A stretch of 64,000 nt of DNA from Candidatus Pantoea floridensis. Its GTDB lineage: Bacteria; Pseudomonadota; Gammaproteobacteria; Enterobacterales; Enterobacteriaceae. Position 1 is the first letter of the stretch. Each line of letters starts with the position of its first letter. The position numbers and the translations under genes were made by a program. Of the stretch, positions 1 to 64,000 are shown piece by piece. Where the stretch lies: assembly GCF_900215435.1 (NCBI RefSeq), contig NZ_OCMY01000001.1, positions 2,852,001-2,916,000 on the forward strand. The letters run 5' to 3'. The notes beneath the pieces were generated by a model. The model was not told the origin of the DNA. It made no database searches and saw only the letters and a program-made list of their open reading frames with translations.

Positions 1-609
1 CATCTGCCGGGTGCATTTGTACTGTCATCCAGCTTTGGTATTCAGGCGGCGGTTTTGCTGCATATGGTAACGCAGCAAAAACCGGACATCCCGGTGATCC
101 TGACCGATACCGGCTATCTGTTCCCGGAAACCTATCGCTTTATTGATGAGCTGACGGACAAGCTCAATCTCAACCTGCAGATCTTCCGCGCGGAGACCTC
201 CGCGGCGTGGCAGGAAGCGCGTTACGGCAAACTGTGGGAGCAGGGTGTCGAAGGGATTGAGCAGTACAACCAGATTAATAAAGTCGAGCCGATGAACCGC
301 GCGCTGGAAACGCTGGGGGCGCAAACCTGGTTTGCTGGCCTGCGCCGCGATCAATCGGGCAGTCGCGCCAGTTTGCCAGTGTTGGCGGTGCAGCGCGGCG
401 TGTTGAAAATTCTGCCGATCATTGATTGGGATAACCGCCAGGTGCACCAGTATCTGAAGCAGCACGGACTGAAATACCATCCGCTGTGGGATGAAGGGTA
501 TCTGTCAGTCGGCGATACGCACACCACCAGGAAGTGGGAGCCGGGCATGGCCGAAGAGGAGACGCGTTTCTTCGGCCTGAAGCGCGAGTGCGGGTTGCAT
601 GAAGGGTGA
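1..609 (+). CDS. cysH: Phosphoadenosine phosphosulfate reductase, 3' part
   Basis: The enzyme reduces PAPS to sulfite with thioredoxin in assimilatory sulfate reduction, in the cytoplasm. The reading frame is already open at base 1, so the N-terminus lies outside the window; about 202 residues are seen. Visible are the nucleotide-binding stretch [13 protein letters not shown], the [10 protein letters not shown] segment typical of the PAPS reductase family, and the C-terminal KRECGLHEG tail with the catalytic Cys. The sequence is close to E. coli CysH throughout. It is presumably the last gene of cysJIH, and a terminator follows. High certainty. Confidence 0.96.
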
Positions 610-616
610 TTAGCCA

Positions 617-636
617 GGTCGGCATAAATGCCGACC
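617..636. repeat. Intergenic palindrome, GGTCGGCAT-aa-ATGCCGACC
   Basis: A perfect 9-bp inverted repeat with a 2-base centre lies just after cysH. From memory, very similar GTCGGCAT/ATGCCGAC palindromes are dispersed in Erwiniaceae and Enterobacter intergenic DNA, so it may be a copy of a REP-like family rather than a regulatory site. Confidence 0.5.
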
Positions 637-647
637 CTACAACGTAG

Positions 648-672
648 GGAGCGCATTCATGCGCTCCTTTTT
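648..672 (+). terminator. Rho-independent terminator of cysH
   Basis: GGAGCGCA-ttca-TGCGCTCC forms an 8-bp GC-rich stem with a 4-base loop followed by five T. It sits 39 bases after the cysH stop and just before the end of the convergent YciI-like gene. Confidence 0.85.
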
Positions 673-674
673 GT

Positions 675-959
675 TCAATCCCCTTGCAGCCCCGCAAACG
701 CCTCCGCCGCCCGCGTCACATTCACCTTCGTCACCTCATAATGCGCCACCGCGACAAACGGATCTTCCGCCAGGATGGTATCCAACCGGGCGCGATCGAT
801 ATCCTTAGCCAGGATCACGCCGCCGGTGCGCGGCTCTTTACGTCCCGCCGCGATAAACACGCCATTGGCGAAATAGCGGTCCAGCCATTCGATATGCGGT
901 GCCAGCAACGCTTCGACTTCTTCTACCGGACGAAAATAGTTCAGATATATCACGTACAT
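675..959 (-). CDS. YciI family protein
   Basis: A 94-residue protein of the YciI-like family (dimeric alpha-beta barrel fold related to YCII and ferredoxin-like proteins). The start MYVIYLNYFRP, the HIEWLDRYFANG segment with the conserved family His, and the G-x-x-L/I-A-x-D part are visible. The biochemical role of this family is mostly unknown. The start is well supported by AAGGATTCACT-ATG. It begins 9 bases after the iap stop on the same strand, so the two genes are probably co-transcribed. Confidence 0.85.
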   Translation of the reverse strand: MYVIYLNYFRPVEEVEALLAPHIEWLDRYFANGVFIAAGRKEPRTGGVILAKDIDRARLDTILAEDPFVAVAHYEVTKVNVTRAAEAFAGLQGD

Positions 960-968
960 AGTGAATCC

Positions 969-1991
969 TTAGGTTGTCGGATTGGCGAGTTCGGTCAGCA
1001 GCGGCAGCAAAATCTTTACGCTATCGCGCGTGCGTTGGGTAATACGGCCTGGCAGCCAGCGATCGAGATAATTCAGGTTATCGCGATCGGTTTGATGGCG
1101 CACGTTGCCTTCCGGAAAATGGCTGGAACGCGCGCGCTGCTGCTGTCCATCTTTATTGCCCAGCGTCCAGTTGGCGGCGGTGACATCCATTAACGGCATA
1201 CCGGCTTTATCAAACGGATTCACGCCCGGATAATCACGTGCGGTCATAATATGGCTGGCGGCGGAAATACCATAACGACGTGCGATCTGCACCGCGCGCG
1301 CGCTGGTCTGCTTGCGCACCGCCGACGGCGTATTGATGCCGCTATTAAAGTAGAGATGATCGCCCACAATCAGGCTATTGAGATCAACCACCAACAGCGT
1401 GTTCTTCTTCTCCTGCGCGCTCATGCGCGCCAGGTAATCATCCATGCCGTGCAGGCCTGCCTCACCGGCGCTCAGCGCCACAAAGCGCACGCCATAGTGT
1501 AGCGGGGTTTTGCTCAGCGCCTGTGCCAGCTCCAGCATCACGCCAAGGCCAGACGCATTGTCATCCACGCCCTGCAAACGCAGGCCGCCGAGATTGTTAT
1601 CGGCCTCATGGCGGCTGAGCGGTGTCCAGGTATCCAGGTGGGTAACGATCAGGATCTCCTGCGGCACTTCCCCGGCACGTGCGGCAATCACCGACGTGGC
1701 GGTGACTTTATGGGTGCGACTCTCACCCTTTTTCTCCACCCATTCATAGCGGGTGTTGAATTGGCGGGTATTGCTCTGATAACCGAGCTGGTCAAACTGC
1801 TGCTGTAAATAATCGGCGGTCAGCAATTCGGCCGGACTGCCGCTCATGCGGCCAGGAAAATAGGTGGCGATATGGCGTAGCTGCTGTTCTGCAAAGTGTC
1901 CCGGCGCGAGGGGATTCGCTGCCTGAACAAAGAAAGGCAAACCGCCCGCAATCAGTGCAGCCAGCACGCTGCGGCGGAGAGTGGCAAACAT
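969..1991 (-). CDS. iap: Alkaline phosphatase isozyme conversion aminopeptidase
   Basis: Periplasmic M28-family zinc aminopeptidase; in E. coli Iap removes N-terminal Arg from alkaline phosphatase. The start chosen at 1991 (MFATLRRSVLAALIAGG...) gives a clean signal peptide ending near FVQA-AN and has AAGGAT at good spacing; the longer open frame upstream encodes nothing signal-like. Metal ligands are seen in VTHLDTWT, VDDNASG and SAGEAGLHG (His, Asp, Glu). About 340 residues, usual for Iap. It faces away from cysG, and the shared 250-base gap holds both promoters. Confidence 0.9.
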   Translation of the reverse strand: MFATLRRSVLAALIAGGLPFFVQAANPLAPGHFAEQQLRHIATYFPGRMSGSPAELLTADYLQQQFDQLGYQSNTRQFNTRYEWVEKKGESRTHKVTATSVIAARAGEVPQEILIVTHLDTWTPLSRHEADNNLGGLRLQGVDDNASGLGVMLELAQALSKTPLHYGVRFVALSAGEAGLHGMDDYLARMSAQEKKNTLLVVDLNSLIVGDHLYFNSGINTPSAVRKQTSARAVQIARRYGISAASHIMTARDYPGVNPFDKAGMPLMDVTAANWTLGNKDGQQQRARSSHFPEGNVRHQTDRDNLNYLDRWLPGRITQRTRDSVKILLPLLTELANPTT

Positions 1992-2140
1992 AGTTATTAT
2001 CCTTTTCTGACATCCCGTCATGCTAAAAAAATTCCGAGATAGTATGAAACTGTGACGACGCTTGCACAATTTGATTTGCTCCGAAACACCAGCAATATCA
2101 TTTGTTAAGCACAAAATGTTATCAGTAATCCTGGGTCGTT

Positions 2141-2174
2141 ATTCCATTCGGTAACTACTCATTCCAATTCGTAA
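2141..2174 (+). promoter_or_regulatory. Direct repeat upstream of cysG, candidate CysB site
   Basis: ATTCCATTCGGTAA (2141) and ATTCCAATTCGTAA (2161) are near-identical half-sites spaced exactly 20 bp, two helical turns, and 66 bp before the cysG start. CysB, the LysR-type activator of the cys regulon, binds loosely conserved direct half-sites upstream of such operons. The repeat is seen; the assignment to CysB is inference. Confidence 0.4.
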
Positions 2175-2239
2175 TTTCATCTGCCGGAAGGGCGGGACGT
2201 ATAGTCGCGTTAACTTATTGTAAAACTAGCAAGGTTAAC

Positions 2240-3655
2240 GTGGATTATCTGCCTCTCTTTGCCGATCTCAAAAGCCGTCCGGTGCTGGTTGTCGGCGGTG
2301 GCGACATTGCTGCGCGCAAAATTGAGCTGCTGCGGCGCGCCGGCGCGCGCGTGCTGGTAGCGGCGCGCGATCTCGGCCATGAACTGCAGGCGTTGCTGGA
2401 GATTAAGGCGATTGAATGGATCGCCCACAGCTTCGATCCGGCCCAGCTGGACGGCGTGTTCCTCGTGATTGCCGCTACCGATGACAACGCGCTCAATGCC
2501 CAGGTATTTGAAGCCGCCAACGCGCGCCACAAGCTGGTGAACGTGGTGGACGATCAGCCGAAATGCAGCTTTATCTTCCCATCGATTGTCGATCGCTCGC
2601 CGCTGGTGGTTGCGATCTCCTCCAGCGGCACCGCGCCGGTGCTGGCCCGTCTGCTGCGTGAAAAGATTGAGGCGTTGTTGCCTGCCAACCTTGGGCAGAT
2701 GGCCGAAGTGGCGGGACAGTGGCGCGACAAAGTGAAGCAGCGCTATCACCGCATGTCTGAACGTCGTCGTTTTTGGGAGCGCGCCTTTAACGGGCTGTTC
2801 GCCAGCCAGATGGCGGCGGGCAACGTGAACGAAGCGCGCCGCACGCTCGATCATGAGCTGGAGAATGACAGCGATAACCAGGGCGAAATTACGCTGGTTG
2901 GCGCCGGTCCAGGCGACAGCGGGTTGCTGACGCTGCGGGGCTTACAGGTGATGCAGTTGGCTGATGTGGTGTTGTATGACCATCTGGTCAGCGACGAAGT
3001 GTTAGAGCTGGTGCGCCGCGATGCCGATCGCATCTGCGTCGGCAAACGCGCCGGTGCGCATTCGGTGCCGCAGGAAGAGACCAATCAGCTGTTGGTGAGC
3101 CTGGCGCAGCAGGGTAAACGCGTGGTGCGTCTGAAAGGTGGCGATCCGTTTATTTTTGGTCGCGGTGGCGAAGAGCTGCAGGCCGCGCAGGCCGCCGGGA
3201 TTCCCTTCCAGGTGGTGCCCGGCATTACCGCGGCAGCGGGCGCAACCGCCTATGCTGGTATCCCGCTCACTCATCGCGACTACGCGCAGAGCGTGTTGTT
3301 TATTACCGGGCACTGCCGCGCGGAGGGTGACGGCATTGATTGGCCGTCGCTGGCGCGCGCACGGCAAACCTTAGCGATTTACATGGGCACGGTGAAAGCA
3401 GCGGAAATCGCCGCCGGGCTTATCGAACATGGGCGCGCGGCCTCCACGCCGGTGGCGGTGATTGGCCGCGGCACGCGTCAGGATCAGCAGGTGCTGACCG
3501 GGACATTAGATCAACTGGAGTCGCTGGCAGCCGCCGCGCCCACGCCCGCACTGTTAGTGATTGGCGAAGTAGTGAATTTGCACGGGCAATTGGCCTGGTT
3601 CCAACATTCGGCACAGCAGGGGGCTCGCGAGTCCGCCGTTGTCAATTTGGCTTGA
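2240..3655 (+). CDS. cysG: Siroheme synthase, trifunctional
   Basis: CysG makes siroheme, the cofactor of sulfite reductase, from uroporphyrinogen III. The N-terminal part (about 1-113, with [11 protein letters not shown]) is the precorrin-2 dehydrogenase/ferrochelatase. A dimerisation region follows, and about 215-457 is the SAM-dependent uroporphyrinogen methyltransferase ([42 protein letters not shown]). Length 471 is slightly above E. coli's 457. The start is GTG at 2240 with AAGG five bases before it. It is followed after 9 bases by cysD, unlike E. coli, where cysG lies with nirBDC; here it is tied to sulfate assimilation. Confidence 0.95.
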
Positions 3656-3664
3656 GGAAAAATT

Positions 3665-4573
3665 ATGGACCAAAATCGTCTTACTCATCTGCGCCAGCTG
3701 GAGGCAGAGAGTATCCATATCATCCGCGAGGTGGCGGCCGAGTTCAGTAATCCGGTGATGATGTACTCCATCGGCAAAGACTCCTCGGTGATGCTGCATC
3801 TGGCACGCAAAGCCTTCTATCCAGGCACGCTGCCATTTCCGCTGCTGCATGTTGATACCGGCTGGAAGTTCCGTGAAATGTACGAGTTCCGCGATCGCAC
3901 CGTGAAAGCGATGGGTGCGGAGCTGCTGGTGCACCGCAACCCGGAAGGCGTGGCGATGGGCATAAATCCCTTCGTACACGGTAGTGCCAAGCATACCGAC
4001 ATCATGAAAACCGAAGGCCTGAAGCAGGCGCTGAATAAATATGGCTTCGATGCGGCCTTTGGCGGCGCACGTCGTGACGAAGAGAAGTCTCGCGCTAAAG
4101 AGCGTATCTACTCGTTCCGCGATCGCTTCCACCGCTGGGACCCGAAAAACCAGCGCCCGGAGCTGTGGCACAACTACAACGGCCAGATTAACAAAGGCGA
4201 AAGTATTCGCGTGTTCCCGCTCTCCAACTGGACCGAGCTGGATATCTGGCAGTACATCTTCCTAGAAAATATCGAAATCGTGCCGCTGTACCTTGCTGCG
4301 CCGCGCCCGGTGCTGGAGCGTGACGGTATGCTGATGATGATCGATGACGACCGTATCGATCTGCAGCCCGGCGAAGTGATCAAACAGCGTATGGTGCGTT
4401 TCCGTACCCTCGGCTGCTGGCCGTTAACCGGCGCGGTGGAATCCGAAGCGCAGACGCTGCCGGAAATTATTGAAGAGATGCTGGTCTCCACCACCAGTGA
4501 ACGCCAGGGGCGCGTGATTGACCGCGACCAGGCCGGTTCGATGGAAATGAAAAAACGTCAGGGTTATTTCTAA
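3665..4573 (+). CDS. cysD: Sulfate adenylyltransferase subunit 2
   Basis: The small, catalytic ATP-PP-loop subunit of ATP sulfurylase forms APS from sulfate and ATP. The PP-loop [13 protein letters not shown] is at about 37-49, with [16 protein letters not shown] and [16 protein letters not shown] further on. The length of 302 residues equals the E. coli protein. AGGAAAAATT precedes the ATG. It sits in the operon cysG-cysD-cysN-cysC; CysD works in a complex with the GTPase CysN. Confidence 0.97.
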
Positions 4574-4583
4574 GGAGACGCAG

Positions 4584-6011
4584 ATGAATACCGTTATTGC
4601 ACAACAGATTGCCGATCAGGGCGGCGTAGAAGCCTGGCTGACCGCGCAACAACACAAAAGCCTGCTGCGTTTCCTCACCTGTGGTAGCGTCGACGACGGC
4701 AAAAGTACGCTGATTGGTCGCCTGCTGCACGACACGCGTCAAATTTATGAAGATCAGCTTTCCTCGCTGCACAACGACAGCAAACGTCACGGTACCCAAG
4801 GCGAGAAGCTTGACCTCGCCTTGTTGGTCGATGGTTTGCAGGCCGAGCGCGAGCAGGGCATCACTATTGATGTGGCATACCGCTACTTCTCCACCGAGAA
4901 GCGCAAATTTATCATTGCCGACACGCCGGGACACGAACAGTACACGCGCAATATGGCGACGGGCGCCTCGACCTGCGATTTAGCGATCCTGCTGATCGAC
5001 GCGCGTAAAGGCGTGCTGGATCAGACGCGCCGTCACAGTTTTATCTCCACGCTGCTGGGCATCAAACATCTGGTGGTCGCCATCAACAAGATGGATCTGG
5101 TGGAGTATAAGCAAGAGACCTTCGAACAAATCAAACAGGATTACCTCGATTTCGCCGCGCAGTTGCCGGACGATCTCGATATTCGCTTTGTGCCGATGTC
5201 GGCGCTGGAAGGCGACAACGTGGCGACGCCGAGCGTGACCATGCCGTGGTACAGCGGCCCAACGCTGCTCGACGTACTGGAAACCGTGGAGCTGAACCGC
5301 GTGGTGGATCATCAGCCGATGCGTTTCCCGGTGCAGTATGTCAATCGTCCCAACCTCGATTTCCGCGGTTATGCCGGTACGCTGGCATCTGGCGTGGTGA
5401 AAGTGGGCCAGCGCGTGAAAGTGCTGCCATCAGGCGTGGAATCCACCATTTCACGCATCGTCACCTTCGATGGCGACTTGCCTGAAGCGGGTGCCGGTGA
5501 AGCCATTACGCTGGTGCTGAAAGATGAGATCGACATCAGCCGTGGCGATCTGCTGGTAGATGCCGCTGCCGATCTGCAAGCGGTGCAATCCGCCACGGTG
5601 GACGTGGTGTGGATGGCCGAGCAGCCGCTGCAGCCGGGTCAAAGCTATGAAGTGAAGATCGCCGGGAAGAAAACCCGTGCGCGCGTGGAGAAAGTGATTC
5701 ATCAGGTGGAGATTAACTCGCTAGAGAAACGCACGGTTGATAGCCTGCCGCTCAACGGCATCGGCCTGGTGGAACTGACCTTTGACGAACCGATGGTGCT
5801 GGATGCCTATCGTCAGAATCCGGTCACCGGCGGCATGATCTTTATCGATCGCCTGAGCAACGTCACGGTCGGCGCGGGGATGATCAATCAGCCGCTTAGC
5901 GATGTGCGTGCGCAAGCAGGTCAGTTCAGCGATTTCGAGCTGGAGCTGAACGCGCTGGTGCGTCGTCACTTCCCGCACTGGAACGCACGCGATCTGCTGG
6001 GCGGTCAGTAA
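4584..6011 (+). CDS. cysN: Sulfate adenylyltransferase subunit 1, GTPase
   Basis: An EF-Tu-like GTPase that drives ATP sulfurylase by GTP hydrolysis. G1 (GSVDDGKST), the switch region [13 protein letters not shown]3 (DTPGHEQY) and G4 (NKMD) are all present in the first 170 residues, followed by two beta-barrel domains. 475 residues, the usual size. AAGGAGACG precedes the ATG. Its stop overlaps the first base of cysC (TAATG), suggesting translational coupling. Confidence 0.97.
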
Positions 6012-6616
6012 TGGCGCAGCACGATGAAAACGTGGTGTGGCACGATCATCCGGTAACGCGTGAGGAGCGTGAACAGCAGCATGGCCATCAAGGCGTGGTG
6101 CTGTGGTTCACCGGACTTTCCGGCTCGGGCAAATCCACCGTGGCCGGCGCGCTGGAGCAGGCGCTGTATCGCGCCGGGGTGAACACTTACCTGCTGGATG
6201 GCGACAACGTGCGTCACGGCCTGTGCCGTGACCTTGGTTTTAGCGATGACGATCGTAAAGAGAACATCCGCCGCGTGGGCGAAGTGGCGAAATTAATGGT
6301 CGATGCCGGTTTAGTGGTGTTGACCGCCTTTATCTCGCCGCATCGTGCCGAGCGTCAAATGGTGCGGGATTTGCTCGCTGAAGGGCAGTTCATCGAAGTG
6401 TTTGTCGATACACCATTAGCAGTATGCGAAGCGCGCGATCCCAAAGGTCTCTACAAAAAAGCCCGTGCCGGCGAGCTGCGTAATTTCACCGGCATTGATA
6501 GCGTATATGAAGCGCCAGATGCCCCTGAAATCCATCTTGATGGCGAACAATTGGTTACAAAACTGACCGGCCAATTGTTAGACCTGCTGCGTCACCGCGA
6601 TATCATCAAATCCTGA
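6011..6616 (+). CDS. cysC: Adenylylsulfate kinase
   Basis: Phosphorylates APS to PAPS, the substrate of CysH. Walker [10 protein letters not shown] is at about residues 35-43, with [17 protein letters not shown] and the family motif [11 protein letters not shown] near the end. 201 residues matches E. coli CysC. Last gene of the cysGDNC unit; an 11-bp hairpin without a T-run follows. Confidence 0.97.
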
Positions 6617-6623
6617 ATCGACA

Positions 6624-6649
6624 GCGGCGAATCCTCTTGGGTTTGCCGC
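6624..6649. other. Stem-loop after cysC
   Basis: GCGGCGAATCC and GGGTTTGCCGC can pair over 11 bp (two G-T wobbles) around a 4-base loop. No T-run follows, so it is not a canonical terminator. It may protect the operon's 3' end or reduce read-through into ygbE. Confidence 0.4.
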
Positions 6650-6671
6650 GCTTAGCGTCAACAGGATCTCT

Positions 6672-6992
6672 ATGCAGAACGTAACGCCCATGCTAGCCCG
6701 TAAAGATGAACGCACCCCAGATGAGCCTCGCTCATCGCTGCCGGGCGGCGTGATTGGCTTTCTCTCGTACTGGTGCGCGCTGGCGATTCCGTTCTTGCTC
6801 TACGGCTCCAACACGCTGTTCTTCTTCCTCTACACCTGGCCCTTCTTCCTCGCGCTATTACCGGTTTCGGTGCTGATTGGCATCGTGCTGAGCCTGACTT
6901 TCCGCACCCACTTATTCTGGAGCGGTATCGCCACGGCGATGGTGGTGGTGTGCCTGTTCTGGCTGCTGTTCTCATTTCTTTCAGGTTGGTAA
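6672..6992 (+). CDS. ygbE: Inner membrane protein YgbE (DUF3561)
   Basis: A 106-residue protein of unknown function with three hydrophobic segments (GFLSYWCALAIPFLLYG, LFFFLYTWPFFLALLPVSVLIGIVL and FWSGIATAMVVVCLFWLLFSFL). It resembles E. coli YgbE, which also lies between cysC and ftsB, so both sequence and position support the name. The start at ATG 6672 is preceded by a weak AGGATCTCT site. Confidence 0.85.
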   Translation: MQNVTPMLARKDERTPDEPRSSLPGGVIGFLSYWCALAIPFLLYGSNTLFFFLYTWPFFLALLPVSVLIGIVLSLTFRTHLFWSGIATAMVVVCLFWLLFSFLSGW

Positions 6993-7163
6993 CCCGCACC
7001 TGATGTGCAAACGCATCGGCTGGTTACAAAACTTTACCTGCCGTCTCGCGCCTCTCTCTGTCATTATTTGTCCGGATCATCGCGGGTACGCAGCATTTTC
7101 GCCGCCGCAGTGGAGTCCTGCGTCAAGTTATGGGATGATTGGGCCGTTTTTCAGGGGGCGGGG

Positions 7164-7481
7164 ATGGGAAAACTGACGTTACTGCTACTCGTGCTGCTGG
7201 GATGGCTCCAATATTCCCTGTGGCTGGGTAAGAACGGTATTCATGACTATACGCGCGTCAACGATGACGTGGCGTCACAACAGGCGAATAACGCCAAACT
7301 TAAAGCGCGTAACGATCAGCTGTTTGCCGAAATTGACGATCTCAATGGCGGCTCTGAAGCGATCGAGGAACGCGCACGCAATGAACTGGGCATGATTAAG
7401 CCCGGTGAGACTTTCTATCGTCTGGTGCCAGACCAGAACAAACGTAACGCGCAACAAGCTGCGCAAAACCAACAACGATAA
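7164..7481 (+). CDS. ftsB: Cell division protein FtsB
   Basis: Essential bitopic divisome protein that forms the FtsQ-FtsL-FtsB complex at the septum. The start at 7164 ([25 protein letters not shown]) gives a single N-terminal membrane anchor. A coiled coil ([25 protein letters not shown]) and the [17 protein letters not shown] part follow. 105 residues against 103 in E. coli. The frame is open further upstream, but that extension has no family similarity, and GGGGCGGGG gives an SD at 7164. ispD follows after 3 bases. Confidence 0.95.
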
Positions 7482-7484
7482 GCC

Positions 7485-8201
7485 ATGAACCAGCGCCCGA
7501 TCCTTGCGGATGTGATTGCCGTGGTGCCCGCCGCAGGTGTGGGCAGCCGTATGCAGGCTGCCTGCCCAAAACAGTATCTGACCATTGGTCAATTCACCCT
7601 TCTTGAACACAGCGTCGCACGGCTTCTGGCTCATCCGGCGGTTAAACAGGTCATTGTGCCGGTCAGTAACGACGACGGCTGGTTTGATTCGCTGCCGCTG
7701 GCGCAGGATTCGCGAATTGTCAGAGTGACGGGTGGCGACACGCGCGCCGAATCGGTGCTGGCGGGTTTAAACGCCATTCAGCATCACGAATGGGTGCTGG
7801 TACACGACGCTGCGCGTCCGTGTTTGCATCCTGACGATTTAGCGCGCCTGCTGGCAATACGTGAATACAGCAAGGTGGGCGGGATTTTAGCCGCGCCGGT
7901 ACGCGACACCATGAAACGCGGCGAGCCGGGCAAAAACGCCATTGCGCATACCGTGGATCGCGAAGATTTATGGCATGCGTTAACACCCCAATTTTTCCCG
8001 CAGCAACTGCTCACCGCTTGCCTGACGCGCGCACTCCATGAAGGCGCTACCATTACTGATGAAGCGTCAGCGCTGGAGTATTGCGGTTATCATCCTGAGT
8101 TGGTGAGCGGGCGCAGTGACAATATTAAGGTGACGCGGCCAGAAGATCTGGCGCTGGCGGCCTTCTATCTTACCCAGATTCAGTTACAGGAGAGCGCATA
8201 A
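7485..8201 (+). CDS. ispD: 2-C-methyl-D-erythritol 4-phosphate cytidylyltransferase
   Basis: Third step of the MEP isoprenoid pathway: joins CTP and MEP to CDP-ME. The N-terminal nucleotide-binding motif PAAGVGSRM, the KQYLTIG stretch and [10 protein letters not shown] are present. 238 residues, standard size. The stop overlaps the ispF start (TAATG), as in other enterobacteria. Confidence 0.97.
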
Positions 8202-8683
8202 TGCGTATCGGTCACGGTTTTGACGTTCACGCTTTTGGCGGCGAAGGTCCGTTAGTGATTGGTGGGGTGCGTATTCCCTTCGAACACGGTTTTATCGCCC
8301 ATTCTGATGGCGATGTGGCGCTGCATGCGTTGACGGACGCCTTGCTCGGCGCCGTGGCGATGGGCGATATCGGCAAGTTATTCCCCGATACCGATCCGGC
8401 GTTTAAGGGCGCGGACAGCCGCGGCCTGCTGCGCGAAGCCTGGCGTCGTATCCAGCAGAAAGGCTACCGCATCGGCAACGTTGATGTGACGATCATTGCG
8501 CAGGCCCCCAAAATGCTGCCACACGTGCCACAAATGCGCGTCAATATCGCCGAAGATCTCGGTTGTCACATGGATGAAGTTAACGTTAAAGCGACGACCA
8601 CAGAAAAGCTCGGCTTTACCGGTCGCGGTGAGGGCATTGCCTGTGAGGCGGTTGCGCTGCTGATTAAGGCCGATCGGGCATGA
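8201..8683 (+). CDS. ispF: 2-C-methyl-D-erythritol 2,4-cyclodiphosphate synthase
   Basis: Fifth MEP-pathway enzyme, a homotrimer with an active-site zinc. The zinc ligands lie in [10 protein letters not shown] and in the HSDGDV region, and [19 protein letters not shown] is the conserved C-terminal motif. 160 residues, as expected. It overlaps truD by 4 bases (ATGA). Confidence 0.97.
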
Positions 8684-9723
8684 GTGAGCTGCGTTACCTG
8701 CACGGCGTCCCCAATGCCAGCGGCGTGATTAAAGCCAATCCCGAAGATTTTGTCGTGATTGAAGATCTTGGCTATCCGTTCGATGGCGAAGGGGAGCAGG
8801 TTTTAGTTCGCATTCGTAAAATTGGCTGCAACACCCGCTTTGTCGCCGAAGCTATCGCTAAATTTCTTAAGGTGCCGGTACGCGATCTCAGCTATGCCGG
8901 CATGAAAGATCGTCATGCCGTCACCGAGCAGACGCTGTGCTTCCGCGTGCCGGGCAATGCGATGCCCAATCTGGCCGGTTTTCAGCTGGAGGGCGTCGAA
9001 ATTCTGCAGGTGATCCGTCACAAACGCAAACTGCGCACCGGCGCGCTGGCAGGCAACGCCTTTCGGTTAATCGTGCGCCAGATTTCCGATCGCAGCGACG
9101 TTGAAACGCGCCTGCAGCAAATCCAGCAGCACGGCGTGCCGAACTATTTTGGCGAGCAGCGCTTTGGTCGCGGTGGTAACAACCTGACGCAGGCGAAATT
9201 GTGGGCTGAGGGTAAATTCCGCCCGCGCGATCGCAGTATGAAAGGCATTTTACTCTCCGCTACGCGCAGCCAGCTGTTCAACCAGCTCACCAGCGCGCGA
9301 CTGGTAAGCGAAGGTTCCCTCGATCGCGTACAGGTAGGCGATGCACTGCAGCTGGCCGGTCGCGGCAGTTGGTTTGTCGCGCAAGCTGAAGAGCTGCCGT
9401 CGCTGCAACAGCGCGTTGCGAACCATGAGCTGCGTATCACCGCGCCACTGGCCGGACGCGGGGAATTAGGGACCCAGGGTGAGGTGCTGGCGTTCGAACA
9501 GGAACAGCTGGCGACCGCATCCGATCTGCTGGCTTTGCTGGATCGCGAACGCGTTGATGCGGCACGTCGCGCCATGCTCGTGGTACCAAAAGATCTGCGC
9601 TGGAGCTGGTGGGATGATGTCACGCTGGAGATGCAGTTTTGGCTACCCGCCGGAAGCTTTGCTACCAGCGTCGTGCGTGAGCTGCTGAGCAACGGTGCGG
9701 CAGCGCCGATTGGCGATGAATAG
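8680..9723 (+). CDS. truD: tRNA pseudouridine(13) synthase
   Basis: Forms pseudouridine at position 13 of tRNA-Glu. The catalytic Asp is in the family motif [12 protein letters not shown] (about residues 76-87); [14 protein letters not shown] is the second conserved segment. 347 residues, close to E. coli's 349. In E. coli surE follows at once; here a sugar operon lies between truD and surE. Confidence 0.96.
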
Positions 9724-9738
9724 GCTCATTCGGCAATC

Positions 9739-10782
9739 ATGAGCAAAAATCTCACTATTAAGGATATTGCGCTGCTCGCCGGTGTTTCCATTACTACCGT
9801 CTCGCGCGTGCTCAATAAGCATGCGTGGGTTTCAGAAAAGACGCGCGCGCGCGTCGATAAAGTGATTGCTGAGCATCAGTTCAGTCCTAACCTGATGGCG
9901 CGCGGCATGATTTCGCGCCAGAGTTACACTCTGGCTGTCATCGTTTCCGATATCACCAACCCCTACTTCGTTACGCTGGTGGCGCAGATTCAGCAAGCCT
10001 GCCTGGCCATCGGCTATAAAATTACGCTTTACGATACGCAGTCCGCCAACCGCAGTCAGGAGGCTTCAGGCGACGAAAGCGCTATTTTTCAATCAATTAT
10101 TGATAGCCAAATTGATGGCGTGATCGTGTTGGGTGGTCATAGCGACTATGCGCCTATTCCTCCGAGCTATCTGGCGATGCTGGACACGCTGATGAGCAAA
10201 ATGGCGGTGGTAGTGGTGGGGCAACCTCATCCGGATAATCTCTGGCCGTGCGTGATGCGCGACCACCAACACTGTGTCGAGCTGGCGGTTAATCATTTGC
10301 TGTCGCGTGGTCTGCGTGATATCGCCTTTATCGGCGGGTCGCGCAAAGTATGGGTTACGCGCGAGCGCGTCAGCCATTTTCGTCGCGCTCTTGAACAGGG
10401 GGGCGTTACGCCGTGCGAGGCGTGGATTTGCCTGAATAACTTCTATCCGCAGCACGGTTATCAAGCAGTTGAAACGCTATGGGATTTGCCTCAGCCGCCG
10501 CAGGCGCTGGTGGCTATCAACGATCGTGTGGCGATGGGGGCCATTCGCGCCCTCAACGATCGCGCCATTCAGGTGCCTCAACAGGTTGCCGTGATCAGCT
10601 GCGAGCGCTTTCCCGGTAGTGAATTCTTCATTCCCCGCATCACCAGCGTCGATCATCAAAATCCGCTTCTTGGGCAGAACATCATCACGATGATGATGGC
10701 CCAACTCGACGGGATCTTAGCCGATGAGGCGCGTCGAACTGCACCGCCGCTACCGGCGCTGATCGCCGGCGAATCCGCCTGA
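9739..10782 (+). CDS. LacI-family transcriptional regulator
   Basis: An N-terminal LacI HTH (TIKDIALLAGVSITTVSRVLNK, residues 5-26) is followed by a periplasmic-binding-protein-like effector domain (SDITNPYFVTLVAQIQQA; DGVIVLGG; ALVAINDRVAMGAIRAL). 347 residues, full length. It begins 15 bases after truD and precedes the sugar genes. A perfect LacI-type palindrome lies in the gap before the SIS gene, so it is very probably their local repressor. The inducer is unknown. The ribosome site is weak, in line with a low-abundance regulator. Confidence 0.92.
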   Translation: MSKNLTIKDIALLAGVSITTVSRVLNKHAWVSEKTRARVDKVIAEHQFSPNLMARGMISRQSYTLAVIVSDITNPYFVTLVAQIQQACLAIGYKITLYDTQSANRSQEASGDESAIFQSIIDSQIDGVIVLGGHSDYAPIPPSYLAMLDTLMSKMAVVVVGQPHPDNLWPCVMRDHQHCVELAVNHLLSRGLRDIAFIGGSRKVWVTRERVSHFRRALEQGGVTPCEAWICLNNFYPQHGYQAVETLWDLPQPPQALVAINDRVAMGAIRALNDRAIQVPQQVAVISCERFPGSEFFIPRITSVDHQNPLLGQNIITMMMAQLDGILADEARRTAPPLPALIAGESA

Positions 10783-10810
10783 TTCTTTACGCGCTCCTTT
10801 AATTCCCAGC

Positions 10811-10838
10811 GATCCGCGCTTTGTTAGCGCGATCGCAT
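10811..10838 (+). terminator. Possible weak terminator after the LacI gene
   Basis: GATC-c-GCGCT / AGCGC-GATC can pair around TTGTT with one bulged C, followed by GCATTTT. It is short of a classical T-run, so it is a weak candidate only. Confidence 0.3.
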
Positions 10839-10854
10839 TTTGTCGATCATCTCG

Positions 10855-10883
10855 TTGACTTAATCTGCGCCATTAAATAAGTT
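10855..10883 (+). promoter_or_regulatory. Predicted sigma-70 promoter of the SIS/PTS/porin/GH9 operon
   Basis: TTGACT (-35), 17 bases, then TAAGTT (-10). The operator palindrome begins 8 bases after the -10 element, where a bound repressor would block transcription start. Confidence 0.45.
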
Positions 10884-10890
10884 TGCCTGC

Positions 10891-10912
10891 AACCTGAAAA
10901 CGTTTTCAGGTT
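10891..10912. promoter_or_regulatory. LacI-family operator, perfect 22-bp palindrome
   Basis: The palindrome is centred on CG (core CCTGAAAACGTTTTCAGG) and symmetrical over 22 bp. The A/T-rich arms around a central CG are typical of LacI/GalR-family operators. It lies 30 bp before the SIS-gene start and just after the predicted -10 box, so repression by the neighbouring regulator is the simplest reading. Confidence 0.85.
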
Positions 10913-10941
10913 TTTTCAGGAAATCGGTTTAAGGAGCGGCA

Positions 10942-12012
10942 ATGAAACCCACCATGATGACTTACATCCACCAGCAGCCTGAGGTGCTGAGCAACCTGCT
11001 AGCGAACTATCCAGAAGGTTTGCCCGCGCTTGGCGCTGCAAAATCGGTGCTGGTGCTTGCCACAGGCTCCAGCATTAACGCCGCACTAAGCGCAAAATAT
11101 TATGTTGAACGGCTAACGGGCGTGCGCATCAGCGTGCAGGAGCCGTTTCATTTCCAGCATTACGAGCAGTGGGATCCCACCACCGATCTGGTTTTCGCGA
11201 TTTCACAAAGCGGTGAAAGCACTTCAACGTTGGCCGCCATTGAGGCGCTCAAGCAGCAGCACGGCGTGGCAACCTGGGGAATGACCAGCAAGATGGCGAG
11301 TCCTCTCGCTCAGACGGTGGATCGCGCCGTGGAGATCCGCAGCGGCGAAGAGCGCGTTGGCTATGTTACGAAAGGCTATTTAGCCACCATCATGACGCTG
11401 ATGCTCATCGGCCTGCATAGCGCTCGCCAGAGCGGCCGTTTGAGTGCTGAACAAGAGCAACAAGAACTCGCGATGCTGCAGCGCGGTGCGGCAGCCCTTC
11501 CAGACATTATTGCGCGTACCGAAACCTTCTGGCAGCGCTGGCAGGCAGATCTTACCGCCGCGCCACGTTTTATCTCGATTGGCTTTGGTCCAGCGTTGGG
11601 TGTGATTAAGGAGATGGAGACCAAGTTCAGTGAAACGGTGCGCGTACCTTCGCAGGGAATTGAGCTAGAGGCGTTTATGCACGGCCCCTATTTTGAGATT
11701 AACCCGCAGCACCGCCTGTTCTTTATTGATGTTGATGCGCCTGTTCGCGAACGTCTGCGCCTGCTACGTGACTATGAACAGCGCGTGACGCCTCATGTCT
11801 GGAGCCTGTGCCTGGGCGAAAGCAATGACGAACGCACGCTGGCGCTGGGTGTAGAAGTGAGCGAATGGATCGCGCCGCTGCTGCTGGTGGTGCCCTTCCA
11901 AATCCTGGCGCACCACATTGCGGAAGCGAAGGGCAACAATCTGCCGCAGCGTATTTTCACCGACTTTGGTGTGTCGATGAAGAGCAAAACCAAACCGGGC
12001 GATTACGACTAA
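10942..12012 (+). CDS. SIS-domain phosphosugar isomerase/deaminase-like protein
   Basis: Two tandem SIS domains as in the isomerase half of GlmS and in AgaS/FrlB-type enzymes: VLVLATGSSINAALSAKYYVE and FAISQSGESTSTLAAIEAL in the first, FISIGFGPALGVIKEMETKFSETV and the ELEAFMHGPYFEI loop in the second. 356 residues. Such proteins deaminate or isomerise amino- or fructosamine-6-phosphates. With a PTS permease next to it, the substrate is probably a phosphorylated amino sugar or glycosylamine entering the cell. The exact reaction cannot be told from sequence. AAGGAGCGGC precedes the ATG. Confidence 0.85.
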   Translation: MKPTMMTYIHQQPEVLSNLLANYPEGLPALGAAKSVLVLATGSSINAALSAKYYVERLTGVRISVQEPFHFQHYEQWDPTTDLVFAISQSGESTSTLAAIEALKQQHGVATWGMTSKMASPLAQTVDRAVEIRSGEERVGYVTKGYLATIMTLMLIGLHSARQSGRLSAEQEQQELAMLQRGAAALPDIIARTETFWQRWQADLTAAPRFISIGFGPALGVIKEMETKFSETVRVPSQGIELEAFMHGPYFEINPQHRLFFIDVDAPVRERLRLLRDYEQRVTPHVWSLCLGESNDERTLALGVEVSEWIAPLLLVVPFQILAHHIAEAKGNNLPQRIFTDFGVSMKSKTKPGDYD

Positions 12013-12043
12013 CATCGGGCGCGATGTAATAAGGATAATAACG

Positions 12044-13411
12044 ATGAAACTCGATTACGTGAAGCTGGCGCAAGCCATCAAAGAGCAGATCGGCGGCGAC
12101 GATAATATCAGCCATATCTCGCACTGTGCGACTCGCTTACGCCTGGCTATTCACGATATAGCCAAGGTCGATATCCCCGCAATTAGCGGTTTGCCGGGGG
12201 TGATTCGCGTCGTGAATGCACCTGGACAACTGCAGGTAGTCGTAGGCCCGCAGGTTGAGCAGCTGTATCAGGCCATGCAGCACGGTGCTGCACCGGTAGT
12301 GGAGCCCGCTAAACCGGGTACTGACGAACGCGGCCTTGCTGGAAAAATGCTGGCGACGCTTGGCGCCATTTTCACCCCCTATATCGGCGTGCTGGCTGGA
12401 ATTGGCGTCATCAAAGGGGTTATGGTGCTGCTGCAAACGCAGGGTCTGGTTTCCAGTGATGACCTGCTTTTTGCCATGTTCAATGCCCTGGCCAGCGGCG
12501 TATTTGTCTTCTTGCCGCTGTTTATCGCCGTGACTGCCGCCGATCGTTTCGGGGCCAGCCGCTTCACCGCGCTGGCGCTAACCGCAGCAATGGTATTTCC
12601 TCTTACGCAGCCCGATCTGCCGCAGCACTTCGCCCTGTTTGGTTTGAGTATCAGCCTGAAAATTTACGGTGGAGCGGTGATCCCCGCGATTCTGGCGGTC
12701 CTGCTGCTGAGCAAAGTTGAACGCAAACTGAAGCAGTGGATTCCGGACGTCGCGGCGCTGGTTTTTGTGCCGTGTCTCGCGCTGATTATCTGTGGCTTTG
12801 TGGTATTTACCATCATCGGCCCGCTGGCCGATTACGTGGGGATCGGTATCGCCAATGGTTACAGCTGGCTATATCAGCTCAGTCCTATGATCTCCGGCGC
12901 TCTACTGGCGGGTATTGGCCAGCTGTTCGTGGTATTCGGTGTGCATTGGGGCATCATCCCCCTCGCGCTGATTAATATTCAGGTGCAGGGCTATGACACC
13001 ATCATGGCGATGTTCATGTCGGCGGTGATGGGGCAGTTTGGCGCGGTGAGCGGCGCGATCTTTATTGCCCGTAATCTTCGTGACCGCCAGATTGCCATCT
13101 CGGCTTCGCTCTCCGCTTTCTTCGGCATTACTGAACCCGCGCTGTACGGCGTAAACCTCAAATTCCGCATGTTGTTTATCTTCGGCTGCATCGGTGCGGC
13201 GTTGGGCGGCGGCATTACCGGACTGCTACAGGTAAAAACCTACAGCTTCCTGCCAGTACTAAACGTGTTTGAACTCGGTCTGTTTGAAGGACCCGAGTCG
13301 AAAATGATTTATGAAGTGGCGGCAATTGCCGTGGCCTTCCTGGTCCCCTTCATTCTAACGCTGATTTATGGTCGCTGGACGCGGCCGAGTGTGACGACGC
13401 CCCGCGCCTGA
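12044..13411 (+). CDS. PTS sugar transporter EIIBC, glucose/beta-glucoside superfamily
   Basis: Takes up and phosphorylates a sugar at the inner membrane. The N-terminal EIIB domain has the phospho-Cys in the motif SHCATRLRL (Cys about 28). From residue 100 on comes a multi-span EIIC domain with GITEPALYGV, the conserved IIC loop. There is no EIIA domain at either end and no EIIA gene nearby, so phosphate probably comes from the general EIIA-Glc (Crr), as for MurP or TreB. 455 residues. Substrate unknown; the SIS enzyme and GH9 neighbour point to a short amino-sugar or beta-glucoside. Confidence 0.88.
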   Translation: MKLDYVKLAQAIKEQIGGDDNISHISHCATRLRLAIHDIAKVDIPAISGLPGVIRVVNAPGQLQVVVGPQVEQLYQAMQHGAAPVVEPAKPGTDERGLAGKMLATLGAIFTPYIGVLAGIGVIKGVMVLLQTQGLVSSDDLLFAMFNALASGVFVFLPLFIAVTAADRFGASRFTALALTAAMVFPLTQPDLPQHFALFGLSISLKIYGGAVIPAILAVLLLSKVERKLKQWIPDVAALVFVPCLALIICGFVVFTIIGPLADYVGIGIANGYSWLYQLSPMISGALLAGIGQLFVVFGVHWGIIPLALINIQVQGYDTIMAMFMSAVMGQFGAVSGAIFIARNLRDRQIAISASLSAFFGITEPALYGVNLKFRMLFIFGCIGAALGGGITGLLQVKTYSFLPVLNVFELGLFEGPESKMIYEVAAIAVAFLVPFILTLIYGRWTRPSVTTPRA

Positions 13412-13495
13412 CGCGCAACATTTTTTAAATACTGACCAACAGGGAATAGGTATGCGGCCGCTATCGCAGGGTTGCGTACACCTTAAGGAAATATA

Positions 13496-14875
13496 ATGAA
13501 CGCTTTACTTCAGGGAAAAAAAGTGGCGCTGCTGCCGTTGGCAACGTTGATGTTGTTTGCGGCACCGCCCGCGGTTGAAGCCGCAGGTTTTATTGAAGAC
13601 AGCAAATTAGATGGCACGCTGTACTACTGGCAGCGCCATCGCGAACGCAAAGATCTCAATCCCGATAGTAGCCATTACCAGCACTATCAAACCAATTTGC
13701 ATCACAGCACGCTGACTGGCGCGCTGGATTATCAATCGGGCTATCTGGCGGACGTTGTCGGCGTTGATATCGCCGCCTTTGGAACCTGGGATCTGTTTGA
13801 AGGAAGCCCGGCACATCCTAACGAAATTAGCTTTAGCCATGGTCCCTCTATGTGGGAAGACCGCGGCGTCGGCGAAAAAAATAGCCTCGATCTTTATCGT
13901 GCAGCGCTGAAGGTCAATGCCGGTGATTATTGGCTACGTGCCGGTTATATCCAGCCGAGCGGCCAGACGTTGTTGGGTACGCAGTGGGGATTTTTACCCG
14001 GCACTTATCAGGGTGTTGAAGTCGGAGCTGTATATGATTATGGCTCAGCCGGGGCGCTGTCGCTTTCATGGATGGGAGCCAACAAATATAAAGCGCCGTG
14101 GTATCGCAAAATGTACGAGTTTCGCGAAATTGACCGCCAGACGCGCATTCGCTATTTGCATTCGTTAGGCGGCAAATACGACTTCAAAAACGGCAACACG
14201 CTTGAGCTGGCGTGGGGAGAATCACCGCACTATCTCGATAAATATTTCGCCAAGGCCGCGCGTCAAACCACGCTTTGGGAAAATCCGCTGAGCATGAGCT
14301 GGCAATTTTACGGCTCGCAGGATCGTACGGGCCGCCATGATGTTTATGATGAATTCGCCTGGCAACAAGGGTTAACGCTGTCGTATCAGGTGGATCGTTA
14401 TCAGTTCCGTCTGGAGGGCAGTGTGGTGCACTCGCCGGGTAAACAGGGCTATTACACCGTCGCGATGACACCGATTTACCCTAACTCCGCAGGCCGCATC
14501 GATATGTGGTGGGACTCGCGTTCTGACTTCAATGCCGACGGCGAGAAGGCGTTGTTTGCCGGCATGATGGTCGATCTCAGCGATATCGTCTGGCCTGGCG
14601 TTAGCATCGGCGGCTCCTTTGCTTGGGGCTGGGATGGCAAACCGGCGCGCGGTGGTGATTGGTCACAGAACCAGCGCCTGACCGAAACCGCCATTAATGG
14701 CGATCTGGTCTGGCAGGTGCAATCTGGCTGGGCTAAAGACACCGTATTCAAACTGCATCTCACCGCCTTCAATAATCATAGCGATAACCCAAGTTGGGGT
14801 GGTGGCTATGGCAACGTTTTCCAGGACGAAAAGGACATCAAATTCCTGATGATTGCCCCTTTTAGCCTGTTTTAA
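13496..14875 (+). CDS. OprD/chitoporin-like outer-membrane porin
   Basis: A signal peptide (about 1-29, ending AVEAAG) precedes a beta-rich protein ending in ...KFLMIAPFSLF; the C-terminal Phe is typical of outer-membrane barrels. The pattern (FIEDSKLDGTLYYWQRHRERKD; LRAGYIQPSGQTLLGTQWGFLPGTYQGVEVG) resembles the OprD-family chitoporin ChiP. 459 residues. It probably lets the oligosaccharide reach the periplasm, where the GH9 enzyme next door acts. AAGGAAATATA precedes the ATG. Confidence 0.85.
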   Translation: MNALLQGKKVALLPLATLMLFAAPPAVEAAGFIEDSKLDGTLYYWQRHRERKDLNPDSSHYQHYQTNLHHSTLTGALDYQSGYLADVVGVDIAAFGTWDLFEGSPAHPNEISFSHGPSMWEDRGVGEKNSLDLYRAALKVNAGDYWLRAGYIQPSGQTLLGTQWGFLPGTYQGVEVGAVYDYGSAGALSLSWMGANKYKAPWYRKMYEFREIDRQTRIRYLHSLGGKYDFKNGNTLELAWGESPHYLDKYFAKAARQTTLWENPLSMSWQFYGSQDRTGRHDVYDEFAWQQGLTLSYQVDRYQFRLEGSVVHSPGKQGYYTVAMTPIYPNSAGRIDMWWDSRSDFNADGEKALFAGMMVDLSDIVWPGVSIGGSFAWGWDGKPARGGDWSQNQRLTETAINGDLVWQVQSGWAKDTVFKLHLTAFNNHSDNPSWGGGYGNVFQDEKDIKFLMIAPFSLF

Positions 14876-14902
14876 TCACTCACGACACAAAGGATGATGA
14901 GT

Positions 14903-16747
14903 ATGAGGATTCGTTTCTCCGCGCTAACCGCAGCGCTGCTGGTGGCCGGTCTCGCGCACGCCGAAACCCAGGTTTTAATTAATCAGGTGGGCTACGACAT
15001 TGCCGCACCGAAAAACGCGATAGTGCAATTGACTGGCGAATCACGCGTTAAACCGCCGGTCAACTTTGTATTGCTCGACAGTGAAACCAATCAGCAAGTG
15101 CTGAGCGGCACTTTGCAGCCGCAGGGTGAAGTGCAGAGTTGGGGCGATCGCACCTTCTACCGTGCCGATTTCTCGGATTGGAAAAAAGCGGGGCGCTACG
15201 TGCTGCAAACCACCAGTAGCGATGGTGACGTCCGTTCGGGGCCCTTTATCATCGGTGCCGATTTGCTGGAACGCTACACGCTTTCTGATGTGATTGCTTA
15301 CTTCAAAAGCCAGCGCGTTACCGGCCTGTTTGACAAAGCCGATCGGAAACTCCCGCTGCCAGCCGGCACAGGATCGGGCACCGTTGATGTGCACGGTGGC
15401 TGGTATGATGCCACCGGCGATTACGGTGTACACCTGTCACACCAAAATCTGACCTCCTATTTCAATCCACAGCAGGCTCCGCTGGTGGCCTGGAGCCTCT
15501 TGCGTGGATATCAACATCTTGGCGAACGGCATAATCAGAATTTTGATGAGTATCGCCAACGTATGCTGGATGAAGGTCTCTACGGCGCAGATTTCCTGGT
15601 GCGCATGAAACGTCCTGGTGAATCGTTCTTCCAGGCGATCTCCTCTCCGGGTAAAGAGAAGCTGGCGCAGGATCGGGTCATTGCTAATCCGAATTGGCGT
15701 ACGCAGATTAAAGAGAAAGAGTCAGATTCAACCATTGTTGAGGAAGATGCCGTTGGGCCACTGGCGTGGCAGGCAAGCTTCCGTTCCGGTGCCGGTATGT
15801 CGATTGCCGCGCTGGCGCTGGCTAGCACCATGGAAAATGACGGTAACTTCAGTCGCAAACAGTATCTGCAAACCGCCGAAGACGCCTTTGCTTTCCTGCA
15901 AAAACACAATGTGCAGATGGTTAACGACGGTAAGGAAAATATCGTTGATGACTATACCGCGCTGTTGGCGGCAACTGAACTGTATCGTGCTTCGCATAAA
16001 GCTGACTATTTGGCGGCAGCACAACAGCGGGCGCAAAGCCTGATGGCGCGCCTGACATCCCTGGATAACTGGCATGATTACTGGAGAGCGGATGCGCAGC
16101 AGCGTCCCTTCTTCCACCCATCGGATGCTGGCCTGCCGGTGATCGCGCTGCTGGAGTATGCCCGCATTGCGTCCCCCGATCAGCAGACAAAAATCAAAGA
16201 TACGGTGAAACGTTCACTGGGCTTTGAGCTGGCGGTGACAAAAGAAACCAGTAATCCGTTTGGCTATGCACGCCAGTTGATTCAGCTAAAAAATGGCGAG
16301 AAGCGCACCAGCTTCTTCTTCCCGCATGACAGTGAAGCCGCGCCGTGGTGGCAGGGTGAAAATGCGCGCGTCGCGTCGCTGGCTGCGGCGGCACGTCAGG
16401 CAATGCCGCTGTTTGCTGAAGACAAAGCCTTTACGCTGCAGCTGCAAAATTATGCCTGGGATCAGCTTAACTGGATTCTGGGGAACAATCCGTATGATGT
16501 CAGCATGCTGACTGGCAGCGGTTATCGCCATATCAGCTATCTGTTCTTCAATTCATGGAAATACACCACGCTGCCGGGTGGCATTGTTAACGGTATTACC
16601 GGTGCATCCAATCAGGTTGCCGATGGCATCGCCTTCGACGAAGGTTATGCGGTTACACGAAAAGACGATGACTGGCGCTGGGCGGAGGGTTGGTTGCCTC
16701 ATTCGGCCTGGTACTTGTATGCGGTCAGCTTACCTGACCGTCAGTAA
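14903..16747 (+). CDS. Secreted glycoside hydrolase family 9 enzyme with N-terminal Ig-like domain
   Basis: A signal peptide ends at AGLAHA. A CelD-type Ig-like domain (TQVLINQVGYDIAAPKNAIV..., to about 115) and a GH9 (alpha/alpha)6 domain follow. The nucleophilic/base Asp region is GGWYDATGDYGVH (usual DAGD, here with one inserted residue); the candidate acid Glu is in WAEGWLPHSAWYLY near the end. GH9 covers endoglucanases, cellobiosidases and exo-beta-glucosaminidases. The SIS/PTS context favours a small beta-linked amino- or gluco-oligosaccharide. Three in-frame ATGs exist; 14903 has the best spacing from AAAGGA. About 614 residues. Confidence 0.85.
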   Translation: MRIRFSALTAALLVAGLAHAETQVLINQVGYDIAAPKNAIVQLTGESRVKPPVNFVLLDSETNQQVLSGTLQPQGEVQSWGDRTFYRADFSDWKKAGRYVLQTTSSDGDVRSGPFIIGADLLERYTLSDVIAYFKSQRVTGLFDKADRKLPLPAGTGSGTVDVHGGWYDATGDYGVHLSHQNLTSYFNPQQAPLVAWSLLRGYQHLGERHNQNFDEYRQRMLDEGLYGADFLVRMKRPGESFFQAISSPGKEKLAQDRVIANPNWRTQIKEKESDSTIVEEDAVGPLAWQASFRSGAGMSIAALALASTMENDGNFSRKQYLQTAEDAFAFLQKHNVQMVNDGKENIVDDYTALLAATELYRASHKADYLAAAQQRAQSLMARLTSLDNWHDYWRADAQQRPFFHPSDAGLPVIALLEYARIASPDQQTKIKDTVKRSLGFELAVTKETSNPFGYARQLIQLKNGEKRTSFFFPHDSEAAPWWQGENARVASLAAAARQAMPLFAEDKAFTLQLQNYAWDQLNWILGNNPYDVSMLTGSGYRHISYLFFNSWKYTTLPGGIVNGITGASNQVADGIAFDEGYAVTRKDDDWRWAEGWLPHSAWYLYAVSLPDRQ

Positions 16748-16758
16748 TCTTCACATTT

Positions 16759-16785
16759 GCCCGGCTTTTTCGCCGGGCATTTCTG
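16759..16785 (+). terminator. Rho-independent terminator of the sugar operon
   Basis: GCCCGGC and GCCGGGC form a 7-bp GC stem around TTTTTC, followed by ATTTCTGTTT, 12 bases after the GH9 stop. It separates the sugar operon from surE. Confidence 0.75.
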
Positions 16786-16976
16786 TTTCACGCATCATCA
16801 CTAATTGCATATTGTTACGGCAAACACCGGCAGTTCCTTGATTTTCGCCTACCACTTCCCGCGCCTCACCGCTAGAATGCAAACATCCTTGTCCCGCCAG
16901 ATTGCCTCTTTTTACGGTTGAGCTGCGTTTAGCAGGTGGGTTGAGGGCCAGTTGAATGAACAAAGGTCAGGAATAG

Positions 16977-17738
16977 ATGCGGATATTGCTCAGCAACGAC
17001 GATGGAATTCATGCTCCCGGCATTCAGACGCTGGCTCGCGCGCTACGTGAGTTTGCTGAGGTGCAGGTGGTTGCGCCCGATCGCAATCGCAGTGGCGCAT
17101 CAAACTCTCTGACATTAGAAACCCCGTTGCGCACTTTTACCCATGAAAATGGCGATATTGCCGTACAGATGGGGACGCCGACCGATTGCGTGTTTCTCGG
17201 TGTCAACAAGCTGATGCAGCCGCGTCCCGACATTGTCGTGTCGGGTATTAACGCCGGGCCTAATCTTGGCGATGACGTGATCTATTCCGGAACGGTTGCT
17301 GCGGCCATGGAGGGCCGGCATCTTGGACTGCCTGCACTCGCCGTCTCGCTCAATGGACATCAGCACTATGCTACCGCTGCGAGCGTAACCTGCACTCTGC
17401 TGCGCGCGCTCTCGCGGGCGCCATTACGTACCGGCCGCATTCTCAATATCAATGTCCCCGATCTACCGTTAGCCGAAATCAAAGGTTTTCGCGTCACACG
17501 CTGTGGTAGCCGCCATCCGGCCGATCAGGTGATCTGTACCGAGGATCCGCGCGGCCAGCCACTGTACTGGATTGGTCCGCCGGGTGAGAAGCTGGATGCT
17601 GGTCCGGATACGGATTTTGCCGCCGTCGATGCGGGCTATGTATCGCTTACCGCGCTACATGTGGATCTGACTGCACATGCTGCGCAAGAGGTATTGAGCG
17701 ACTGGCTGCTGCAAGCCGAGGTAAAGCTGGCATGGTGA
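16977..17738 (+). CDS. surE: 5'/3'-nucleotidase SurE
   Basis: Stationary-phase survival nucleotidase and exopolyphosphatase. The metal-binding start [15 protein letters not shown] is fully conserved, as are GTPTDCV and [25 protein letters not shown]. 253 residues, as in E. coli. It overlaps pcm by 7 bases. Because the sugar operon separates it from truD, it must have its own promoter in 16786-16976. Confidence 0.97.
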
Positions 17739-18358
17739 ATCGGCGCATCGAAACGCTTTTGGAGCAACTGCGCGCGCAGGGCATTCATGATGAAAACCTG
17801 CTGAAAGCCATTGCTGAAGTGCCTCGTGAGCGTTTTATCGATGAGGCATTTGAGCATAAAGCGTGGGAAAACGTTGCCCTGCCCATTGGCAGCGGTCAGA
17901 CCATCTCACAGCCTTATATGGTGGCGCGGATGACCGCACTGCTCGAACTCACACCGGAATCGCGCGTGTTGGAAATCGGCACCGGTTCGGGTTATCAGAC
18001 CGCGATTCTGGCGCATCTGGTCAATCATGTTTACTCCGTAGAACGAATCAAAGGGTTGCAGTGGCAGGCTAAGCGCCGCCTCAAGCAACTCGATCTGCAT
18101 AACATTTCAACGCGGCATGGTGATGGCTGGCAGGGCTGGGCAGCGCGCGGTCCGTTCGATGCCATTATCGTGACTGCAGCGCCACCTGAAATTCCGACTT
18201 TGCTGATAGCGCAATTGGGCGAAGGCGGCAAAATGGTGCTGCCGGTGGGCGACGACCAGCAAGTGTTGAAGCGTTTACGTCGCCAGGGCGGAGAACTGAT
18301 TGAAGAAATCATAGAACCTGTCCGGTTTGTACCGCTGGTGCAGGGCGATCTGGCCTGA
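17732..18358 (+). CDS. pcm: Protein-L-isoaspartate O-methyltransferase
   Basis: Repairs isoaspartyl residues in ageing proteins with SAM. Motif [17 protein letters not shown] and the [13 protein letters not shown] segment match E. coli Pcm closely; [13 protein letters not shown] is motif II. 208 residues. Translationally coupled to surE; nlpD follows. Confidence 0.97.
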
Positions 18359-18530
18359 GCCGTTATTACGCAATTCTTCACAACTGTTACATGGCACGGC
18401 ACAGTTGATATTGTTACTATCCTTGTTTATCAATGCTAAAAACCGTTTTTGACGTTACGCGCAGTGAATAATGCGGTTTCAGTCGTTACACATTAATATT
18501 CAGGGTTGCCATCACGGGGGATCAGTGAGC

Positions 18531-19646
18531 ATGGGAAGCACAGTATTTCAATTACGCCGTTTGGCGGCACTTTCTTTGGTAGGTTTTTGGCTGGCGGGCT
18601 GTAGCTCAGGCGATAATACTCAGGCACCCATTAGCCAGGTAGGCAGTAACGGCGGCGACAGCGGTATGGCTTCAGCCCCAAGTGGTGGCATGATCTCCTC
18701 GCAAAACAGCGGTGTGCCAGCGATGCCGCGTGGTGGAATGTTAAGTGGCGGTACTTCTTCAGCGCCAACCTCTGGTGCAATGGTTAGTGATAATAATAAT
18801 GTGACCACAGAAAATGGTCATATTGTGTACAATCGAAATTATGGGAATATTCCGAAAGGTAGCTACGGTGGCGAGACTTATACCGTAAAACGCGGTGATA
18901 CCCTGTTCTATATTGCCTGGATTACCGGCAACGATTTTCGCGATCTGGCTCAGCGCAATAACATTGCAGCCCCGTATGGCTTGACCGCAGGCCAAACGCT
19001 GCAGGTAGGTAACGCGAATGGCCAGACGATTACCGGCGGCAATGCGATAACCGTAGCGGATGCAACCCAGGGGGGCGTACCTGCAACGCCAAACCAGACG
19101 CAAATTAAATCGACCCCTGTTGCACAGCAACCTGTTATTACGTATTCTGATGATTCGGGTAATTCGTCAGGTAGCAAATTGCTGCCGTCGAAAGGAGCAA
19201 ATAATGTGGCAACGACCACAGCTCCGGTTGTCGCACCACCTACAGTCAGCAGCACGACAAATAGCACAACTCCAGTGGGAAGCTGGCGTTGGCCGACTGA
19301 TGGGAAGATCATCGATAACTTCTCCGCTGCGGAAGGCGGAAACAAAGGAATCGATATCGCCGGTTCGCGTGGACAACCTGTTGTCGCCACAGCTTCGGGA
19401 AGAGTGGTGTACGCAGGCAACGCGCTCCGCGGGTATGGCAATTTAATCATCATCAAACACAATGATGACTACCTGAGTGCCTACGCCCACAACGACTCTA
19501 TGCTGGTCCGGGAACAACAGGAAGTTAAGGCGGGGCAAAAAATCGCTACCATGGGTAGCACCGGTACCAGTTCAGTAAGATTGCACTTTGAAATTCGTTA
19601 CAAGGGGAAATCCGTAAACCCGTTGCGTTATTTACCGCAGCGATAA
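18531..19646 (+). CDS. nlpD: Murein hydrolase activator NlpD, lipoprotein
   Basis: Outer-membrane lipoprotein that activates AmiC at the septum. The start at 18531 gives a signal peptide with lipobox LAGC (Cys24). A LysM domain ([27 protein letters not shown]) follows a low-complexity Ser/Gly/Asn region, and the C-terminal 100 residues form an M23 fold. As in other NlpD proteins the M23 zinc ligands are degenerate ([15 protein letters not shown]), so it activates rather than cuts. The open frame extends 20 residues upstream without family similarity. The main rpoS promoter is expected inside this gene, as in E. coli. Confidence 0.94.
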
Positions 19647-19694
19647 TCCGGCAGAACCTTGGTTCTGCCCTTGGATCACGGGTAGGAGCCGCTA
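19585..19694 (+). promoter_or_regulatory. rpoS mRNA leader with inhibitory hairpin region
   Basis: The stretch from the end of nlpD to the rpoS ATG keeps the block (AAATTCGTTACAAGGGG...) that in E. coli pairs with the ribosome-site arm and with sRNAs DsrA, RprA and ArcZ, plus the conserved GGATCACGGGTAGGAGCC before the start. Between them, GGCAGAACC-tt-GGTTCTGCC (19650-19669) forms a compact 9-bp hairpin. Conservation is judged against remembered E. coli sequence. Confidence 0.6.
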
Positions 19695-20693
19695 ATGAAC
19701 CAGAATACGCTGAAAGTTACCGATTTAAATGAAGATGCGGAATTCGAGGAAAACAACGGAGCTGAGGTTTTTGATGAGAAGGCTCTCGTTGAGAACGAAC
19801 CTAGTGATAACAACGACGTAGCGGAAGAAGAGCTGTTGTCACAGGGTGCGACGCAACGCGTTTTGGATGCGACGCAGCTTTACCTCGGAGAGATTGGTTA
19901 CTCACCACTGCTGACGGCAGAAGAAGAAGTCTTCTTTGCGCGCCGTGCACTGCGGGGTGATATTCCTTCTCGCCGCCGCATGATTGAAAGTAACTTACGC
20001 TTGGTGGTAAAGATTGCCCGCCGTTATAGCAATCGTGGTCTGGCTCTGCTGGATCTGATTGAAGAGGGTAATCTTGGCCTGATTCGCGCTGTAGAGAAGT
20101 TTGACCCAGAACGTGGGTTCCGTTTCTCAACATACGCCACCTGGTGGATTCGTCAGACAATTGAACGGGCGATCATGAATCAAACCCGTACTATCCGTCT
20201 GCCAATTCACATTGTTAAAGAGCTGAATGTTTATCTGCGTACCGCGCGTGAACTTTCGCACAAGCTTGATCATGAGCCAAGTGCTGAAGAGATTGCCGAG
20301 CAGTTAGACAAGCCAGTTGATGATGTCAGCCGTATGCTGCGTCTCAACGAGCGCATCACCTCGGTTGATACACCTTTAGGTGGCGATTCCGAAAAAGCGC
20401 TGCTGGATATCCTGGCCGATGAAAAAGACAACGGCCCGGAAGACACCACGCAGGACGATGATATGAAACAAAGCATCGTTAAGTGGTTGTTTGAACTTAA
20501 TGCCAAGCAGCGTGAAGTGTTGGCGCGTCGTTTCGGCCTGTTAGGCTATGAAGCGGCAACGCTGGAAGATGTGGGCCGTGAAATCGGGTTGACCCGTGAA
20601 CGTGTCCGTCAGATTCAGGTGGAAGGGCTGCGTCGTCTGCGCGAAATCCTGCAGACACAGGGCCTGAACATTGAAGCACTGTTTCGTGAATAA
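19695..20693 (+). CDS. rpoS: RNA polymerase sigma factor RpoS
   Basis: General stress/stationary-phase sigma factor. Region 1.2 ([21 protein letters not shown]), region 2 ([44 protein letters not shown]..., [14 protein letters not shown]) and region 4 ([44 protein letters not shown]) are intact. 332 residues against 330 in E. coli. A short acidic stretch near the N-terminus differs from E. coli. Strong TAGGAGCC ribosome site; a bidirectional terminator follows. Confidence 0.98.
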
Positions 20694-20710
20694 GCGTTAA
20701 CTAACCAGTA

Positions 20711-20740
20711 AAAAAGGTGACCTAAAGGTCACCTTTTTTT
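20711..20740. terminator. Bidirectional terminator between rpoS and mutS
   Basis: GGTGACC-taaa-GGTCACC (7-bp stem) is flanked by an A-run on the left and eight T on the right, so it can stop both rpoS (+) and mutS (-) transcripts. Confidence 0.9.
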
Positions 20741-20802
20741 TGTCCTGTATTCAGACGATTATGAGGATACGCAATGCACTGATTGCTTATCCCCAGCTAA
20801 TG

Positions 20803-23364
20803 CTAGACCAGCGTTTTGAGCCGGTAAATCCATTCCAGCGCTTGTTTTGGCGTTAGACTATCGGGATCCAGCGCCTCAAGAGCGTCGACCGCCGGAGAGG
20901 TTTCAGCGACCAAAAGCTGCATTTGTGATCCTTCAACCGTTGATGCAGCAGAACTGCCAGATAACGCTTCCAGCTCTTTAAGCTTGTTACGCGCGCGCTT
21001 AATTACCTCTTTAGGTACGCCCGCCAACGCTGCTACAGCAAGACCATAACTTTTACTCGCCGCACCATCCTGTACGCTGTGCATAAAGGCGATGGTATCG
21101 CCATGCTCAACGGCATCCAGGTGCACATTCACCACGCCTTCCATTTTCTCAGGCAGGGTTGTCAGCTCAAAATAGTGGGTGGCGAACAGCGTCATGGCCT
21201 TAATGCGATTTGCCAGGCTCTCGGCGCACGCCCATGCCAGCGATAGCCCATCATAGGTAGAAGTGCCGCGACCAATTTCATCCATCAACACCAGGCTATT
21301 TTCGGTGGCGTTATGCAGAATGTTGGCGGTTTCAGTCATCTCTACCATAAAGGTTGAGCGACCAGAAGCCAGATCGTCGGCTGCACCAACGCGGGTAAAA
21401 ATACGATCAATTGGGCCGATGACCGTCTCTTCCGCCGGCACATAGCTGCCAATCCACGCCATTAATGCAATCAATGCAGTCTGGCGCATATAGGTACTTT
21501 TACCACCCATATTCGGCCCGGTGATGATCAACATGCGACGCTGGGGTGAGAGCGATAGCGGGTTAGCGATAAAGGGCTCTTTTAGCACCTGTTCCACCAC
21601 AGGATGGCGCCCAGCAGTAATACGAATGCCGGCTTTTTCTTGTAACACCGGACGGCAGTAATTAAGTGTCCAGGCACGTTCGGCCAGGTTTGCTAACACG
21701 TCCAGTTCTGATAGCGCGGCCGCGCTGATTTGCAGCGCTTCGAGATGTGGCAATAAGCGATCGAATAACTCATCATAAAGGCCTTTTTCCAGCGCCAGCG
21801 CTTTGCCTTTCGAGGTCAGAACTTTGTCTTCGTACTCTTTCAGTTCAGGAATGATATAACGCTCGGCATTTTTAAGCGTCTGGCGGCGTACGTAGTGAAT
21901 TGGTACCAGATGACTTTGTCCGCGACTAACCTGAATGTAATAGCCGTGGATGGCATTAAAGCCGACTTTTAGCGTGTCCAGCCCCAGCTTTTCACGCTCA
22001 CGGATCTCCAGACGATCAAGATAATCGGTCGCGCCATCCGCCAAAGCCCGCCATTCATCCAGTTCTGCATTATAGCCGGGTGCAATCACGCCACCGTCGC
22101 GCACCAGTACCGGCGGAGATTCAATGATGGCCTGCTCCAGCAGCTCGCGCAGTTCCTTGAACTCACCCATTTGCGATCGCAGATTGACCAGCTGAGTTGC
22201 CTCAGCCCCTTCAAGCAGCTGATTTAATTCCGGGAGCTGCTGGAAAGCATGGCGCATACGCGCTAGATCGCGTGGGCGAGCGGTGCGGAGTGCCAGGCGC
22301 GCCAGAATACGCTCCAGATCGCCTACCTGCCGCAACACCGGCTGCAAATCCTGGCTAAGCGATTGCAACTCAGCGATAGATTCCTGACGGCGTGCGATAG
22401 TGGTGACATCGCGCAGCGGCATATGCAGCCAGCGTTTCAGCATGCGGCTGCCCATTGGCGTAACTGTTTTATCCAGGATCGCCGCCAGCGTATTCTCGAT
22501 GCCGCCTGCCAGATTCTGAGTGATCTCCAGATTACGGCGCGTAGCAGCATCCATAATCACGCTGTCCTGCTGACGTTCCATACTCAGCGAGCGGATATGC
22601 GGCAGCGAGGTGCGTTGCGTATCTTTGACATATTGCAGCAGGCATCCTGCGGCGCGCAGGGCAAGGTGCGCCTGTTCGACGCCAAAGCCACTGAGATCGC
22701 GGGTGCCAAATTGCAGATTGAGCTGCTGGCGCGCAGTATCGATTTCATACTCCCAAAGAGGACGACGGCGCAGGCCGCGGCGCTGGTCAATCAGCGCCAT
22801 GGCCTGAAAATCTTCGGGGTAGAGTAACTCGGCCGGATTAGTGCGCTGCAACTCGGCTGCCATGGTTTCCAAATCGGCAGGTTCACTTAGGCGGAATCGA
22901 CCAGAACTGATATCCAGTGTTGCATAGCCAAAACCGCGCTGGCTCTGGAAGATGGCGGCGAGGAGATTATCCTGACGCTCTTGTAGCAACGCTTCATCAC
23001 TGATGGTGCCGGGCGTAACAATGCGCACGACTTTGCGCTCTACCGGGCCTTTGCTCAGGGCGGGATCGCCAATCTGCTCACAGATCGCCACTGATTCGCC
23101 GAGTTGGATCAGTTTTGCCAGATAACCTTCTACTGCATGGTAAGGCACGCCGGCCATTGGAATCGGTTCACCCGCGGATGCACCGCGTTTGGTTAACGAG
23201 ATTTCCAGCAGCTGCGAGGCGCGTTTCGCATCATCGTAAAACAGCTCATAGAAATCGCCCATGCGATAAAACAGCAGAATGTCAGGATGATCGGCCTTCA
23301 GGCGCAGGTATTGCTGCATCATCGGCGTATGGGTTGAAAAGTCCTTATCTGTAGACTCTTTCAT
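20803..23364 (-). CDS. mutS: DNA mismatch repair protein MutS
   Basis: Recognises mismatches and starts methyl-directed repair. The mismatch wedge FYE is in MGDFYELFY, Walker A is [13 protein letters not shown], Walker B is [16 protein letters not shown], and the C-terminal [12 protein letters not shown] tetramer helix is present. 853 residues, full length and apparently intact. The start ATG lies at 23362-23364; the sequence directly upstream is island DNA with only a weak ribosome site (AATGAGTTAATTCAAT-ATG), so promoter and leader were replaced by insertion. Confidence 0.97.
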
Positions 23365-23365
23365 A
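23309..23365. other. Left attachment site of the island in the 5' end of mutS
   Basis: These 57 bp (first 19 codons of mutS) recur at 59048-59104 with 45 of 57 identical bases. The last 14 (TAGACTCTTTCATA) are identical, which makes them the likely crossover core. A P4-type integrase gene begins 157 bp away, the usual placement. The repeat is seen directly; its use as an att site is inference. Confidence 0.8.
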
Positions 23366-23521
23366 TTGAATTAACTCATTTTTATGGCTTTAGAAGTACT
23401 CAAGTGGCCCCATTTGAAACCCTGATAAATCCATCTAAATCCGAAAGTTTGTATGCCAGATGTATTCTAGCTACTATCAAGAATACAACATGGCTCTTTT
23501 GGTATACTTGAGGCAACAACA

Positions 23522-24991
23522 GTGAAGATGACTCTGAATCAATCAATAATTATCAATAAGTTATCGATAGAAACCAAACCTGAGTTAGATTCAGACGGAC
23601 GAGTTGTGTATGTGCCTAACATTTCTGGTAAGCCGTATCTTATCACTGACAGCCACCGTGATTCACCCGTAGGCTTTGGTGTAAAGATCAGTGCAACGAA
23701 GAAGACCTATATCATCCAGAGAAGAGTTTCAGGAGGGGACAGAAGTCCTTCAGAGGGCAAGTCACCTTCACAGGTAATCAGAGCGACGATAGGTAATGTA
23801 TCGGATTTTGCATCGATTGATCAGGCTCGTGAAGTTGCGAGAACCTATGCACAATCGATGAAATCTACTAAAAGAAACCCAAATACAGTTAAACGAGAAG
23901 CTGATATCGCAGAGCTAACCCTCAGTGAGATTTTTACTCAATATCGTCAGCACCTGCTAGGACGAAGCAAACCAGCAAAACCAAATTCAATCCGGGTGCT
24001 GGATAAAGCGGAACAAAAGCTTAAAGAGTGGGAGCGGTATAGGGTCCGTGACCTCACAGGAAGCCTCATTCTTAAGAAGTTTGATGAGATAGCCTCAAAA
24101 ACCAGAACGACGGCTGAGCAGACTTTCAGGTGGGCAAATGTGGCAGTTCAACATTCTATCGATGTAGAGGCGATGAATGCACAGAGCCAGCAACGACTTC
24201 CTGTTCTCACTTACAACCCATTCACTGTGCTCAGAGTGCAAAAGAAATATCGTAGTCGCTCTGAACTGGAAGAAAGCTATCAGTCAAAAGGTGTGAGAAA
24301 TCCGCTTTCAGCAAAAGATACATTGGGTAAGTTTCTGGAGGCGCTGAACAACAAGAGAAGCTTTAACCGCCTTGGTTGCGATTATCTCCTTCTAACGGTG
24401 TTGCTTGGTGCGAGAAAGGAAGAAACGGCTTCTCTATGCTGGAGAGAGGAGCTATCGGCAGAAGAAGCAAAGTCTACGAGCTATGTCGATTTGGTTAATA
24501 AGAAAATTTTCTTCTTTGATACCAAGAACAGGACTAATCATGAGCTTCCCATCTGTGATGCTGTCAAGTGTTTATTAGAGCAAAGAAGGGATATCGTTTT
24601 TGATAAAGAAGTAAAAGCGAGTCGCAGAAAATGGGTGTTTCCAGCACGATCACCTCGAAGCAAAAGCGGGCACTATAGTGATAGTAAAACACTTAGAGAA
24701 TACCTATGTGCAGAAGCCGGAATCGCTAAGGTAGGCACTCATGACCTGAGAAGAACCTTTGGCAGGATCGCTGAAGAGATTGGCTCCTATGCTGTTGTAA
24801 AGAAGCTCCTGAATCACCGTAACACAACCGATCCTACCGAGAGGTATGCTGAACCGGACAAAAACCGAGTGTTTGAGGCACTACAGCGGATTGAGCTACA
24901 TATACTGATGACTGCGCCAGGGTTATATAATAATTTACTGGCTTCAGCAAAATACCCACCAATACCTGAATATTCTGGGAAGCAAGCATGA
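23522..24991 (+). CDS. P4-type tyrosine integrase
   Basis: Site-specific recombinase next to the left end of the island. An N-terminal arm-binding domain (YLITDSHRDSPVGFGVKISATKKTYIIQRRV) is followed by a catalytic domain with Arg in LGARKEETASLCW, the HDLRRTFGRIAEE box, LNHRNTT and Tyr in ERYAEP; all catalytic residues are present. 489 residues. GTG at 23522 is preferred over the ATG two codons on because AGG lies 8 bases before it. It overlaps the next gene by 4 bases. It probably integrates the element into the mutS start. Confidence 0.92.
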   Translation: MKMTLNQSIIINKLSIETKPELDSDGRVVYVPNISGKPYLITDSHRDSPVGFGVKISATKKTYIIQRRVSGGDRSPSEGKSPSQVIRATIGNVSDFASIDQAREVARTYAQSMKSTKRNPNTVKREADIAELTLSEIFTQYRQHLLGRSKPAKPNSIRVLDKAEQKLKEWERYRVRDLTGSLILKKFDEIASKTRTTAEQTFRWANVAVQHSIDVEAMNAQSQQRLPVLTYNPFTVLRVQKKYRSRSELEESYQSKGVRNPLSAKDTLGKFLEALNNKRSFNRLGCDYLLLTVLLGARKEETASLCWREELSAEEAKSTSYVDLVNKKIFFFDTKNRTNHELPICDAVKCLLEQRRDIVFDKEVKASRRKWVFPARSPRSKSGHYSDSKTLREYLCAEAGIAKVGTHDLRRTFGRIAEEIGSYAVVKKLLNHRNTTDPTERYAEPDKNRVFEALQRIELHILMTAPGLYNNLLASAKYPPIPEYSGKQA

Positions 24992-25587
24992 GTGCTATTG
25001 AAACCTTGAGAGAGATGTCAGAGGTCTGGAGTTTGTTCGGCGACATGCCGGATGATGCCACCATTGGTGTAGATTTAGCGGCATTGTATTTAGGGGTAAG
25101 TGTTAAAACCCTTGCTCGTTATCGCCAGAATGGAGATGGCCCACCCTATGTGCAGTATCAGTCTTCTGAAAGCAAAGCCCGAAATCAGCGAGTAAACTAT
25201 CTTCTTGGCGATCTTAGAGCTTGGCGAAACAATCATAGAGTTAGTGGCACCATGCAGGCCGCTCAGGTTAGGGGATTGGCATTCACATCCCTATCAGATT
25301 TTACTTGCCCGCAACCATTTTGGACCATAAGTAACGGGAGGGCGATTGTCGGTCATGCTCTCAGGGTTACAGATGACTATTTTAAAATTTACATGAAAGA
25401 TAGTGATTATGGTTTGATATGGCTTTCAATTGAAGAAGCTCTACTTAAAGATTGGGTATGGGCAGATGAGAGAGAAATTTGGCATTCAACATTTGTTAAA
25501 TTCTTAAAGCGAATGATATTGAATTCTATTACGATGCAAGAAAAGCACGAAATAAATAAATTTCTGAAAAATTCTTTGGAACTCTAA
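24988..25587 (+). CDS. HTH protein coupled to the integrase
   Basis: 199 residues, overlapping the integrase end by ATGA. Residues 27-60 (GVDLAALYLGVSVKTLARYRQNGDGPPYVQY) form a winged-helix excisionase/MerR-like DNA-binding motif. The remainder (PFWTISNGRAIVGHALRV...) is not recognised. Coupling to int suggests a recombination directionality factor or a regulator of integration. Confidence 0.7.
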   Translation: MSAIETLREMSEVWSLFGDMPDDATIGVDLAALYLGVSVKTLARYRQNGDGPPYVQYQSSESKARNQRVNYLLGDLRAWRNNHRVSGTMQAAQVRGLAFTSLSDFTCPQPFWTISNGRAIVGHALRVTDDYFKIYMKDSDYGLIWLSIEEALLKDWVWADEREIWHSTFVKFLKRMILNSITMQEKHEINKFLKNSLEL

Positions 25588-25727
25588 AAGAATCTCTAGA
25601 TTTGATCTTTCTTACATAATTTTAGTTTTATAGGGTGACACTCAGAATTCTTCGTCTAAAATCATTGAGTAAACCACTTGTAGTTCTTATTGTAGTTCTT
25701 AAAAATTTTAAAATGGGAAAATTTGCA

Positions 25728-26138
25728 ATGAGTGAAGAGTTTAAAGCATTTAGCAACATTCGGACTTTAAGAGCAAAATCACGTGAAACCTCACTAGAAA
25801 TTCTCGAAGAAATTCTTGAAAAACTGACATCAATCGTTGAAGAAAAACGTCACGAAGAAGAGTCAGGCATGAAAGAAAAAGAAGAGAGGAAAGTAAAACT
25901 TGACGCTATCCGAGAGCAACTCCTTGCAGATGGAATCGATCCACAGGAATTACTTGGTCATTATGGTTCAAGCTCAGCTTCAAAAAAACAAAAGTCAAGC
26001 CGCAATCCTCGACCTGCAAAATATAAATATACCGACGAAAATGGCAATGAGAAAAGCTGGACAGGGCAGGGGCGTACACCTAAAGCTATAAAAAGCGCTC
26101 TCGACACTGGTAAAAATCTTGATGATTTTATGATCTAG
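25728..26138 (+). CDS. H-NS family nucleoid protein
   Basis: 136 residues, the size of H-NS. An N-terminal coiled-coil oligomerisation region (SNIRTLRAKSRETSLEILEEILEKLTSIVEEKR) precedes a C-terminal DNA-binding domain with the signature TGQGRTPKAIKSAL. The start at 25728 (MSEEFKAFSNIRTLRA) matches the family start and has GGGA 9 bases before it; the frame is open upstream without similarity. Island-encoded H-NS copies usually silence the AT-rich element or supplement host H-NS. Confidence 0.92.
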   Translation: MSEEFKAFSNIRTLRAKSRETSLEILEEILEKLTSIVEEKRHEEESGMKEKEERKVKLDAIREQLLADGIDPQELLGHYGSSSASKKQKSSRNPRPAKYKYTDENGNEKSWTGQGRTPKAIKSALDTGKNLDDFMI

Positions 26139-26149
26139 AAAATATTTTA

Positions 26150-26181
26150 GCCAATCCATTTTATTGGGTTGGCCTTTCTTT
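26150..26181 (+). terminator. Terminator of the H-NS-like gene
   Basis: GCCAATCC and GGGTTGGC pair over 8 bp (one wobble) around ATTTTATT, followed by CTTTCTTTAATTTT, 11 bases after the stop. Confidence 0.75.
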
Positions 26182-26185
26182 AATT

Positions 26186-26765
26186 TTGTTTTTAATGAAA
26201 TTATTTTTAGTGCTAAGCTAAACCCCTTCTATTAATACTCCCTTATTAAAATTGGTTCTTATCATTATAACTACCATCCTCATCCATGATTATCAATGTT
26301 AGTAAAATATCAACTTTAAAAATCTTTTAAAAGATCCTTAATTCGGTAGTGGACAAATAGAATGGCATATTAAATTTGACTAAGTGTTTTTGGTGTGCTA
26401 ATTAAATAATCATTCTAAGGAATAAATGAATTAAAATTAATTTAAAAATGCAAGATATAAATGATTTATTCAAGGGTATGTTGCAAAATACTTTACTGGA
26501 ATTATTTAAAAGTGAGAGATACCAAGGGATAAAGTAGTGAATAGTTAGTATCAGGTAAATAGAATAAACCTTCTATCTACCTTATATATAAATGTAAAAA
26601 TAATTTTAGATCCACTTGATATTACTGGATTTATTAAGTAAAAGACAATAATTTATTTGCAAGATACTTATAGGTCATTTTCTATGTAGGTTATACATAT
26701 ACCTATTTTGCAAGATTTTTAATTAAGAATGGAACTAAAATAATGTAAATAAAATAAGGAGACAT
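26186..26765. other. AT-rich gene-free stretch before the recombinase module
   Basis: About 580 bases, very A/T-rich. No coding frame longer than about 30 codons has a ribosome site. It probably holds the promoter of the four-gene recombinase unit and possibly H-NS nucleation tracts; AAGGAG before 26766 is the only clear signal. Confidence 0.5.
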
Positions 26766-27968
26766 ATGGATAGAATAGTAACTAATACAATAAAAATGGA
26801 TACTGGAGAGAGATGTTGTTTGATCACTGATAAAGTTTCAAAAGTGCCGCTTTATTATCCGTGTTTGTATATATCAACTGAGTTAAGAAAGAAAAACGAA
26901 TCAATTTCAACTATTGAGCTACATTCAGCGAGTATAGCTCTTTTTTATAGATTTCTGAATCTCAAGAACATAGACATAGAAGCAAGGATCAGAACAGCAG
27001 AGTTTCTTCATCTTCAAGAGATTGATGGACTAAAAGAATTTATAACTAAGAGAATGAAAAAAGAGAAGGTTGCAAATCTTGATAGCGGGTGCAGGGTTAA
27101 TAGTAATACTCAGTACTTCAGATTAACAGCAATTATTAAATATCTTGAATGGTTATGTGACTTCTTCACAGTGAGTTATAAAAGAGATCACAAACTTATT
27201 GAAAAATTCATTGCGAAATTGAAAAGTCACAGACCTAAGATCAGATTCAAAAACCAAGATCCAGCAAAAGATAGAAACCTCAATCAAAATCAAATTAATA
27301 TTTTGTTTGAGATTTTGAAAATAGGTTCAGAAATGAATCCATTTAATTCTGATGTTCAAAGGCGAAACAGACTAATGATACTGATTCTTTATAACTTGGG
27401 ATTAAGGGCAGGAGAGTTACTAAACATCAAAATCGCAGATATTGATATAGGTTCTCAGACAATTTTTATCAACAGGAGAGCTGATGATCCTCATGACTCA
27501 AGGATTAAACAACCACTTGTTAAAACCCTAAGTAGGAAGTTATCAATATCTGATGACTTAAGTCAGGAAATTTCCAATTATATTAAAGTAGAAAGAAGAA
27601 AGCACAGAATGAAAAAAGATAATGGTTATCTTTTTATTTGTCATAAAAAGGGAAATACGTTTGGAGAACCATTATCTATTCAGGCATATCATAAAATAAT
27701 TAATGCCTTAAGGATATCTTGCCCCGACCTTTCTAGAATGACAGGGCATAAATTAAGACACACCTGGAATTATGAATTTTCTTCAAAGATGGACCGTATG
27801 GAGAGTCCACCTAATCAATATGAGCAAGAACAAATGAGGTCTTTACTCATGGGCTGGAAAGAGGGTTCGGGGACTGCTTCTACTTATAACAGAAGATTCA
27901 TCGAAAACAAGGCCGCAGAGTTAGCTCTGAATATGCAGAAAGATATGATCAATAGAGGAGGTGTTTAA
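26766..27968 (+). CDS. Tyrosine recombinase 1 of the multi-recombinase module
   Basis: 400 residues. The catalytic domain is visible: Arg in LYNLGLRAGELLNIK, the HKLRHTWNYEF box, LLMGWKEGSG and the nucleophile Tyr in STYNRRF. The N-terminal 150 residues are a SAM-like core-binding region (STIELHSASIALFYRFL). A strong AAGGAGACAT site precedes the ATG. Its stop overlaps the next start (TAATG), so it forms one transcription unit with the three genes behind it. It resembles XerC/D-like recombinases of Tn554- and RIT-type groups. Confidence 0.85.
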   Translation: MDRIVTNTIKMDTGERCCLITDKVSKVPLYYPCLYISTELRKKNESISTIELHSASIALFYRFLNLKNIDIEARIRTAEFLHLQEIDGLKEFITKRMKKEKVANLDSGCRVNSNTQYFRLTAIIKYLEWLCDFFTVSYKRDHKLIEKFIAKLKSHRPKIRFKNQDPAKDRNLNQNQINILFEILKIGSEMNPFNSDVQRRNRLMILILYNLGLRAGELLNIKIADIDIGSQTIFINRRADDPHDSRIKQPLVKTLSRKLSISDDLSQEISNYIKVERRKHRMKKDNGYLFICHKKGNTFGEPLSIQAYHKIINALRISCPDLSRMTGHKLRHTWNYEFSSKMDRMESPPNQYEQEQMRSLLMGWKEGSGTASTYNRRFIENKAAELALNMQKDMINRGGV

Positions 27969-29500
27969 TGTTAAAAGTATATGTTAATGGTGAAGATAAT
28001 GGGAGCGCTTATGAAGCTAAAACGAAAGGTTATTACTTTTTCCTAAATGATGAGGCATGGAGACTAAGCCGAAATGTGACGGTAAATATCAAAATGGTTA
28101 AGGATGTAATTGATAAAGAATTAATGGAAGGATATTTAAAGGTGCTTAAATATCTGGCTTGTGAATTAAGCCCTGCTTCAGTTAAAGTAATAAATAATAA
28201 TTTCAGGAGGTTTATTGTAAGTGTAGAGCCAAAGCGAGTTGATGAGTTTTCCCTTGTGAGGTTTAGAGGATCTGATGGCAAGAACAATAATATTATGTCA
28301 TCGGTAAGGATACTCATAAAAAAATGGTATGAATTGGGTTACTCTGGAATAGATGAAGATGCATATGATTTCTTGTGTAAATTGATAATCACTGACAACA
28401 AAAAAGGAGAAGTTGTAAGAAGAAGAGATAAAGTTAAAGGCCCACTTACTGATATAGAATTACAATCTTTTCTTGAAGCTTGCTATAGAGCATATGAAAA
28501 AGGAAACATAGATATTACTCAATTAGCGATGGCTTTGCTGACAAGCGCAACCGGAAGAAGGCCACTACAGATTTCACAGATGAAGGTATCTGATATAAGA
28601 AGGCTAAAAGTAAATGAGAATAGCTATTCATATGTCATTAGCATCCCAAGGATAAAGCAAGGCTTGGGATTCAGGGAAGCTTGCAGAAATTTTCAAGTGA
28701 CAAAAGAATTATACGATTTACTCCGTAAGCAGTGCGATTTGAGCATCGAGCAAATTCGTAGCATACTTAAAAGAGAGCTAACTAACAAAGAGATTGAAAA
28801 TACACCGCTATTTATATCAATGCAAAAGTTAGAAAGCTTCAAAATAAATAATGAATTGAGAGAGATATTTGTATCGGATAAAGCTCACGAATACTCTGTA
28901 AAGATAAATAAGACACTTGCTTTTATTGCTAAAACAGAAAATGTTATTTCGGAAAGAACTTATGAAAGATTAAATGTAAACCCTCGACGATTTCGTTATA
29001 CGGTTGGCACAAGAGCTGCGAGAGAAGGTGCCAGCGAATTAGTTATTGCAGAACTATTAGATCACTCTACAACTCAATATACGGGGGTATACGTTGAATT
29101 TAATGCTGATCATGTTGCAAGAATTGATGATGCAGTGGGAAATCATATGAAAAAATATGCTGGTTTTTTCCAAGGTAAAATTCAGGGTGATGACTCAATA
29201 AAGAAAAATGAATTAGCAGTTAGGGATTTATCAGGGGATGTCACTGGAGCATGTGGTGGTTGTAAATCATGTCGGGCTAATGTTCCTGTCCCTTGTTATA
29301 CCTGCCATCACTTTCGCCCATTTATTGATGCACCACATATAGAACTACGAGATCATTTATTAAAACAAAGAGAAAGAATTATGACTGATACTAATGATGA
29401 AACTATGAGTAAAACATTAGACAGAACAATAATGGCTGTAGAAGAAGTAGTGAAAAAATGTGAGACTTTAAAATTACAAAGGAGCAATAGGTATGAATGA
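27968..29500 (+). CDS. Tyrosine recombinase 2, GmtY-like
   Basis: 510 residues. The catalytic core has Arg in SATGRRPLQISQMK, an unusual PRRFRYTVGTRAARE box (Arg where His normally stands), LLDHSTTQYTG and Tyr in VYVEFN. The tail carries a Cys/His-rich knuckle (CGGCKSCRANVPVPCYTCHHF). AGGAGGTG precedes the start. The order recombinase, larger recombinase, small coiled-coil protein fits the Gamma-Mobile-Trio genes gmtY-gmtZ-gmtX; the match is from memory of that family and should be read as probable. Confidence 0.65.
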   Translation: MLKVYVNGEDNGSAYEAKTKGYYFFLNDEAWRLSRNVTVNIKMVKDVIDKELMEGYLKVLKYLACELSPASVKVINNNFRRFIVSVEPKRVDEFSLVRFRGSDGKNNNIMSSVRILIKKWYELGYSGIDEDAYDFLCKLIITDNKKGEVVRRRDKVKGPLTDIELQSFLEACYRAYEKGNIDITQLAMALLTSATGRRPLQISQMKVSDIRRLKVNENSYSYVISIPRIKQGLGFREACRNFQVTKELYDLLRKQCDLSIEQIRSILKRELTNKEIENTPLFISMQKLESFKINNELREIFVSDKAHEYSVKINKTLAFIAKTENVISERTYERLNVNPRRFRYTVGTRAAREGASELVIAELLDHSTTQYTGVYVEFNADHVARIDDAVGNHMKKYAGFFQGKIQGDDSIKKNELAVRDLSGDVTGACGGCKSCRANVPVPCYTCHHFRPFIDAPHIELRDHLLKQRERIMTDTNDETMSKTLDRTIMAVEEVVKKCETLKLQRSNRYE

Positions 29501-31322
29501 AAGTGATATAATTAATTTTAGGAATAAAACAGAAATCTTAGCAGGGGAAAATCTTAACGAATTTATTCTAAATTGTAAAGAACAACTAAGTGGCAATCTA
29601 CTTGATAACAAATGGGAGAGTAATCATTGGAAGAAAATATTTAAATTTTCTAAATTTAAGATGAAGAATGTCAAGTTGGATTCGTTCATTAAAGCTGAAG
29701 ATCTTGATTCCTCTTACATTGAATTTTGCAAATCATATGTAGCTTATATTTTTTGCTCTAATCTTAAAGGATTTGATAAACTAACTTTTCCAATTGTGCT
29801 TAGGGTGATTGAAAAAAATTTATTAGTTTTTACTGGGTCTGGTGATATAAAATCACTAAACCAAGTCATTCTCGATGAGTGCTTGTCCGACATTAATAAA
29901 AACTACACTAAAGGAGTTGCATATAGTTGTGGTAAATTTATGGAGAGATTGGTTGCTTTCCTGAATGAGAAAGAATTCCTTAATTGTGGATTAATGAAGT
30001 GGAGTAGTTACATCAGACCACCTGAATCAAGGCTGTCGATTTCTGATAATGCAGACAATACCAGATTAGCGAAACTGCCTAATGAAAGAGCATTACGAGC
30101 AATTGGTGAAATCTTTTCAATGCAGGATTATGACCTTCACGAAAGAGACCTGTTTGTTACTTCAGTGTTTGCATTGCTGATGTGCGCACCCAGTCGTATA
30201 TCTGAAATATTATCACTTAGAGCTGATTGTGAAATTGTTGAGAAGAACAGGGAAGGAAAGGAATGCTATGGCCTGAGATTCTATTCACTGAAAGGTTTTG
30301 GGGCAAACATTAAGTGGATACCTGAAATTATGGTTCCTACTGCCAAACTTGCAATTAAGAGATTGTTAAAGTTATCTGAAAATTCAAGAGCAAGAAGTAA
30401 GATGCTTGAGGAAGAAATAAAAAATGGGTCAGGTGGAACAATCTGGTTTGATAAAGAGAAAGATGTTCGCTTCAGTAATGCTCTATGTGCTCTCCTCAAT
30501 AACCAGCTCAGTATGAAACGACGAACAGGTAATGATCTGTTTAAAATAACAAATGCTTTCTTCTCTAAAGAGTTAGGCTATTCAAAAATCAGTAAGCATA
30601 AGAATCTTTTCGAAAGGCATGGTTATCACGATGAGGATAATAAACCTTTCTTTCTTAGAACTCATCAAGCCAGACATCTACTTAACACTCTCGCCCAAAG
30701 AGGGGGCCTCGGAGAACTGGACATAGCAAAGTGGTCAGGCAGAGTGTCCATTACCCAGAACAGAGTTTACAACCACATCACTGAAGACGAAATGATTGAA
30801 AAAGTGAAAGCTCTGGGCATTAATCAAAATAATATAATTCCCTGCGATAGTGATGTGAATGGGAACTTTGAAATTTCAACTATTCATGAATTAAAAAATG
30901 AGTTAGAGCATGGTGCTGTTCATACTACTGAGTATGGATATTGTGTTCATGATTATACTTTTGCTCCCTGTAGCAAATACTTTGATTGTATCAACTGTAG
31001 TGAGCAGGTATGTGTCAAAGGGGAGAAGCAGAAACTTGAAAGGCTCAGGTCCTTACTTGATACGACTGAAGACCTCGTTGATAAGGCTAAAGAAGCTATC
31101 AGTGAAGAGGAACTTGGAGCTGACAAGTGGTATCAGCATCAAACGAAGACACTTGAAAGAGTGAAGGGGATTATTGCATTGATGGAATATCCCGAACTAC
31201 CTGATGGTTCGCTTGTAAGAACGCATGGGGACGATTTTTCACACTTTTCTCGTATTTTAGAAATGAAGAAGGATAACAAGATAACTAACAAGGAGAGTAA
31301 TAATGGCCAAACACCTTACTAA
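29493..31322 (+). CDS. Large tyrosine recombinase 3, GmtZ-like
   Basis: 609 residues. Arg in LMCAPSRISEILSLRAD, THQARHLLNTLAQRGG (HxxxH-type box), WSGRVSITQN and Tyr in RVYNHITEDEM give a full set of catalytic positions. A C-terminal Cys cluster (CVHDYTFAPCSKYFDCINCSEQVC) and a Lys/Glu-rich helical end follow. AGGAGCAATAGGT precedes the ATG; it overlaps both neighbours. Probable GmtZ; Tn554 TnpB is the more distant parallel. Confidence 0.65.
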   Translation: MNESDIINFRNKTEILAGENLNEFILNCKEQLSGNLLDNKWESNHWKKIFKFSKFKMKNVKLDSFIKAEDLDSSYIEFCKSYVAYIFCSNLKGFDKLTFPIVLRVIEKNLLVFTGSGDIKSLNQVILDECLSDINKNYTKGVAYSCGKFMERLVAFLNEKEFLNCGLMKWSSYIRPPESRLSISDNADNTRLAKLPNERALRAIGEIFSMQDYDLHERDLFVTSVFALLMCAPSRISEILSLRADCEIVEKNREGKECYGLRFYSLKGFGANIKWIPEIMVPTAKLAIKRLLKLSENSRARSKMLEEEIKNGSGGTIWFDKEKDVRFSNALCALLNNQLSMKRRTGNDLFKITNAFFSKELGYSKISKHKNLFERHGYHDEDNKPFFLRTHQARHLLNTLAQRGGLGELDIAKWSGRVSITQNRVYNHITEDEMIEKVKALGINQNNIIPCDSDVNGNFEISTIHELKNELEHGAVHTTEYGYCVHDYTFAPCSKYFDCINCSEQVCVKGEKQKLERLRSLLDTTEDLVDKAKEAISEEELGADKWYQHQTKTLERVKGIIALMEYPELPDGSLVRTHGDDFSHFSRILEMKKDNKITNKESNNGQTPY

Positions 31323-31716
31323 TAAAGATCTACAAATAATTATAAATTCTATAGCAGGATGGCAGACCTTAAGGCAGGGGAAGTTTACCTGGGAAAACCT
31401 TTGTGACTCTGTTACCGAGCTTTTGGGTAAGAGACCAACGAGACAGTCTCTAAGTCAGCATACAGCTATAGTCAGGGCTTTTGAGCTTCAAAAGAAGAAC
31501 ATAAAATCTGGAGCATCTGAAGTCAAAAGACCTGCAAACCTCAGCATAGCTTCACAGCAGATAAAAAATTTGCAGTTGAAAAATGAATCGCTCAAAGAAG
31601 AAGTCAGAGTTTTAAAACAGCAATTTGTGATATGGCAATATAATGCTCACAAACATGGAATTAAAGAACATCAACTCAATGAACCCTTAATTTCAGTTGA
31701 TAGAGAAAGGAGTTAA
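31303..31716 (+). CDS. Small coiled-coil accessory protein, GmtX-like
   Basis: 137 residues, starting inside the end of the previous gene with AAGGAG before the ATG. The N-terminal half has an HTH-like appearance (ITNSIAGW...FTWENLCDSVTELLGKRPTRQSLSQH). The second half is a heptad coiled coil (SIASQQIKNLQLKNESLKEEVRVLKQQFVIWQYNAHKHG). Size, order and coiled coil agree with GmtX and with TnpC of Tn554, which orients that transposon's insertion. Confidence 0.65.
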   Translation: MAKHLTNKDLQIIINSIAGWQTLRQGKFTWENLCDSVTELLGKRPTRQSLSQHTAIVRAFELQKKNIKSGASEVKRPANLSIASQQIKNLQLKNESLKEEVRVLKQQFVIWQYNAHKHGIKEHQLNEPLISVDRERS

Positions 31717-31851
31717 GATTAGGTTTAATTTATGTAAGTAATTGAATTTTAACGATTAATATTGCACTTTAAAGTTAAGTAACTTTTATTGATCACCGTG
31801 TTGTCATTTCGTTACTATGTTGTTAAAGGCAACTTAACGAGGGCATGAGTT

Positions 31852-33093
<1,242 letters not shown>

Positions 33094-33168
33094 TTTAGCT
33101 ATTGATTTTTAGTTCATATGCGTTATAAGTAACATGTCAAGGATGACAACTTAGCAAGGATGCTTATT

Positions 33169-33582
33169 ATGGATAAATTACAAAAATATTTGCCTGATCA
33201 AAGGTTTTTGATTCTTCTTAATCGATTTATCATACGATACGATGAGTCACAATGTAATAAAAATAAAGTTGTTAAAGATGCCTATCTTTTCTGTGTGGGT
33301 TACTTCTTTAAATATCAGCAAGATTACGAAAATCCTTATCTAAAAGGGCCCAGCAATATTATTGCTATTTTGAGTTCGGCTTTACTTAGTCCAAACTTCT
33401 ATGCAATACCTTCGAACATTAGTCTTGATCGTGTTTTATATTTTTATAAATTCATTATTGAATACATAATATGGAATGAGTATGAAGTTGAGGCTGTATT
33501 CAGAACTCAGAAGCTAATTTTTAGAAAAGAGATTCCCTATGAAATTAAAGACCCAACTTCTTGTAAGAAAAAGAGGTTGTAA
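33169..33582 (+). CDS. Hypothetical protein
   Basis: 137 residues from ATG 33169, chosen because AAGGA lies 8 bases before it (an in-frame ATG at 33160 overlaps that site). Mostly helical and aromatic-rich (FLILLNRFIIRYDESQ; DAYLFCVGYFFKYQQDYEN; VLYFYKFIIEYIIWNEYEVEAVF), with a basic end. No signal peptide or motif. It follows the Pro-Glu repeat gene by 75 bases and may be co-transcribed. Function unknown. Confidence 0.55.
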   Translation: MDKLQKYLPDQRFLILLNRFIIRYDESQCNKNKVVKDAYLFCVGYFFKYQQDYENPYLKGPSNIIAILSSALLSPNFYAIPSNISLDRVLYFYKFIIEYIIWNEYEVEAVFRTQKLIFRKEIPYEIKDPTSCKKKRL

Positions 33583-33700
33583 TAACTTTTCATTAGTTAA
33601 TCCCAGGTTAATAACTTCTTCAGTAATGGCTTTTCGACTTTCTCAAAGGGCAGTCATACAGGCCATTTTTTTAAGCATTTACAGCTCCTCACTCACTTGT

Positions 33701-33767
33701 CCTGCTTCCTGCTTCCTGCTTCCTGCTTCCTGCTTCCTGCTGAACCCTGAACCCTGAACCCTGAACC
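33701..33767. repeat. Two adjoining heptamer microsatellites
   Basis: CCTGCTT is repeated 5.7 times (33701-33740) and is followed without gap by TGAACCC repeated 3.9 times (33741-33767). Seven-base units are unusual, and both are GC-richer than the DNA around them. Confidence 0.95.
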
Positions 33768-33985
33768 GTGCTGTCATAAGTTTACCAACTAAGTAAGAAT
33801 TCTAACTATTTCTTAGGGTTACTAATGAGTGCTTTTCAAGTTGCACTTTTTAAGTGCATGTTAACAAAATGCTGATAAAAACATTATTGGCATGATCTAA
33901 GTTCAGAATTTTCTTGTAAATATAGGGGGTTGTTCTTTTAAGATTTCAAATTAACAAAGAGTATGGCTTTTTACCGCTAGGGTTA

Positions 33986-34015
33986 TTGACGAGGAAATCA
34001 TTAATGTTGTTTATT
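33986..34015 (+). promoter_or_regulatory. Possible promoter of paaP
   Basis: TTGACG, 18 bases, TTTATT; two of six mismatches at the -10. It would start transcription about 60 bases before paaP. Weak evidence. Confidence 0.3.
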
Positions 34016-34079
34016 GGAGTGGTATCGATACACAAACACAACTTTACAAACCTAACTGAACAAGCAAGAGGGTATCACT

Positions 34080-34172
34080 ATGATCAAGTTCTCTACTCTG
34101 TCTCAGCGCATTTCTGCTATCACTGAAGAAAATGCTATGTATACCAAAGGTCAGGTTATCGTCCTTAGCTGA
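34080..34172 (+). CDS. paaP: Pantocin A precursor peptide PaaP
   Basis: A 30-residue peptide that begins MIKFSTLSQRISAIT and ends MYTKGQVIVLS, with Glu16-Glu17-Asn18 between. Pantocin A is built from exactly this Glu-Glu-Asn core: the two Glu side chains and backbone form the bicycle, and leader and follower are removed. AAGAGGG lies 7 bases before the ATG. The three genes behind it are the expected paaA, paaB and paaC. The product is an antibiotic reported to inhibit histidinol-phosphate aminotransferase. The gene is easily missed because of its size. Confidence 0.93.
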   Translation: MIKFSTLSQRISAITEENAMYTKGQVIVLS

Positions 34173-34184
34173 TAACGTATGACA

Positions 34185-34218
34185 AAGGCCGCATCTCGTA
34201 TGCGGCCTTACTTTTTTT
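34185..34218 (+). terminator. Hairpin terminator between paaP and paaA
   Basis: AAGGCCGCAT-ctcgt-ATGCGGCCTT, a perfect 10-bp stem, is followed by ACTTTTTTT. It stands 12 bases after paaP and directly before the paaA ribosome site. It would let much precursor mRNA be made while a fraction reads through to the enzymes, as is common in peptide-antibiotic operons. Confidence 0.88.
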
Positions 34219-34228
34219 GGAGCACACC

Positions 34229-35347
34229 ATGTCACTAACGAATATTAAACCCCTCATTAAAGAATCTCATCACATCATTCTCGCAGATGATGGAGATATT
34301 TGTATTGGAGAAATCCCAGGAGTATCTCAGGTCATCAATGATCCTCCTTCCTGGGTAAGACCAGCTCTTGCCAAAATGGATGGTAAAAGGACAGTTCCCC
34401 GGATTTTTAAAGAACTGGTCAGTGAGGGTGTCCAGATTGAAAGTGAACATCTGGATGGACTGGTTGCGGGCCTGGCGGAAAGGAAGCTCCTTCAGGACAA
34501 CTCCTTCTTCTCAAAAGTGCTGTCTGGTGAGGAAGTAGAAAGGTACAACAGGCAAATTCTTCAGTTCTCCCTGATAGATGCTGATAACCAACATCCTTTC
34601 GTGTATCAGGAACGGCTAAAGCAAAGTAAGGTAGCCATCTTCGGGATGGGAGGATGGGGCACATGGTGTGCACTTCAACTGGCTATGTCAGGTATAGGCA
34701 CCTTAAGACTCATTGATGGGGATGATGTCGAGTTGTCAAACATCAACCGGCAGGTGTTGTATCGCACAGATGATGTAGGCAAGAACAAAGTTGATGCGGC
34801 CAAAGATACGATCCTTGCCTATAACGAAAACGTGAATGTGGAGACATTCTTTGAGTTCGCTTCTCCCGACAGAACAAGACTTGAAGAACTCATTGGTGAC
34901 AGCACCTTCATCATCCTTGCCTGGGCAGCACTGGGTTACTATCGTAAGGACACTGCTGAAGAAATCATCCATAGCATAGCTAAAGACAAAGCCATCCCTG
35001 TTATTGAGCTGGGTGGTGATCCTTTAGAGATCTCCGTTGGTCCCATCTACCTCAATGATGGTGTTCATAGTGGATTCGATGAAGTTAAGAATTCTGTTAA
35101 GGATAAATATTACGACAGCAATTCAAACATTAGAAAGTTTCAGGAAGCCCGCCTTAAGCACTCGTTCATAGATGGTGACAGGAAGGTAAATGCCTGGCAA
35201 AGTGCTCCCTCATTATCAATCATGGCTGGTATTGTTACGGATCAGGTTGTCAAAACTATAACTGGCTACGACAAACCACACCTTGTGGGTAAAAAATTCA
35301 TTCTTTCATTGCAAGATTTCAAGTCTCGCGAAGAAGAGATTTTTTAA
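34229..35347 (+). CDS. paaA: Pantocin A synthase PaaA, ThiF/E1-like
   Basis: A ThiF/MccB-type adenylating enzyme that remodels the Glu-Glu of PaaP to the bicyclic core. Residues 1-115 are a peptide-recognition-like N-terminus (FKELVSEGVQIESEHLDGLVAGLAERKLL). The nucleotide fold is at GMGGWGTWCALQLAMSGIGTLRLIDGDDVELSNINRQVLYRTDDVGKNK, with the conserved Asp and Arg of E1 enzymes. 372 residues from ATG 34229 with GGAG six bases before it; a longer TTG-started frame would begin inside the terminator T-run. Confidence 0.92.
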   Translation: MSLTNIKPLIKESHHIILADDGDICIGEIPGVSQVINDPPSWVRPALAKMDGKRTVPRIFKELVSEGVQIESEHLDGLVAGLAERKLLQDNSFFSKVLSGEEVERYNRQILQFSLIDADNQHPFVYQERLKQSKVAIFGMGGWGTWCALQLAMSGIGTLRLIDGDDVELSNINRQVLYRTDDVGKNKVDAAKDTILAYNENVNVETFFEFASPDRTRLEELIGDSTFIILAWAALGYYRKDTAEEIIHSIAKDKAIPVIELGGDPLEISVGPIYLNDGVHSGFDEVKNSVKDKYYDSNSNIRKFQEARLKHSFIDGDRKVNAWQSAPSLSIMAGIVTDQVVKTITGYDKPHLVGKKFILSLQDFKSREEEIF

Positions 35348-36025
35348 ATGAGCATTGATAGTATTGCCTTTAACGACAAAGGTTATCTTACCAAAAACAT
35401 ACAATCTCAATTCGCTTCAAAAATTTATGAGATTATGGAGTCGTCACAGGATTCATCAGAGGAGTCCTGGACTTACATATACAAAAATTCCTTAGAACAA
35501 AAAGATCTCTCATTCTTGACTCCGGCAGATGAGATTGAAAAGAGTTTCAATTCTTGTTTTGCAGATTTTTGCGATAATAAATTCAGTTTCTTCTTCAGAA
35601 GAATCTCCAATGAAGTGAAAGATAATGTTGCTTCATGTGAAGCTTCAACAATTGCTTATAACTTTTGTAACTCCGATGAGTTTAAAGATCTGATTACTTG
35701 CTTAACCGGAAGGAAGATAGGGAATACCGACCTTTTCTATATCAATCGTTTCGATAAAGGCCATTTTCTCAACACCCATACGGATTCAGGTAACAATGTC
35801 GGGGTGGCCTTGAATATTACTCAAAATTGGGACCCGAACTTTGGTGGTTTAACACATATACTTGATCAGGATAGAAAGAAGGTAGTTGATACATTGACCC
35901 CAGGTTTTGCTGAGTTGTTTCTTTTTGATACATCAGAGAAACAGGTTCCTCATTTCGTATCGATGGTTACAGCTAATCAGAAAAGCAGGCGAATGTCTGT
36001 TATAGCAAGGTATGGGAAGGCATAG
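35348..36025 (+). CDS. paaB: 2-oxoglutarate/Fe(II) oxygenase PaaB
   Basis: A 225-residue prolyl-4-hydroxylase-like dioxygenase. Iron ligands are His and Asp in FLNTHTDSGNN and a distal His in EKQVPHFVSMV; the 2-oxoglutarate Arg is in KSRRMSVIARYG. It begins immediately after the paaA stop. In the pantocin A cluster an oxygenase of this kind is expected to act after the PaaA step. The exact site it oxidises cannot be told here. Confidence 0.9.
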   Translation: MSIDSIAFNDKGYLTKNIQSQFASKIYEIMESSQDSSEESWTYIYKNSLEQKDLSFLTPADEIEKSFNSCFADFCDNKFSFFFRRISNEVKDNVASCEASTIAYNFCNSDEFKDLITCLTGRKIGNTDLFYINRFDKGHFLNTHTDSGNNVGVALNITQNWDPNFGGLTHILDQDRKKVVDTLTPGFAELFLFDTSEKQVPHFVSMVTANQKSRRMSVIARYGKA

Positions 36026-36029
36026 ATTA

Positions 36030-36920
36030 ATGACTAAAAGTTCTTTTTGGCTTACGATGTTAATGGCTTCAATATGGGGCACTTCATTTCCTGTTTCAAA
36101 AATTGCGATCAATGTGATAGGGCCTTATGCATTCCGAATGGCGGGTTCTCTTGTATCATGTAGTATTATTTTTTTGATATTCAACAAAAGTATCCGTGAA
36201 AGCCTTAAAACCCTTAACTATGATGAATTTTTAAGAATCGCAATAATTGCGGTGCCAAATGTTTTCCTGGTTCCAACGCTCAATAGCATCGCACTTCACT
36301 TCACCTCTGTTACGAATGCGACAATCCTTGTTTACACAATGCCTTGCTTTACCTCGATTATCCTGATGGGCTTAGCAAGAAAGCTGAACTTACTCTCCCT
36401 GTTCTCACTCCTTCTTTGTATCTCGGGGATCTTGTTGATACTTAAAGAAGTGCATGTTGGGTTGGGTGAGGTTGTAATTCTGTGTAGTGCCATTTTCTGG
36501 GCTATGGGAGCTGTCGTTTCTCAAAAGATAGTGACTGTCACTCCATTTAAGGCGAGATTATTCTGGCAGATATTGGTTTCAACTATTCTGGTTTCCATTA
36601 CTTATCCTTTCTTTCAATCAGGTCCATTATTACAACCTATTGTCACTGCTTTCACTAATACTGAGTGTCTTCTTTGTGTTCTCTATCTCGGTATTGTAGG
36701 TAATGCACTGGTATATTTCATCTGGTTTTATCTCATTCAGAACGAGAGTGCAGAATTCGCAAGCTATGCGACTCTGCTATCACCCGTTATAACAGTAATT
36801 ATTGCTTCAACATTTCTCGATGAACAACCTACAAGCAAGCAAGTAATTGGTTTTAGCCTGATTTTAGTTAGTGCTCTTTTGGTGAATGTTATAAGGCCAT
36901 ATTTTTTTAAAAAATCTTAG
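36030..36920 (+). CDS. paaC: EamA-family transporter PaaC, probable exporter/immunity
   Basis: About 296 residues with ten hydrophobic spans in two EamA repeats (SIWGTSFPVSKIAINVIGPYAFRMAG...; AIFWAMGAVVSQKIVTVTPFKARLFWQI...; SPVITVIIASTFLDEQPTSKQ). The DMT superfamily exports small metabolites. As the last gene of paaPABC it probably exports the antibiotic and protects the producer. The start is ATG 36030 (GGAAGG upstream) or ATG 36012, which overlaps paaB. Confidence 0.88.
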   Translation: MTKSSFWLTMLMASIWGTSFPVSKIAINVIGPYAFRMAGSLVSCSIIFLIFNKSIRESLKTLNYDEFLRIAIIAVPNVFLVPTLNSIALHFTSVTNATILVYTMPCFTSIILMGLARKLNLLSLFSLLLCISGILLILKEVHVGLGEVVILCSAIFWAMGAVVSQKIVTVTPFKARLFWQILVSTILVSITYPFFQSGPLLQPIVTAFTNTECLLCVLYLGIVGNALVYFIWFYLIQNESAEFASYATLLSPVITVIIASTFLDEQPTSKQVIGFSLILVSALLVNVIRPYFFKKS

Positions 36921-37539
36921 CATTATATTTTTTATGATTATTTCATTTTAGCATGGTTATAAAAACGTGCTAAATTTAATGCATTCTAAAATGTTATTAG
37001 GAGAGGTGAAGTAATTTAATAAACGGGGTTGTCACTGAAAGGCAAGACCTTGACAGCATTTAACTTTCATTTGGCAAGCTCATGCTAAATGCGAAAGTTT
37101 CGCCAATTAAAATAAATAAAGATTTTTTATCATGTATTTTTCATCTTATTTATATTTCTAACCCTAACTATTTTGTTTAATTGTATCGATTTTTTAATTT
37201 ATTTTTTTATGCGGAGTTTTTTATATATTGCATTAAGCTTTTTATAAGAGGTTTGTTCTTACTAACATGCAAAAAGATAGGTTTTTTTAGTTTTTACGAC
37301 ATTGTTGCTTTGATAATTAGGGTTAAAATTAATCGAAGTATTTTTCAATATTCGCAATCATCGTCAAGGCTAAGGTATATTTCAAACATATTCTTAAGCA
37401 GGTGGTGGGGTATTTATCTAATATAATGGTATGTTAAATCTAACTTGATTCAGGCGATAACATAATCATTAACATAAAATGATGTTTGTCTGTGGAGTGA
37501 ATTATGCTAGCTAAATCACTCCATAAATTCTTATTTTAC
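36921..37539. other. AT-rich gap after paaC
   Basis: About 620 bases. TTTAGCATG/CGTGCTAAA (36949-36976) could form a 9-bp hairpin with a 10-base loop, a weak terminator for paaC. A TTG-started frame at 37181-37426 is hydrophobic, but no ribosome site or family supports it. Confidence 0.5.
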
Positions 37540-39528
37540 TTAGTTAAGTAGTGAAATAAATCGTTCACTATATTCTTCTTCAGACTCCGTGTCATTATTA
37601 AGTATCCATATTGTTTGTCCTTTATAATAAATCATGAAAATAATATCTAAGTTCTTGCGGTATTCAGCTATTTTCCATAACAAAATATGGCAACGTTTAA
37701 ATAAATGGTCAAATCTTTGATTAAAAAGATAGTTGTAAACATTTCTCAATTTAGCAATATCTTCATCCTGAATGTTTTCAAGCATATTATTTTCTTCGAA
37801 CGTTTCATACTTAACGAGAAGTGCACGGCATTGATTATATGAGCTTGTTTCATAATGCAAAACTTCATCAAGAGATGATATTCTATCCTGTGGTTTTCTT
37901 TCCTTGTTCAAGTCAAGAGAAATGTTATTTGCAAGAGTGTGGAAGTTGAGTTTTCTGGATTTTCTAACTAATGAAGTTAGCGATTTAATACGTTCTTGTT
38001 TTGGCTTATTTAAGGACAAAACGCTATCAGATACAATATGTGCTATTGAGCTTGTTCTGAATTCTTTCTTTCTCCTTTTTGCTAATTCAATAGCTTTGCC
38101 TTCATCTGTTTTCTCTAAAAGATAAAGTTCCTGAACGTAACATTCAGATAAGGTAGGTTTGTCATCTGAAGGACATGTATTAAGACATTTTTCTAAGTAT
38201 GTTTTAGCATCTTTATACTTGCCAAGAATACGAAATGATGATGCTATAAATAAATAGTATTTGTAATAATGTGGAGGCGGAGTATCACCATAAGCCTCAA
38301 GCAGTTCAAGGCTAGAAGATATTACTTCATTATAGACGCAGGCGTTCTTTAAAGCATATACATATCTTAATGATAAAGTTGATAGTCGTGATAAATGACG
38401 AAGATGGCGCTCATACTCTTCAGGTGTGTCAACGAATTTATCTAAATTATGCTTACATTCGAATATATTTCGAACAAGTAAATAACATCCATTGTCTCCT
38501 TCTGTGCTATAACCCTGCTCAAGAACTCTTCTGTTTGTAGAGTTTATTTTTAAGCCATCTTTAGTTTCAACAATAGTTATATTTAAAAACTCACTCGAAA
38601 TAGCATTAATTTCTTCTATTTGCATTCCCGAAATAATATAGTCTTTTACAATAGGATTGATTTTTGCTATGTGAGTGTTATTGTCTATCATGATGGTTTT
38701 TGCTATACCCATATCAACAATTTTTTTGATGTTATCTAAGTCTATATCTCTGCCAATTTTGCTTTTTGTAATATTTTTTAATGACTCCCCATTTTTTAAA
38801 ATTGAGAGTATTTTTATTAGAGTGAAACTTAAAGTATCACTTGTGGATGTTTTTAAAGTTTCTATCTGTTTTAAAGTTTTTTCAGATATGGTTTCAAAAT
38901 AGCTAACGCCAACAAAAAGTGATTTTTTTTCAATTACGTCCTGTGCAGATGCATCATCCAAGTAGTATATAATACGGTCAAGTTTCTTTACAATACCTTC
39001 TGATAATGTATGAAAAGAGTGAAGTTCTTCATGAGAGAAAGTTCTTTCTTCAAAGCGGTTTTTAAGTATTAATGATACTTCATTGTAGGAAAGACTATCG
39101 AGCTTGACTGAAATGTCTCTAAATGCCCTGATAAATACATCAGAGGAGAAAACTATTATTGAATTTGGGTTGGTAGATGATATCTGATTTGTTAAGGATC
39201 GTAGATAGGATACTGCATCTTCGTCGAGATCATTCGAGCAGTTTTTAAAATGTAAAATTATTTTCTCATCGTGATGACTTATATAATGAAAAATTATCTG
39301 CGAAATATCTGCTCCAGCATCTGTTTTTATCTTGGATTCAAGCTGTTTTTTAGATATAACTTCAGAGAGATCAATCTGAATTAGCGCAGAGTCATCAAAA
39401 TCCATTGCATCTGCTATTGAGTATAAGAAATCAGATAAGCCATAACCAAGACCTGACTCAATAAAAACATTTTGCTTTTCAGTTAGAAAAGTCAGAGCCT
39501 TATTTTTTTCATTTTGTCGAGTATACAA
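37540..39528 (-). CDS. STAND-like NTPase/TPR half of a SIR2-STAND defence protein
   Basis: About 662 residues. The first 30 (RQNEKNKALTFLTEKQNVFIESGLGYGLSDFL) look like the start of a STAND NTPase, but the P-loop is G-L-G-Y-G-L-S: the Walker A Lys is replaced by Leu, and the Walker B region (KIILHFKNCSND) is degenerate. A winged-helix-like part and about 300 residues of helical TPR-like repeats follow (HYYKYYLFIASSFRILGKYKDAKTYLEKCL). The first codon here is TTG without ribosome site, and the frame is open back to 39627, through the end of the SIR2 gene. It is therefore probably reached by -1 frameshifting from SIR2. Confidence 0.75.
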   Translation of the reverse strand: MYTRQNEKNKALTFLTEKQNVFIESGLGYGLSDFLYSIADAMDFDDSALIQIDLSEVISKKQLESKIKTDAGADISQIIFHYISHHDEKIILHFKNCSNDLDEDAVSYLRSLTNQISSTNPNSIIVFSSDVFIRAFRDISVKLDSLSYNEVSLILKNRFEERTFSHEELHSFHTLSEGIVKKLDRIIYYLDDASAQDVIEKKSLFVGVSYFETISEKTLKQIETLKTSTSDTLSFTLIKILSILKNGESLKNITKSKIGRDIDLDNIKKIVDMGIAKTIMIDNNTHIAKINPIVKDYIISGMQIEEINAISSEFLNITIVETKDGLKINSTNRRVLEQGYSTEGDNGCYLLVRNIFECKHNLDKFVDTPEEYERHLRHLSRLSTLSLRYVYALKNACVYNEVISSSLELLEAYGDTPPPHYYKYYLFIASSFRILGKYKDAKTYLEKCLNTCPSDDKPTLSECYVQELYLLEKTDEGKAIELAKRRKKEFRTSSIAHIVSDSVLSLNKPKQERIKSLTSLVRKSRKLNFHTLANNISLDLNKERKPQDRISSLDEVLHYETSSYNQCRALLVKYETFEENNMLENIQDEDIAKLRNVYNYLFNQRFDHLFKRCHILLWKIAEYRKNLDIIFMIYYKGQTIWILNNDTESEEEYSERFISLLN

Positions 39529-39596
39529 ATAATGAGTTCTTCTATCGAAATGAGAAAAGTTAAAGCTCTGTGAGATGTTAGCTGCTGCTTTAGATA

Positions 39597-40499
39597 CTAC
39601 TTTTTTTTTTGAACTTCTACTAAGTTCTCATCTTTAAAAAATACTGAACAGTCGATACCTTTGAAAAACTGAATTCTTCCTTGTGCGATTGCGGGTGATA
39701 GCCGATCAAACCATTTTTCAAAGCTATCTTCTATCGTTTCAATTGAAGTTGGATAAAAACACCATGCAATTTTATAATCAGCATTTGGAAAATTTACTAT
39801 ATTGCTTAATGTACGTGTAAAGCTATCCTCCCATCCTCCATAAGCCATTATGACAACTGAAGTATTTAAAAATAACTCGTGTAGAGAACCTTCCAGTTTT
39901 TCTCTTTTGACATTTAACTGGCTATGCGAGTGCATAGTATCATTTTTGCTCCAGACACCATGAATATGGAATATATTTAATTCATCGTTGTGTCCTTCTG
40001 ACAGGTGCGAATCTGAAACCATGCTGAAGCAATTAGTCTTAATGTTTTTTTCTTCAAAAGATTCTTCAATTAAAGTGTCAAAGTTTGTAGTAACGATGTT
40101 TGCTACTCTATATTCTCCGTTTGCTATTGAAGATGTAAACTCATCGATAGCAGTAGGTATCCTGTGTTTATTTGTGCTGAGATCAATGTTGTCAGTAACA
40201 ATTTTTTTTATAATATCATTTATACCATTCTGACCTTGAATTGATGAAATAAATTCAAAGAGAGATTTGTACTCATCATTAAGACTGTTTTCTAATAGAA
40301 ATTCTTCGTACTCGAAGGTTCTGTTTCTTTTCGAAATTACGTCTTTGATTAGAGCCGATGTTTCTTGAACATCACATATACCAACGCCTTCTTTTTTTCT
40401 TGAAATAGCAGAACCCAGAACAAAAGTTATGGGTTTTTCTTCATCTCTAAGTCTGACTTTTAACGCATTTTGATTGTGATAAATTCTTTTTTTTGTCAC
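39597..40499 (-). CDS. SIR2-family NADase-like half of a SIR2-STAND defence protein
   Basis: 300 residues with a SIR2 fold: ITFVLGSAISRKKEGVGICDV (nucleotide loop), IVTTNFDTLIEESF (TxNxD motif), IFHIHGVWSKND (catalytic-type His) and VIMAYGGWEDSF. SIR2 domains in phage defence (Thoeris ThsA, DSR, SIR2-STAND Avs5) destroy NAD+ on infection. The GTG start has AAAGGA 8 bases before it. The gene ends in ...VQKKK-stop inside a ten-A tract; a shift by -1 there continues into the STAND half to give about 986 residues. Confidence 0.8.
   Translation of the reverse strand: MTKKRIYHNQNALKVRLRDEEKPITFVLGSAISRKKEGVGICDVQETSALIKDVISKRNRTFEYEEFLLENSLNDEYKSLFEFISSIQGQNGINDIIKKIVTDNIDLSTNKHRIPTAIDEFTSSIANGEYRVANIVTTNFDTLIEESFEEKNIKTNCFSMVSDSHLSEGHNDELNIFHIHGVWSKNDTMHSHSQLNVKREKLEGSLHELFLNTSVVIMAYGGWEDSFTRTLSNIVNFPNADYKIAWCFYPTSIETIEDSFEKWFDRLSPAIAQGRIQFFKGIDCSVFFKDENLVEVQKKK
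39600..39610 (-). promoter_or_regulatory. Ten-A tract ending in the slippery heptamer A-AAA-AAG
   Basis: On the minus strand the SIR2 frame reads CAA-AAA-AAA-AAG-TAG. A-AAA-AAG is the same heptamer used for -1 frameshifting in E. coli dnaX, and here it abuts the stop. The -1 frame reads GTA-GTA-TCT... and is open into the STAND half. Transcript slippage on the A-tract or a real indel would give the same join. Confidence 0.7.
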
Positions 40500-40675
40500 G
40501 ATTACAATCCTTTATATTAGGTGTTTTTTAGGTTGTTATGATTAATAAAAAAGATTAAATGTTGCAAATCTTTTTTTAAAGTATTTTTAAAGATTATTTT
40601 TCCAACAATTATTCTTTTTTTTGAAAGATTAGAAGGCTTTTCGTTCGTGTATCAGACGCTCTAAACTGTTAATCT

Positions 40676-41323
40676 TTAATTCTTTAGCAATGCACTGCTA
40701 TCAATGAAGGTTTTACGTGCTACATTTCCAACAATATTAGTTGAAATTCCATCGAAAGTACCGCCTATGATTCCACCGACTACGGGTATCATCTTGCCTA
40801 AGTTTATGGCTCCTTTTTCCCCAAATTTCGTTAGTAATCTAAAACCCACCTGCTTATTGATAGCAAAAATAGTTTCCTTTGAAATACTTTTGATCAACTG
40901 AGTAGACATTTTGGAACCGATGATGATGCCTGTACTTTTTAGTATGTCTTTAGCGGCATTTCCAGCAAGGCAGCTATAGACAATGGTTTTTACACGATCA
41001 TCTTTTACATCATATCCGCCCATGATAGCGATGGCTGTAATCATACGGATTTGGACGTAAATGACTGTAGCTATACTGGCAGGGATTGCAACCGGGAGGG
41101 TGATGACTCCACCAACACCTGAGATGAATCCAGCAGTGGCTGATTTGGTATTTTGCCAACGAATTAATGATTTTACTTTTTCTGCTAAACTGTCGTTACT
41201 TTTAAGATAGCTTTCGGCCATTTCATAGGCTGAATCTGTTCCTGGTAAGCTTCCATCCAGAGCCTTATCGTAAGCCCAATTGAGAGCCTGCATGATTTTA
41301 CCTTCGTTTAATGCTTCAGACAT
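40676..41323 (-). CDS. EcsC family protein
   Basis: 215 residues. The EcsC pattern is clear: AEKVKSLIRWQNTKSATAGFISGVGGVITLPVAIPASIATVIYVQIRMITAIAIMGGYDVKDDRVKTIVYSCLAG and the Gly-rich end GKMIPVVGGIIGGTFDGIST. EcsC proteins have two amphipathic or membrane-touching segments; their function is poorly known. It lies upstream of the SIR2 gene on the same strand, 176 bases apart, and could belong to the same defence unit. Confidence 0.85.
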   Translation of the reverse strand: MSEALNEGKIMQALNWAYDKALDGSLPGTDSAYEMAESYLKSNDSLAEKVKSLIRWQNTKSATAGFISGVGGVITLPVAIPASIATVIYVQIRMITAIAIMGGYDVKDDRVKTIVYSCLAGNAAKDILKSTGIIIGSKMSTQLIKSISKETIFAINKQVGFRLLTKFGEKGAINLGKMIPVVGGIIGGTFDGISTNIVGNVARKTFIDSSALLKN

Positions 41324-41402
41324 TTTATTTCCCTATTAAAATTTGATGAAACATATAACTTATCGGGATCGTTAAGATAATCTTTAGGGTGGTGAGCCAA
41401 AA

Positions 41403-41428
41403 AAAAACCAATCATAAGATTGGTTTTT
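41403..41428 (-). terminator. Terminator of the two-TM protein gene
   Basis: AAAAACCAATC-ataa-GATTGGTTTTT, an 11-bp stem. On the minus strand it is followed by a further T-run, 32 bases after the stop of the gene ending at 41460. Confidence 0.85.
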
Positions 41429-41459
41429 ATAATCTATTGATAAGTAATCATTTTTAAAT

Positions 41460-42041
41460 TTATCGATTGATGATTTTATCGAAGATGTGCATCCACCGCT
41501 TAAGTTGCAGTTCCGTATCACGGATACCTTCCTGTGAGTTGAAGTCACCTTTTTGAGGAAAGAACATTACCCGCCATTCTGGATACTGAACATCGTCTAC
41601 TGCGATGTAAAACCCTGATTCTCTGAAGTCATGGGTGCGGTCGAGTTCTCTATCCAAGCCTGTTCTTTGTCTTGTGGTAGACAAGTTGTATCTCCACTCC
41701 TTGACCGCAGAGAAGGGATAGGTCTTATGTTTATTCTCTTCCCTGAGATGAATCAGTCCTCTGTGCTGGTCGAGCTTCATTGAAGTAGGGCCAAATTCAT
41801 GGCTCCACATCCCGTCCTGCTCGCCAAAATGGTCCCTGGTGCTGGCATTCCACTTTTTGATGCGGAATTTTTTATAAGCAAACATCAAAAGCATGATGCT
41901 TGCGAAAACCCAAATAATAGCGAGTTGCACTAATCCTCTCATACCCAAGAAGTAGAAGATGACAATTGGCAGAGCGATGGCAATCCATACTCGTTTCATC
42001 ATTAGGAAATTAGGCTGCTTAACTTCAGTCATTGTTGTCAT
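41460..42041 (-). CDS. Two-span membrane protein, possibly DUF4755
   Basis: 193 residues from ATG 42041 (GGATGG upstream); a GTG-started frame adds 13 residues. Two neighbouring membrane spans (MKRVWIAIALPIVIFYFLGM; LVQLAIIWVFASIMLLMFAY) are followed by a soluble domain (SSTMKLDQHRGLIHLREENKHKTYPFSAVKEWRY; FYIAVDDVQYPEWRVMFF; QLKRWMHIFDKII). It resembles DUF4755 proteins found with mobilisable elements, from memory. Function unknown. Confidence 0.6.
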   Translation of the reverse strand: MTTMTEVKQPNFLMMKRVWIAIALPIVIFYFLGMRGLVQLAIIWVFASIMLLMFAYKKFRIKKWNASTRDHFGEQDGMWSHEFGPTSMKLDQHRGLIHLREENKHKTYPFSAVKEWRYNLSTTRQRTGLDRELDRTHDFRESGFYIAVDDVQYPEWRVMFFPQKGDFNSQEGIRDTELQLKRWMHIFDKIINR

Positions 42042-42177
42042 AAGACCATCCGGTATCGTTTCGTTGTATTCAGATCGCACTGATCCTTCAGTTTATTTTG
42101 CTGATAAATCAGTGAGCTATATCGCTTCGTTTGAAGTTACATTACGGCCAGTAATGAGTGTCTAGCAAATCATTTGT

Positions 42178-42253
42178 ACCGATCGATCAGATCTTTTTGA
42201 TAGTTATAAACTATCATGATATAAAAATTGATCTGTAAAAACGATCGATCGGT
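42178..42253. other. Nested inverted repeats
   Basis: Outer arms ACCGATCGATC (42178) and GATCGATCGGT (42243), middle arms AGATC/GATCT, and a central perfect dyad TGATAGTT-ATA-AACTATCA (42198-42216). The set lies between the two-span protein gene and the relaxase gene, in intergenic DNA. It could be a replication or transfer origin, or a regulator-binding site. Confidence 0.6.
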
Positions 42254-42347
42254 TTTTCCTATCAATATGATTATTAATAAGGATATAAAGCGTATTTGAC
42301 TTAATGTTTAGTTTTAAGCTACTGATAACTAGAAGGTTTAAGAGGCA

Positions 42348-43472
42348 TCAAATAGAAAATCTTTTTTTCCCGGTGGTGCTTTCTTTGATGATTGCGAGTG
42401 ATTTTTTATCGCCAGTGTTTTGGGTGGGAGTAACGATGTGGAAAGGTTTCATCTTGATTGACGGCTTAAGAATACTCAGACCCGTTGCTTTCAAGGCTTG
42501 GATAATCTGTTTCAGGTATGGGACCCATAGTAGCCAGCGAACCTGTTTAGTATTCGTCTCCTCAATATGTGGAATAGCAGGGGAGTGGAACACAGGCTCG
42601 TCTTCTATGTCCGTCACTCTTTCCACTGCTACTAACTCCTCTTCAGGCAACTCTGTATCAGCTATCTTCTGAGGCTCGACAGCAGCGGTGAGGATAACCC
42701 TCTTACTCAGGCTCGACCATGAGTAGGCTTTACCTAACTGAGATGCTTTGAAGGCGATTCCTGCATACTCAAATGAGAAGCCATTCATTTTACCCGTAGA
42801 AGCAATGCTCGCTTTGGCTGTTATCTTTAGCTTGCTGAGTTCATAAACAAAATCTTCAATGGTGATGGTGCCATAGAAACTGAGCACCGCCTCAATTGCT
42901 TCCTGGATGATTTTTTTTGGTGCTTTGTTGCCTGTCCTTGCTTCCATCATTTCTTCATTCCTGCCAGTTTTCCTGACTTTGGGTGTTGAAGGAAGAGATA
43001 GACCTTTAGTTCGAGTAAGATTATGGTCTCGCTCAAGTTCCTGAATGATACGAGTGCTCTTAAGGTTCTCGTTCCTACCCAAGTAAAACAGGCCATCTGC
43101 TAAAACGTTTATGCGAGAAGCAATTATATGTATGTGCTGGCCGGCCTCATCATCGTGTAGGACATAACAACGAAGATGAGTGTCACAGAAGCCCATTCGC
43201 TTCATGTAGTCGTCAGCAACAAGCTTCCACTGCTCATTACTGATTGATTCTCCTATAGGAAGGCGAAGGGAGTTGTGCCAGACAGGTTTCTGCACATCTG
43301 GGCGGAGCTTATGTGTTCGCATGAACTCAACAGTCAGCTCAACGACAGATAAGCCAATCATGTTACCGCCGATTATCATGGGATCTGTCTTGTGATGAGG
43401 TGCTGGGGCAAGTACATATGAGACGACACCTTTGAAGCTCTTACCCCTGCGGATTTTCTGCATTCCTTTCAC
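42348..43472 (-). CDS. MobA/VirD2-type relaxase
   Basis: About 374 residues. The N-terminus (VKGMQKIRRGKSFKGVVSYVLAPAPHHKTDP) and the HUH motif DDEAGQHIHIIASRI with its His pair identify a MOB relaxase that nicks oriT and pilots DNA during mobilisation. Tyr in VVSYVL is a candidate nucleophile. GTG at 43472, 10 bases after mobC, matches the family start MKGMQKI...; a longer frame from 43508 overlaps mobC. The C-terminal third is low in similarity and ends basic. No mating-pair genes are present, so a helper plasmid would be needed. Confidence 0.88.
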   Translation of the reverse strand: MKGMQKIRRGKSFKGVVSYVLAPAPHHKTDPMIIGGNMIGLSVVELTVEFMRTHKLRPDVQKPVWHNSLRLPIGESISNEQWKLVADDYMKRMGFCDTHLRCYVLHDDEAGQHIHIIASRINVLADGLFYLGRNENLKSTRIIQELERDHNLTRTKGLSLPSTPKVRKTGRNEEMMEARTGNKAPKKIIQEAIEAVLSFYGTITIEDFVYELSKLKITAKASIASTGKMNGFSFEYAGIAFKASQLGKAYSWSSLSKRVILTAAVEPQKIADTELPEEELVAVERVTDIEDEPVFHSPAIPHIEETNTKQVRWLLWVPYLKQIIQALKATGLSILKPSIKMKPFHIVTPTQNTGDKKSLAIIKESTTGKKRFSI

Positions 43473-43482
43473 GAGCAGAGCA

Positions 43483-43875
43483 TCACTTATCGAGTGAGAG
43501 CAGGGCATTTCTCACATGAGACAGCTTTAGCTTGAGAGTATCTACCTCATTACTCAAAGGCTGAGCATCAGTTCCGCGACGAATGAGATATGAACCGAGG
43601 TCATTCAATTTTTGCAGAGAAGCCGTCAGTTGATGCCAGGCTTCTTTGTTTACCTCTGGAACTGAGGGAGGCAATTGTTTGAGAGCTGAAGATCTCAGCC
43701 AACAGCTCCTGCTTAGCTGTCCTCTGGACTGGTTTACTTGACTCAGCTCAACTTCATTTAATCTTACAGTTACTGAGTAACTGCGACGACGATTGGGTGG
43801 TAGCTTCTTTGCGATAGGAACATTGGTAAACGAAGAAGGAAACTCATCATCGAAAATAATATTTAATTTTTCCAT
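43483..43875 (-). CDS. MobC-like relaxosome accessory protein
   Basis: 130 residues. NRRRSYSVTVRLNEVELSQVNQSRGQLSRSCWLRSSAL is the ribbon-helix-helix start typical of MobC, and a helical C-terminus follows (LTASLQKLNDLGSYLIRRGTDAQ). AAAAGGAGTTGATATG gives a strong start. It precedes the relaxase and probably binds oriT in the adjacent intergenic DNA. Confidence 0.85.
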   Translation of the reverse strand: MEKLNIIFDDEFPSSFTNVPIAKKLPPNRRRSYSVTVRLNEVELSQVNQSRGQLSRSCWLRSSALKQLPPSVPEVNKEAWHQLTASLQKLNDLGSYLIRRGTDAQPLSNEVDTLKLKLSHVRNALLSLDK

Positions 43876-44012
43876 ATCAACTCCTTTTGATATTTAGGCT
43901 TAATAGCAAACCCATATGCTATATATAATAAATACCATAAAGAACAATGGTGTCAATGGTTTGGCATTTGATTGCGGGGTGGCTTTGATCTTTCTTTTTC
44001 AACCGAAGGGCG

Positions 44013-44059
44013 GAAAAAGCAAGGCAACTGAGCATCGCTCAGTTAGCCCTTGCTTTTTC
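44013..44059. other. Long hairpin upstream of mobC, oriT or terminator candidate
   Basis: GAAAAAGCAAGG and AACTGAGC on the left pair with GCTCAGTT and CCTTGCTTTTTC on the right (12 + 8 bp, one small internal bulge, loop ATC). Such long inverted repeats next to mobC/mobA often mark oriT. The T-rich end also allows a terminator role. Confidence 0.55.
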
Positions 44060-44142
44060 ACAATATTATTCTCTTCAAATCTTGACAAAATTATTTATTA
44101 TTATATTGATATTAGATGCCATTTAATTAATTCGGAGGTTTA

Positions 44143-44295
44143 ATGATAATTTTTACATTGATAGTGGTCCTTATAAATATAATTGTTACTTTTTTTTCGC
44201 CTGAATATATACGTGGCATGGTAATGATGGACATAACAGCTGTTATAATAATAGTTGCTTATATGTGTTCAAGGGTTATGCCTAACGATGAATAA
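44143..44295 (+). CDS. Small two-span membrane protein, 50 residues
   Basis: MIIFTLIVVLINIIVTFFSP (first span), a short loop YIRGMVM, second span MDITAVIIIVAYMC, end SRVMPNDE. A strong GGAGG lies four bases before the ATG, the best ribosome site in this part of the island. It converges with the next gene, and the ends overlap by 14 bases. Size and hydrophobicity fit a type I toxin or small membrane regulator; neither is proven. Confidence 0.6.
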   Translation: MIIFTLIVVLINIIVTFFSPEYIRGMVMMDITAVIIIVAYMCSRVMPNDE

Positions 44296-45202
44296 CCACA
44301 TAAATGAAAGGAGATGCTGATAGCAAAATCGCAATGGTTACAAGTGAAACAATAATTGATTTTTTTGAAGGGGGGACGTATAGAATCGACAGAATATTGT
44401 TTACTTTTCCGTATTTATTCGAATGTGAGGTAATGGACTCGCCACTTATACTCTTGTTTTTTTTATTAGATAGAGATACGGATATTTTTTCATGTAAAAC
44501 CATACCATCTTTTGAATGCTCAATTGCATAATCAAAGGATAAATTATCGAGTTCGTTTTTTGGGAAAGAATCTAGTGCAATGATGGGTGTTACAGGGTTA
44601 CCTTCCAACATGATGGGAGAAATTACTGTTTTTTTTTCTAATAAGCCAGCAGTAGTTTGATCAATAATTTTAATTGGTATATTCCTTTGGTTATCTTCAT
44701 TCTTTATATCTTTTTTCTTTCGTGATTCTGCGTCTTCTTTTGTCCATTCAGTGATGAACTCACTAAACGTGATAATGGTTTTGCCAATAGTGCAAATTAA
44801 TATAGATATCTTTGAGTAAAATAATAGAGGATCGACCAATACTTCGGTTATATTTTTGGTTTTATCATAAAGGGAAGTGTCGAATAAAAAAAGATATAAG
44901 GCATATGCAGATGTAGAAAATAAAACACAATCATTTAGAGATTTTATAGATTTTCCTCGATAAAGAAATAAAGCTGTTATAAATAGTCCACCCGAAAATG
45001 CAGGGAGAATGCTTATGTAATCTGGTAAATTTTTGAAGCTTTCAGATAAAGAAATGAATTTAGGATTCTTGATCATCATTTCACCAAATAACCAACCACC
45101 TGATAGTATTAAAAACAGTAAAATCAAGTCGTATGGTAATCTTGGTTTAATTTCGTTTTTAGAGGGTTCGATAGATGTGGCAGTATTTTTTTCTTTACTC
45201 AT
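44282..45202 (-). CDS. Multi-span membrane protein, unknown
   Basis: About 306 residues from ATG 45202 (MSKEKNTATSIEPSK); the frame is open 13 residues further without a ribosome site. Four or more spans (LILLFLILSGGWLFG; ISILPAFSGGLFITALFLY; CVLFSTSAYALYLFLF; ILICTIGKTII), a charged cytoplasmic stretch, and a final span SIIVSLVTIAILLSASPFIYVVI. Not recognised. Confidence 0.6.
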   Translation of the reverse strand: MSKEKNTATSIEPSKNEIKPRLPYDLILLFLILSGGWLFGEMMIKNPKFISLSESFKNLPDYISILPAFSGGLFITALFLYRGKSIKSLNDCVLFSTSAYALYLFLFDTSLYDKTKNITEVLVDPLLFYSKISILICTIGKTIITFSEFITEWTKEDAESRKKKDIKNEDNQRNIPIKIIDQTTAGLLEKKTVISPIMLEGNPVTPIIALDSFPKNELDNLSFDYAIEHSKDGMVLHEKISVSLSNKKNKSISGESITSHSNKYGKVNNILSILYVPPSKKSIIVSLVTIAILLSASPFIYVVIHR

Positions 45203-45774
45203 GCTATTTTTCTCTCGACAAGATTGTAATCTAATACGCAATCATTAATTAACTTAATGTAATAAATCGATTAAATCAACATGTTTATTAAAAATTAGCA
45301 AAAAAACTAAGAGTAATATTATTTCTTTGAAATTAAAGGTTTTTTTATTTTTCTGGTTGATTTTCAGTTGGATAAGACGTTATCTCTTTCTATTTTTAAG
45401 GTTGAAAAGTGATTGTAAAATGAACTTCTAACACTGCTTACGATTATTCACTCAGAAGTTACATTAATTAGTAGGTTGCCTAGCAAAAATAAAACTTAAT
45501 AAAAAAAACCAATAAAAACAACTGGTTGTATTTTTCTCGGTTGAGCTTCACATCCTGAAAAAAATTAAATCATGTAAAAATAATGCACAGTAATTTATAA
45601 AAAATATTTACATTTTAATTTTAATGGTTAAGATAAATTAAGAAATATCCTACTAAAAAATAAAAGTTAACATAAATCAATCGGTTATTATCTTATTTCT
45701 AAGCTTGCTGTGTGGTTTTTTCACTATAGCGAAAGAAAATTCTGTATTTTGCATTTTACTTTATTGGTGATGAT
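45203..45774. other. AT-rich gap before hxsD
   Basis: About 570 bases with no supported gene, RNA or clear repeat. It must hold the divergent promoters of the membrane-protein gene and the hxsDBCA operon. Confidence 0.5.
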
Positions 45775-46050
45775 GTGATTGAAAAAAATATAGATAAAAC
45801 AGTGCATTCTGAGTGGGTGGTGAGGAGTAGTCTCTATTGGATGAGCACTGTCACCCGCTGGAAGCTGGATGAAGACAATGAGTACTGGCTCGTCTCGTTC
45901 GATGACTGGAATGACGGGGTTGAGTTCGAGTTTGAGCGACTTCTGAATGATTACAAACTTAGAGAGAAGCTTCAGGCACAAACCGGCCAAGTCAGGTCTT
46001 CTATCATCGATAATGTTCTGAGGAGTATTGATTCGAGACTCTCTCAATGA
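45775..46050 (+). CDS. hxsD: His-Xaa-Ser system protein HxsD
   Basis: 91 residues (GTG start): MIEKNIDKTVHSEWVVRSSLYWMSTVTRWKLD... FEFERLLNDYKLREKLQAQTGQVRSSIIDNVL. It resembles HxsD, the small protein of the HxsDBCA system, in size, sequence style and place directly before the radical SAM genes. It may be a peptide-recognition or chaperone subunit. It overlaps hxsB by 4 bases. The ribosome site is weak. Confidence 0.82.
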   Translation: MIEKNIDKTVHSEWVVRSSLYWMSTVTRWKLDEDNEYWLVSFDDWNDGVEFEFERLLNDYKLREKLQAQTGQVRSSIIDNVLRSIDSRLSQ

Positions 46051-47441
46051 ACACTATGCCATTCAACTTTGACCGCCTGAGCAATGGCAAAGTCTTCATC
46101 AGCAACCTTGCTGGCTTTCACAGCTTCGTTAATAACGAAGAACTGAGCTTACTTGCCGATAACAGCTTTCCTCCAGAGCAAACCACCTCCCGACTACTTG
46201 AAAGCCGATTGTTCATTGCTGACGATGCAACTCAGGCAGTTTCAAAAGCTTCTCTGAGTTCAGCCTTTGCCAAACGACTGATGAATGAACTGGCCGTCCG
46301 TCCAATCTTCATGATAGTGCCGACTCTCAGGTGCGATCACACTTGCAAGTATTGCCAGGTCAGCAGAGCATCGGTCACCGCTGATGGTTACGATCTGAAT
46401 CCAAAACTGATACCACAAATCGTAAGCACCATTAAGAAGCTGGGCATCCCACCTTACAAGATTGAAGTGCAGGGCGGAGAACCGCTTCTCAGGTTCGATC
46501 TCGTCCAGTCAATTTATGATGAGTGTGTGAGTTCGTTAGGTAGTGATGCTTTCGAAATGGTTATTGCTACCAGTCTCTCAATACTGGATGAAGGCATTCT
46601 CTCATGGGTGAAAGAACGGAATATCACCTTCTCCGCTTCTCTTGATGGTAATGAAGCTGTCCACAATAAAAACCGTATCCTTACCGATTATCAGGCTCAC
46701 AACAAAGCCGTCACGGGCATTAGAAAAATCACAGAAGAGCTGGGAGCAAACCGGGTAGCTACGGTAACCACAGTTACTAAGGAGCTGACAAAAGAGCCAG
46801 CTTCCATAGTGGATGCTCATCTGTCTCTTGGCATCACTGACATGTTTATCCGGCCTGTAAGTCCCTACGGGTTTGCTCAGAAGCAGAGCTTTGCTTTTTC
46901 AATGCCTGAATATTTTGAGTTTTATAAAAAGTTAATGCAGGAAGTGTTGCTTCAGAACCAGAAGGGCATACCTGTCGTTGAGCATTCGGCTTCAATCCAT
47001 CTAAAGCGGATTTTCAATCCGGGTTTCAGTGGTTATGCAGATCTGAAATCACCAAGCGGAGTAGTGCTGAACTGCATCCTGTTCAACTATGACGGTAAGG
47101 TCTACGGTAGTGACGAAAGCCGTATGCTCCAGAAAGTAAATCCCGAAGCAGATTTCAGTGCCGGAGAGTTTGCCTCACTCTCATTCAGTAGCAACGAATA
47201 CTACCGTTCCGCTCTCTCATCATCATTCAACTTCGCCATGCCAGGTTGTGACACCTGCGCTTATCAGCCTTTCTGTGGAGCAGATCCTTGCCAGAACATC
47301 AGTGTTCATGGGGAGCCTGTTGGAGATAAGAGTCGATCAACCTTCTGCCAGTATCACAAGGGGATGTTCCGCTTCCTCCTGAATGAAATCTCTCAGGATG
47401 GACCAATGGCTGAGATGCTCAAAAGGTGGGCTTATGTCTGA
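46047..47441 (+). CDS. hxsB: His-Xaa-Ser system radical SAM maturase HxsB
   Basis: 464 residues. The radical SAM motif is TLRCDHTCKYCQVSR (Cys-x3-Cys-x2-Cys), followed by EVQGGEPLLRFD (GGEP, SAM binding). The C-terminus has SPASM-like auxiliary cluster cysteines (GCDTCAYQPFCGADPCQN...FCQYHKGM). It is expected to modify the His-Xaa-Ser repeat protein HxsA. The chemistry is not established to my knowledge. Confidence 0.88.
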   Translation: MNTMPFNFDRLSNGKVFISNLAGFHSFVNNEELSLLADNSFPPEQTTSRLLESRLFIADDATQAVSKASLSSAFAKRLMNELAVRPIFMIVPTLRCDHTCKYCQVSRASVTADGYDLNPKLIPQIVSTIKKLGIPPYKIEVQGGEPLLRFDLVQSIYDECVSSLGSDAFEMVIATSLSILDEGILSWVKERNITFSASLDGNEAVHNKNRILTDYQAHNKAVTGIRKITEELGANRVATVTTVTKELTKEPASIVDAHLSLGITDMFIRPVSPYGFAQKQSFAFSMPEYFEFYKKLMQEVLLQNQKGIPVVEHSASIHLKRIFNPGFSGYADLKSPSGVVLNCILFNYDGKVYGSDESRMLQKVNPEADFSAGEFASLSFSSNEYYRSALSSSFNFAMPGCDTCAYQPFCGADPCQNISVHGEPVGDKSRSTFCQYHKGMFRFLLNEISQDGPMAEMLKRWAYV

Positions 47442-48546
47442 GGTGCTGAGAAACGATATTTTCCGGTTTTCATCAGATTTACCCGTTCAGCAAGGCTTCT
47501 ATTGCCTGTGTAAAACCAAGCCCGAGAATCCTCAATTCTATCTGCCAAATTTGCTTGTCACTTCAACACAACTCGATTCCAGACTGCCTGCATATTTTGC
47601 AGACTCGATTGTGAGCCAGGAACTTTTCGATTCCATTGAAAATGGTGACATTGGGATTGTGAACAACGGAAACATGCTCCGGGTGATACTGTCCCGTAGA
47701 GCAAACCACAACACTGTCCTTGTCACTGAAAGGTGCAACAACAGTTGCCTGTTTTGTTCTCAGCCTCCTAAAGCTGGAAACGATGACTGGCTTCTTAACA
47801 AGTCAGCTCTGGCTATAGCTTCCTTTTCTCTGAATGGAGTAGTGGGAGTGAGCGGGGGAGAGCCTTTGCTCTATGGCGAAGACTTCCTGCATTTTCTGGA
47901 CTTCATAATCGAAAATTCCCCTGACACAGCACTGCATGTTCTTACCAACGGACGGAAATTTGCGGATGTCAGCTTTACCCAGCAGATGAAAGAAAGAAGC
48001 GAGAAGATCAAAATCACGTTTGGGATACCGCTTTATTCCTCAAGAGCATCAGTGCACGACTACCTTGTCGGAAGCGAGGGAGCATTTGATGAAACAGTCA
48101 GGGGAATGATCAATGCCGGTAACTCAGGGATCAACATAGAACTGAGAGTCATCCCTACTCAGGCGAACTTCAAAGAGCTTGATGACATAGTAGAGTTTGC
48201 TGGTCGTGTGTTCTCGAACATTAACCAGATCTCCCTGATGGGACTTGAGTCGATTGGATGGGCCCGTAAAAACTGGTCATCAATCTTTATAGAGCACGAC
48301 AACTACAGCGAACAAATCCTTTCGGCTGTAGACACTGCACACAGGTCAGGTATCCCTCTTACCATCTTCAATTATCCACTGTGTCACCTTCCTGAAAGGG
48401 CATGGGATTTTGCTACACAGTCCATCTCAGACTGGAAAAATTACTATCCCAAAGAATGTGATGAATGCACTCAGAAGTCTTCCTGTGCTGGTTATTTCAG
48501 TTCGTCAAAAGGCCGTTTTCATCAACCTCCGAGACCAATAATATGA
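47434..48546 (+). CDS. hxsC: His-Xaa-Ser system radical SAM maturase HxsC
   Basis: 370 residues from ATG 47434 (AAAGGTGGG upstream, overlapping hxsB by 8 bases). The radical SAM motif is TERCNNSCLFCSQPPK, then VSGGEPLLYG. C-terminal Cys residues in PKECDECTQKSSCAGYFSSS could hold an auxiliary cluster. It is the second maturase of the pair. The start of hxsA overlaps its stop (ATGA). Confidence 0.87.
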   Translation: MSEVLRNDIFRFSSDLPVQQGFYCLCKTKPENPQFYLPNLLVTSTQLDSRLPAYFADSIVSQELFDSIENGDIGIVNNGNMLRVILSRRANHNTVLVTERCNNSCLFCSQPPKAGNDDWLLNKSALAIASFSLNGVVGVSGGEPLLYGEDFLHFLDFIIENSPDTALHVLTNGRKFADVSFTQQMKERSEKIKITFGIPLYSSRASVHDYLVGSEGAFDETVRGMINAGNSGINIELRVIPTQANFKELDDIVEFAGRVFSNINQISLMGLESIGWARKNWSSIFIEHDNYSEQILSAVDTAHRSGIPLTIFNYPLCHLPERAWDFATQSISDWKNYYPKECDECTQKSSCAGYFSSSKGRFHQPPRPII

Positions 48547-49178
48547 AAAAGTTTAATTTCGCGGCTCTGCTTCCTGGATTTTTGGCTCTTAATAACTCTG
48601 TATGGGCAAGTGATTCATCTACTGGTGCCAGTGATTTACCTGGCATGACCCTGAACGAACATGATTTGGTGATAGCCCCGCTCAACACCGAAGTGCCGTT
48701 CTACATTGCAGGACACAGAAGTCACAGTTCTCACCGTAGCCACAGCTCACACCGTTCCTCATCAGGCGGTGGTTACTATGGCGGAAGCACTCCTTACTAT
48801 CCCAAAACATACAGCTCGCCAAGCACTTCAGACTCATCCAGTTCAGGAACTCGTTCGTCGTCCTCCTCCTCCTCAGTCCGTTCGCTTCGTTCTAATGACA
48901 CGGATAGCTCAACTACAACAAGCTCAGCAGGAACCACAGGTGCCAACCGTGCAAGTAGTGGGCTGACTGCTGATACAGAAAAACGTAAGCGGTTAATCAT
49001 GAGAGTGCAGTTCGCCTTGCTCGATAAAGGTTTTTACAACGGTAATATTGACGGGAGCATGGGGCCAGCCACAAGGACAGCAATTAAGAATTATAGGGTT
49101 GCGAATGGATTGCCTACTCCAGTAAGAGAAACATTAGACACTCAGCTATTGAACTCCTTAAATATACTGGCCCGATAA
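48543..49178 (+). CDS. hxsA: His-Xaa-Ser repeat protein HxsA
   Basis: 211 residues with a signal peptide (to about NNSVWA). The repeat core GHRSHSSHRSHSSHRSSS has five consecutive His-x-Ser units at about residues 57-72; a Gly/Tyr and Ser-rich region follows. A C-terminal peptidoglycan-binding domain is present (LIMRVQFALLDKGFYNGNIDGSMGPATRTAIKNYRVANGLP). It is the predicted substrate of HxsB/HxsC. The modified protein is probably exported to the periplasm and tethered to the cell wall. Confidence 0.9.
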   Translation: MKKFNFAALLPGFLALNNSVWASDSSTGASDLPGMTLNEHDLVIAPLNTEVPFYIAGHRSHSSHRSHSSHRSSSGGGYYGGSTPYYPKTYSSPSTSDSSSSGTRSSSSSSSVRSLRSNDTDSSTTTSSAGTTGANRASSGLTADTEKRKRLIMRVQFALLDKGFYNGNIDGSMGPATRTAIKNYRVANGLPTPVRETLDTQLLNSLNILAR

Positions 49179-49197
49179 GACATTGGGAGTAAATATA

Positions 49198-50805
49198 ATG
49201 AAGATAAAACTTTCAATTTATAAAACAAAAAAAATTACTGATGACATTGATCAGGTTTTGAATTTGGAAAAAGTCCAAAAACCTATTGAATTTGAAATGG
49301 ATGATGCAAGAGCATACCTCTTTGCAAAGCAAATTTCTGACCCAGTGCTACCTGAATGGACTACTTTATTTACAAGCCAAAAGGCAGACATAAAGCCCGA
49401 TTTTTTTGGTATGAATAGTAGCACTGGAGCAGTACTGGTGGTTGAGGTTGATAACTCAAGGTATCTTATTCCGTTTGGAACTGGTCATCACTTAATTAAT
49501 GATAGTTGCATTGTCAAAGGTTTTGGACTGAAAACAACCCTTAAATGTATTGAACATAAAAAAATCCGTAGCCTGGATAAAGGTAGTCATAACGAAACCA
49601 ATCTTTTAACCCGTAGTCAAAGTAGTAAAGAAGTCGATATATATAATCTTAAAATAGATTCTGAGATGGATATTCTCACGACCCTCACGGGCACTTCCAC
49701 TGAAGATGTTTTAGGAAATAAAATAACTGGAAAAGATGCTTTTGTAATTATGCCTGATATTGAATTGAAAGCTATTCCCGAATTGTTATCTAAAATAAAT
49801 TCTATTTATCTTTTACCACTTCCTGAAGAATTCGAGTGGGTTAATAATATTAAAGAAGCCGACGAAGAAGAAATTGAAATATTGGATCTCATTTTAATTG
49901 AGAAAATAAAATCAAGAGAATTTGATGATGTATGGATTGGAGAGCCTGAAATAGTTGACTGGGAAAATCAAATAGGTTATTGCTTCGAGAAGAGACAACG
50001 ATTTGTACATGAAAACTTGTCAGTAGAACAAGTTTGTGATTTTTTCGACAGTAAAAATACAGAGATAACTATTGACGATCTTAAAAAAAATTGCCTGCAT
50101 GTTTTGAATGCCGATTTTGAATCCATAAAAAAATGGTCCCTATATAGATGCTTTTATGCTGAGATAAAAGAGGGCGACCAGAACTATATTTTAAGAGACT
50201 CGATATGGTATGTTGCCGATAGAAAATTCGTAACAACCATTGATGATGAGATGAAAAAGATTCTACATTATGAGGAGTCTGATAAGTTTCCGGTATACTC
50301 TTATAAAAGAGAAGAAGATTACAATAAAAATGTTTGTCTTGGTGACACATCATTTACACACATGGATCAAAAATTTATTCATCATGGTGGAGGAAAAAGT
50401 AAAATTGAATTTTGCGACCTTATAAAAGATGCATCAGATTTTATTCATGTGAAATATTATAGTGGTTCACAAAGTATGAGCCACCTTTTCTCACAAGGAT
50501 TTGTCGGTTCTGAACTTTTTATAAGCGATTCAGAGTTCCGTGGGAAACTTAATGAGAAGCTTCCTGACCATATAAAATTAGCTGATCATGTAAAGCGACC
50601 TGATGCCAAAAATTATAAACTAGTTTTCGCCATAGCTACGAACAAAAAACTGCCTGAAGATTTGCCTTTGTTTTCAAAAATCAATTTAAAAAACTTTCAC
50701 AAGAGTATTAGAAATTTTGGTTACGAAGTCAGGATCTGCAAAATAGATGTAGATCCTAATATTTACAAAAGGAAATTATGTAAGCCACAAAAAAACAAGC
50801 TTTAA
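49198..50805 (+). CDS. TIGR04141/DUF6119 family sporadically distributed protein
   Basis: 535 residues from ATG 49198 with GGGAG 8 bases before it. The N-terminus KIKLSIYKTKKITDDIDQVL, the FFGMNSSTGAVLVVEVDNSRYLIPFGTGHHLI block and HGGGKSKIEFCDLIKDASDFIHVKYYSGSQSMSHLFSQG match the family as I remember it. Its function is not known; a role in phage defence has been proposed for such sporadic genes. It lies 20 bases after hxsA on the same strand, so it may be co-transcribed with hxsDBCA. Confidence 0.8.
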   Translation: MKIKLSIYKTKKITDDIDQVLNLEKVQKPIEFEMDDARAYLFAKQISDPVLPEWTTLFTSQKADIKPDFFGMNSSTGAVLVVEVDNSRYLIPFGTGHHLINDSCIVKGFGLKTTLKCIEHKKIRSLDKGSHNETNLLTRSQSSKEVDIYNLKIDSEMDILTTLTGTSTEDVLGNKITGKDAFVIMPDIELKAIPELLSKINSIYLLPLPEEFEWVNNIKEADEEEIEILDLILIEKIKSREFDDVWIGEPEIVDWENQIGYCFEKRQRFVHENLSVEQVCDFFDSKNTEITIDDLKKNCLHVLNADFESIKKWSLYRCFYAEIKEGDQNYILRDSIWYVADRKFVTTIDDEMKKILHYEESDKFPVYSYKREEDYNKNVCLGDTSFTHMDQKFIHHGGGKSKIEFCDLIKDASDFIHVKYYSGSQSMSHLFSQGFVGSELFISDSEFRGKLNEKLPDHIKLADHVKRPDAKNYKLVFAIATNKKLPEDLPLFSKINLKNFHKSIRNFGYEVRICKIDVDPNIYKRKLCKPQKNKL

Positions 50806-51674
50806 GTTAGTTTGTTAATGTCGGAGATTTCTGTCAGCTCATTCAAGTAATCGCTTTTATTTCTCAGAAGCCAATGAAAAACTTTTGGGTTCTCAAGCAG
50901 TTTCTTAATATGAGATATGATAATCGTGAGCTTTAAACTATTCGAGCCGTAGGTTTCTTTGATTTTTTGAGTGTCAAAATGAACTTGAGCCATTTCTTTC
51001 TCAAGTCGTTCTATCGCTTTCCTGTTCGCAAGTTTTGAGTCTGATTTCTTTTTTGGGAGCTGTATAAGGTATTCAGGAGAGGAACTGTGATATAGCGATT
51101 CTGAAAATAGGGTTGAATAATTTTCAAACTTTACCATCAGGTTCGCACATTCTATCTGTCTTAAAGGAACCATTTTTTTTAATGTTCTAAAAGTATTAAC
51201 TGGGATATCTTTATCGTTAAACAAATCTATCACTTCCGGGCAGATCCCCTTTAAAACTGACAGGTTAGATTTCAGAGACTCAATACTTATATTTAATGCG
51301 GTGCAAAGCATTTCAACAGGAACTCCTACTCTTACTGCTTCTTTTAGCATTCGTTGAATCTGTATAATTGTTATCCGGTTGACTTTTTTATTTGGTGTGT
51401 AAGTATCGTATGTGGTCGAAATAAGACAGTTAACTTTATCTTCGCCTAAGTCTTTAAGGGCCTCAACCCTAAGGTGACCATCGAGAATCTTCACAGAGTT
51501 GTCTGTTTGATCAATGAAGACAAGTATTGGTTCTACTAAGCCGATGGCTAATATAGTGCTTTTTATTTGTGTGAATTTCTTACTTATTTGAAAATTTACA
51601 GGTAGCTTTTTTGTGTAAGTTAGGTCGGTAAGTTTGAAACTAACTGATTTATCATTGAAACAGTATTTTATCAT
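50802..51674 (-). CDS. ParB/RepB-like protein 2 of the recombinase module
   Basis: 290 residues from ATG 51674 (GAGGTG upstream). ParB N-terminal-like motifs (STILAIGLVEPILVFIDQ; VKILDGHLRVEALKDLGEDKVNCLI) are followed by an HTH part (VPVEMLCTALNISIESLKSNLSVLKG) and a RepB-type helical end. It converges on the TIGR04141 gene with 4 bases overlap. It may guide the serine recombinase or segregate an excised circle. Confidence 0.8.
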   Translation of the reverse strand: MIKYCFNDKSVSFKLTDLTYTKKLPVNFQISKKFTQIKSTILAIGLVEPILVFIDQTDNSVKILDGHLRVEALKDLGEDKVNCLISTTYDTYTPNKKVNRITIIQIQRMLKEAVRVGVPVEMLCTALNISIESLKSNLSVLKGICPEVIDLFNDKDIPVNTFRTLKKMVPLRQIECANLMVKFENYSTLFSESLYHSSSPEYLIQLPKKKSDSKLANRKAIERLEKEMAQVHFDTQKIKETYGSNSLKLTIIISHIKKLLENPKVFHWLLRNKSDYLNELTEISDINKLT

Positions 51675-51682
51675 GTTACACC

Positions 51683-52555
51683 TCAATTAGTGGTATTTTT
51701 AACTATAACTTTGACTACATCTTGTAAACTCTCTTCGTCTACTATTTTAGAAAAATTCTCATTGCTGGTAAGTTCTTTGAAAATCTGACTTGTAACCAGT
51801 AATTTAATCTCTACATATTCAGCTTTATTTTTAATTTTTTTATGTTGAGAGATATTGTCCTGATAAAGTTGCTGCAATTCATCAGTAGTCATCTTCTTCT
51901 TTTTCTTAGCAACTCCAAAATTATTATTAATGAAACCTTTAAGACCTTCATCACGCGAGTCGAGAATTTCGCGAATTTTACCAACATCTTTATGCTTTAT
52001 CAGACCTTCGTCAAAAGCTTTTAGCAATAGTTCTTGACCACCCTCGAAGTCCACTCTTGCAATCTCTACCGCAAAAGATATAGGTATGCATCCTGATTCA
52101 ACAGCCGATAAAAGTTTGTTTTCACCTTTATTAATAAGCATGGTTAAGCTTGTAATCCAGTGTAAAGATAGGCCGGTAGAGCTTGATATCTCCTTATTAG
52201 TTAAACCTTGTTCAGCCATTTCTTTTATTCGTTGAAACTGTTCCCCTGCTCTAGGAATTACTCGGGCCATGTTTTCGACCAAACTCATGATGTAAGCCTG
52301 GTTTTCGTCTATATCCAATATAAAAGCGGGAATTAACTCCTCACCCAATGCAGTCAACGATTCAAGTCGGCCCTGACCGCAAATAAGTGCGAAGTCGTAT
52401 TTTTTATCAACGATCCTTCGAATCGTTATTGGTTTCCTTAGCCCGCTTGCATCAATGCTTTCAGTTATTTCTGCATGACGAAATTTGTTCCTCGACCGAG
52501 GGATTACCACCTTAATAGAAGATATTTTAACCATGTGAACATTTTGATCTTGCAT
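51683..52555 (-). CDS. ParB/RepB-like protein 1 of the recombinase module
   Basis: 290 residues, beginning directly after the recombinase stop (TAA-ATG). ITESIDASGLRKPITIRRI, ALICGQGRLESLTALGE and LSLVENMARVIPRAGEQFQRIKEMAEQGLTNKEISSSTGLSLHWITSL are the ParB box I-III and HTH. ParB proteins bind centromere-like sites and are CTPases; the CTP-binding GxGRL (GQGRL) and ENMAR motifs are intact. No ParA gene is near. Confidence 0.85.
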   Translation of the reverse strand: MQDQNVHMVKISSIKVVIPRSRNKFRHAEITESIDASGLRKPITIRRIVDKKYDFALICGQGRLESLTALGEELIPAFILDIDENQAYIMSLVENMARVIPRAGEQFQRIKEMAEQGLTNKEISSSTGLSLHWITSLTMLINKGENKLLSAVESGCIPISFAVEIARVDFEGGQELLLKAFDEGLIKHKDVGKIREILDSRDEGLKGFINNNFGVAKKKKKMTTDELQQLYQDNISQHKKIKNKAEYVEIKLLVTSQIFKELTSNENFSKIVDEESLQDVVKVIVKNTTN

Positions 52556-54088
52556 TTATATTACATCCTTATTATCAGTTGATAGCATATTAAAGAATGG
52601 TTTGATATCATCAAAACGATACATTTCGAACAAAAGGTTATTGTTATCTTTGAGTTTTAATTCATTTTCAAAAAAATCTAATGACGGTAATATGTAGTAA
52701 TCAACAGGCTCTGTGTTGAGACTGTTCATTCTTGCAATGATACTAATTTCTGGATTTAGACTTCTGTCCAATCGCACTATCCATCTATGCTTGTTTAAAC
52801 CTACTTTTTTACATCGTGAAAGCACTATGGAGAAGCTTAAAGATTTATTAATTGAAACCAGTTTATTTTCAAGTATGTTCACTTCACTACTTAGAATTTC
52901 ATTTTGTATTTTGTTAACAATATCACCGTGTTTTTTTCGTAGGTAAGAGTTTATCTCTAAGTATTGATAATCTCGATCAGGGGTGTAATCTATTAATTTA
53001 TATGCATTAAGAAGACCTCCAAAGCGGTTTGCAATTACACTGCTTGATGGACTATCATCCTCCTCATCTATAATAAAGCCTGATATTTTTCCATGCTTGG
53101 AAAGAATTTTTCTCAAACAATCAAGGATTTTTTCATTGCTCATTTTTATAGAACGATTATTAATTATTTCCTTAGCTAATTTAAATTTTTCTTCTGAAAT
53201 GATGGGTTTGAAAAAGGAACTATACTCAATCCATTCATCTTCAGGGTTGCTAACCTTTTTTGTCTTTAACTTTTGTGACGTTCGGTTGTATGTGTATTTG
53301 CCTGTATATCTGCTATTGATAAGAACGGAGTGAATTCGACCTCTTGTCCATTCTGTTTTATCGCTGAATCTATACCCCTCCTGATTAAGTCGTGAAGCGA
53401 TAAGATACTCATTCAATCCGTCAAAAATGAACATATTAAAAATCTTTTTTATCAGCTCAATTTCTTTTTTTGTTCCAGGAGTGAGAACTATTCTGTCTGT
53501 TTGAAGGCTCTTTCTCTCGCCATGAGCGAGTATCATCTTTGGTTTATTATTATTATCAAGTAACTTTCTTTTAAGCCCATATCCGGGTTTTCCTCCTTGA
53601 TAGTATCCTCTTTTCACCAGGTTAACATGTCCTGCAAATACCTTTATTGAAAGGTTTTTACTTAAGGCTCCCGCTGCGTACATAAGTGAAGAAAGTATGA
53701 ATGTTTCAGTTTCACTATTTTCCGGGAGGTTTTCGGCACAATAGATGACATTCACATTATTCATTTTAAGGAGATATTTATAGTAAATGCCTTCTTGGGG
53801 ATCCTTGAATCGACCAAAACGACTTACATCGTATACAAGGACTGCATCGATATTAATAACCTTTGTCAGAACATCATTAACTAGTTTATTAAAGTCATGC
53901 CTTCCAGTAGTAGTTACACCACTCTTACCTGCATCGTCATAGGTATGTATGATTTCCATATTGTGCGTATCAGCATACTTTTTGATGAATTGGGCTTGAT
54001 TATCCAGCGAAAACTCTTGGAGGTTTGTAGACATCCGTAGATACTGGGCAACCTTAAGCTTATGAATGTAATCAGTTTTATCAGTCAT
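52556..54088 (-). CDS. Large serine recombinase
   Basis: 510 residues. The resolvase domain has the catalytic Ser in VAQYLRMSTNLQEFSLDNQ, then DAGKSGV and VYDVSRFGRFKDP. A recombinase domain with GYYQGGKPGYGLKRK and TRGRIHSVLINSRYTGKYTYNR follows, then a helical C-terminus. There is no clear zinc ribbon. AAGGAACTTAA precedes the ATG. It is the first gene of a unit with two ParB-like genes; such recombinases integrate or invert DNA at short att sites. Confidence 0.88.
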   Translation of the reverse strand: MTDKTDYIHKLKVAQYLRMSTNLQEFSLDNQAQFIKKYADTHNMEIIHTYDDAGKSGVTTTGRHDFNKLVNDVLTKVINIDAVLVYDVSRFGRFKDPQEGIYYKYLLKMNNVNVIYCAENLPENSETETFILSSLMYAAGALSKNLSIKVFAGHVNLVKRGYYQGGKPGYGLKRKLLDNNNKPKMILAHGERKSLQTDRIVLTPGTKKEIELIKKIFNMFIFDGLNEYLIASRLNQEGYRFSDKTEWTRGRIHSVLINSRYTGKYTYNRTSQKLKTKKVSNPEDEWIEYSSFFKPIISEEKFKLAKEIINNRSIKMSNEKILDCLRKILSKHGKISGFIIDEEDDSPSSSVIANRFGGLLNAYKLIDYTPDRDYQYLEINSYLRKKHGDIVNKIQNEILSSEVNILENKLVSINKSLSFSIVLSRCKKVGLNKHRWIVRLDRSLNPEISIIARMNSLNTEPVDYYILPSLDFFENELKLKDNNNLLFEMYRFDDIKPFFNMLSTDNKDVI

Positions 54089-54588
54089 TTAAGTTCCTTG
54101 ATGGAACAGCAAAAAAACTATTGGTTAAAAATTGATCAATTTTCTATCGGTTGCAACTCTTTTTTTCTCCTCGCCAGGTATATGTGAATGGTCCATCTAA
54201 TAGCTTCTCTTTGAGTGTAAGTGCTTGAGTGGAAGGGAGTCAGGATAGTATGAAACAAGATGAATTTATAGAAATCCATCTTTTAAGCATGAATCACTAA
54301 TTTGAGATTTTAAGATTAGAGTCACATTATGAAAGAGTTAATAAAAAAGGTTTTCTGAAAACATGCTTGATTAATATTAAGTATAGAAATCAATAAGACC
54401 AATTGATGAATTAAAATTGGATACCTCACTTTCTTCTTAGGAGAAGTATCTATGAATATAAAGTAAAATGCTACTTTATAAATTCTTAAACCTCGTTCTT
54501 CTTAGCCTTTAATAAATGTGGCGAGTTTGACTTTATTTTAAAATCAGATAAAAAATTATATAGCATTAAATCAAAGAGAGGGATTGAA
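54089..54588. other. AT-rich gap upstream of the serine recombinase
   Basis: About 500 bases between divergent genes. No supported gene. It should hold the recombinase promoter, and possibly an att site of its element; no obvious repeat could be matched elsewhere by eye. Confidence 0.45.
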
Positions 54589-54984
54589 ATGGATAAGACA
54601 GAAGTCACAGATGATGATATAAAAGAGGTAGTGGTTAGGCTTGGAGAGACTACATCACAATTATTAAGTGAAAGGGGGGTAAGTGACAATTTCTTAGACT
54701 TTCCAAGTGGAAATATAGTGATTGAGTTATTTTTGAAACATTTTGAACTTAGCTTTGCTGAAAAAGCACTATTCATAATAAATAACTTCGATTTATCAAT
54801 TTATTATACCGGAAAAAATGGCGAGATTGAGCATTGGATCGTAGAAGAATTGCTTGATTCTAATTTTGATAACACCCTTGAGGATATGTTGGTTAGGAGA
54901 AGAGTTAAGGAAGAAAAGAATAAGGTAAGTAGTATATTGAATCCTGAAAATGGTGAGTGTGATGATTGTAGAAAAAGACTATAA
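54589..54984 (+). CDS. Small acidic protein A, unknown
   Basis: 131 residues, acidic. Pattern FPSGNIVIELFLKHFELSFAEKALFIINNFDLSIYY...EHWIVEELL...VKEEKNKVSSIL, ending in CDDCRKRL. The protein at 58450 shows the same spacing of hydrophobic residues, Trp and the EE-K end, so the two look like distant paralogues. No known family recognised. Confidence 0.6.
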   Translation: MDKTEVTDDDIKEVVVRLGETTSQLLSERGVSDNFLDFPSGNIVIELFLKHFELSFAEKALFIINNFDLSIYYTGKNGEIEHWIVEELLDSNFDNTLEDMLVRRRVKEEKNKVSSILNPENGECDDCRKRL

Positions 54985-55013
54985 ATTTTCAAAAATTATA
55001 TTTTGGAAAAGAT

Positions 55014-55041
55014 AAAAGCCAGCAATGAATGACTGGCTTTT
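55014..55041. terminator. Bidirectional terminator between small protein A and araE-like gene
   Basis: AAAAGCCAG and CTGGCTTTT, a 9-bp stem with a 10-base loop; A- and T-ends serve both converging genes, 14 bases from the araE-like stop. Confidence 0.75.
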
Positions 55042-55054
55042 ATTAGGTTTAAAC

Positions 55055-56473
55055 TTACTGTCCCAGATCGCGAAGCTTCTTACCAGACATCAGATTTTTT
55101 TCAATGTGCTCAAGAGTAACCCCTTTAGTTTCAGGGACGAGCAGAAAAGTTATCACGATGAAGACCAGATTGAACCCTGTATAGAGCCAGAATGTCCCTG
55201 CCGGACCTATGCTACCCAGAAGTGAAAGGAAGGTCGCACCGATAATCATGTTTGCAACCCAGTTCATCGTGGTTGAACAGGTAATCCCAAAGTCCCGGCA
55301 TTTCAGGGGTTGTATCTCAGAACACAGTATCCAGACCACAGGAGCCGCGCTCATAGCATAACCACCGATGCATAACATCGTCATACCCACTGACACCCAT
55401 GACAGACCCGTACTGATTTCTCCCTGACCCGCTTTCATCAGACAGTATCCCAAAACCATTGTGGCGAAGGCCATTACACTAAATCCTATCTTCAGGATTG
55501 GCTTCCTTCCTGTTTTATCAACGGTGAAAACTGCAATGAAGGTGGCGAACATGAAGGTCAGACCCACGACAATGGTCGCAATCATTTGCTCTTGAGTGCT
55601 CTGGAAGCCAGCCATTTTAAAAATCTGAGGGGCGTAATACATGATAATGTTCATACCCGTAAACTGTTGCATACCCTGTAGCAACATACCGAGATAAACG
55701 GCTCGTCTCACATTGCTGTTCTTCCTGAAAAGTGCAAACCCTCCCTGCTTCATACGGAGGCTTTCCCTTATCTCATTCAGCTCCTGTCGTGCTTTCTCAG
55801 ATGTGTCTCTGAGCATTCTGAGTACTTCTTCCGCTTCTACATGCAAGCCTTTAGAAGCCAGCCAGCGGGGACTGTTAGGCAGGAATATCACCATAACGAA
55901 AAGAATAACCGCTGGTATAGCGAGAACTCCAAGCATTGCTCGCCAGTTGCCACTGTAACTGAATGCAGTATCCGACAGGAAAGCTACGACAATTCCAAAA
56001 GTGATCATGAGCTGATAAAGACTGATCATTTTTCCGCGAACATTCTCTGTTGCCATCTCTGACAGGTAGAGTGGGGCTGTATAGGAAGCAATGCCAACGG
56101 CCAGCCCGAGCAGAACCCTGAATGTAAGAAGAACTTCGACACTGTTTGCGAATGCAGAACCAAGTGATCCCACAATGAAGAGGATGGCTCCAGCCATAAG
56201 GCTGTATTTTCTTCCCAGACGATGCGAAACCCAGCCGTTGCAAATTGCTCCAATCGCGGCTCCCAGCATCATACTGCTGACAACCCATTCCTGTTCATGA
56301 CTGGTTAACTGAAAATGTTTTGTGATGAAAGGCAGGGCACCTGAGATTACCCCTATATCCAGTCCAAAAAGAAGCCCTGCGAGAGCAGCAGAAATGGATA
56401 CAAAGAGATTCATTCTTCTGACTTTTGATTGATGGTCACTATCGTAGGTGACTGTCTGATTTACATGAGACAT
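55055..56473 (-). CDS. araE: MFS sugar:proton symporter, AraE-like
   Basis: About 472 residues with 12 spans, very like E. coli AraE (arabinose:H+ symporter) from [31 protein letters not shown] through [23 protein letters not shown] and [25 protein letters not shown]. The sugar-porter signatures GRK, PESPRW (here PNSPRW) and PETKG are present. ATG 56473 is preferred for spacing from GGAG; ATG 56476 is adjacent. It is metabolic cargo on a mobile island; no arabinose enzymes are near. Confidence 0.88.
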
Positions 56474-56634
56474 CATTAAGCTCCGCTCATACAGCATGTA
56501 ATAGTGCTCAAGCTTACTCAGGGGTTTCAGGCAGGATTAGGGCAACTGTCTCTCAAGATATGGACTTTATTGCTATGGCTGTAGTTTGTGTGATGAGGAT
56601 CTCACTACGATCCTCATCATTAATATTTTTTCAA

Positions 56635-57321
56635 CTAAATAATATTTACAGGCTTGTCCCAGTCATATCGAGTCAGCACAAGTTTGATTTTACCTTCAAT
56701 TTCACCATATCTTTTTTCTGAGTGTGAAAGGAAATACTCTCTAATGAGTGGTGGCAATTTATTAGATTTATATCTCAATATAGTCGTATGCCAGAAGTCA
56801 GGGGGTAGGGCTTTACCCAGATATCGATCCTGTAACTTTAACTGCCAGTCAGAACTCATAAGATCATCCCAAAATATTTTTCGCAGGTTGATTGAGTTAC
56901 TATCAGGGATTCCAGCCAATAATAACTGATTAGGCAATGCTACAAGCTGAAGCTCTTTCACTTTAAGCTCGTTATTTCTTATGGTAAGGCTGAACCGTTC
57001 TGTCAGATCGGCAATTTCAGAAATGTCATTATAGGCTTCATAGATGGACTGAGTTATAGCGAGGAAAGTCATGTGAAAATTTTCTTCGCTCATAACCTCT
57101 GCTAACGGATCATTATCAACGAGTAATTTAACATCAGATAACAGTGCTTTTATTTGCGGGTTTAATTCGGGCTGAATACCACTTGTCAGAGCTAACAGTT
57201 TTTCAGGATAGAACATCACACCCTTTTCATTAAAGTGATTTTCTAGTTCCAGTAACCATTCATGAATAGTTTCCTGAGAACGATTAGTGTATATGTTCTG
57301 AAGGTAGTTATCATTGTCCAA
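56635..57321 (-). CDS. 2H phosphoesterase superfamily protein
   Basis: 228 residues. Two H-x-T-x-hydrophobic motifs, NFHMTFLAI (about 87) and FWHTTILRY (about 180), are spaced as in LigT/2',3'-cyclic phosphodiesterase-type 2H enzymes. The N-terminus is helical. Such enzymes open cyclic phosphates on RNA or nucleotides, including signalling nucleotides in anti-defence. The real substrate is unknown. Confidence 0.65.
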   Translation of the reverse strand: MDNDNYLQNIYTNRSQETIHEWLLELENHFNEKGVMFYPEKLLALTSGIQPELNPQIKALLSDVKLLVDNDPLAEVMSEENFHMTFLAITQSIYEAYNDISEIADLTERFSLTIRNNELKVKELQLVALPNQLLLAGIPDSNSINLRKIFWDDLMSSDWQLKLQDRYLGKALPPDFWHTTILRYKSNKLPPLIREYFLSHSEKRYGEIEGKIKLVLTRYDWDKPVNII

Positions 57322-57472
57322 TGTCTGCTCCCTAAAAAATGAATTTTCAAAACATGGTTAATATTAATTAACAGATTATATGTTTGACTGAACATTGCTT
57401 TGTTCTAAGTTTAGACTAAAATTTCTCTGTCTAATTAGAAATTAAAAAAACAGGTTCAGTAAGAGGTTACAA

Positions 57473-58231
57473 ATGCTTAGCTTCACTCGTCAGGGGAATC
57501 AGGAAGGACCGACATTAGTTTTTATGCATTATCTTGGTGGTTCTGCTAACACCTGGACTCCTGCAATTAACAATCTCAAACATGATTACGATTGTATTGC
57601 TTTTGATATGCCCGGTTTTGGTAACTCTGGGGCCTTAAAAGATATGAGTATTCAATCGCAGGCTAAAACTGTGTGGGAAAATATTCGTGATCTTAAGATA
57701 AAAAAACCGTTCCTGATTGGTCACTCAATGTCTGGTAAAATCGCGGCCATTATTTCTTTACAGTTCCCCGATGCAATTAGTGGACTTATTCTCGTTGCTC
57801 CATCACCACTTACTCCACAGCCTATGACTGTCCAGCAATACCTGCAACAGAAAGAATGGACGGGAAGTTCAGAAGAAGCCAAAGCATTTGTAGACGGTGC
57901 ATGTTCACAGCCGTTGAAACCGGAATTAAAAGAACTCGCTATTGAAGACACCCTACGAGCTGACTGTAAAGCATTTCATAAATGGGCTGATAATGGAAGT
58001 CAGGAGGATTATGAAGGTGTCTTTGATAAAGTTAAATTACCAGTTAAGTTAATAATTGGTAATGATGATAGAAGTGTTCCTAATATCACCGAACAAATCA
58101 AAAGGACTTTGGTGTACTTCAATCCTTATTCTTTTAAAATTATAGAAGATTGTGGGCATCTCTTACCTTTAGAATGCCCTAAGGAACTTTGCAAAGAAAT
58201 AGATATTTTTGTGAGTTTGATTTATAAGTGA
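57473..58231 (+). CDS. Alpha/beta hydrolase
   Basis: 252 residues. The nucleophile Ser is in LIGHSMSGKIAAI, Asp in LIIGNDDRSVPN and His in IEDCGHLLPLECP; the oxyanion-hole segment is FMHYLGGSANTW. All triad members are present. It resembles small esterase/lactonase-like hydrolases. It lies divergent to the 2H gene. Substrate not predictable. Confidence 0.82.
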   Translation: MLSFTRQGNQEGPTLVFMHYLGGSANTWTPAINNLKHDYDCIAFDMPGFGNSGALKDMSIQSQAKTVWENIRDLKIKKPFLIGHSMSGKIAAIISLQFPDAISGLILVAPSPLTPQPMTVQQYLQQKEWTGSSEEAKAFVDGACSQPLKPELKELAIEDTLRADCKAFHKWADNGSQEDYEGVFDKVKLPVKLIIGNDDRSVPNITEQIKRTLVYFNPYSFKIIEDCGHLLPLECPKELCKEIDIFVSLIYK

Positions 58232-58449
58232 TTTTTTTTGGCAAATTTTCAGGTGGTTGATTTAAAAACTATTAATATTTGCCTTAAAAATTCCTTTCTG
58301 AAATTTTTAGCTTTTTGATAGGGGTAGTTCTTACTAAGTGAGAATAAAATAAATTTCAACTATTTTAAGTAATGATAATTTTCAGATGACAATTATAGTA
58401 TTGACATGTTTATAATTTGTGTTAAATAAAAATAAAAAAGGAGAGTTAA

Positions 58450-58851
58450 ATGAAAGGTGAAATAGCTTTAGAAAAAGAAAGTTTATCCTTAGAAGGTGCT
58501 AAGGTGTTTTTAGCAAAGATTCATAATGATTTGCAGGCATTCCTTGAGAAAATCAATATAATTGAGGACTATGAAATGTACCCTGCTGAGGATGTTGTTT
58601 ATATCATGCTCAGAGATTTTTACAACTCGGAAGAGTGTTTAAAGCTTTTTACTATTGTTCATGGTTTTGAATTGACCGAACTTGCCGAATATAAAAGTGT
58701 TGATTGGTGGTTCTTATCTTCTTTAGTATTCGATGTAGATATTGATAAAGTTAGAGGTATTATAGAAAAAAAGATTGCTGAAGAAGAAAAGATTAAAATA
58801 AAATCGATTGTTGTTAGTGAAGAAGATGTAAGTATCAGAAAAAGGATCTGA
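58450..58851 (+). CDS. Small acidic protein B, unknown
   Basis: 133 residues, acidic: YPAEDVVYIMLRDFYNSEECLKLFTIVHGFELTELAEYKSVDWWFLSSLVFDVD...EEEKIKIKSIV. Hydrophobic pattern, Trp and Lys/Glu end match protein A at 54589. AAAAAGGAGAG gives a good start. It is the last intact gene before the right island end. Confidence 0.6.
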   Translation: MKGEIALEKESLSLEGAKVFLAKIHNDLQAFLEKINIIEDYEMYPAEDVVYIMLRDFYNSEECLKLFTIVHGFELTELAEYKSVDWWFLSSLVFDVDIDKVRGIIEKKIAEEEKIKIKSIVVSEEDVSIRKRI

Positions 58852-59047
58852 TATATATTTTGAAGACTCTTTATACCCTGTAAGCATTATGTCTCTTAAC
58901 ATAAAACATGAGTTTTAGGGTTTATTTTGCACTGTTTGAAGTTTTTCTTAGCAAAATCCATTCAAAATAAGTATTCCTTAGGTAGCTCAGCAGTAATTAC
59001 CTCCATTTATTTTTTTTATAATCATTTAGTTATCAACTCATTCTTAA

Positions 59048-59104
59048 TACTGCTGCATCATGGGCGTGTGGATGGCCAGATCCTTGTCAATAGACTCTTT
59101 CATA
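59048..59104. other. Right attachment site: displaced 5' fragment of mutS
   Basis: Read on the minus strand it encodes MKESIDKDLAIHTPMMQQ before the match ends, against [18 protein letters not shown] in the intact gene. It matches 23309-23365 at 45 of 57 bases, identical over the last 14. Differences are largely silent or conservative, so the copy comes from a real mutS of a related strain or element. It marks the island's right end. Confidence 0.85.
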
Positions 59105-59309
59105 ATACCCTAACTTGTTTTATTGATTTCAGGTGCACGTAATGGCTAACCATAAGCTTTTGATTTAACTTCCTAAAATCGAAATTTTATCTCTAAAGTA
59201 TCCAGGTTACTTTGCAGAAGAGTGCCTGGTGGTGCTGAACGGATGGAGGCAAAAGTAAGTGAAAATCATCATCATGGCCGACTGCGGTCAAAATGCGACC
59301 GGTTAACAT

Positions 59310-59560
59310 CAAACCAGAAATGATTACCATTAGCCGTATCTTATCACTGACAACAACTGAGTTTCACCAGCGGGATTGAGGATAGAGGGATGTGTTACCC
59401 AAACGGCCTGGCCTTTCTCTCGATGCATATCCAGCGGGAAAGACGTTAACAGAGTAACCACCGGAAATGCATCGGATTTTGCTAGTTTTGGTCACGCACG
59501 CGAGGCGGCTCGCAAGATTACACGCTTGTCTAAGCAATCACTTCGGAACGGGAGTAGAGG
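59310..59560 (+). pseudogene. Decayed integrase fragment
   Basis: A 20-base stretch coding for PYLITD is identical to part of the intact integrase (23632-23651). VTTGNASDFASFGHAREAARKI matches its IGNVSDFASIDQAREVARTY. Frames between them are broken and no catalytic domain follows. It lies at about the same distance and orientation from the right mutS fragment as the intact integrase from mutS, so it is a relic of a second element in the same site. Confidence 0.8.
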
Positions 59561-59660
59561 TGAATGACATGCCTATCAAAATGGGCTAATTGTTGTATCT
59601 TTCCCGGCAGGTAACGCAAAAAAGTGGGAGGAGATTAATTTTGCTTGGGGTTTGGTCGCC

Positions 59661-60602
59661 TCAATTATAGGCCATAGTAAATGTTGCGTTGGCATTGGCG
59701 GTTCCACCATCAATAGGGTCGCTGAGCTGATAATAGCGAGCAATTAATGGCACACTAAAGTTTCCCGCTTTAGTCACCGTGCCGAAATCTACTGGCGAAC
59801 CCAATTTTATAGGTGTTGTACCTTTTAATAACTGAATGCCAATCCCTTTCGCCTGATCTTCACCTGCATTTAAGGCTAAGACACTAGCTGGACCAGCGAT
59901 GGGGCCATCAAGCGTAACGCTGACTCTGACATTTTCATCACAGTCGAGGTCAATATTAAACCCTTTCGGTTTAGCTGTGGTTCCAACGCCCTTAAAGTCT
60001 AAACTACTTACATTAGCGAGTTTGACATCAATTACCGTATTTTTTACGCTGCAGGCCACAGGAATGATTTTATTACTGCCGGTTAAGGACAATGAGGTGT
60101 AATATCTTGGATCAGTCACACTCAGCGCCCGACCAATTTCTCCCGTTGTAATTTCACCTGCTCCAACCGAGTTAGCACTCGTTTTGACTAGTTCAACCTG
60201 GTAACTGAGTAAAAAGAATGGATTATCTGCTTCGCCCTTTTCTTCAAAAGGATATGCCCATTCATTGGCTCCTGACTGCTTAATCCTGATCCCAATACCA
60301 CTAATGTTAGTATTGAATACCCGGTTGCCATATGAACTTAGCGTATTGAAAAGCACTGTTCTTCCCCCCCAAGTCCAGTCCGTGGTACACACAAACACAG
60401 CATTATTTGATCCTAATACATATTTAGACGCCACAATGTGCCCAATCGGTGCGTCGCGGGGGACATATATATCACCAAAGTTTACTGAGGTTTTTACCGG
60501 TCCGGTGTGGCCGGGCATCCATTTACAAACGGCTAAAGCTGAGTCTGAGATTATTAATAATGTCACCAGAATAAAATAGAACAGTGAGGTTCTCGTTTTC
60601 AT
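59661..60602 (-). CDS. Fimbrial adhesin-like protein
   Basis: 313 residues with a signal peptide (ISDSALA-VCKW). The N-terminal half is lectin-like with Cys pairs (AVCKWMPGHTG..., NAVFVCTTDW). The C-terminal half is a type 1 pilin domain (VACSVKNTVIDVKLANVSSLDFKGVGTTAKPKGFNIDLDCDENVRVSVTLDG... NANATFTMAYN), as in FimH-type tip adhesins. No usher, chaperone or major pilin gene is adjacent in the window, so it is solitary or the remnant of an operon. Confidence 0.8.
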   Translation of the reverse strand: MKTRTSLFYFILVTLLIISDSALAVCKWMPGHTGPVKTSVNFGDIYVPRDAPIGHIVASKYVLGSNNAVFVCTTDWTWGGRTVLFNTLSSYGNRVFNTNISGIGIRIKQSGANEWAYPFEEKGEADNPFFLLSYQVELVKTSANSVGAGEITTGEIGRALSVTDPRYYTSLSLTGSNKIIPVACSVKNTVIDVKLANVSSLDFKGVGTTAKPKGFNIDLDCDENVRVSVTLDGPIAGPASVLALNAGEDQAKGIGIQLLKGTTPIKLGSPVDFGTVTKAGNFSVPLIARYYQLSDPIDGGTANANATFTMAYN

Positions 60603-61054
60603 TTTGTTCCCTGGTTATCCTTCTTACATATCATTTTTTTGATTTTTTTAAATGTTACTTCCAAAAACAAAAGTGACATTAAATACTATTCTTTATGCCG
60701 CGCATAAATCTGCTATTGCTACACTCGTTATTCTAAAATCAGCGCTGAGTGCTGTTGAAGATAATTGCCTGTAATATTTTAAGGCTGCCGCTGTAGATAG
60801 TTTAAATTCTTTTTCGTTTTAGCGGCAACAGGGGGATGTCCTGGACTTGTGTGGGAAAATGCTTAAGTTTTGAGTGTAAAAAAAATCAGCTCTTCCTGCT
60901 CGAGGTAGCAAGAATCGCGGATATGGCATACATGATTATTGCAATCCTCTAAAACGGCGAAAAAATGACACCTTTTTAAGACATAGCTCTGTATCCCTCT
61001 CCGATGAACGATTACCATTAGTGATTACGTTTTCACTTGGCTTATGGATATCCA
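60603..61054. other. Gap between adhesin gene and mltB
   Basis: About 450 bases. No supported gene, repeat or att-like sequence seen; it should hold divergent promoters. Confidence 0.5.
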
Positions 61055-62137
61055 ATGCGTTTTAAGGTTGCTCTTCTCCCGCTTATTATTCTGCTCGCTG
61101 CCTGCAGCAGTAAGCCTGCATCCCATCAGCAACCCGCCGTTGTTCCTGCACCAAAAGGCGGTTTCTTACTTGAGCCTTCACATGCTGTTCAACCCATGTT
61201 TGGCGATTTTGCCGGTAACCCTGCCGCCGAGCAGTTTATCGACCAAATGGTGGCAAAACATGGCTTTAACCGTGAACAACTGCATGCCGTTATTGGCCAG
61301 GCGAAGCGATTGGATTACGTGTTACGTCTGATGGATCAGCAGGCCCCGAGCTATACGCCGCCAACCGGTCCAAATGGCGCGTGGATACGCTATCGCAATA
61401 AATTCATTACGCCGGATAACGTGCAGAATGGCGTGGCATTCTGGAATCAGTATCAGGATGCGCTCCAACGCGCCCAGCAGGTTTACGGCGTACCGCCGGA
61501 AATCATTGTCGGCATTATTGGCGTGGAAACACGTTGGGGCAGGGTGATGGGTAAAACGCGTCTGCTAGATGCATTAGCAACGCTGTCATTCAGCTATCCA
61601 CGTCGTGCGGCCTACTTTAGCAGCGAACTGGAGACATTCCTGCTGATGGCGCGCACAGAACAAGATGATCCGCTGGATCTACGCGGCTCATTTGCCGGGG
61701 CGATGGGCTATGGGCAGTTTATGCCGTCTTCATATAAAGAGTATGCCGTCGATTTTAATGGCGACGGACATATCAATCTTTGGGATCCGGTTGATGCGAT
61801 TGGCAGCGTAGCTAATTACTTCAAAGAACATGGCTGGCGTGCGGGCGAAAACGTAGCGGTGCCCGCCAGCGGTCAGGCTCCGGCACTTGAGAATGGCTTT
61901 AAGACCCGCTACCCGGTAAGCACATTAGCCGCAAGTGGTTTAACGCCGCAGGGCTCCCTGGACGGAAACAATCAGGTTAGCTTATTGCGTTTAGATCTCG
62001 GCACCAGTTATCAATATTGGTATGGCCTGCCTAACTTTTACGCCATCACGCGCTATAACCACAGTACGCACTATGCCATGGCGGTGTGGCAGCTGGGTGA
62101 AGCCGTCGCGAAAGCGCGCCAGGGCAACATGTTTTAA
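61055..62137 (+). CDS. mltB: Membrane-bound lytic murein transglycosylase B
   Basis: Outer-membrane lipoprotein that cleaves peptidoglycan to anhydro-muropeptides. ATG 61055 gives the signal MRFKVALLPLIILLAACSS with lipobox LAAC (Cys18). Catalytic Glu is in GIIGVETRWGRVMGKT, with YGQFMPSSYKEYAVDFNGDGHINLWDP, typical of the SltB family. 360 residues, about E. coli size. The TTG-started extension upstream would spoil the signal peptide. Host backbone resumes here. Confidence 0.95.
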   Translation: MRFKVALLPLIILLAACSSKPASHQQPAVVPAPKGGFLLEPSHAVQPMFGDFAGNPAAEQFIDQMVAKHGFNREQLHAVIGQAKRLDYVLRLMDQQAPSYTPPTGPNGAWIRYRNKFITPDNVQNGVAFWNQYQDALQRAQQVYGVPPEIIVGIIGVETRWGRVMGKTRLLDALATLSFSYPRRAAYFSSELETFLLMARTEQDDPLDLRGSFAGAMGYGQFMPSSYKEYAVDFNGDGHINLWDPVDAIGSVANYFKEHGWRAGENVAVPASGQAPALENGFKTRYPVSTLAASGLTPQGSLDGNNQVSLLRLDLGTSYQYWYGLPNFYAITRYNHSTHYAMAVWQLGEAVAKARQGNMF

Positions 62138-62222
62138 TGCTGTCCATGTAAAGTGTATGGGTATAAGATGGCGCCCCTTTTGCGGTGCCATCTTCACCGC
62201 ATCCGACTTCTGAGGAGCGCTT

Positions 62223-62558
62223 ATGAGTACCGTACCTGCTTGCCCTGCCTGCCAGGCTGATTACACCTGGCAAGATGGCGATAACCTGAATTGCCCATCT
62301 TGTGGACATATCTGGACCGCAAATGCCGATGATGCAGCGGAGGGTTTAGTGGTCCGCGATGCGAATGGCAACCTGTTAGTGGATGGCGATAGCGTTACCG
62401 TGGTCAAAGATCTTAAGGTTAAAGGCAGCTCTACCACGCTGAAAATGGGTACCAAAGTAAAAAGCATTCGCTTAGTCGAAGGCGATCATAATATTGATTG
62501 CAAAATTGATGGCTTTGGTCCGATGAAACTCAAATCTGAGTTTGTGAAAAAGAACTAA
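62223..62558 (+). CDS. yjdM: YjdM/PhnA family zinc-ribbon protein
   Basis: 111 residues. The N-terminal zinc ribbon has CPACQAD...CPSCGHIW; the C-terminal beta-domain contains [27 protein letters not shown], the PhnA signature. Despite the old name it is not part of the phosphonate pathway; the role is unclear. GAGGAGCGCTT precedes the ATG. Confidence 0.92.
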
Positions 62559-62561
62559 TGA

Positions 62562-62590
62562 CAGGACGGCACTGCGCCGTCCTGCCTGTT
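62562..62590. terminator. Terminator between yjdM and the lyase gene
   Basis: CAGGACGGC-actgc-GCCGTCCTG, a 9-bp stem, three bases after the yjdM stop and ahead of the convergent gene's end. A modest CCTGTTT follows. Confidence 0.65.
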
Positions 62591-63478
62591 TCAACTCAGC
62601 AAACGATCCACGTCCTCGCACTGTTCCGCTGTCAGCTCGCCACCATAATTGCGCGAGTAAGCGTTCATGGAGCCAAATCGGCGAGCAACGGCAGTTTTAA
62701 TGGTGGTAACAAAATCATCACCAATGCTGTAAATCGCCATCAGTTTTCCGATGTGCTGTTGGATCTCACAGAGCTGTGCTAAATCGTCCGCGCGCCAGGC
62801 CTGCATCGCGCGAGCAAACAGTTCGGGCACAATATTGTTCAATCCTGAAATCACCCCGGATCCGCCCGCTAAAAGATTGGGCAGTAAATATTCGTCGTAG
62901 CCGGAAAGCACGGTGAAATCGCTGCGCACCTTTTTCGTTTCTTCAATTAACGCACGGTTGTGCGACAAACAATCCATGGTGTCTTTAATACCGATAAAAT
63001 TAGGCAACTCTGCCGCCAGTTCCGCCACCAGGTTAGGCGTTAAATCGCAGCCGGTGCGTGCAGGAAAATTATAGGCAAACCATTTGCCGCCTAACTGTTT
63101 ATCCAGAGCTTTGAAATAGCTCAGCAGCTGTTTCTGTGTCTGCCCATAATAATAGGGGGGTAACACCATCACAGCATCAAACCCGCTTTGCCAGGCGGCA
63201 TTTGCTAGCTGCAACATATCCGGGATGCAGGTACTTGAGACATTGGCCACCATCGTCAGCGGCGAAAGTTGTCTCGCTTCGCGTATCAGTAATAGCCGCT
63301 CCTGCTGAGTAAGCGATGCAAACTCGCCAATGCTGCCCATCAACAGCAGGGTATCAATACCCGATTGACTGAGACGTGAAAAGTGTCGCCCGAGCGCATC
63401 CATATCCAGATTATTGTTGCTGTCAAAGGGCGTCACTGATGGACACCATACGCCGGTTAATACAGGTTGCGCAGACAT
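62591..63478 (-). CDS. Dihydrodipicolinate synthase/N-acetylneuraminate lyase family protein
   Basis: 295 residues from ATG 63478 (GGAG six bases before). The DapA/NanA TIM barrel is visible: GVWCPSVTPFD, LLMGSIGEFASLT (GTTGE-type), MVLPPYYYG, YNFPARTGCDL (YNxP) and the Schiff-base Lys in FIGIKDTMDC. It is an aldolase or lyase of a pyruvate-dependent family. The substrate is not predictable; it is not the essential dapA by context. Confidence 0.87.
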   Translation of the reverse strand: MSAQPVLTGVWCPSVTPFDSNNNLDMDALGRHFSRLSQSGIDTLLLMGSIGEFASLTQQERLLLIREARQLSPLTMVANVSSTCIPDMLQLANAAWQSGFDAVMVLPPYYYGQTQKQLLSYFKALDKQLGGKWFAYNFPARTGCDLTPNLVAELAAELPNFIGIKDTMDCLSHNRALIEETKKVRSDFTVLSGYDEYLLPNLLAGGSGVISGLNNIVPELFARAMQAWRADDLAQLCEIQQHIGKLMAIYSIGDDFVTTIKTAVARRFGSMNAYSRNYGGELTAEQCEDVDRLLS

Positions 63479-63642
63479 AGCTATCTCCATCATAAAAATG
63501 AAACATCATTTTAATTTAGTGTCATCTACGTACGCTAACCAGTCGGCGGGGCCAAAAAGGTGAGGCACCGCACTTTTCTCTTTCTATTCTGAAGAGAAAA
63601 GCAGGTAGTGTGTGCCTCTTCAGCCAAGACAGGAGCATTGCC

Positions 63643-64000
63643 ATGCAAGACTGGAATCCACAGTTGTATCGTCAATTCGAATCTGAGCGTACGCGTCCGG
63701 CGCGAGAGCTATTGGAGCGTATACCGCACACAGATGTGCGCTTTGCTACCGATCTTGGCTGCGGCCCTGGAAACAGTACGGAGTTGTTGACCCACGCCTG
63801 GCCGAATGCGCAGATAACCGGCATTGACAGCTCTGAAGCGATGTTGGTGCAGGCACGTGAGCGGCTACCAAATTGCCATTTTCAGCAGGCGGATATTCGC
63901 ACCTGGCAAGCCGAGCAACCGCAGCAGGTCATCTATGCAAACGCTTCATTACAGTGGTTAACCGATCACCCTACCTTACTGCCACATCTGGTGAACCAGC
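63643..64000 (+). CDS. tam: Trans-aconitate 2-methyltransferase, 5' part
   Basis: [28 protein letters not shown] begins the enzyme; [15 protein letters not shown] is the SAM-binding motif I and [19 protein letters not shown] the family stretch. It methylates the toxic by-product trans-aconitate. The gene continues past the window end; 119 residues seen. AGGAGCATTGCC precedes the ATG. Confidence 0.93.

Follow-up and report, generated by a model that had tools for sequence, protein, structure and literature searches.

A single gene in the window (the whole 64-kb stretch of DNA analysed here) very likely encodes two products, a free SIR2 protein and a SIR2-STAND-TPR fusion, by conserved programmed recoding at a run of adenines, a reading that sequence comparison leads us to put at a probability of about 0.8. 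Because relatives in many bacteria keep the slippery site at the same place, both the short and the long protein are probably made on purpose. Without slippage, ribosomes would halt right after the lysines and release a free SIR2 domain of 300 residues; after a -1 shift, or on mRNA carrying one extra A, reading would enter the STAND-TPR part and yield a SIR2-STAND-TPR protein of 986 residues. The earlier note on this DNA had proposed that recoding at the A tract gives such a fusion, and that proposal is now strongly supported by conservation across the family and by natural in-frame fusions.

The proposed recoding site and its setting

The SIR2 frame of the window ends CAA AAA AAA AAG TAG, ten-A tract included, just as the earlier note had read it, and the STAND/TPR frame lies in -1 relative to it (Table 1). 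Also borne out are its claims that the -1 frame runs without a stop from 39627 across the STAND/TPR frame, that the TTG of the latter lacks a ribosome site (there is no Shine-Dalgarno (SD) piece upstream in the window, and the SIR2 GTG has AAGGA) and that a -1 shift gives a 986-residue fusion, a length at which arithmetic arrives again. The tract is the sole A or T run of at least ten in the window, where two runs of nine occur elsewhere, and is one of six A10 runs on both strands of the whole 5.45-Mb genome.

Table 1. Positions of the two reading frames, the putative slippage site and associated motifs in the window
Feature	Position	Strand	Basis
SIR2 ORF, 300 aa, GTG start (putative short product); TAG stop at 39597-39599	39597..40499	minus	Pfam SIR2_2, E 5.2e-12; TTNFD
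AAGGA, likely ribosome site for the SIR2 frame	40508..40512	minus	sequence
Ten-A tract, putative slippage site (plus strand, T39601-39610)	39601..39610	minus	A6-A11 run at the junction in 12/12 split loci
Slip heptamer A AAA AAG, in the SIR2 frame, TAG directly after	39600..39606	minus	sequence
-1 frame, open across the tract as far as the earliest codon at which the STAND part might start	39529..39627	minus	sequence
STAND-like NTPase + TPR superhelix, 662 aa from TTG; read as a portion of the 986-aa fusion	37540..39528	minus	AlphaFold + Foldseek
Degenerate P-loop ESGLGYGLSDF, without GK[ST]	39427..39459	minus	sequence

The TTNFD motif is invariant across the 32 rows of the SIR2 alignment A2. 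For the second part, Pfam returns sub-threshold TPR matches only, and PADLOC and NCBIfam give nothing useful (best, PprRE at E 0.025). Its AlphaFold model (mean pLDDT 85.3) has as top Foldseek match the STAND-TPR structure 6mfv (E 1.3e-10), and EfAvs5 (9jap, E 8.6e-5) is matched too; the STAND identity of this part is based on predicted fold, not on Pfam.

The GC content of the SIR2-STAND gene is 32%, that of the surrounding stretch (23.5-46 kb) 36%, and that of the core genes at 2-20 kb 56%. With mutS at 20803-23364, the region around the gene looks like an island adjoining mutS. The window also holds a pantocin A-like cluster.

Conservation of the junction in split relatives

Among the 48 SIR2 protein matches (the window's own included), 47 carry Lys-Lys within the last 30 residues, the exception (P0046) being cut short. 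The first such pair after a [VI][DNE]C motif stands 15-18 residues on in 44 of 47 proteins, and elsewhere in the same proteins Lys-Lys occurs in 5% of 15-residue windows. The SIR2 chain ends a median of one codon past the lysine run, whereas a proxy reading out of frame goes a median of seven codons before it meets a stop; the rows of this count are related and so not independent, and for P0052 the first Lys-Lys was taken (tail 7), the last giving a tail of 0.

Twelve split loci were read as DNA: the window, L058 from the same genus, L002 (Citrobacter), L045 and L049 (Klebsiella plasmids), L055 (Enterobacter plasmid), L046 (Proteus plasmid), L005 (Photobacterium), L044 (Vibrio plasmid), L004 (Colwellia) and the viral contigs L030 and L032. 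Left out were L066 and L057, whose frames break inside SIR2 away from the slip site; L006, which has a second SIR2 frame break and an A9 run at its junction, the STAND frame there being -1 relative to SIR2's own; L061, whose junction repeats that of L005; and L051-L054, from the same viral contigs as other rows. In all twelve the STAND frame is -1, and the junction run is A6 in L045 and L058 (followed by G, hence A6G below), A9 in L044 and L046, A10 in seven loci and A11 in L049. The contrary case named by the earlier note, two genes with ribosome sites of their own, was not encountered: from -30 to +210 nt of the SIR2 stop, none of the twelve has an ATG, GTG or TTG preceded by an SD piece in the -1 frame. 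In four of them the first start codon of any kind after the SIR2 stop comes no earlier than +149 nt, beyond the P-loop region (L004 at +170, L030 at +179, L032 at +149, L044 at +206).

From the SIR2 stop on, third positions of the -1 frame carry most of the differences between loci. Along 40 codons free of any start codon, differences at first, second and third positions number 9, 8 and 17 between L004 and L044, 11, 10 and 17 between L004 and L030, and 13, 10 and 19 between L044 and L030. The window and L002 differ by 3, 3 and 7 over 12 codons, and L049 and L055 by 6, 7 and 19 over 60 codons, just the first 14 to 20 of which precede a possible start; the counts for L045 and L058 (27, 28, 27) are out of register and uninformative. 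Judging from these frames, the STAND part could hardly be produced other than as a fusion.

Fused relatives

In-frame fusions, which the earlier note had suggested be sought among homologues, exist (P0011, P0014 and several loci). A SIR2 tree of 60 rows, 44 split and 16 fused, requires at least six changes of state, and its main group is mostly split with fusions nested within it. A first SIR2 tree had omitted P0046, P0058 and P0015 and dropped 15 loci in which the motif is absent; for the 60-row tree, 14 of its rows were removed (the long branch P0057, the partial L007 and 12 that were copies or near relatives of others) and 14 of the 15 motif-less loci were added, L056 standing in neither tree. 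In the first tree L045 and L058 share a clade with 12 other proteins, P0036-P0042, P0055 and P0061 among them. Plain fusions with no slippery run at the junction are L008, L041, L050 and L062-L065; under a midpoint root, used for drawing only, L041, L050 and L062-L065 fall outside all other rows, and L008 groups with L049, L055, L009 and L047.

Seven in-frame fused loci, from some three lineages, retain an A6-A10 run in the linker, followed one to three codons later by a stop in the -1 frame. The run occupies the position seen in split members in L003, L043, L060, L031 and L059, and lies about 11 residues further along in L009 and L047. Slippage at these runs would yield free SIR2, in the manner of dnaX, which is suggestive only and may reflect descent plus chance, the chance of a stop in a proxy out-of-frame reading being about 0.32 within three codons and 0.48 within six. 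The fused loci tested have no strong near hairpin (40-nt z from -0.5 to 1.0), and L007 reaches -2.9 at 60 nt. Finally, L049 with 11 A and L056 with 12 A, the latter annotated as a single fused gene, are 99.78% identical over 8129 columns; the extra A may stem from genuine switching, from an isolated mutation or from an error in reading.

Probable ribosomal frameshifting and transcriptional slippage

Upstream of the run, L045 has the SD-like piece GAGGT and L058 the SD-like piece AAGGA; downstream, each of these A6G members has a hairpin that begins after 5-6 nt (-15.1 kcal/mol and z -3.8 in L045, -10.9 kcal/mol and z -4.0 in L058). When the two are aligned, the lower stems of the hairpins occupy identical columns; two pairs are altered on both sides with pairing preserved, one has become G-U, and L058 has lost one. 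Among 31 six-pair stems tested in coding stretches of L045, four are kept in L058, and the junction stem alone shows at least two double changes; sliding its partner by one to three columns lowers pairing from 93% to at most 36%. A shuffle control scored as high in 121 of 500 trials, a test that is powerless with two rows. The hairpin comparison rests on two loci because no further A6G split locus turned up in plasmids, viral contigs or additional genomes. At E up to 1, Rfam finds no family at the junctions of L045, L058, L037 or L002. For L045 and L058, dnaX-type ribosomal frameshifting fits best, the shift presumably being aided by the SD-like element and the hairpin.

None of the ten A9-A11 loci, the window included, has an SD-like element upstream; their 40-nt hairpin z runs from -0.6 to +0.6 (0.2 at the window junction), and the lowest value at 75 nt is -1.5 (L049). 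For these ten, the long runs, together with the absence of both an SD-like element and a stable near hairpin, suggest transcriptional slippage. The division between A6G and long-tract members is clear by near-hairpin z and SD element, not by the energy rule for GC-closing hairpins (scripted by us as an adaptation of PMC4066793, with that paper's limit of 7.6), since L058 (-5.8) misses the limit and the long-tract L002 (-9.9), L049 (-15.7) and L055 (-9.8) reach it. The family would thus seem to arrive at SIR2 alone plus SIR2-STAND-TPR by two different recoding routes, both acting at this one site.

Provided that recoding occurs, the window gene probably relies mainly on transcriptional slippage on its A10 tract, to which A AAA AAG would contribute a measure of ribosomal slippage. 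This preference follows from the lack of an SD piece or near hairpin in the long-tract loci, from the selection against A or T runs that is evident at nine in a large share of genomes (PMC1088944), and from the A9 precedent of Thermus dnaX. The dnaX-type label of the earlier note stands as to the heptamer and fails as to the stimulators, the window having neither an upstream SD-like element nor a stable hairpin just downstream. Ribosomal frameshifting, one of the mechanisms it had considered, best fits the two A6G relatives, and transcriptional slippage best fits the window itself.

Occurrence of the family

The distribution of the gene is sparse. At E 1e-20, matches were found in 2 of 394 genomes of the order, 5 of 392 and 2 of 227 of the family (two draws) and 2 of 61 of the genus, and at E 1e-12 in 1 of 369 at class level; each of these counts includes the window's own genome, and some genomes recur. 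Elsewhere, matches were found in 9 of 329 genomes of the family of G229, 1 of 17 of the genus of G682 and 1 of 30 of the genus of G540. Thirteen plasmid records match the SIR2 protein, eight of them predicted to be conjugative. The DNA of the window gene had no match in E. coli genomes (near mode) or plasmids (distant mode), that of L032 and L045 had none in E. coli genomes (distant mode), and the SIR2 proteins had none in phage records.

Among the 7996 candidates sharing most words, the only ones scored, the STAND part gave 14 protein matches (the window's own counted), namely 12 separate proteins of 421-688 residues and the two natural SIR2 fusions, P0011 and P0014, of 978 and 986 residues. 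The SIR2 match list could hold no fusions, since candidates longer than 1.75 times the query were ineligible; its named members come from Rahnella, Vibrio, Photobacterium, Citrobacter, Klebsiella, Serratia, Yersinia enterocolitica, Providencia, Morganella, Dickeya and Pantoea, among others. The SIR2 row of L058, a locus of the window's genus, is at zero distance from P0052 of Pantoea deleyi; together with the pantocin A-like cluster, this points to Pantoea as the genus of the window.

Possible function and alternative readings

From domains and fold, we infer a role in phage defence, the predicted function being that of an NAD-degrading abortive-infection receptor. The fusion would act as an immune receptor, with the TPR part as sensor of a phage signal, the STAND part as its relay and SIR2 as the NAD-degrading effector; free SIR2, probably in excess, would join assemblies that the fusion seeds. 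Structures of filaments are available for Avs5, ThsA and KomBC, judging by the titles of structure entries, and two paper titles reportedly tie filaments to the activation of Avs5 and Thoeris. By analogy, plentiful free SIR2 and rare fusion would suit the seeding of mixed assemblies. Recoding might thus set an effector-to-sensor ratio of many free SIR2 proteins to few fusions, the fusion being the phage-triggered seed for SIR2 assembly; to preserve the ratio, evolution would have exchanged ribosomal frameshifting and transcriptional slippage for one another at a single codon pair, and an infection that interferes with RNA polymerase or lysine tRNA could itself change it. This last proposal is tentative and, on present evidence, somewhat doubtful.

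If the recoding reading is true, programmed recoding would form a control layer of bacterial NLR-like immunity, the role of the effector-to-sensor ratio in filament-forming SIR2 systems would become directly testable, and annotation would prove to have logged these receptors as a bare SIR2 protein plus an orphan TPR protein.

It may also be, although we consider it rather unlikely, that recoding only holds a dangerous fusion at low dose and that free SIR2 is a harmless by-product. A stop right after the slip in most members fits such simple throttling, as do the plain fusions without a tract (L008, L041, L050, L062-L065); against it, the seven fused loci that keep an A6-A10 run and a -1 stop would give free SIR2 by slippage, with descent and chance perhaps accounting for them. 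The tract as a phase switch, which the earlier note had raised and in which an A gained or lost in DNA turns the fusion on or off in subclones, is very improbable. The one hint in its favour is L049 and L056, which share 99.8% identity along 8.1 kb and have 11 A and 12 A respectively, the 12-A copy being annotated as fused, and that single pair may be a reading error; the two A6 members, whose runs we judge too short for ready DNA slippage, yet carry frameshift-type stimulators, the OFF state would be that of 44 of the 60 tree rows, and a switch leaves the keeping of the site unexplained. That there are simply two genes, the STAND part being started independently or by coupling to the SIR2 stop, is highly improbable: database records do annotate STAND separately, with starts about 57 to 279 nt past the SIR2 gene end, but SD-preceded starts are missing from 12 of 12 loci, four have no start codon at all before +149 nt, and the third-position bias ahead of any start, the -1 frame in 12 of 12 and the natural fusions all speak for one gene. 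Sequencing error or a pseudogene is scarcely credible, for although homopolymers are error-prone and L006, L007, L057 and L066 are broken elsewhere in SIR2, the same type of junction, with both parts conserved, recurs in the window's genus, Citrobacter, Klebsiella, Enterobacter, Proteus, Photobacterium, Vibrio and Colwellia.

Comparison with known systems

The predicted fold is closest to Avs5, DSR2 and ThsA, the link to DSR and Avs being one of domains and fold. The layout of SIR2-STAND/DSR-type systems, which the earlier note had seen here, is thus upheld in these respects, with the P-loop lysine absent. As in Avs5, an N-terminal SIR2 domain with a TTNxD motif is followed by a STAND NTPase and then C-terminal repeats, and the model of the natural fusion P0014 has the AVAST5 filament 9nc9 as its top Foldseek match (E 1.8e-11). 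At the position of the Avs5 GAGxS motif the window reads LGSAIS, which is only partly alike. PaAvs5 has the Walker A sequence GPAGSGKT, required for immunity (PMC12931631); in contrast, GxxxxGK[ST] is found in none of the 14 rows of the STAND alignment A1 (of which P0002 starts past the region), and the window gene is split by a putative recoding site rather than being a single open frame. With DSR2 and ThsA, P0014 shares the SIR2 fold of these NADases in its predicted model, whereas the window gene differs from both in its putative recoding site and apparently in its STAND-TPR part; rows aligning over at least 330 residues to DSR2 do so at rmsd above 14, and PADLOC assigns the window SIR2 to no family named DSR2 and gives weak ThsA matches only.

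No recoding-controlled SIR2 defence system, and so no described frameshift-controlled member of the kind of which the earlier note knew none, was found in the literature searched, which was judged mostly by titles and in which most subscription papers were outside reach. The word SIR2 is absent from the main text of the survey PMC3711429 and from the available part of the review PMC5009743, and ribosome profiling in Lactococcus (PMC10986495) reports recoding in other genes.

Among recoded genes, the IS3-type OrfA/OrfAB pair and mxiE resemble the present one in that the shift yields the longer product, as stated for mxiE in PMC1088944; they differ in that the window gene contains no transposase or regulator. 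Recoding in IS911 and IS3 employs SD-like and hairpin stimulators (PMC4066793). Compared with this -1 frameshift cassette of dnaX and insertion sequences, the window has the X_XXY_YYZ heptamer in the right frame but neither the SD-like element nor a hairpin 5-8 nt downstream; with its A10 tract, it does have the run of at least nine A or T in the coding part that characterises transcriptional-slippage genes. In dnaX, which slips on lysine codons, one gene gives two products, as proposed here. There, normal decoding gives the long product, whereas here it would usually give the short one, and the gene here is an immune-type receptor. The recoding of dnaX is ribosomal frameshifting in E. coli and, in Thermus, transcriptional slippage at an A9 run (PMC1088944). 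If the present reading is true, a single gene family would let two recoding routes with the same outcome be compared in nature, much as dnaX does across bacteria.

Variation at the A tract and possible decay of SIR2

In two Klebsiella plasmid regions that are otherwise nearly identical, L049 and L056, the tract at about 4816-4833 is just one A apart in length, with 11 A in L049 versus 12 A in L056; the former is annotated as two genes and the latter as one. Elsewhere the SIR2 frame is itself interrupted, by nonsense or frame breaks away from the slip site, in four further copies of the gene, L007 (4598), L006 (4814), L066 and L057, which perhaps represents the decay of a costly gene.

Genomic neighbourhood

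Features near the SIR2 genes
Feature	Sequence	Position	Strand	Basis
Three proteins of the phage integrase family plus one of 609 aa, adjoining mutS	window	23522-31716	+	
Protein with long Glu-Pro repeat tail	window	31852-33093	+	
Pantocin A-like cluster	window	34080-36920	+	gene content, Pfam
EcsC-family protein	window	40676-41323	-	PADLOC match
Pair of radical SAM proteins with one DUF6119 protein	window	46047-50805	+	
IS1222 frameshifting element (RF00383)	L045	2407-2524	+	Rfam match

The EcsC-family protein lies immediately upstream of SIR2, possibly in one operon with it, and strongly matches the PADLOC candidate PDC-S29 (E 3.5e-87). In L045, a Klebsiella plasmid locus, some 1.4 kb separate the SIR2 gene from the Rfam element upstream of it. 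The integrase-bearing region beside mutS, whose 609-aa protein has no Pfam match at E 0.01, looks like an island boundary. Opposite the Glu-Pro repeat tail, the other strand reads as a Gln-Ala ORF. The radical SAM/DUF6119 locus possibly serves in peptide modification or defence. Finally, in the pantocin A-like cluster an ORF of 30 aa with an EEN core is followed by genes for a ThiF protein, whose N domain is PaaA-like, a 2OG oxygenase and, last, an EamA transporter.
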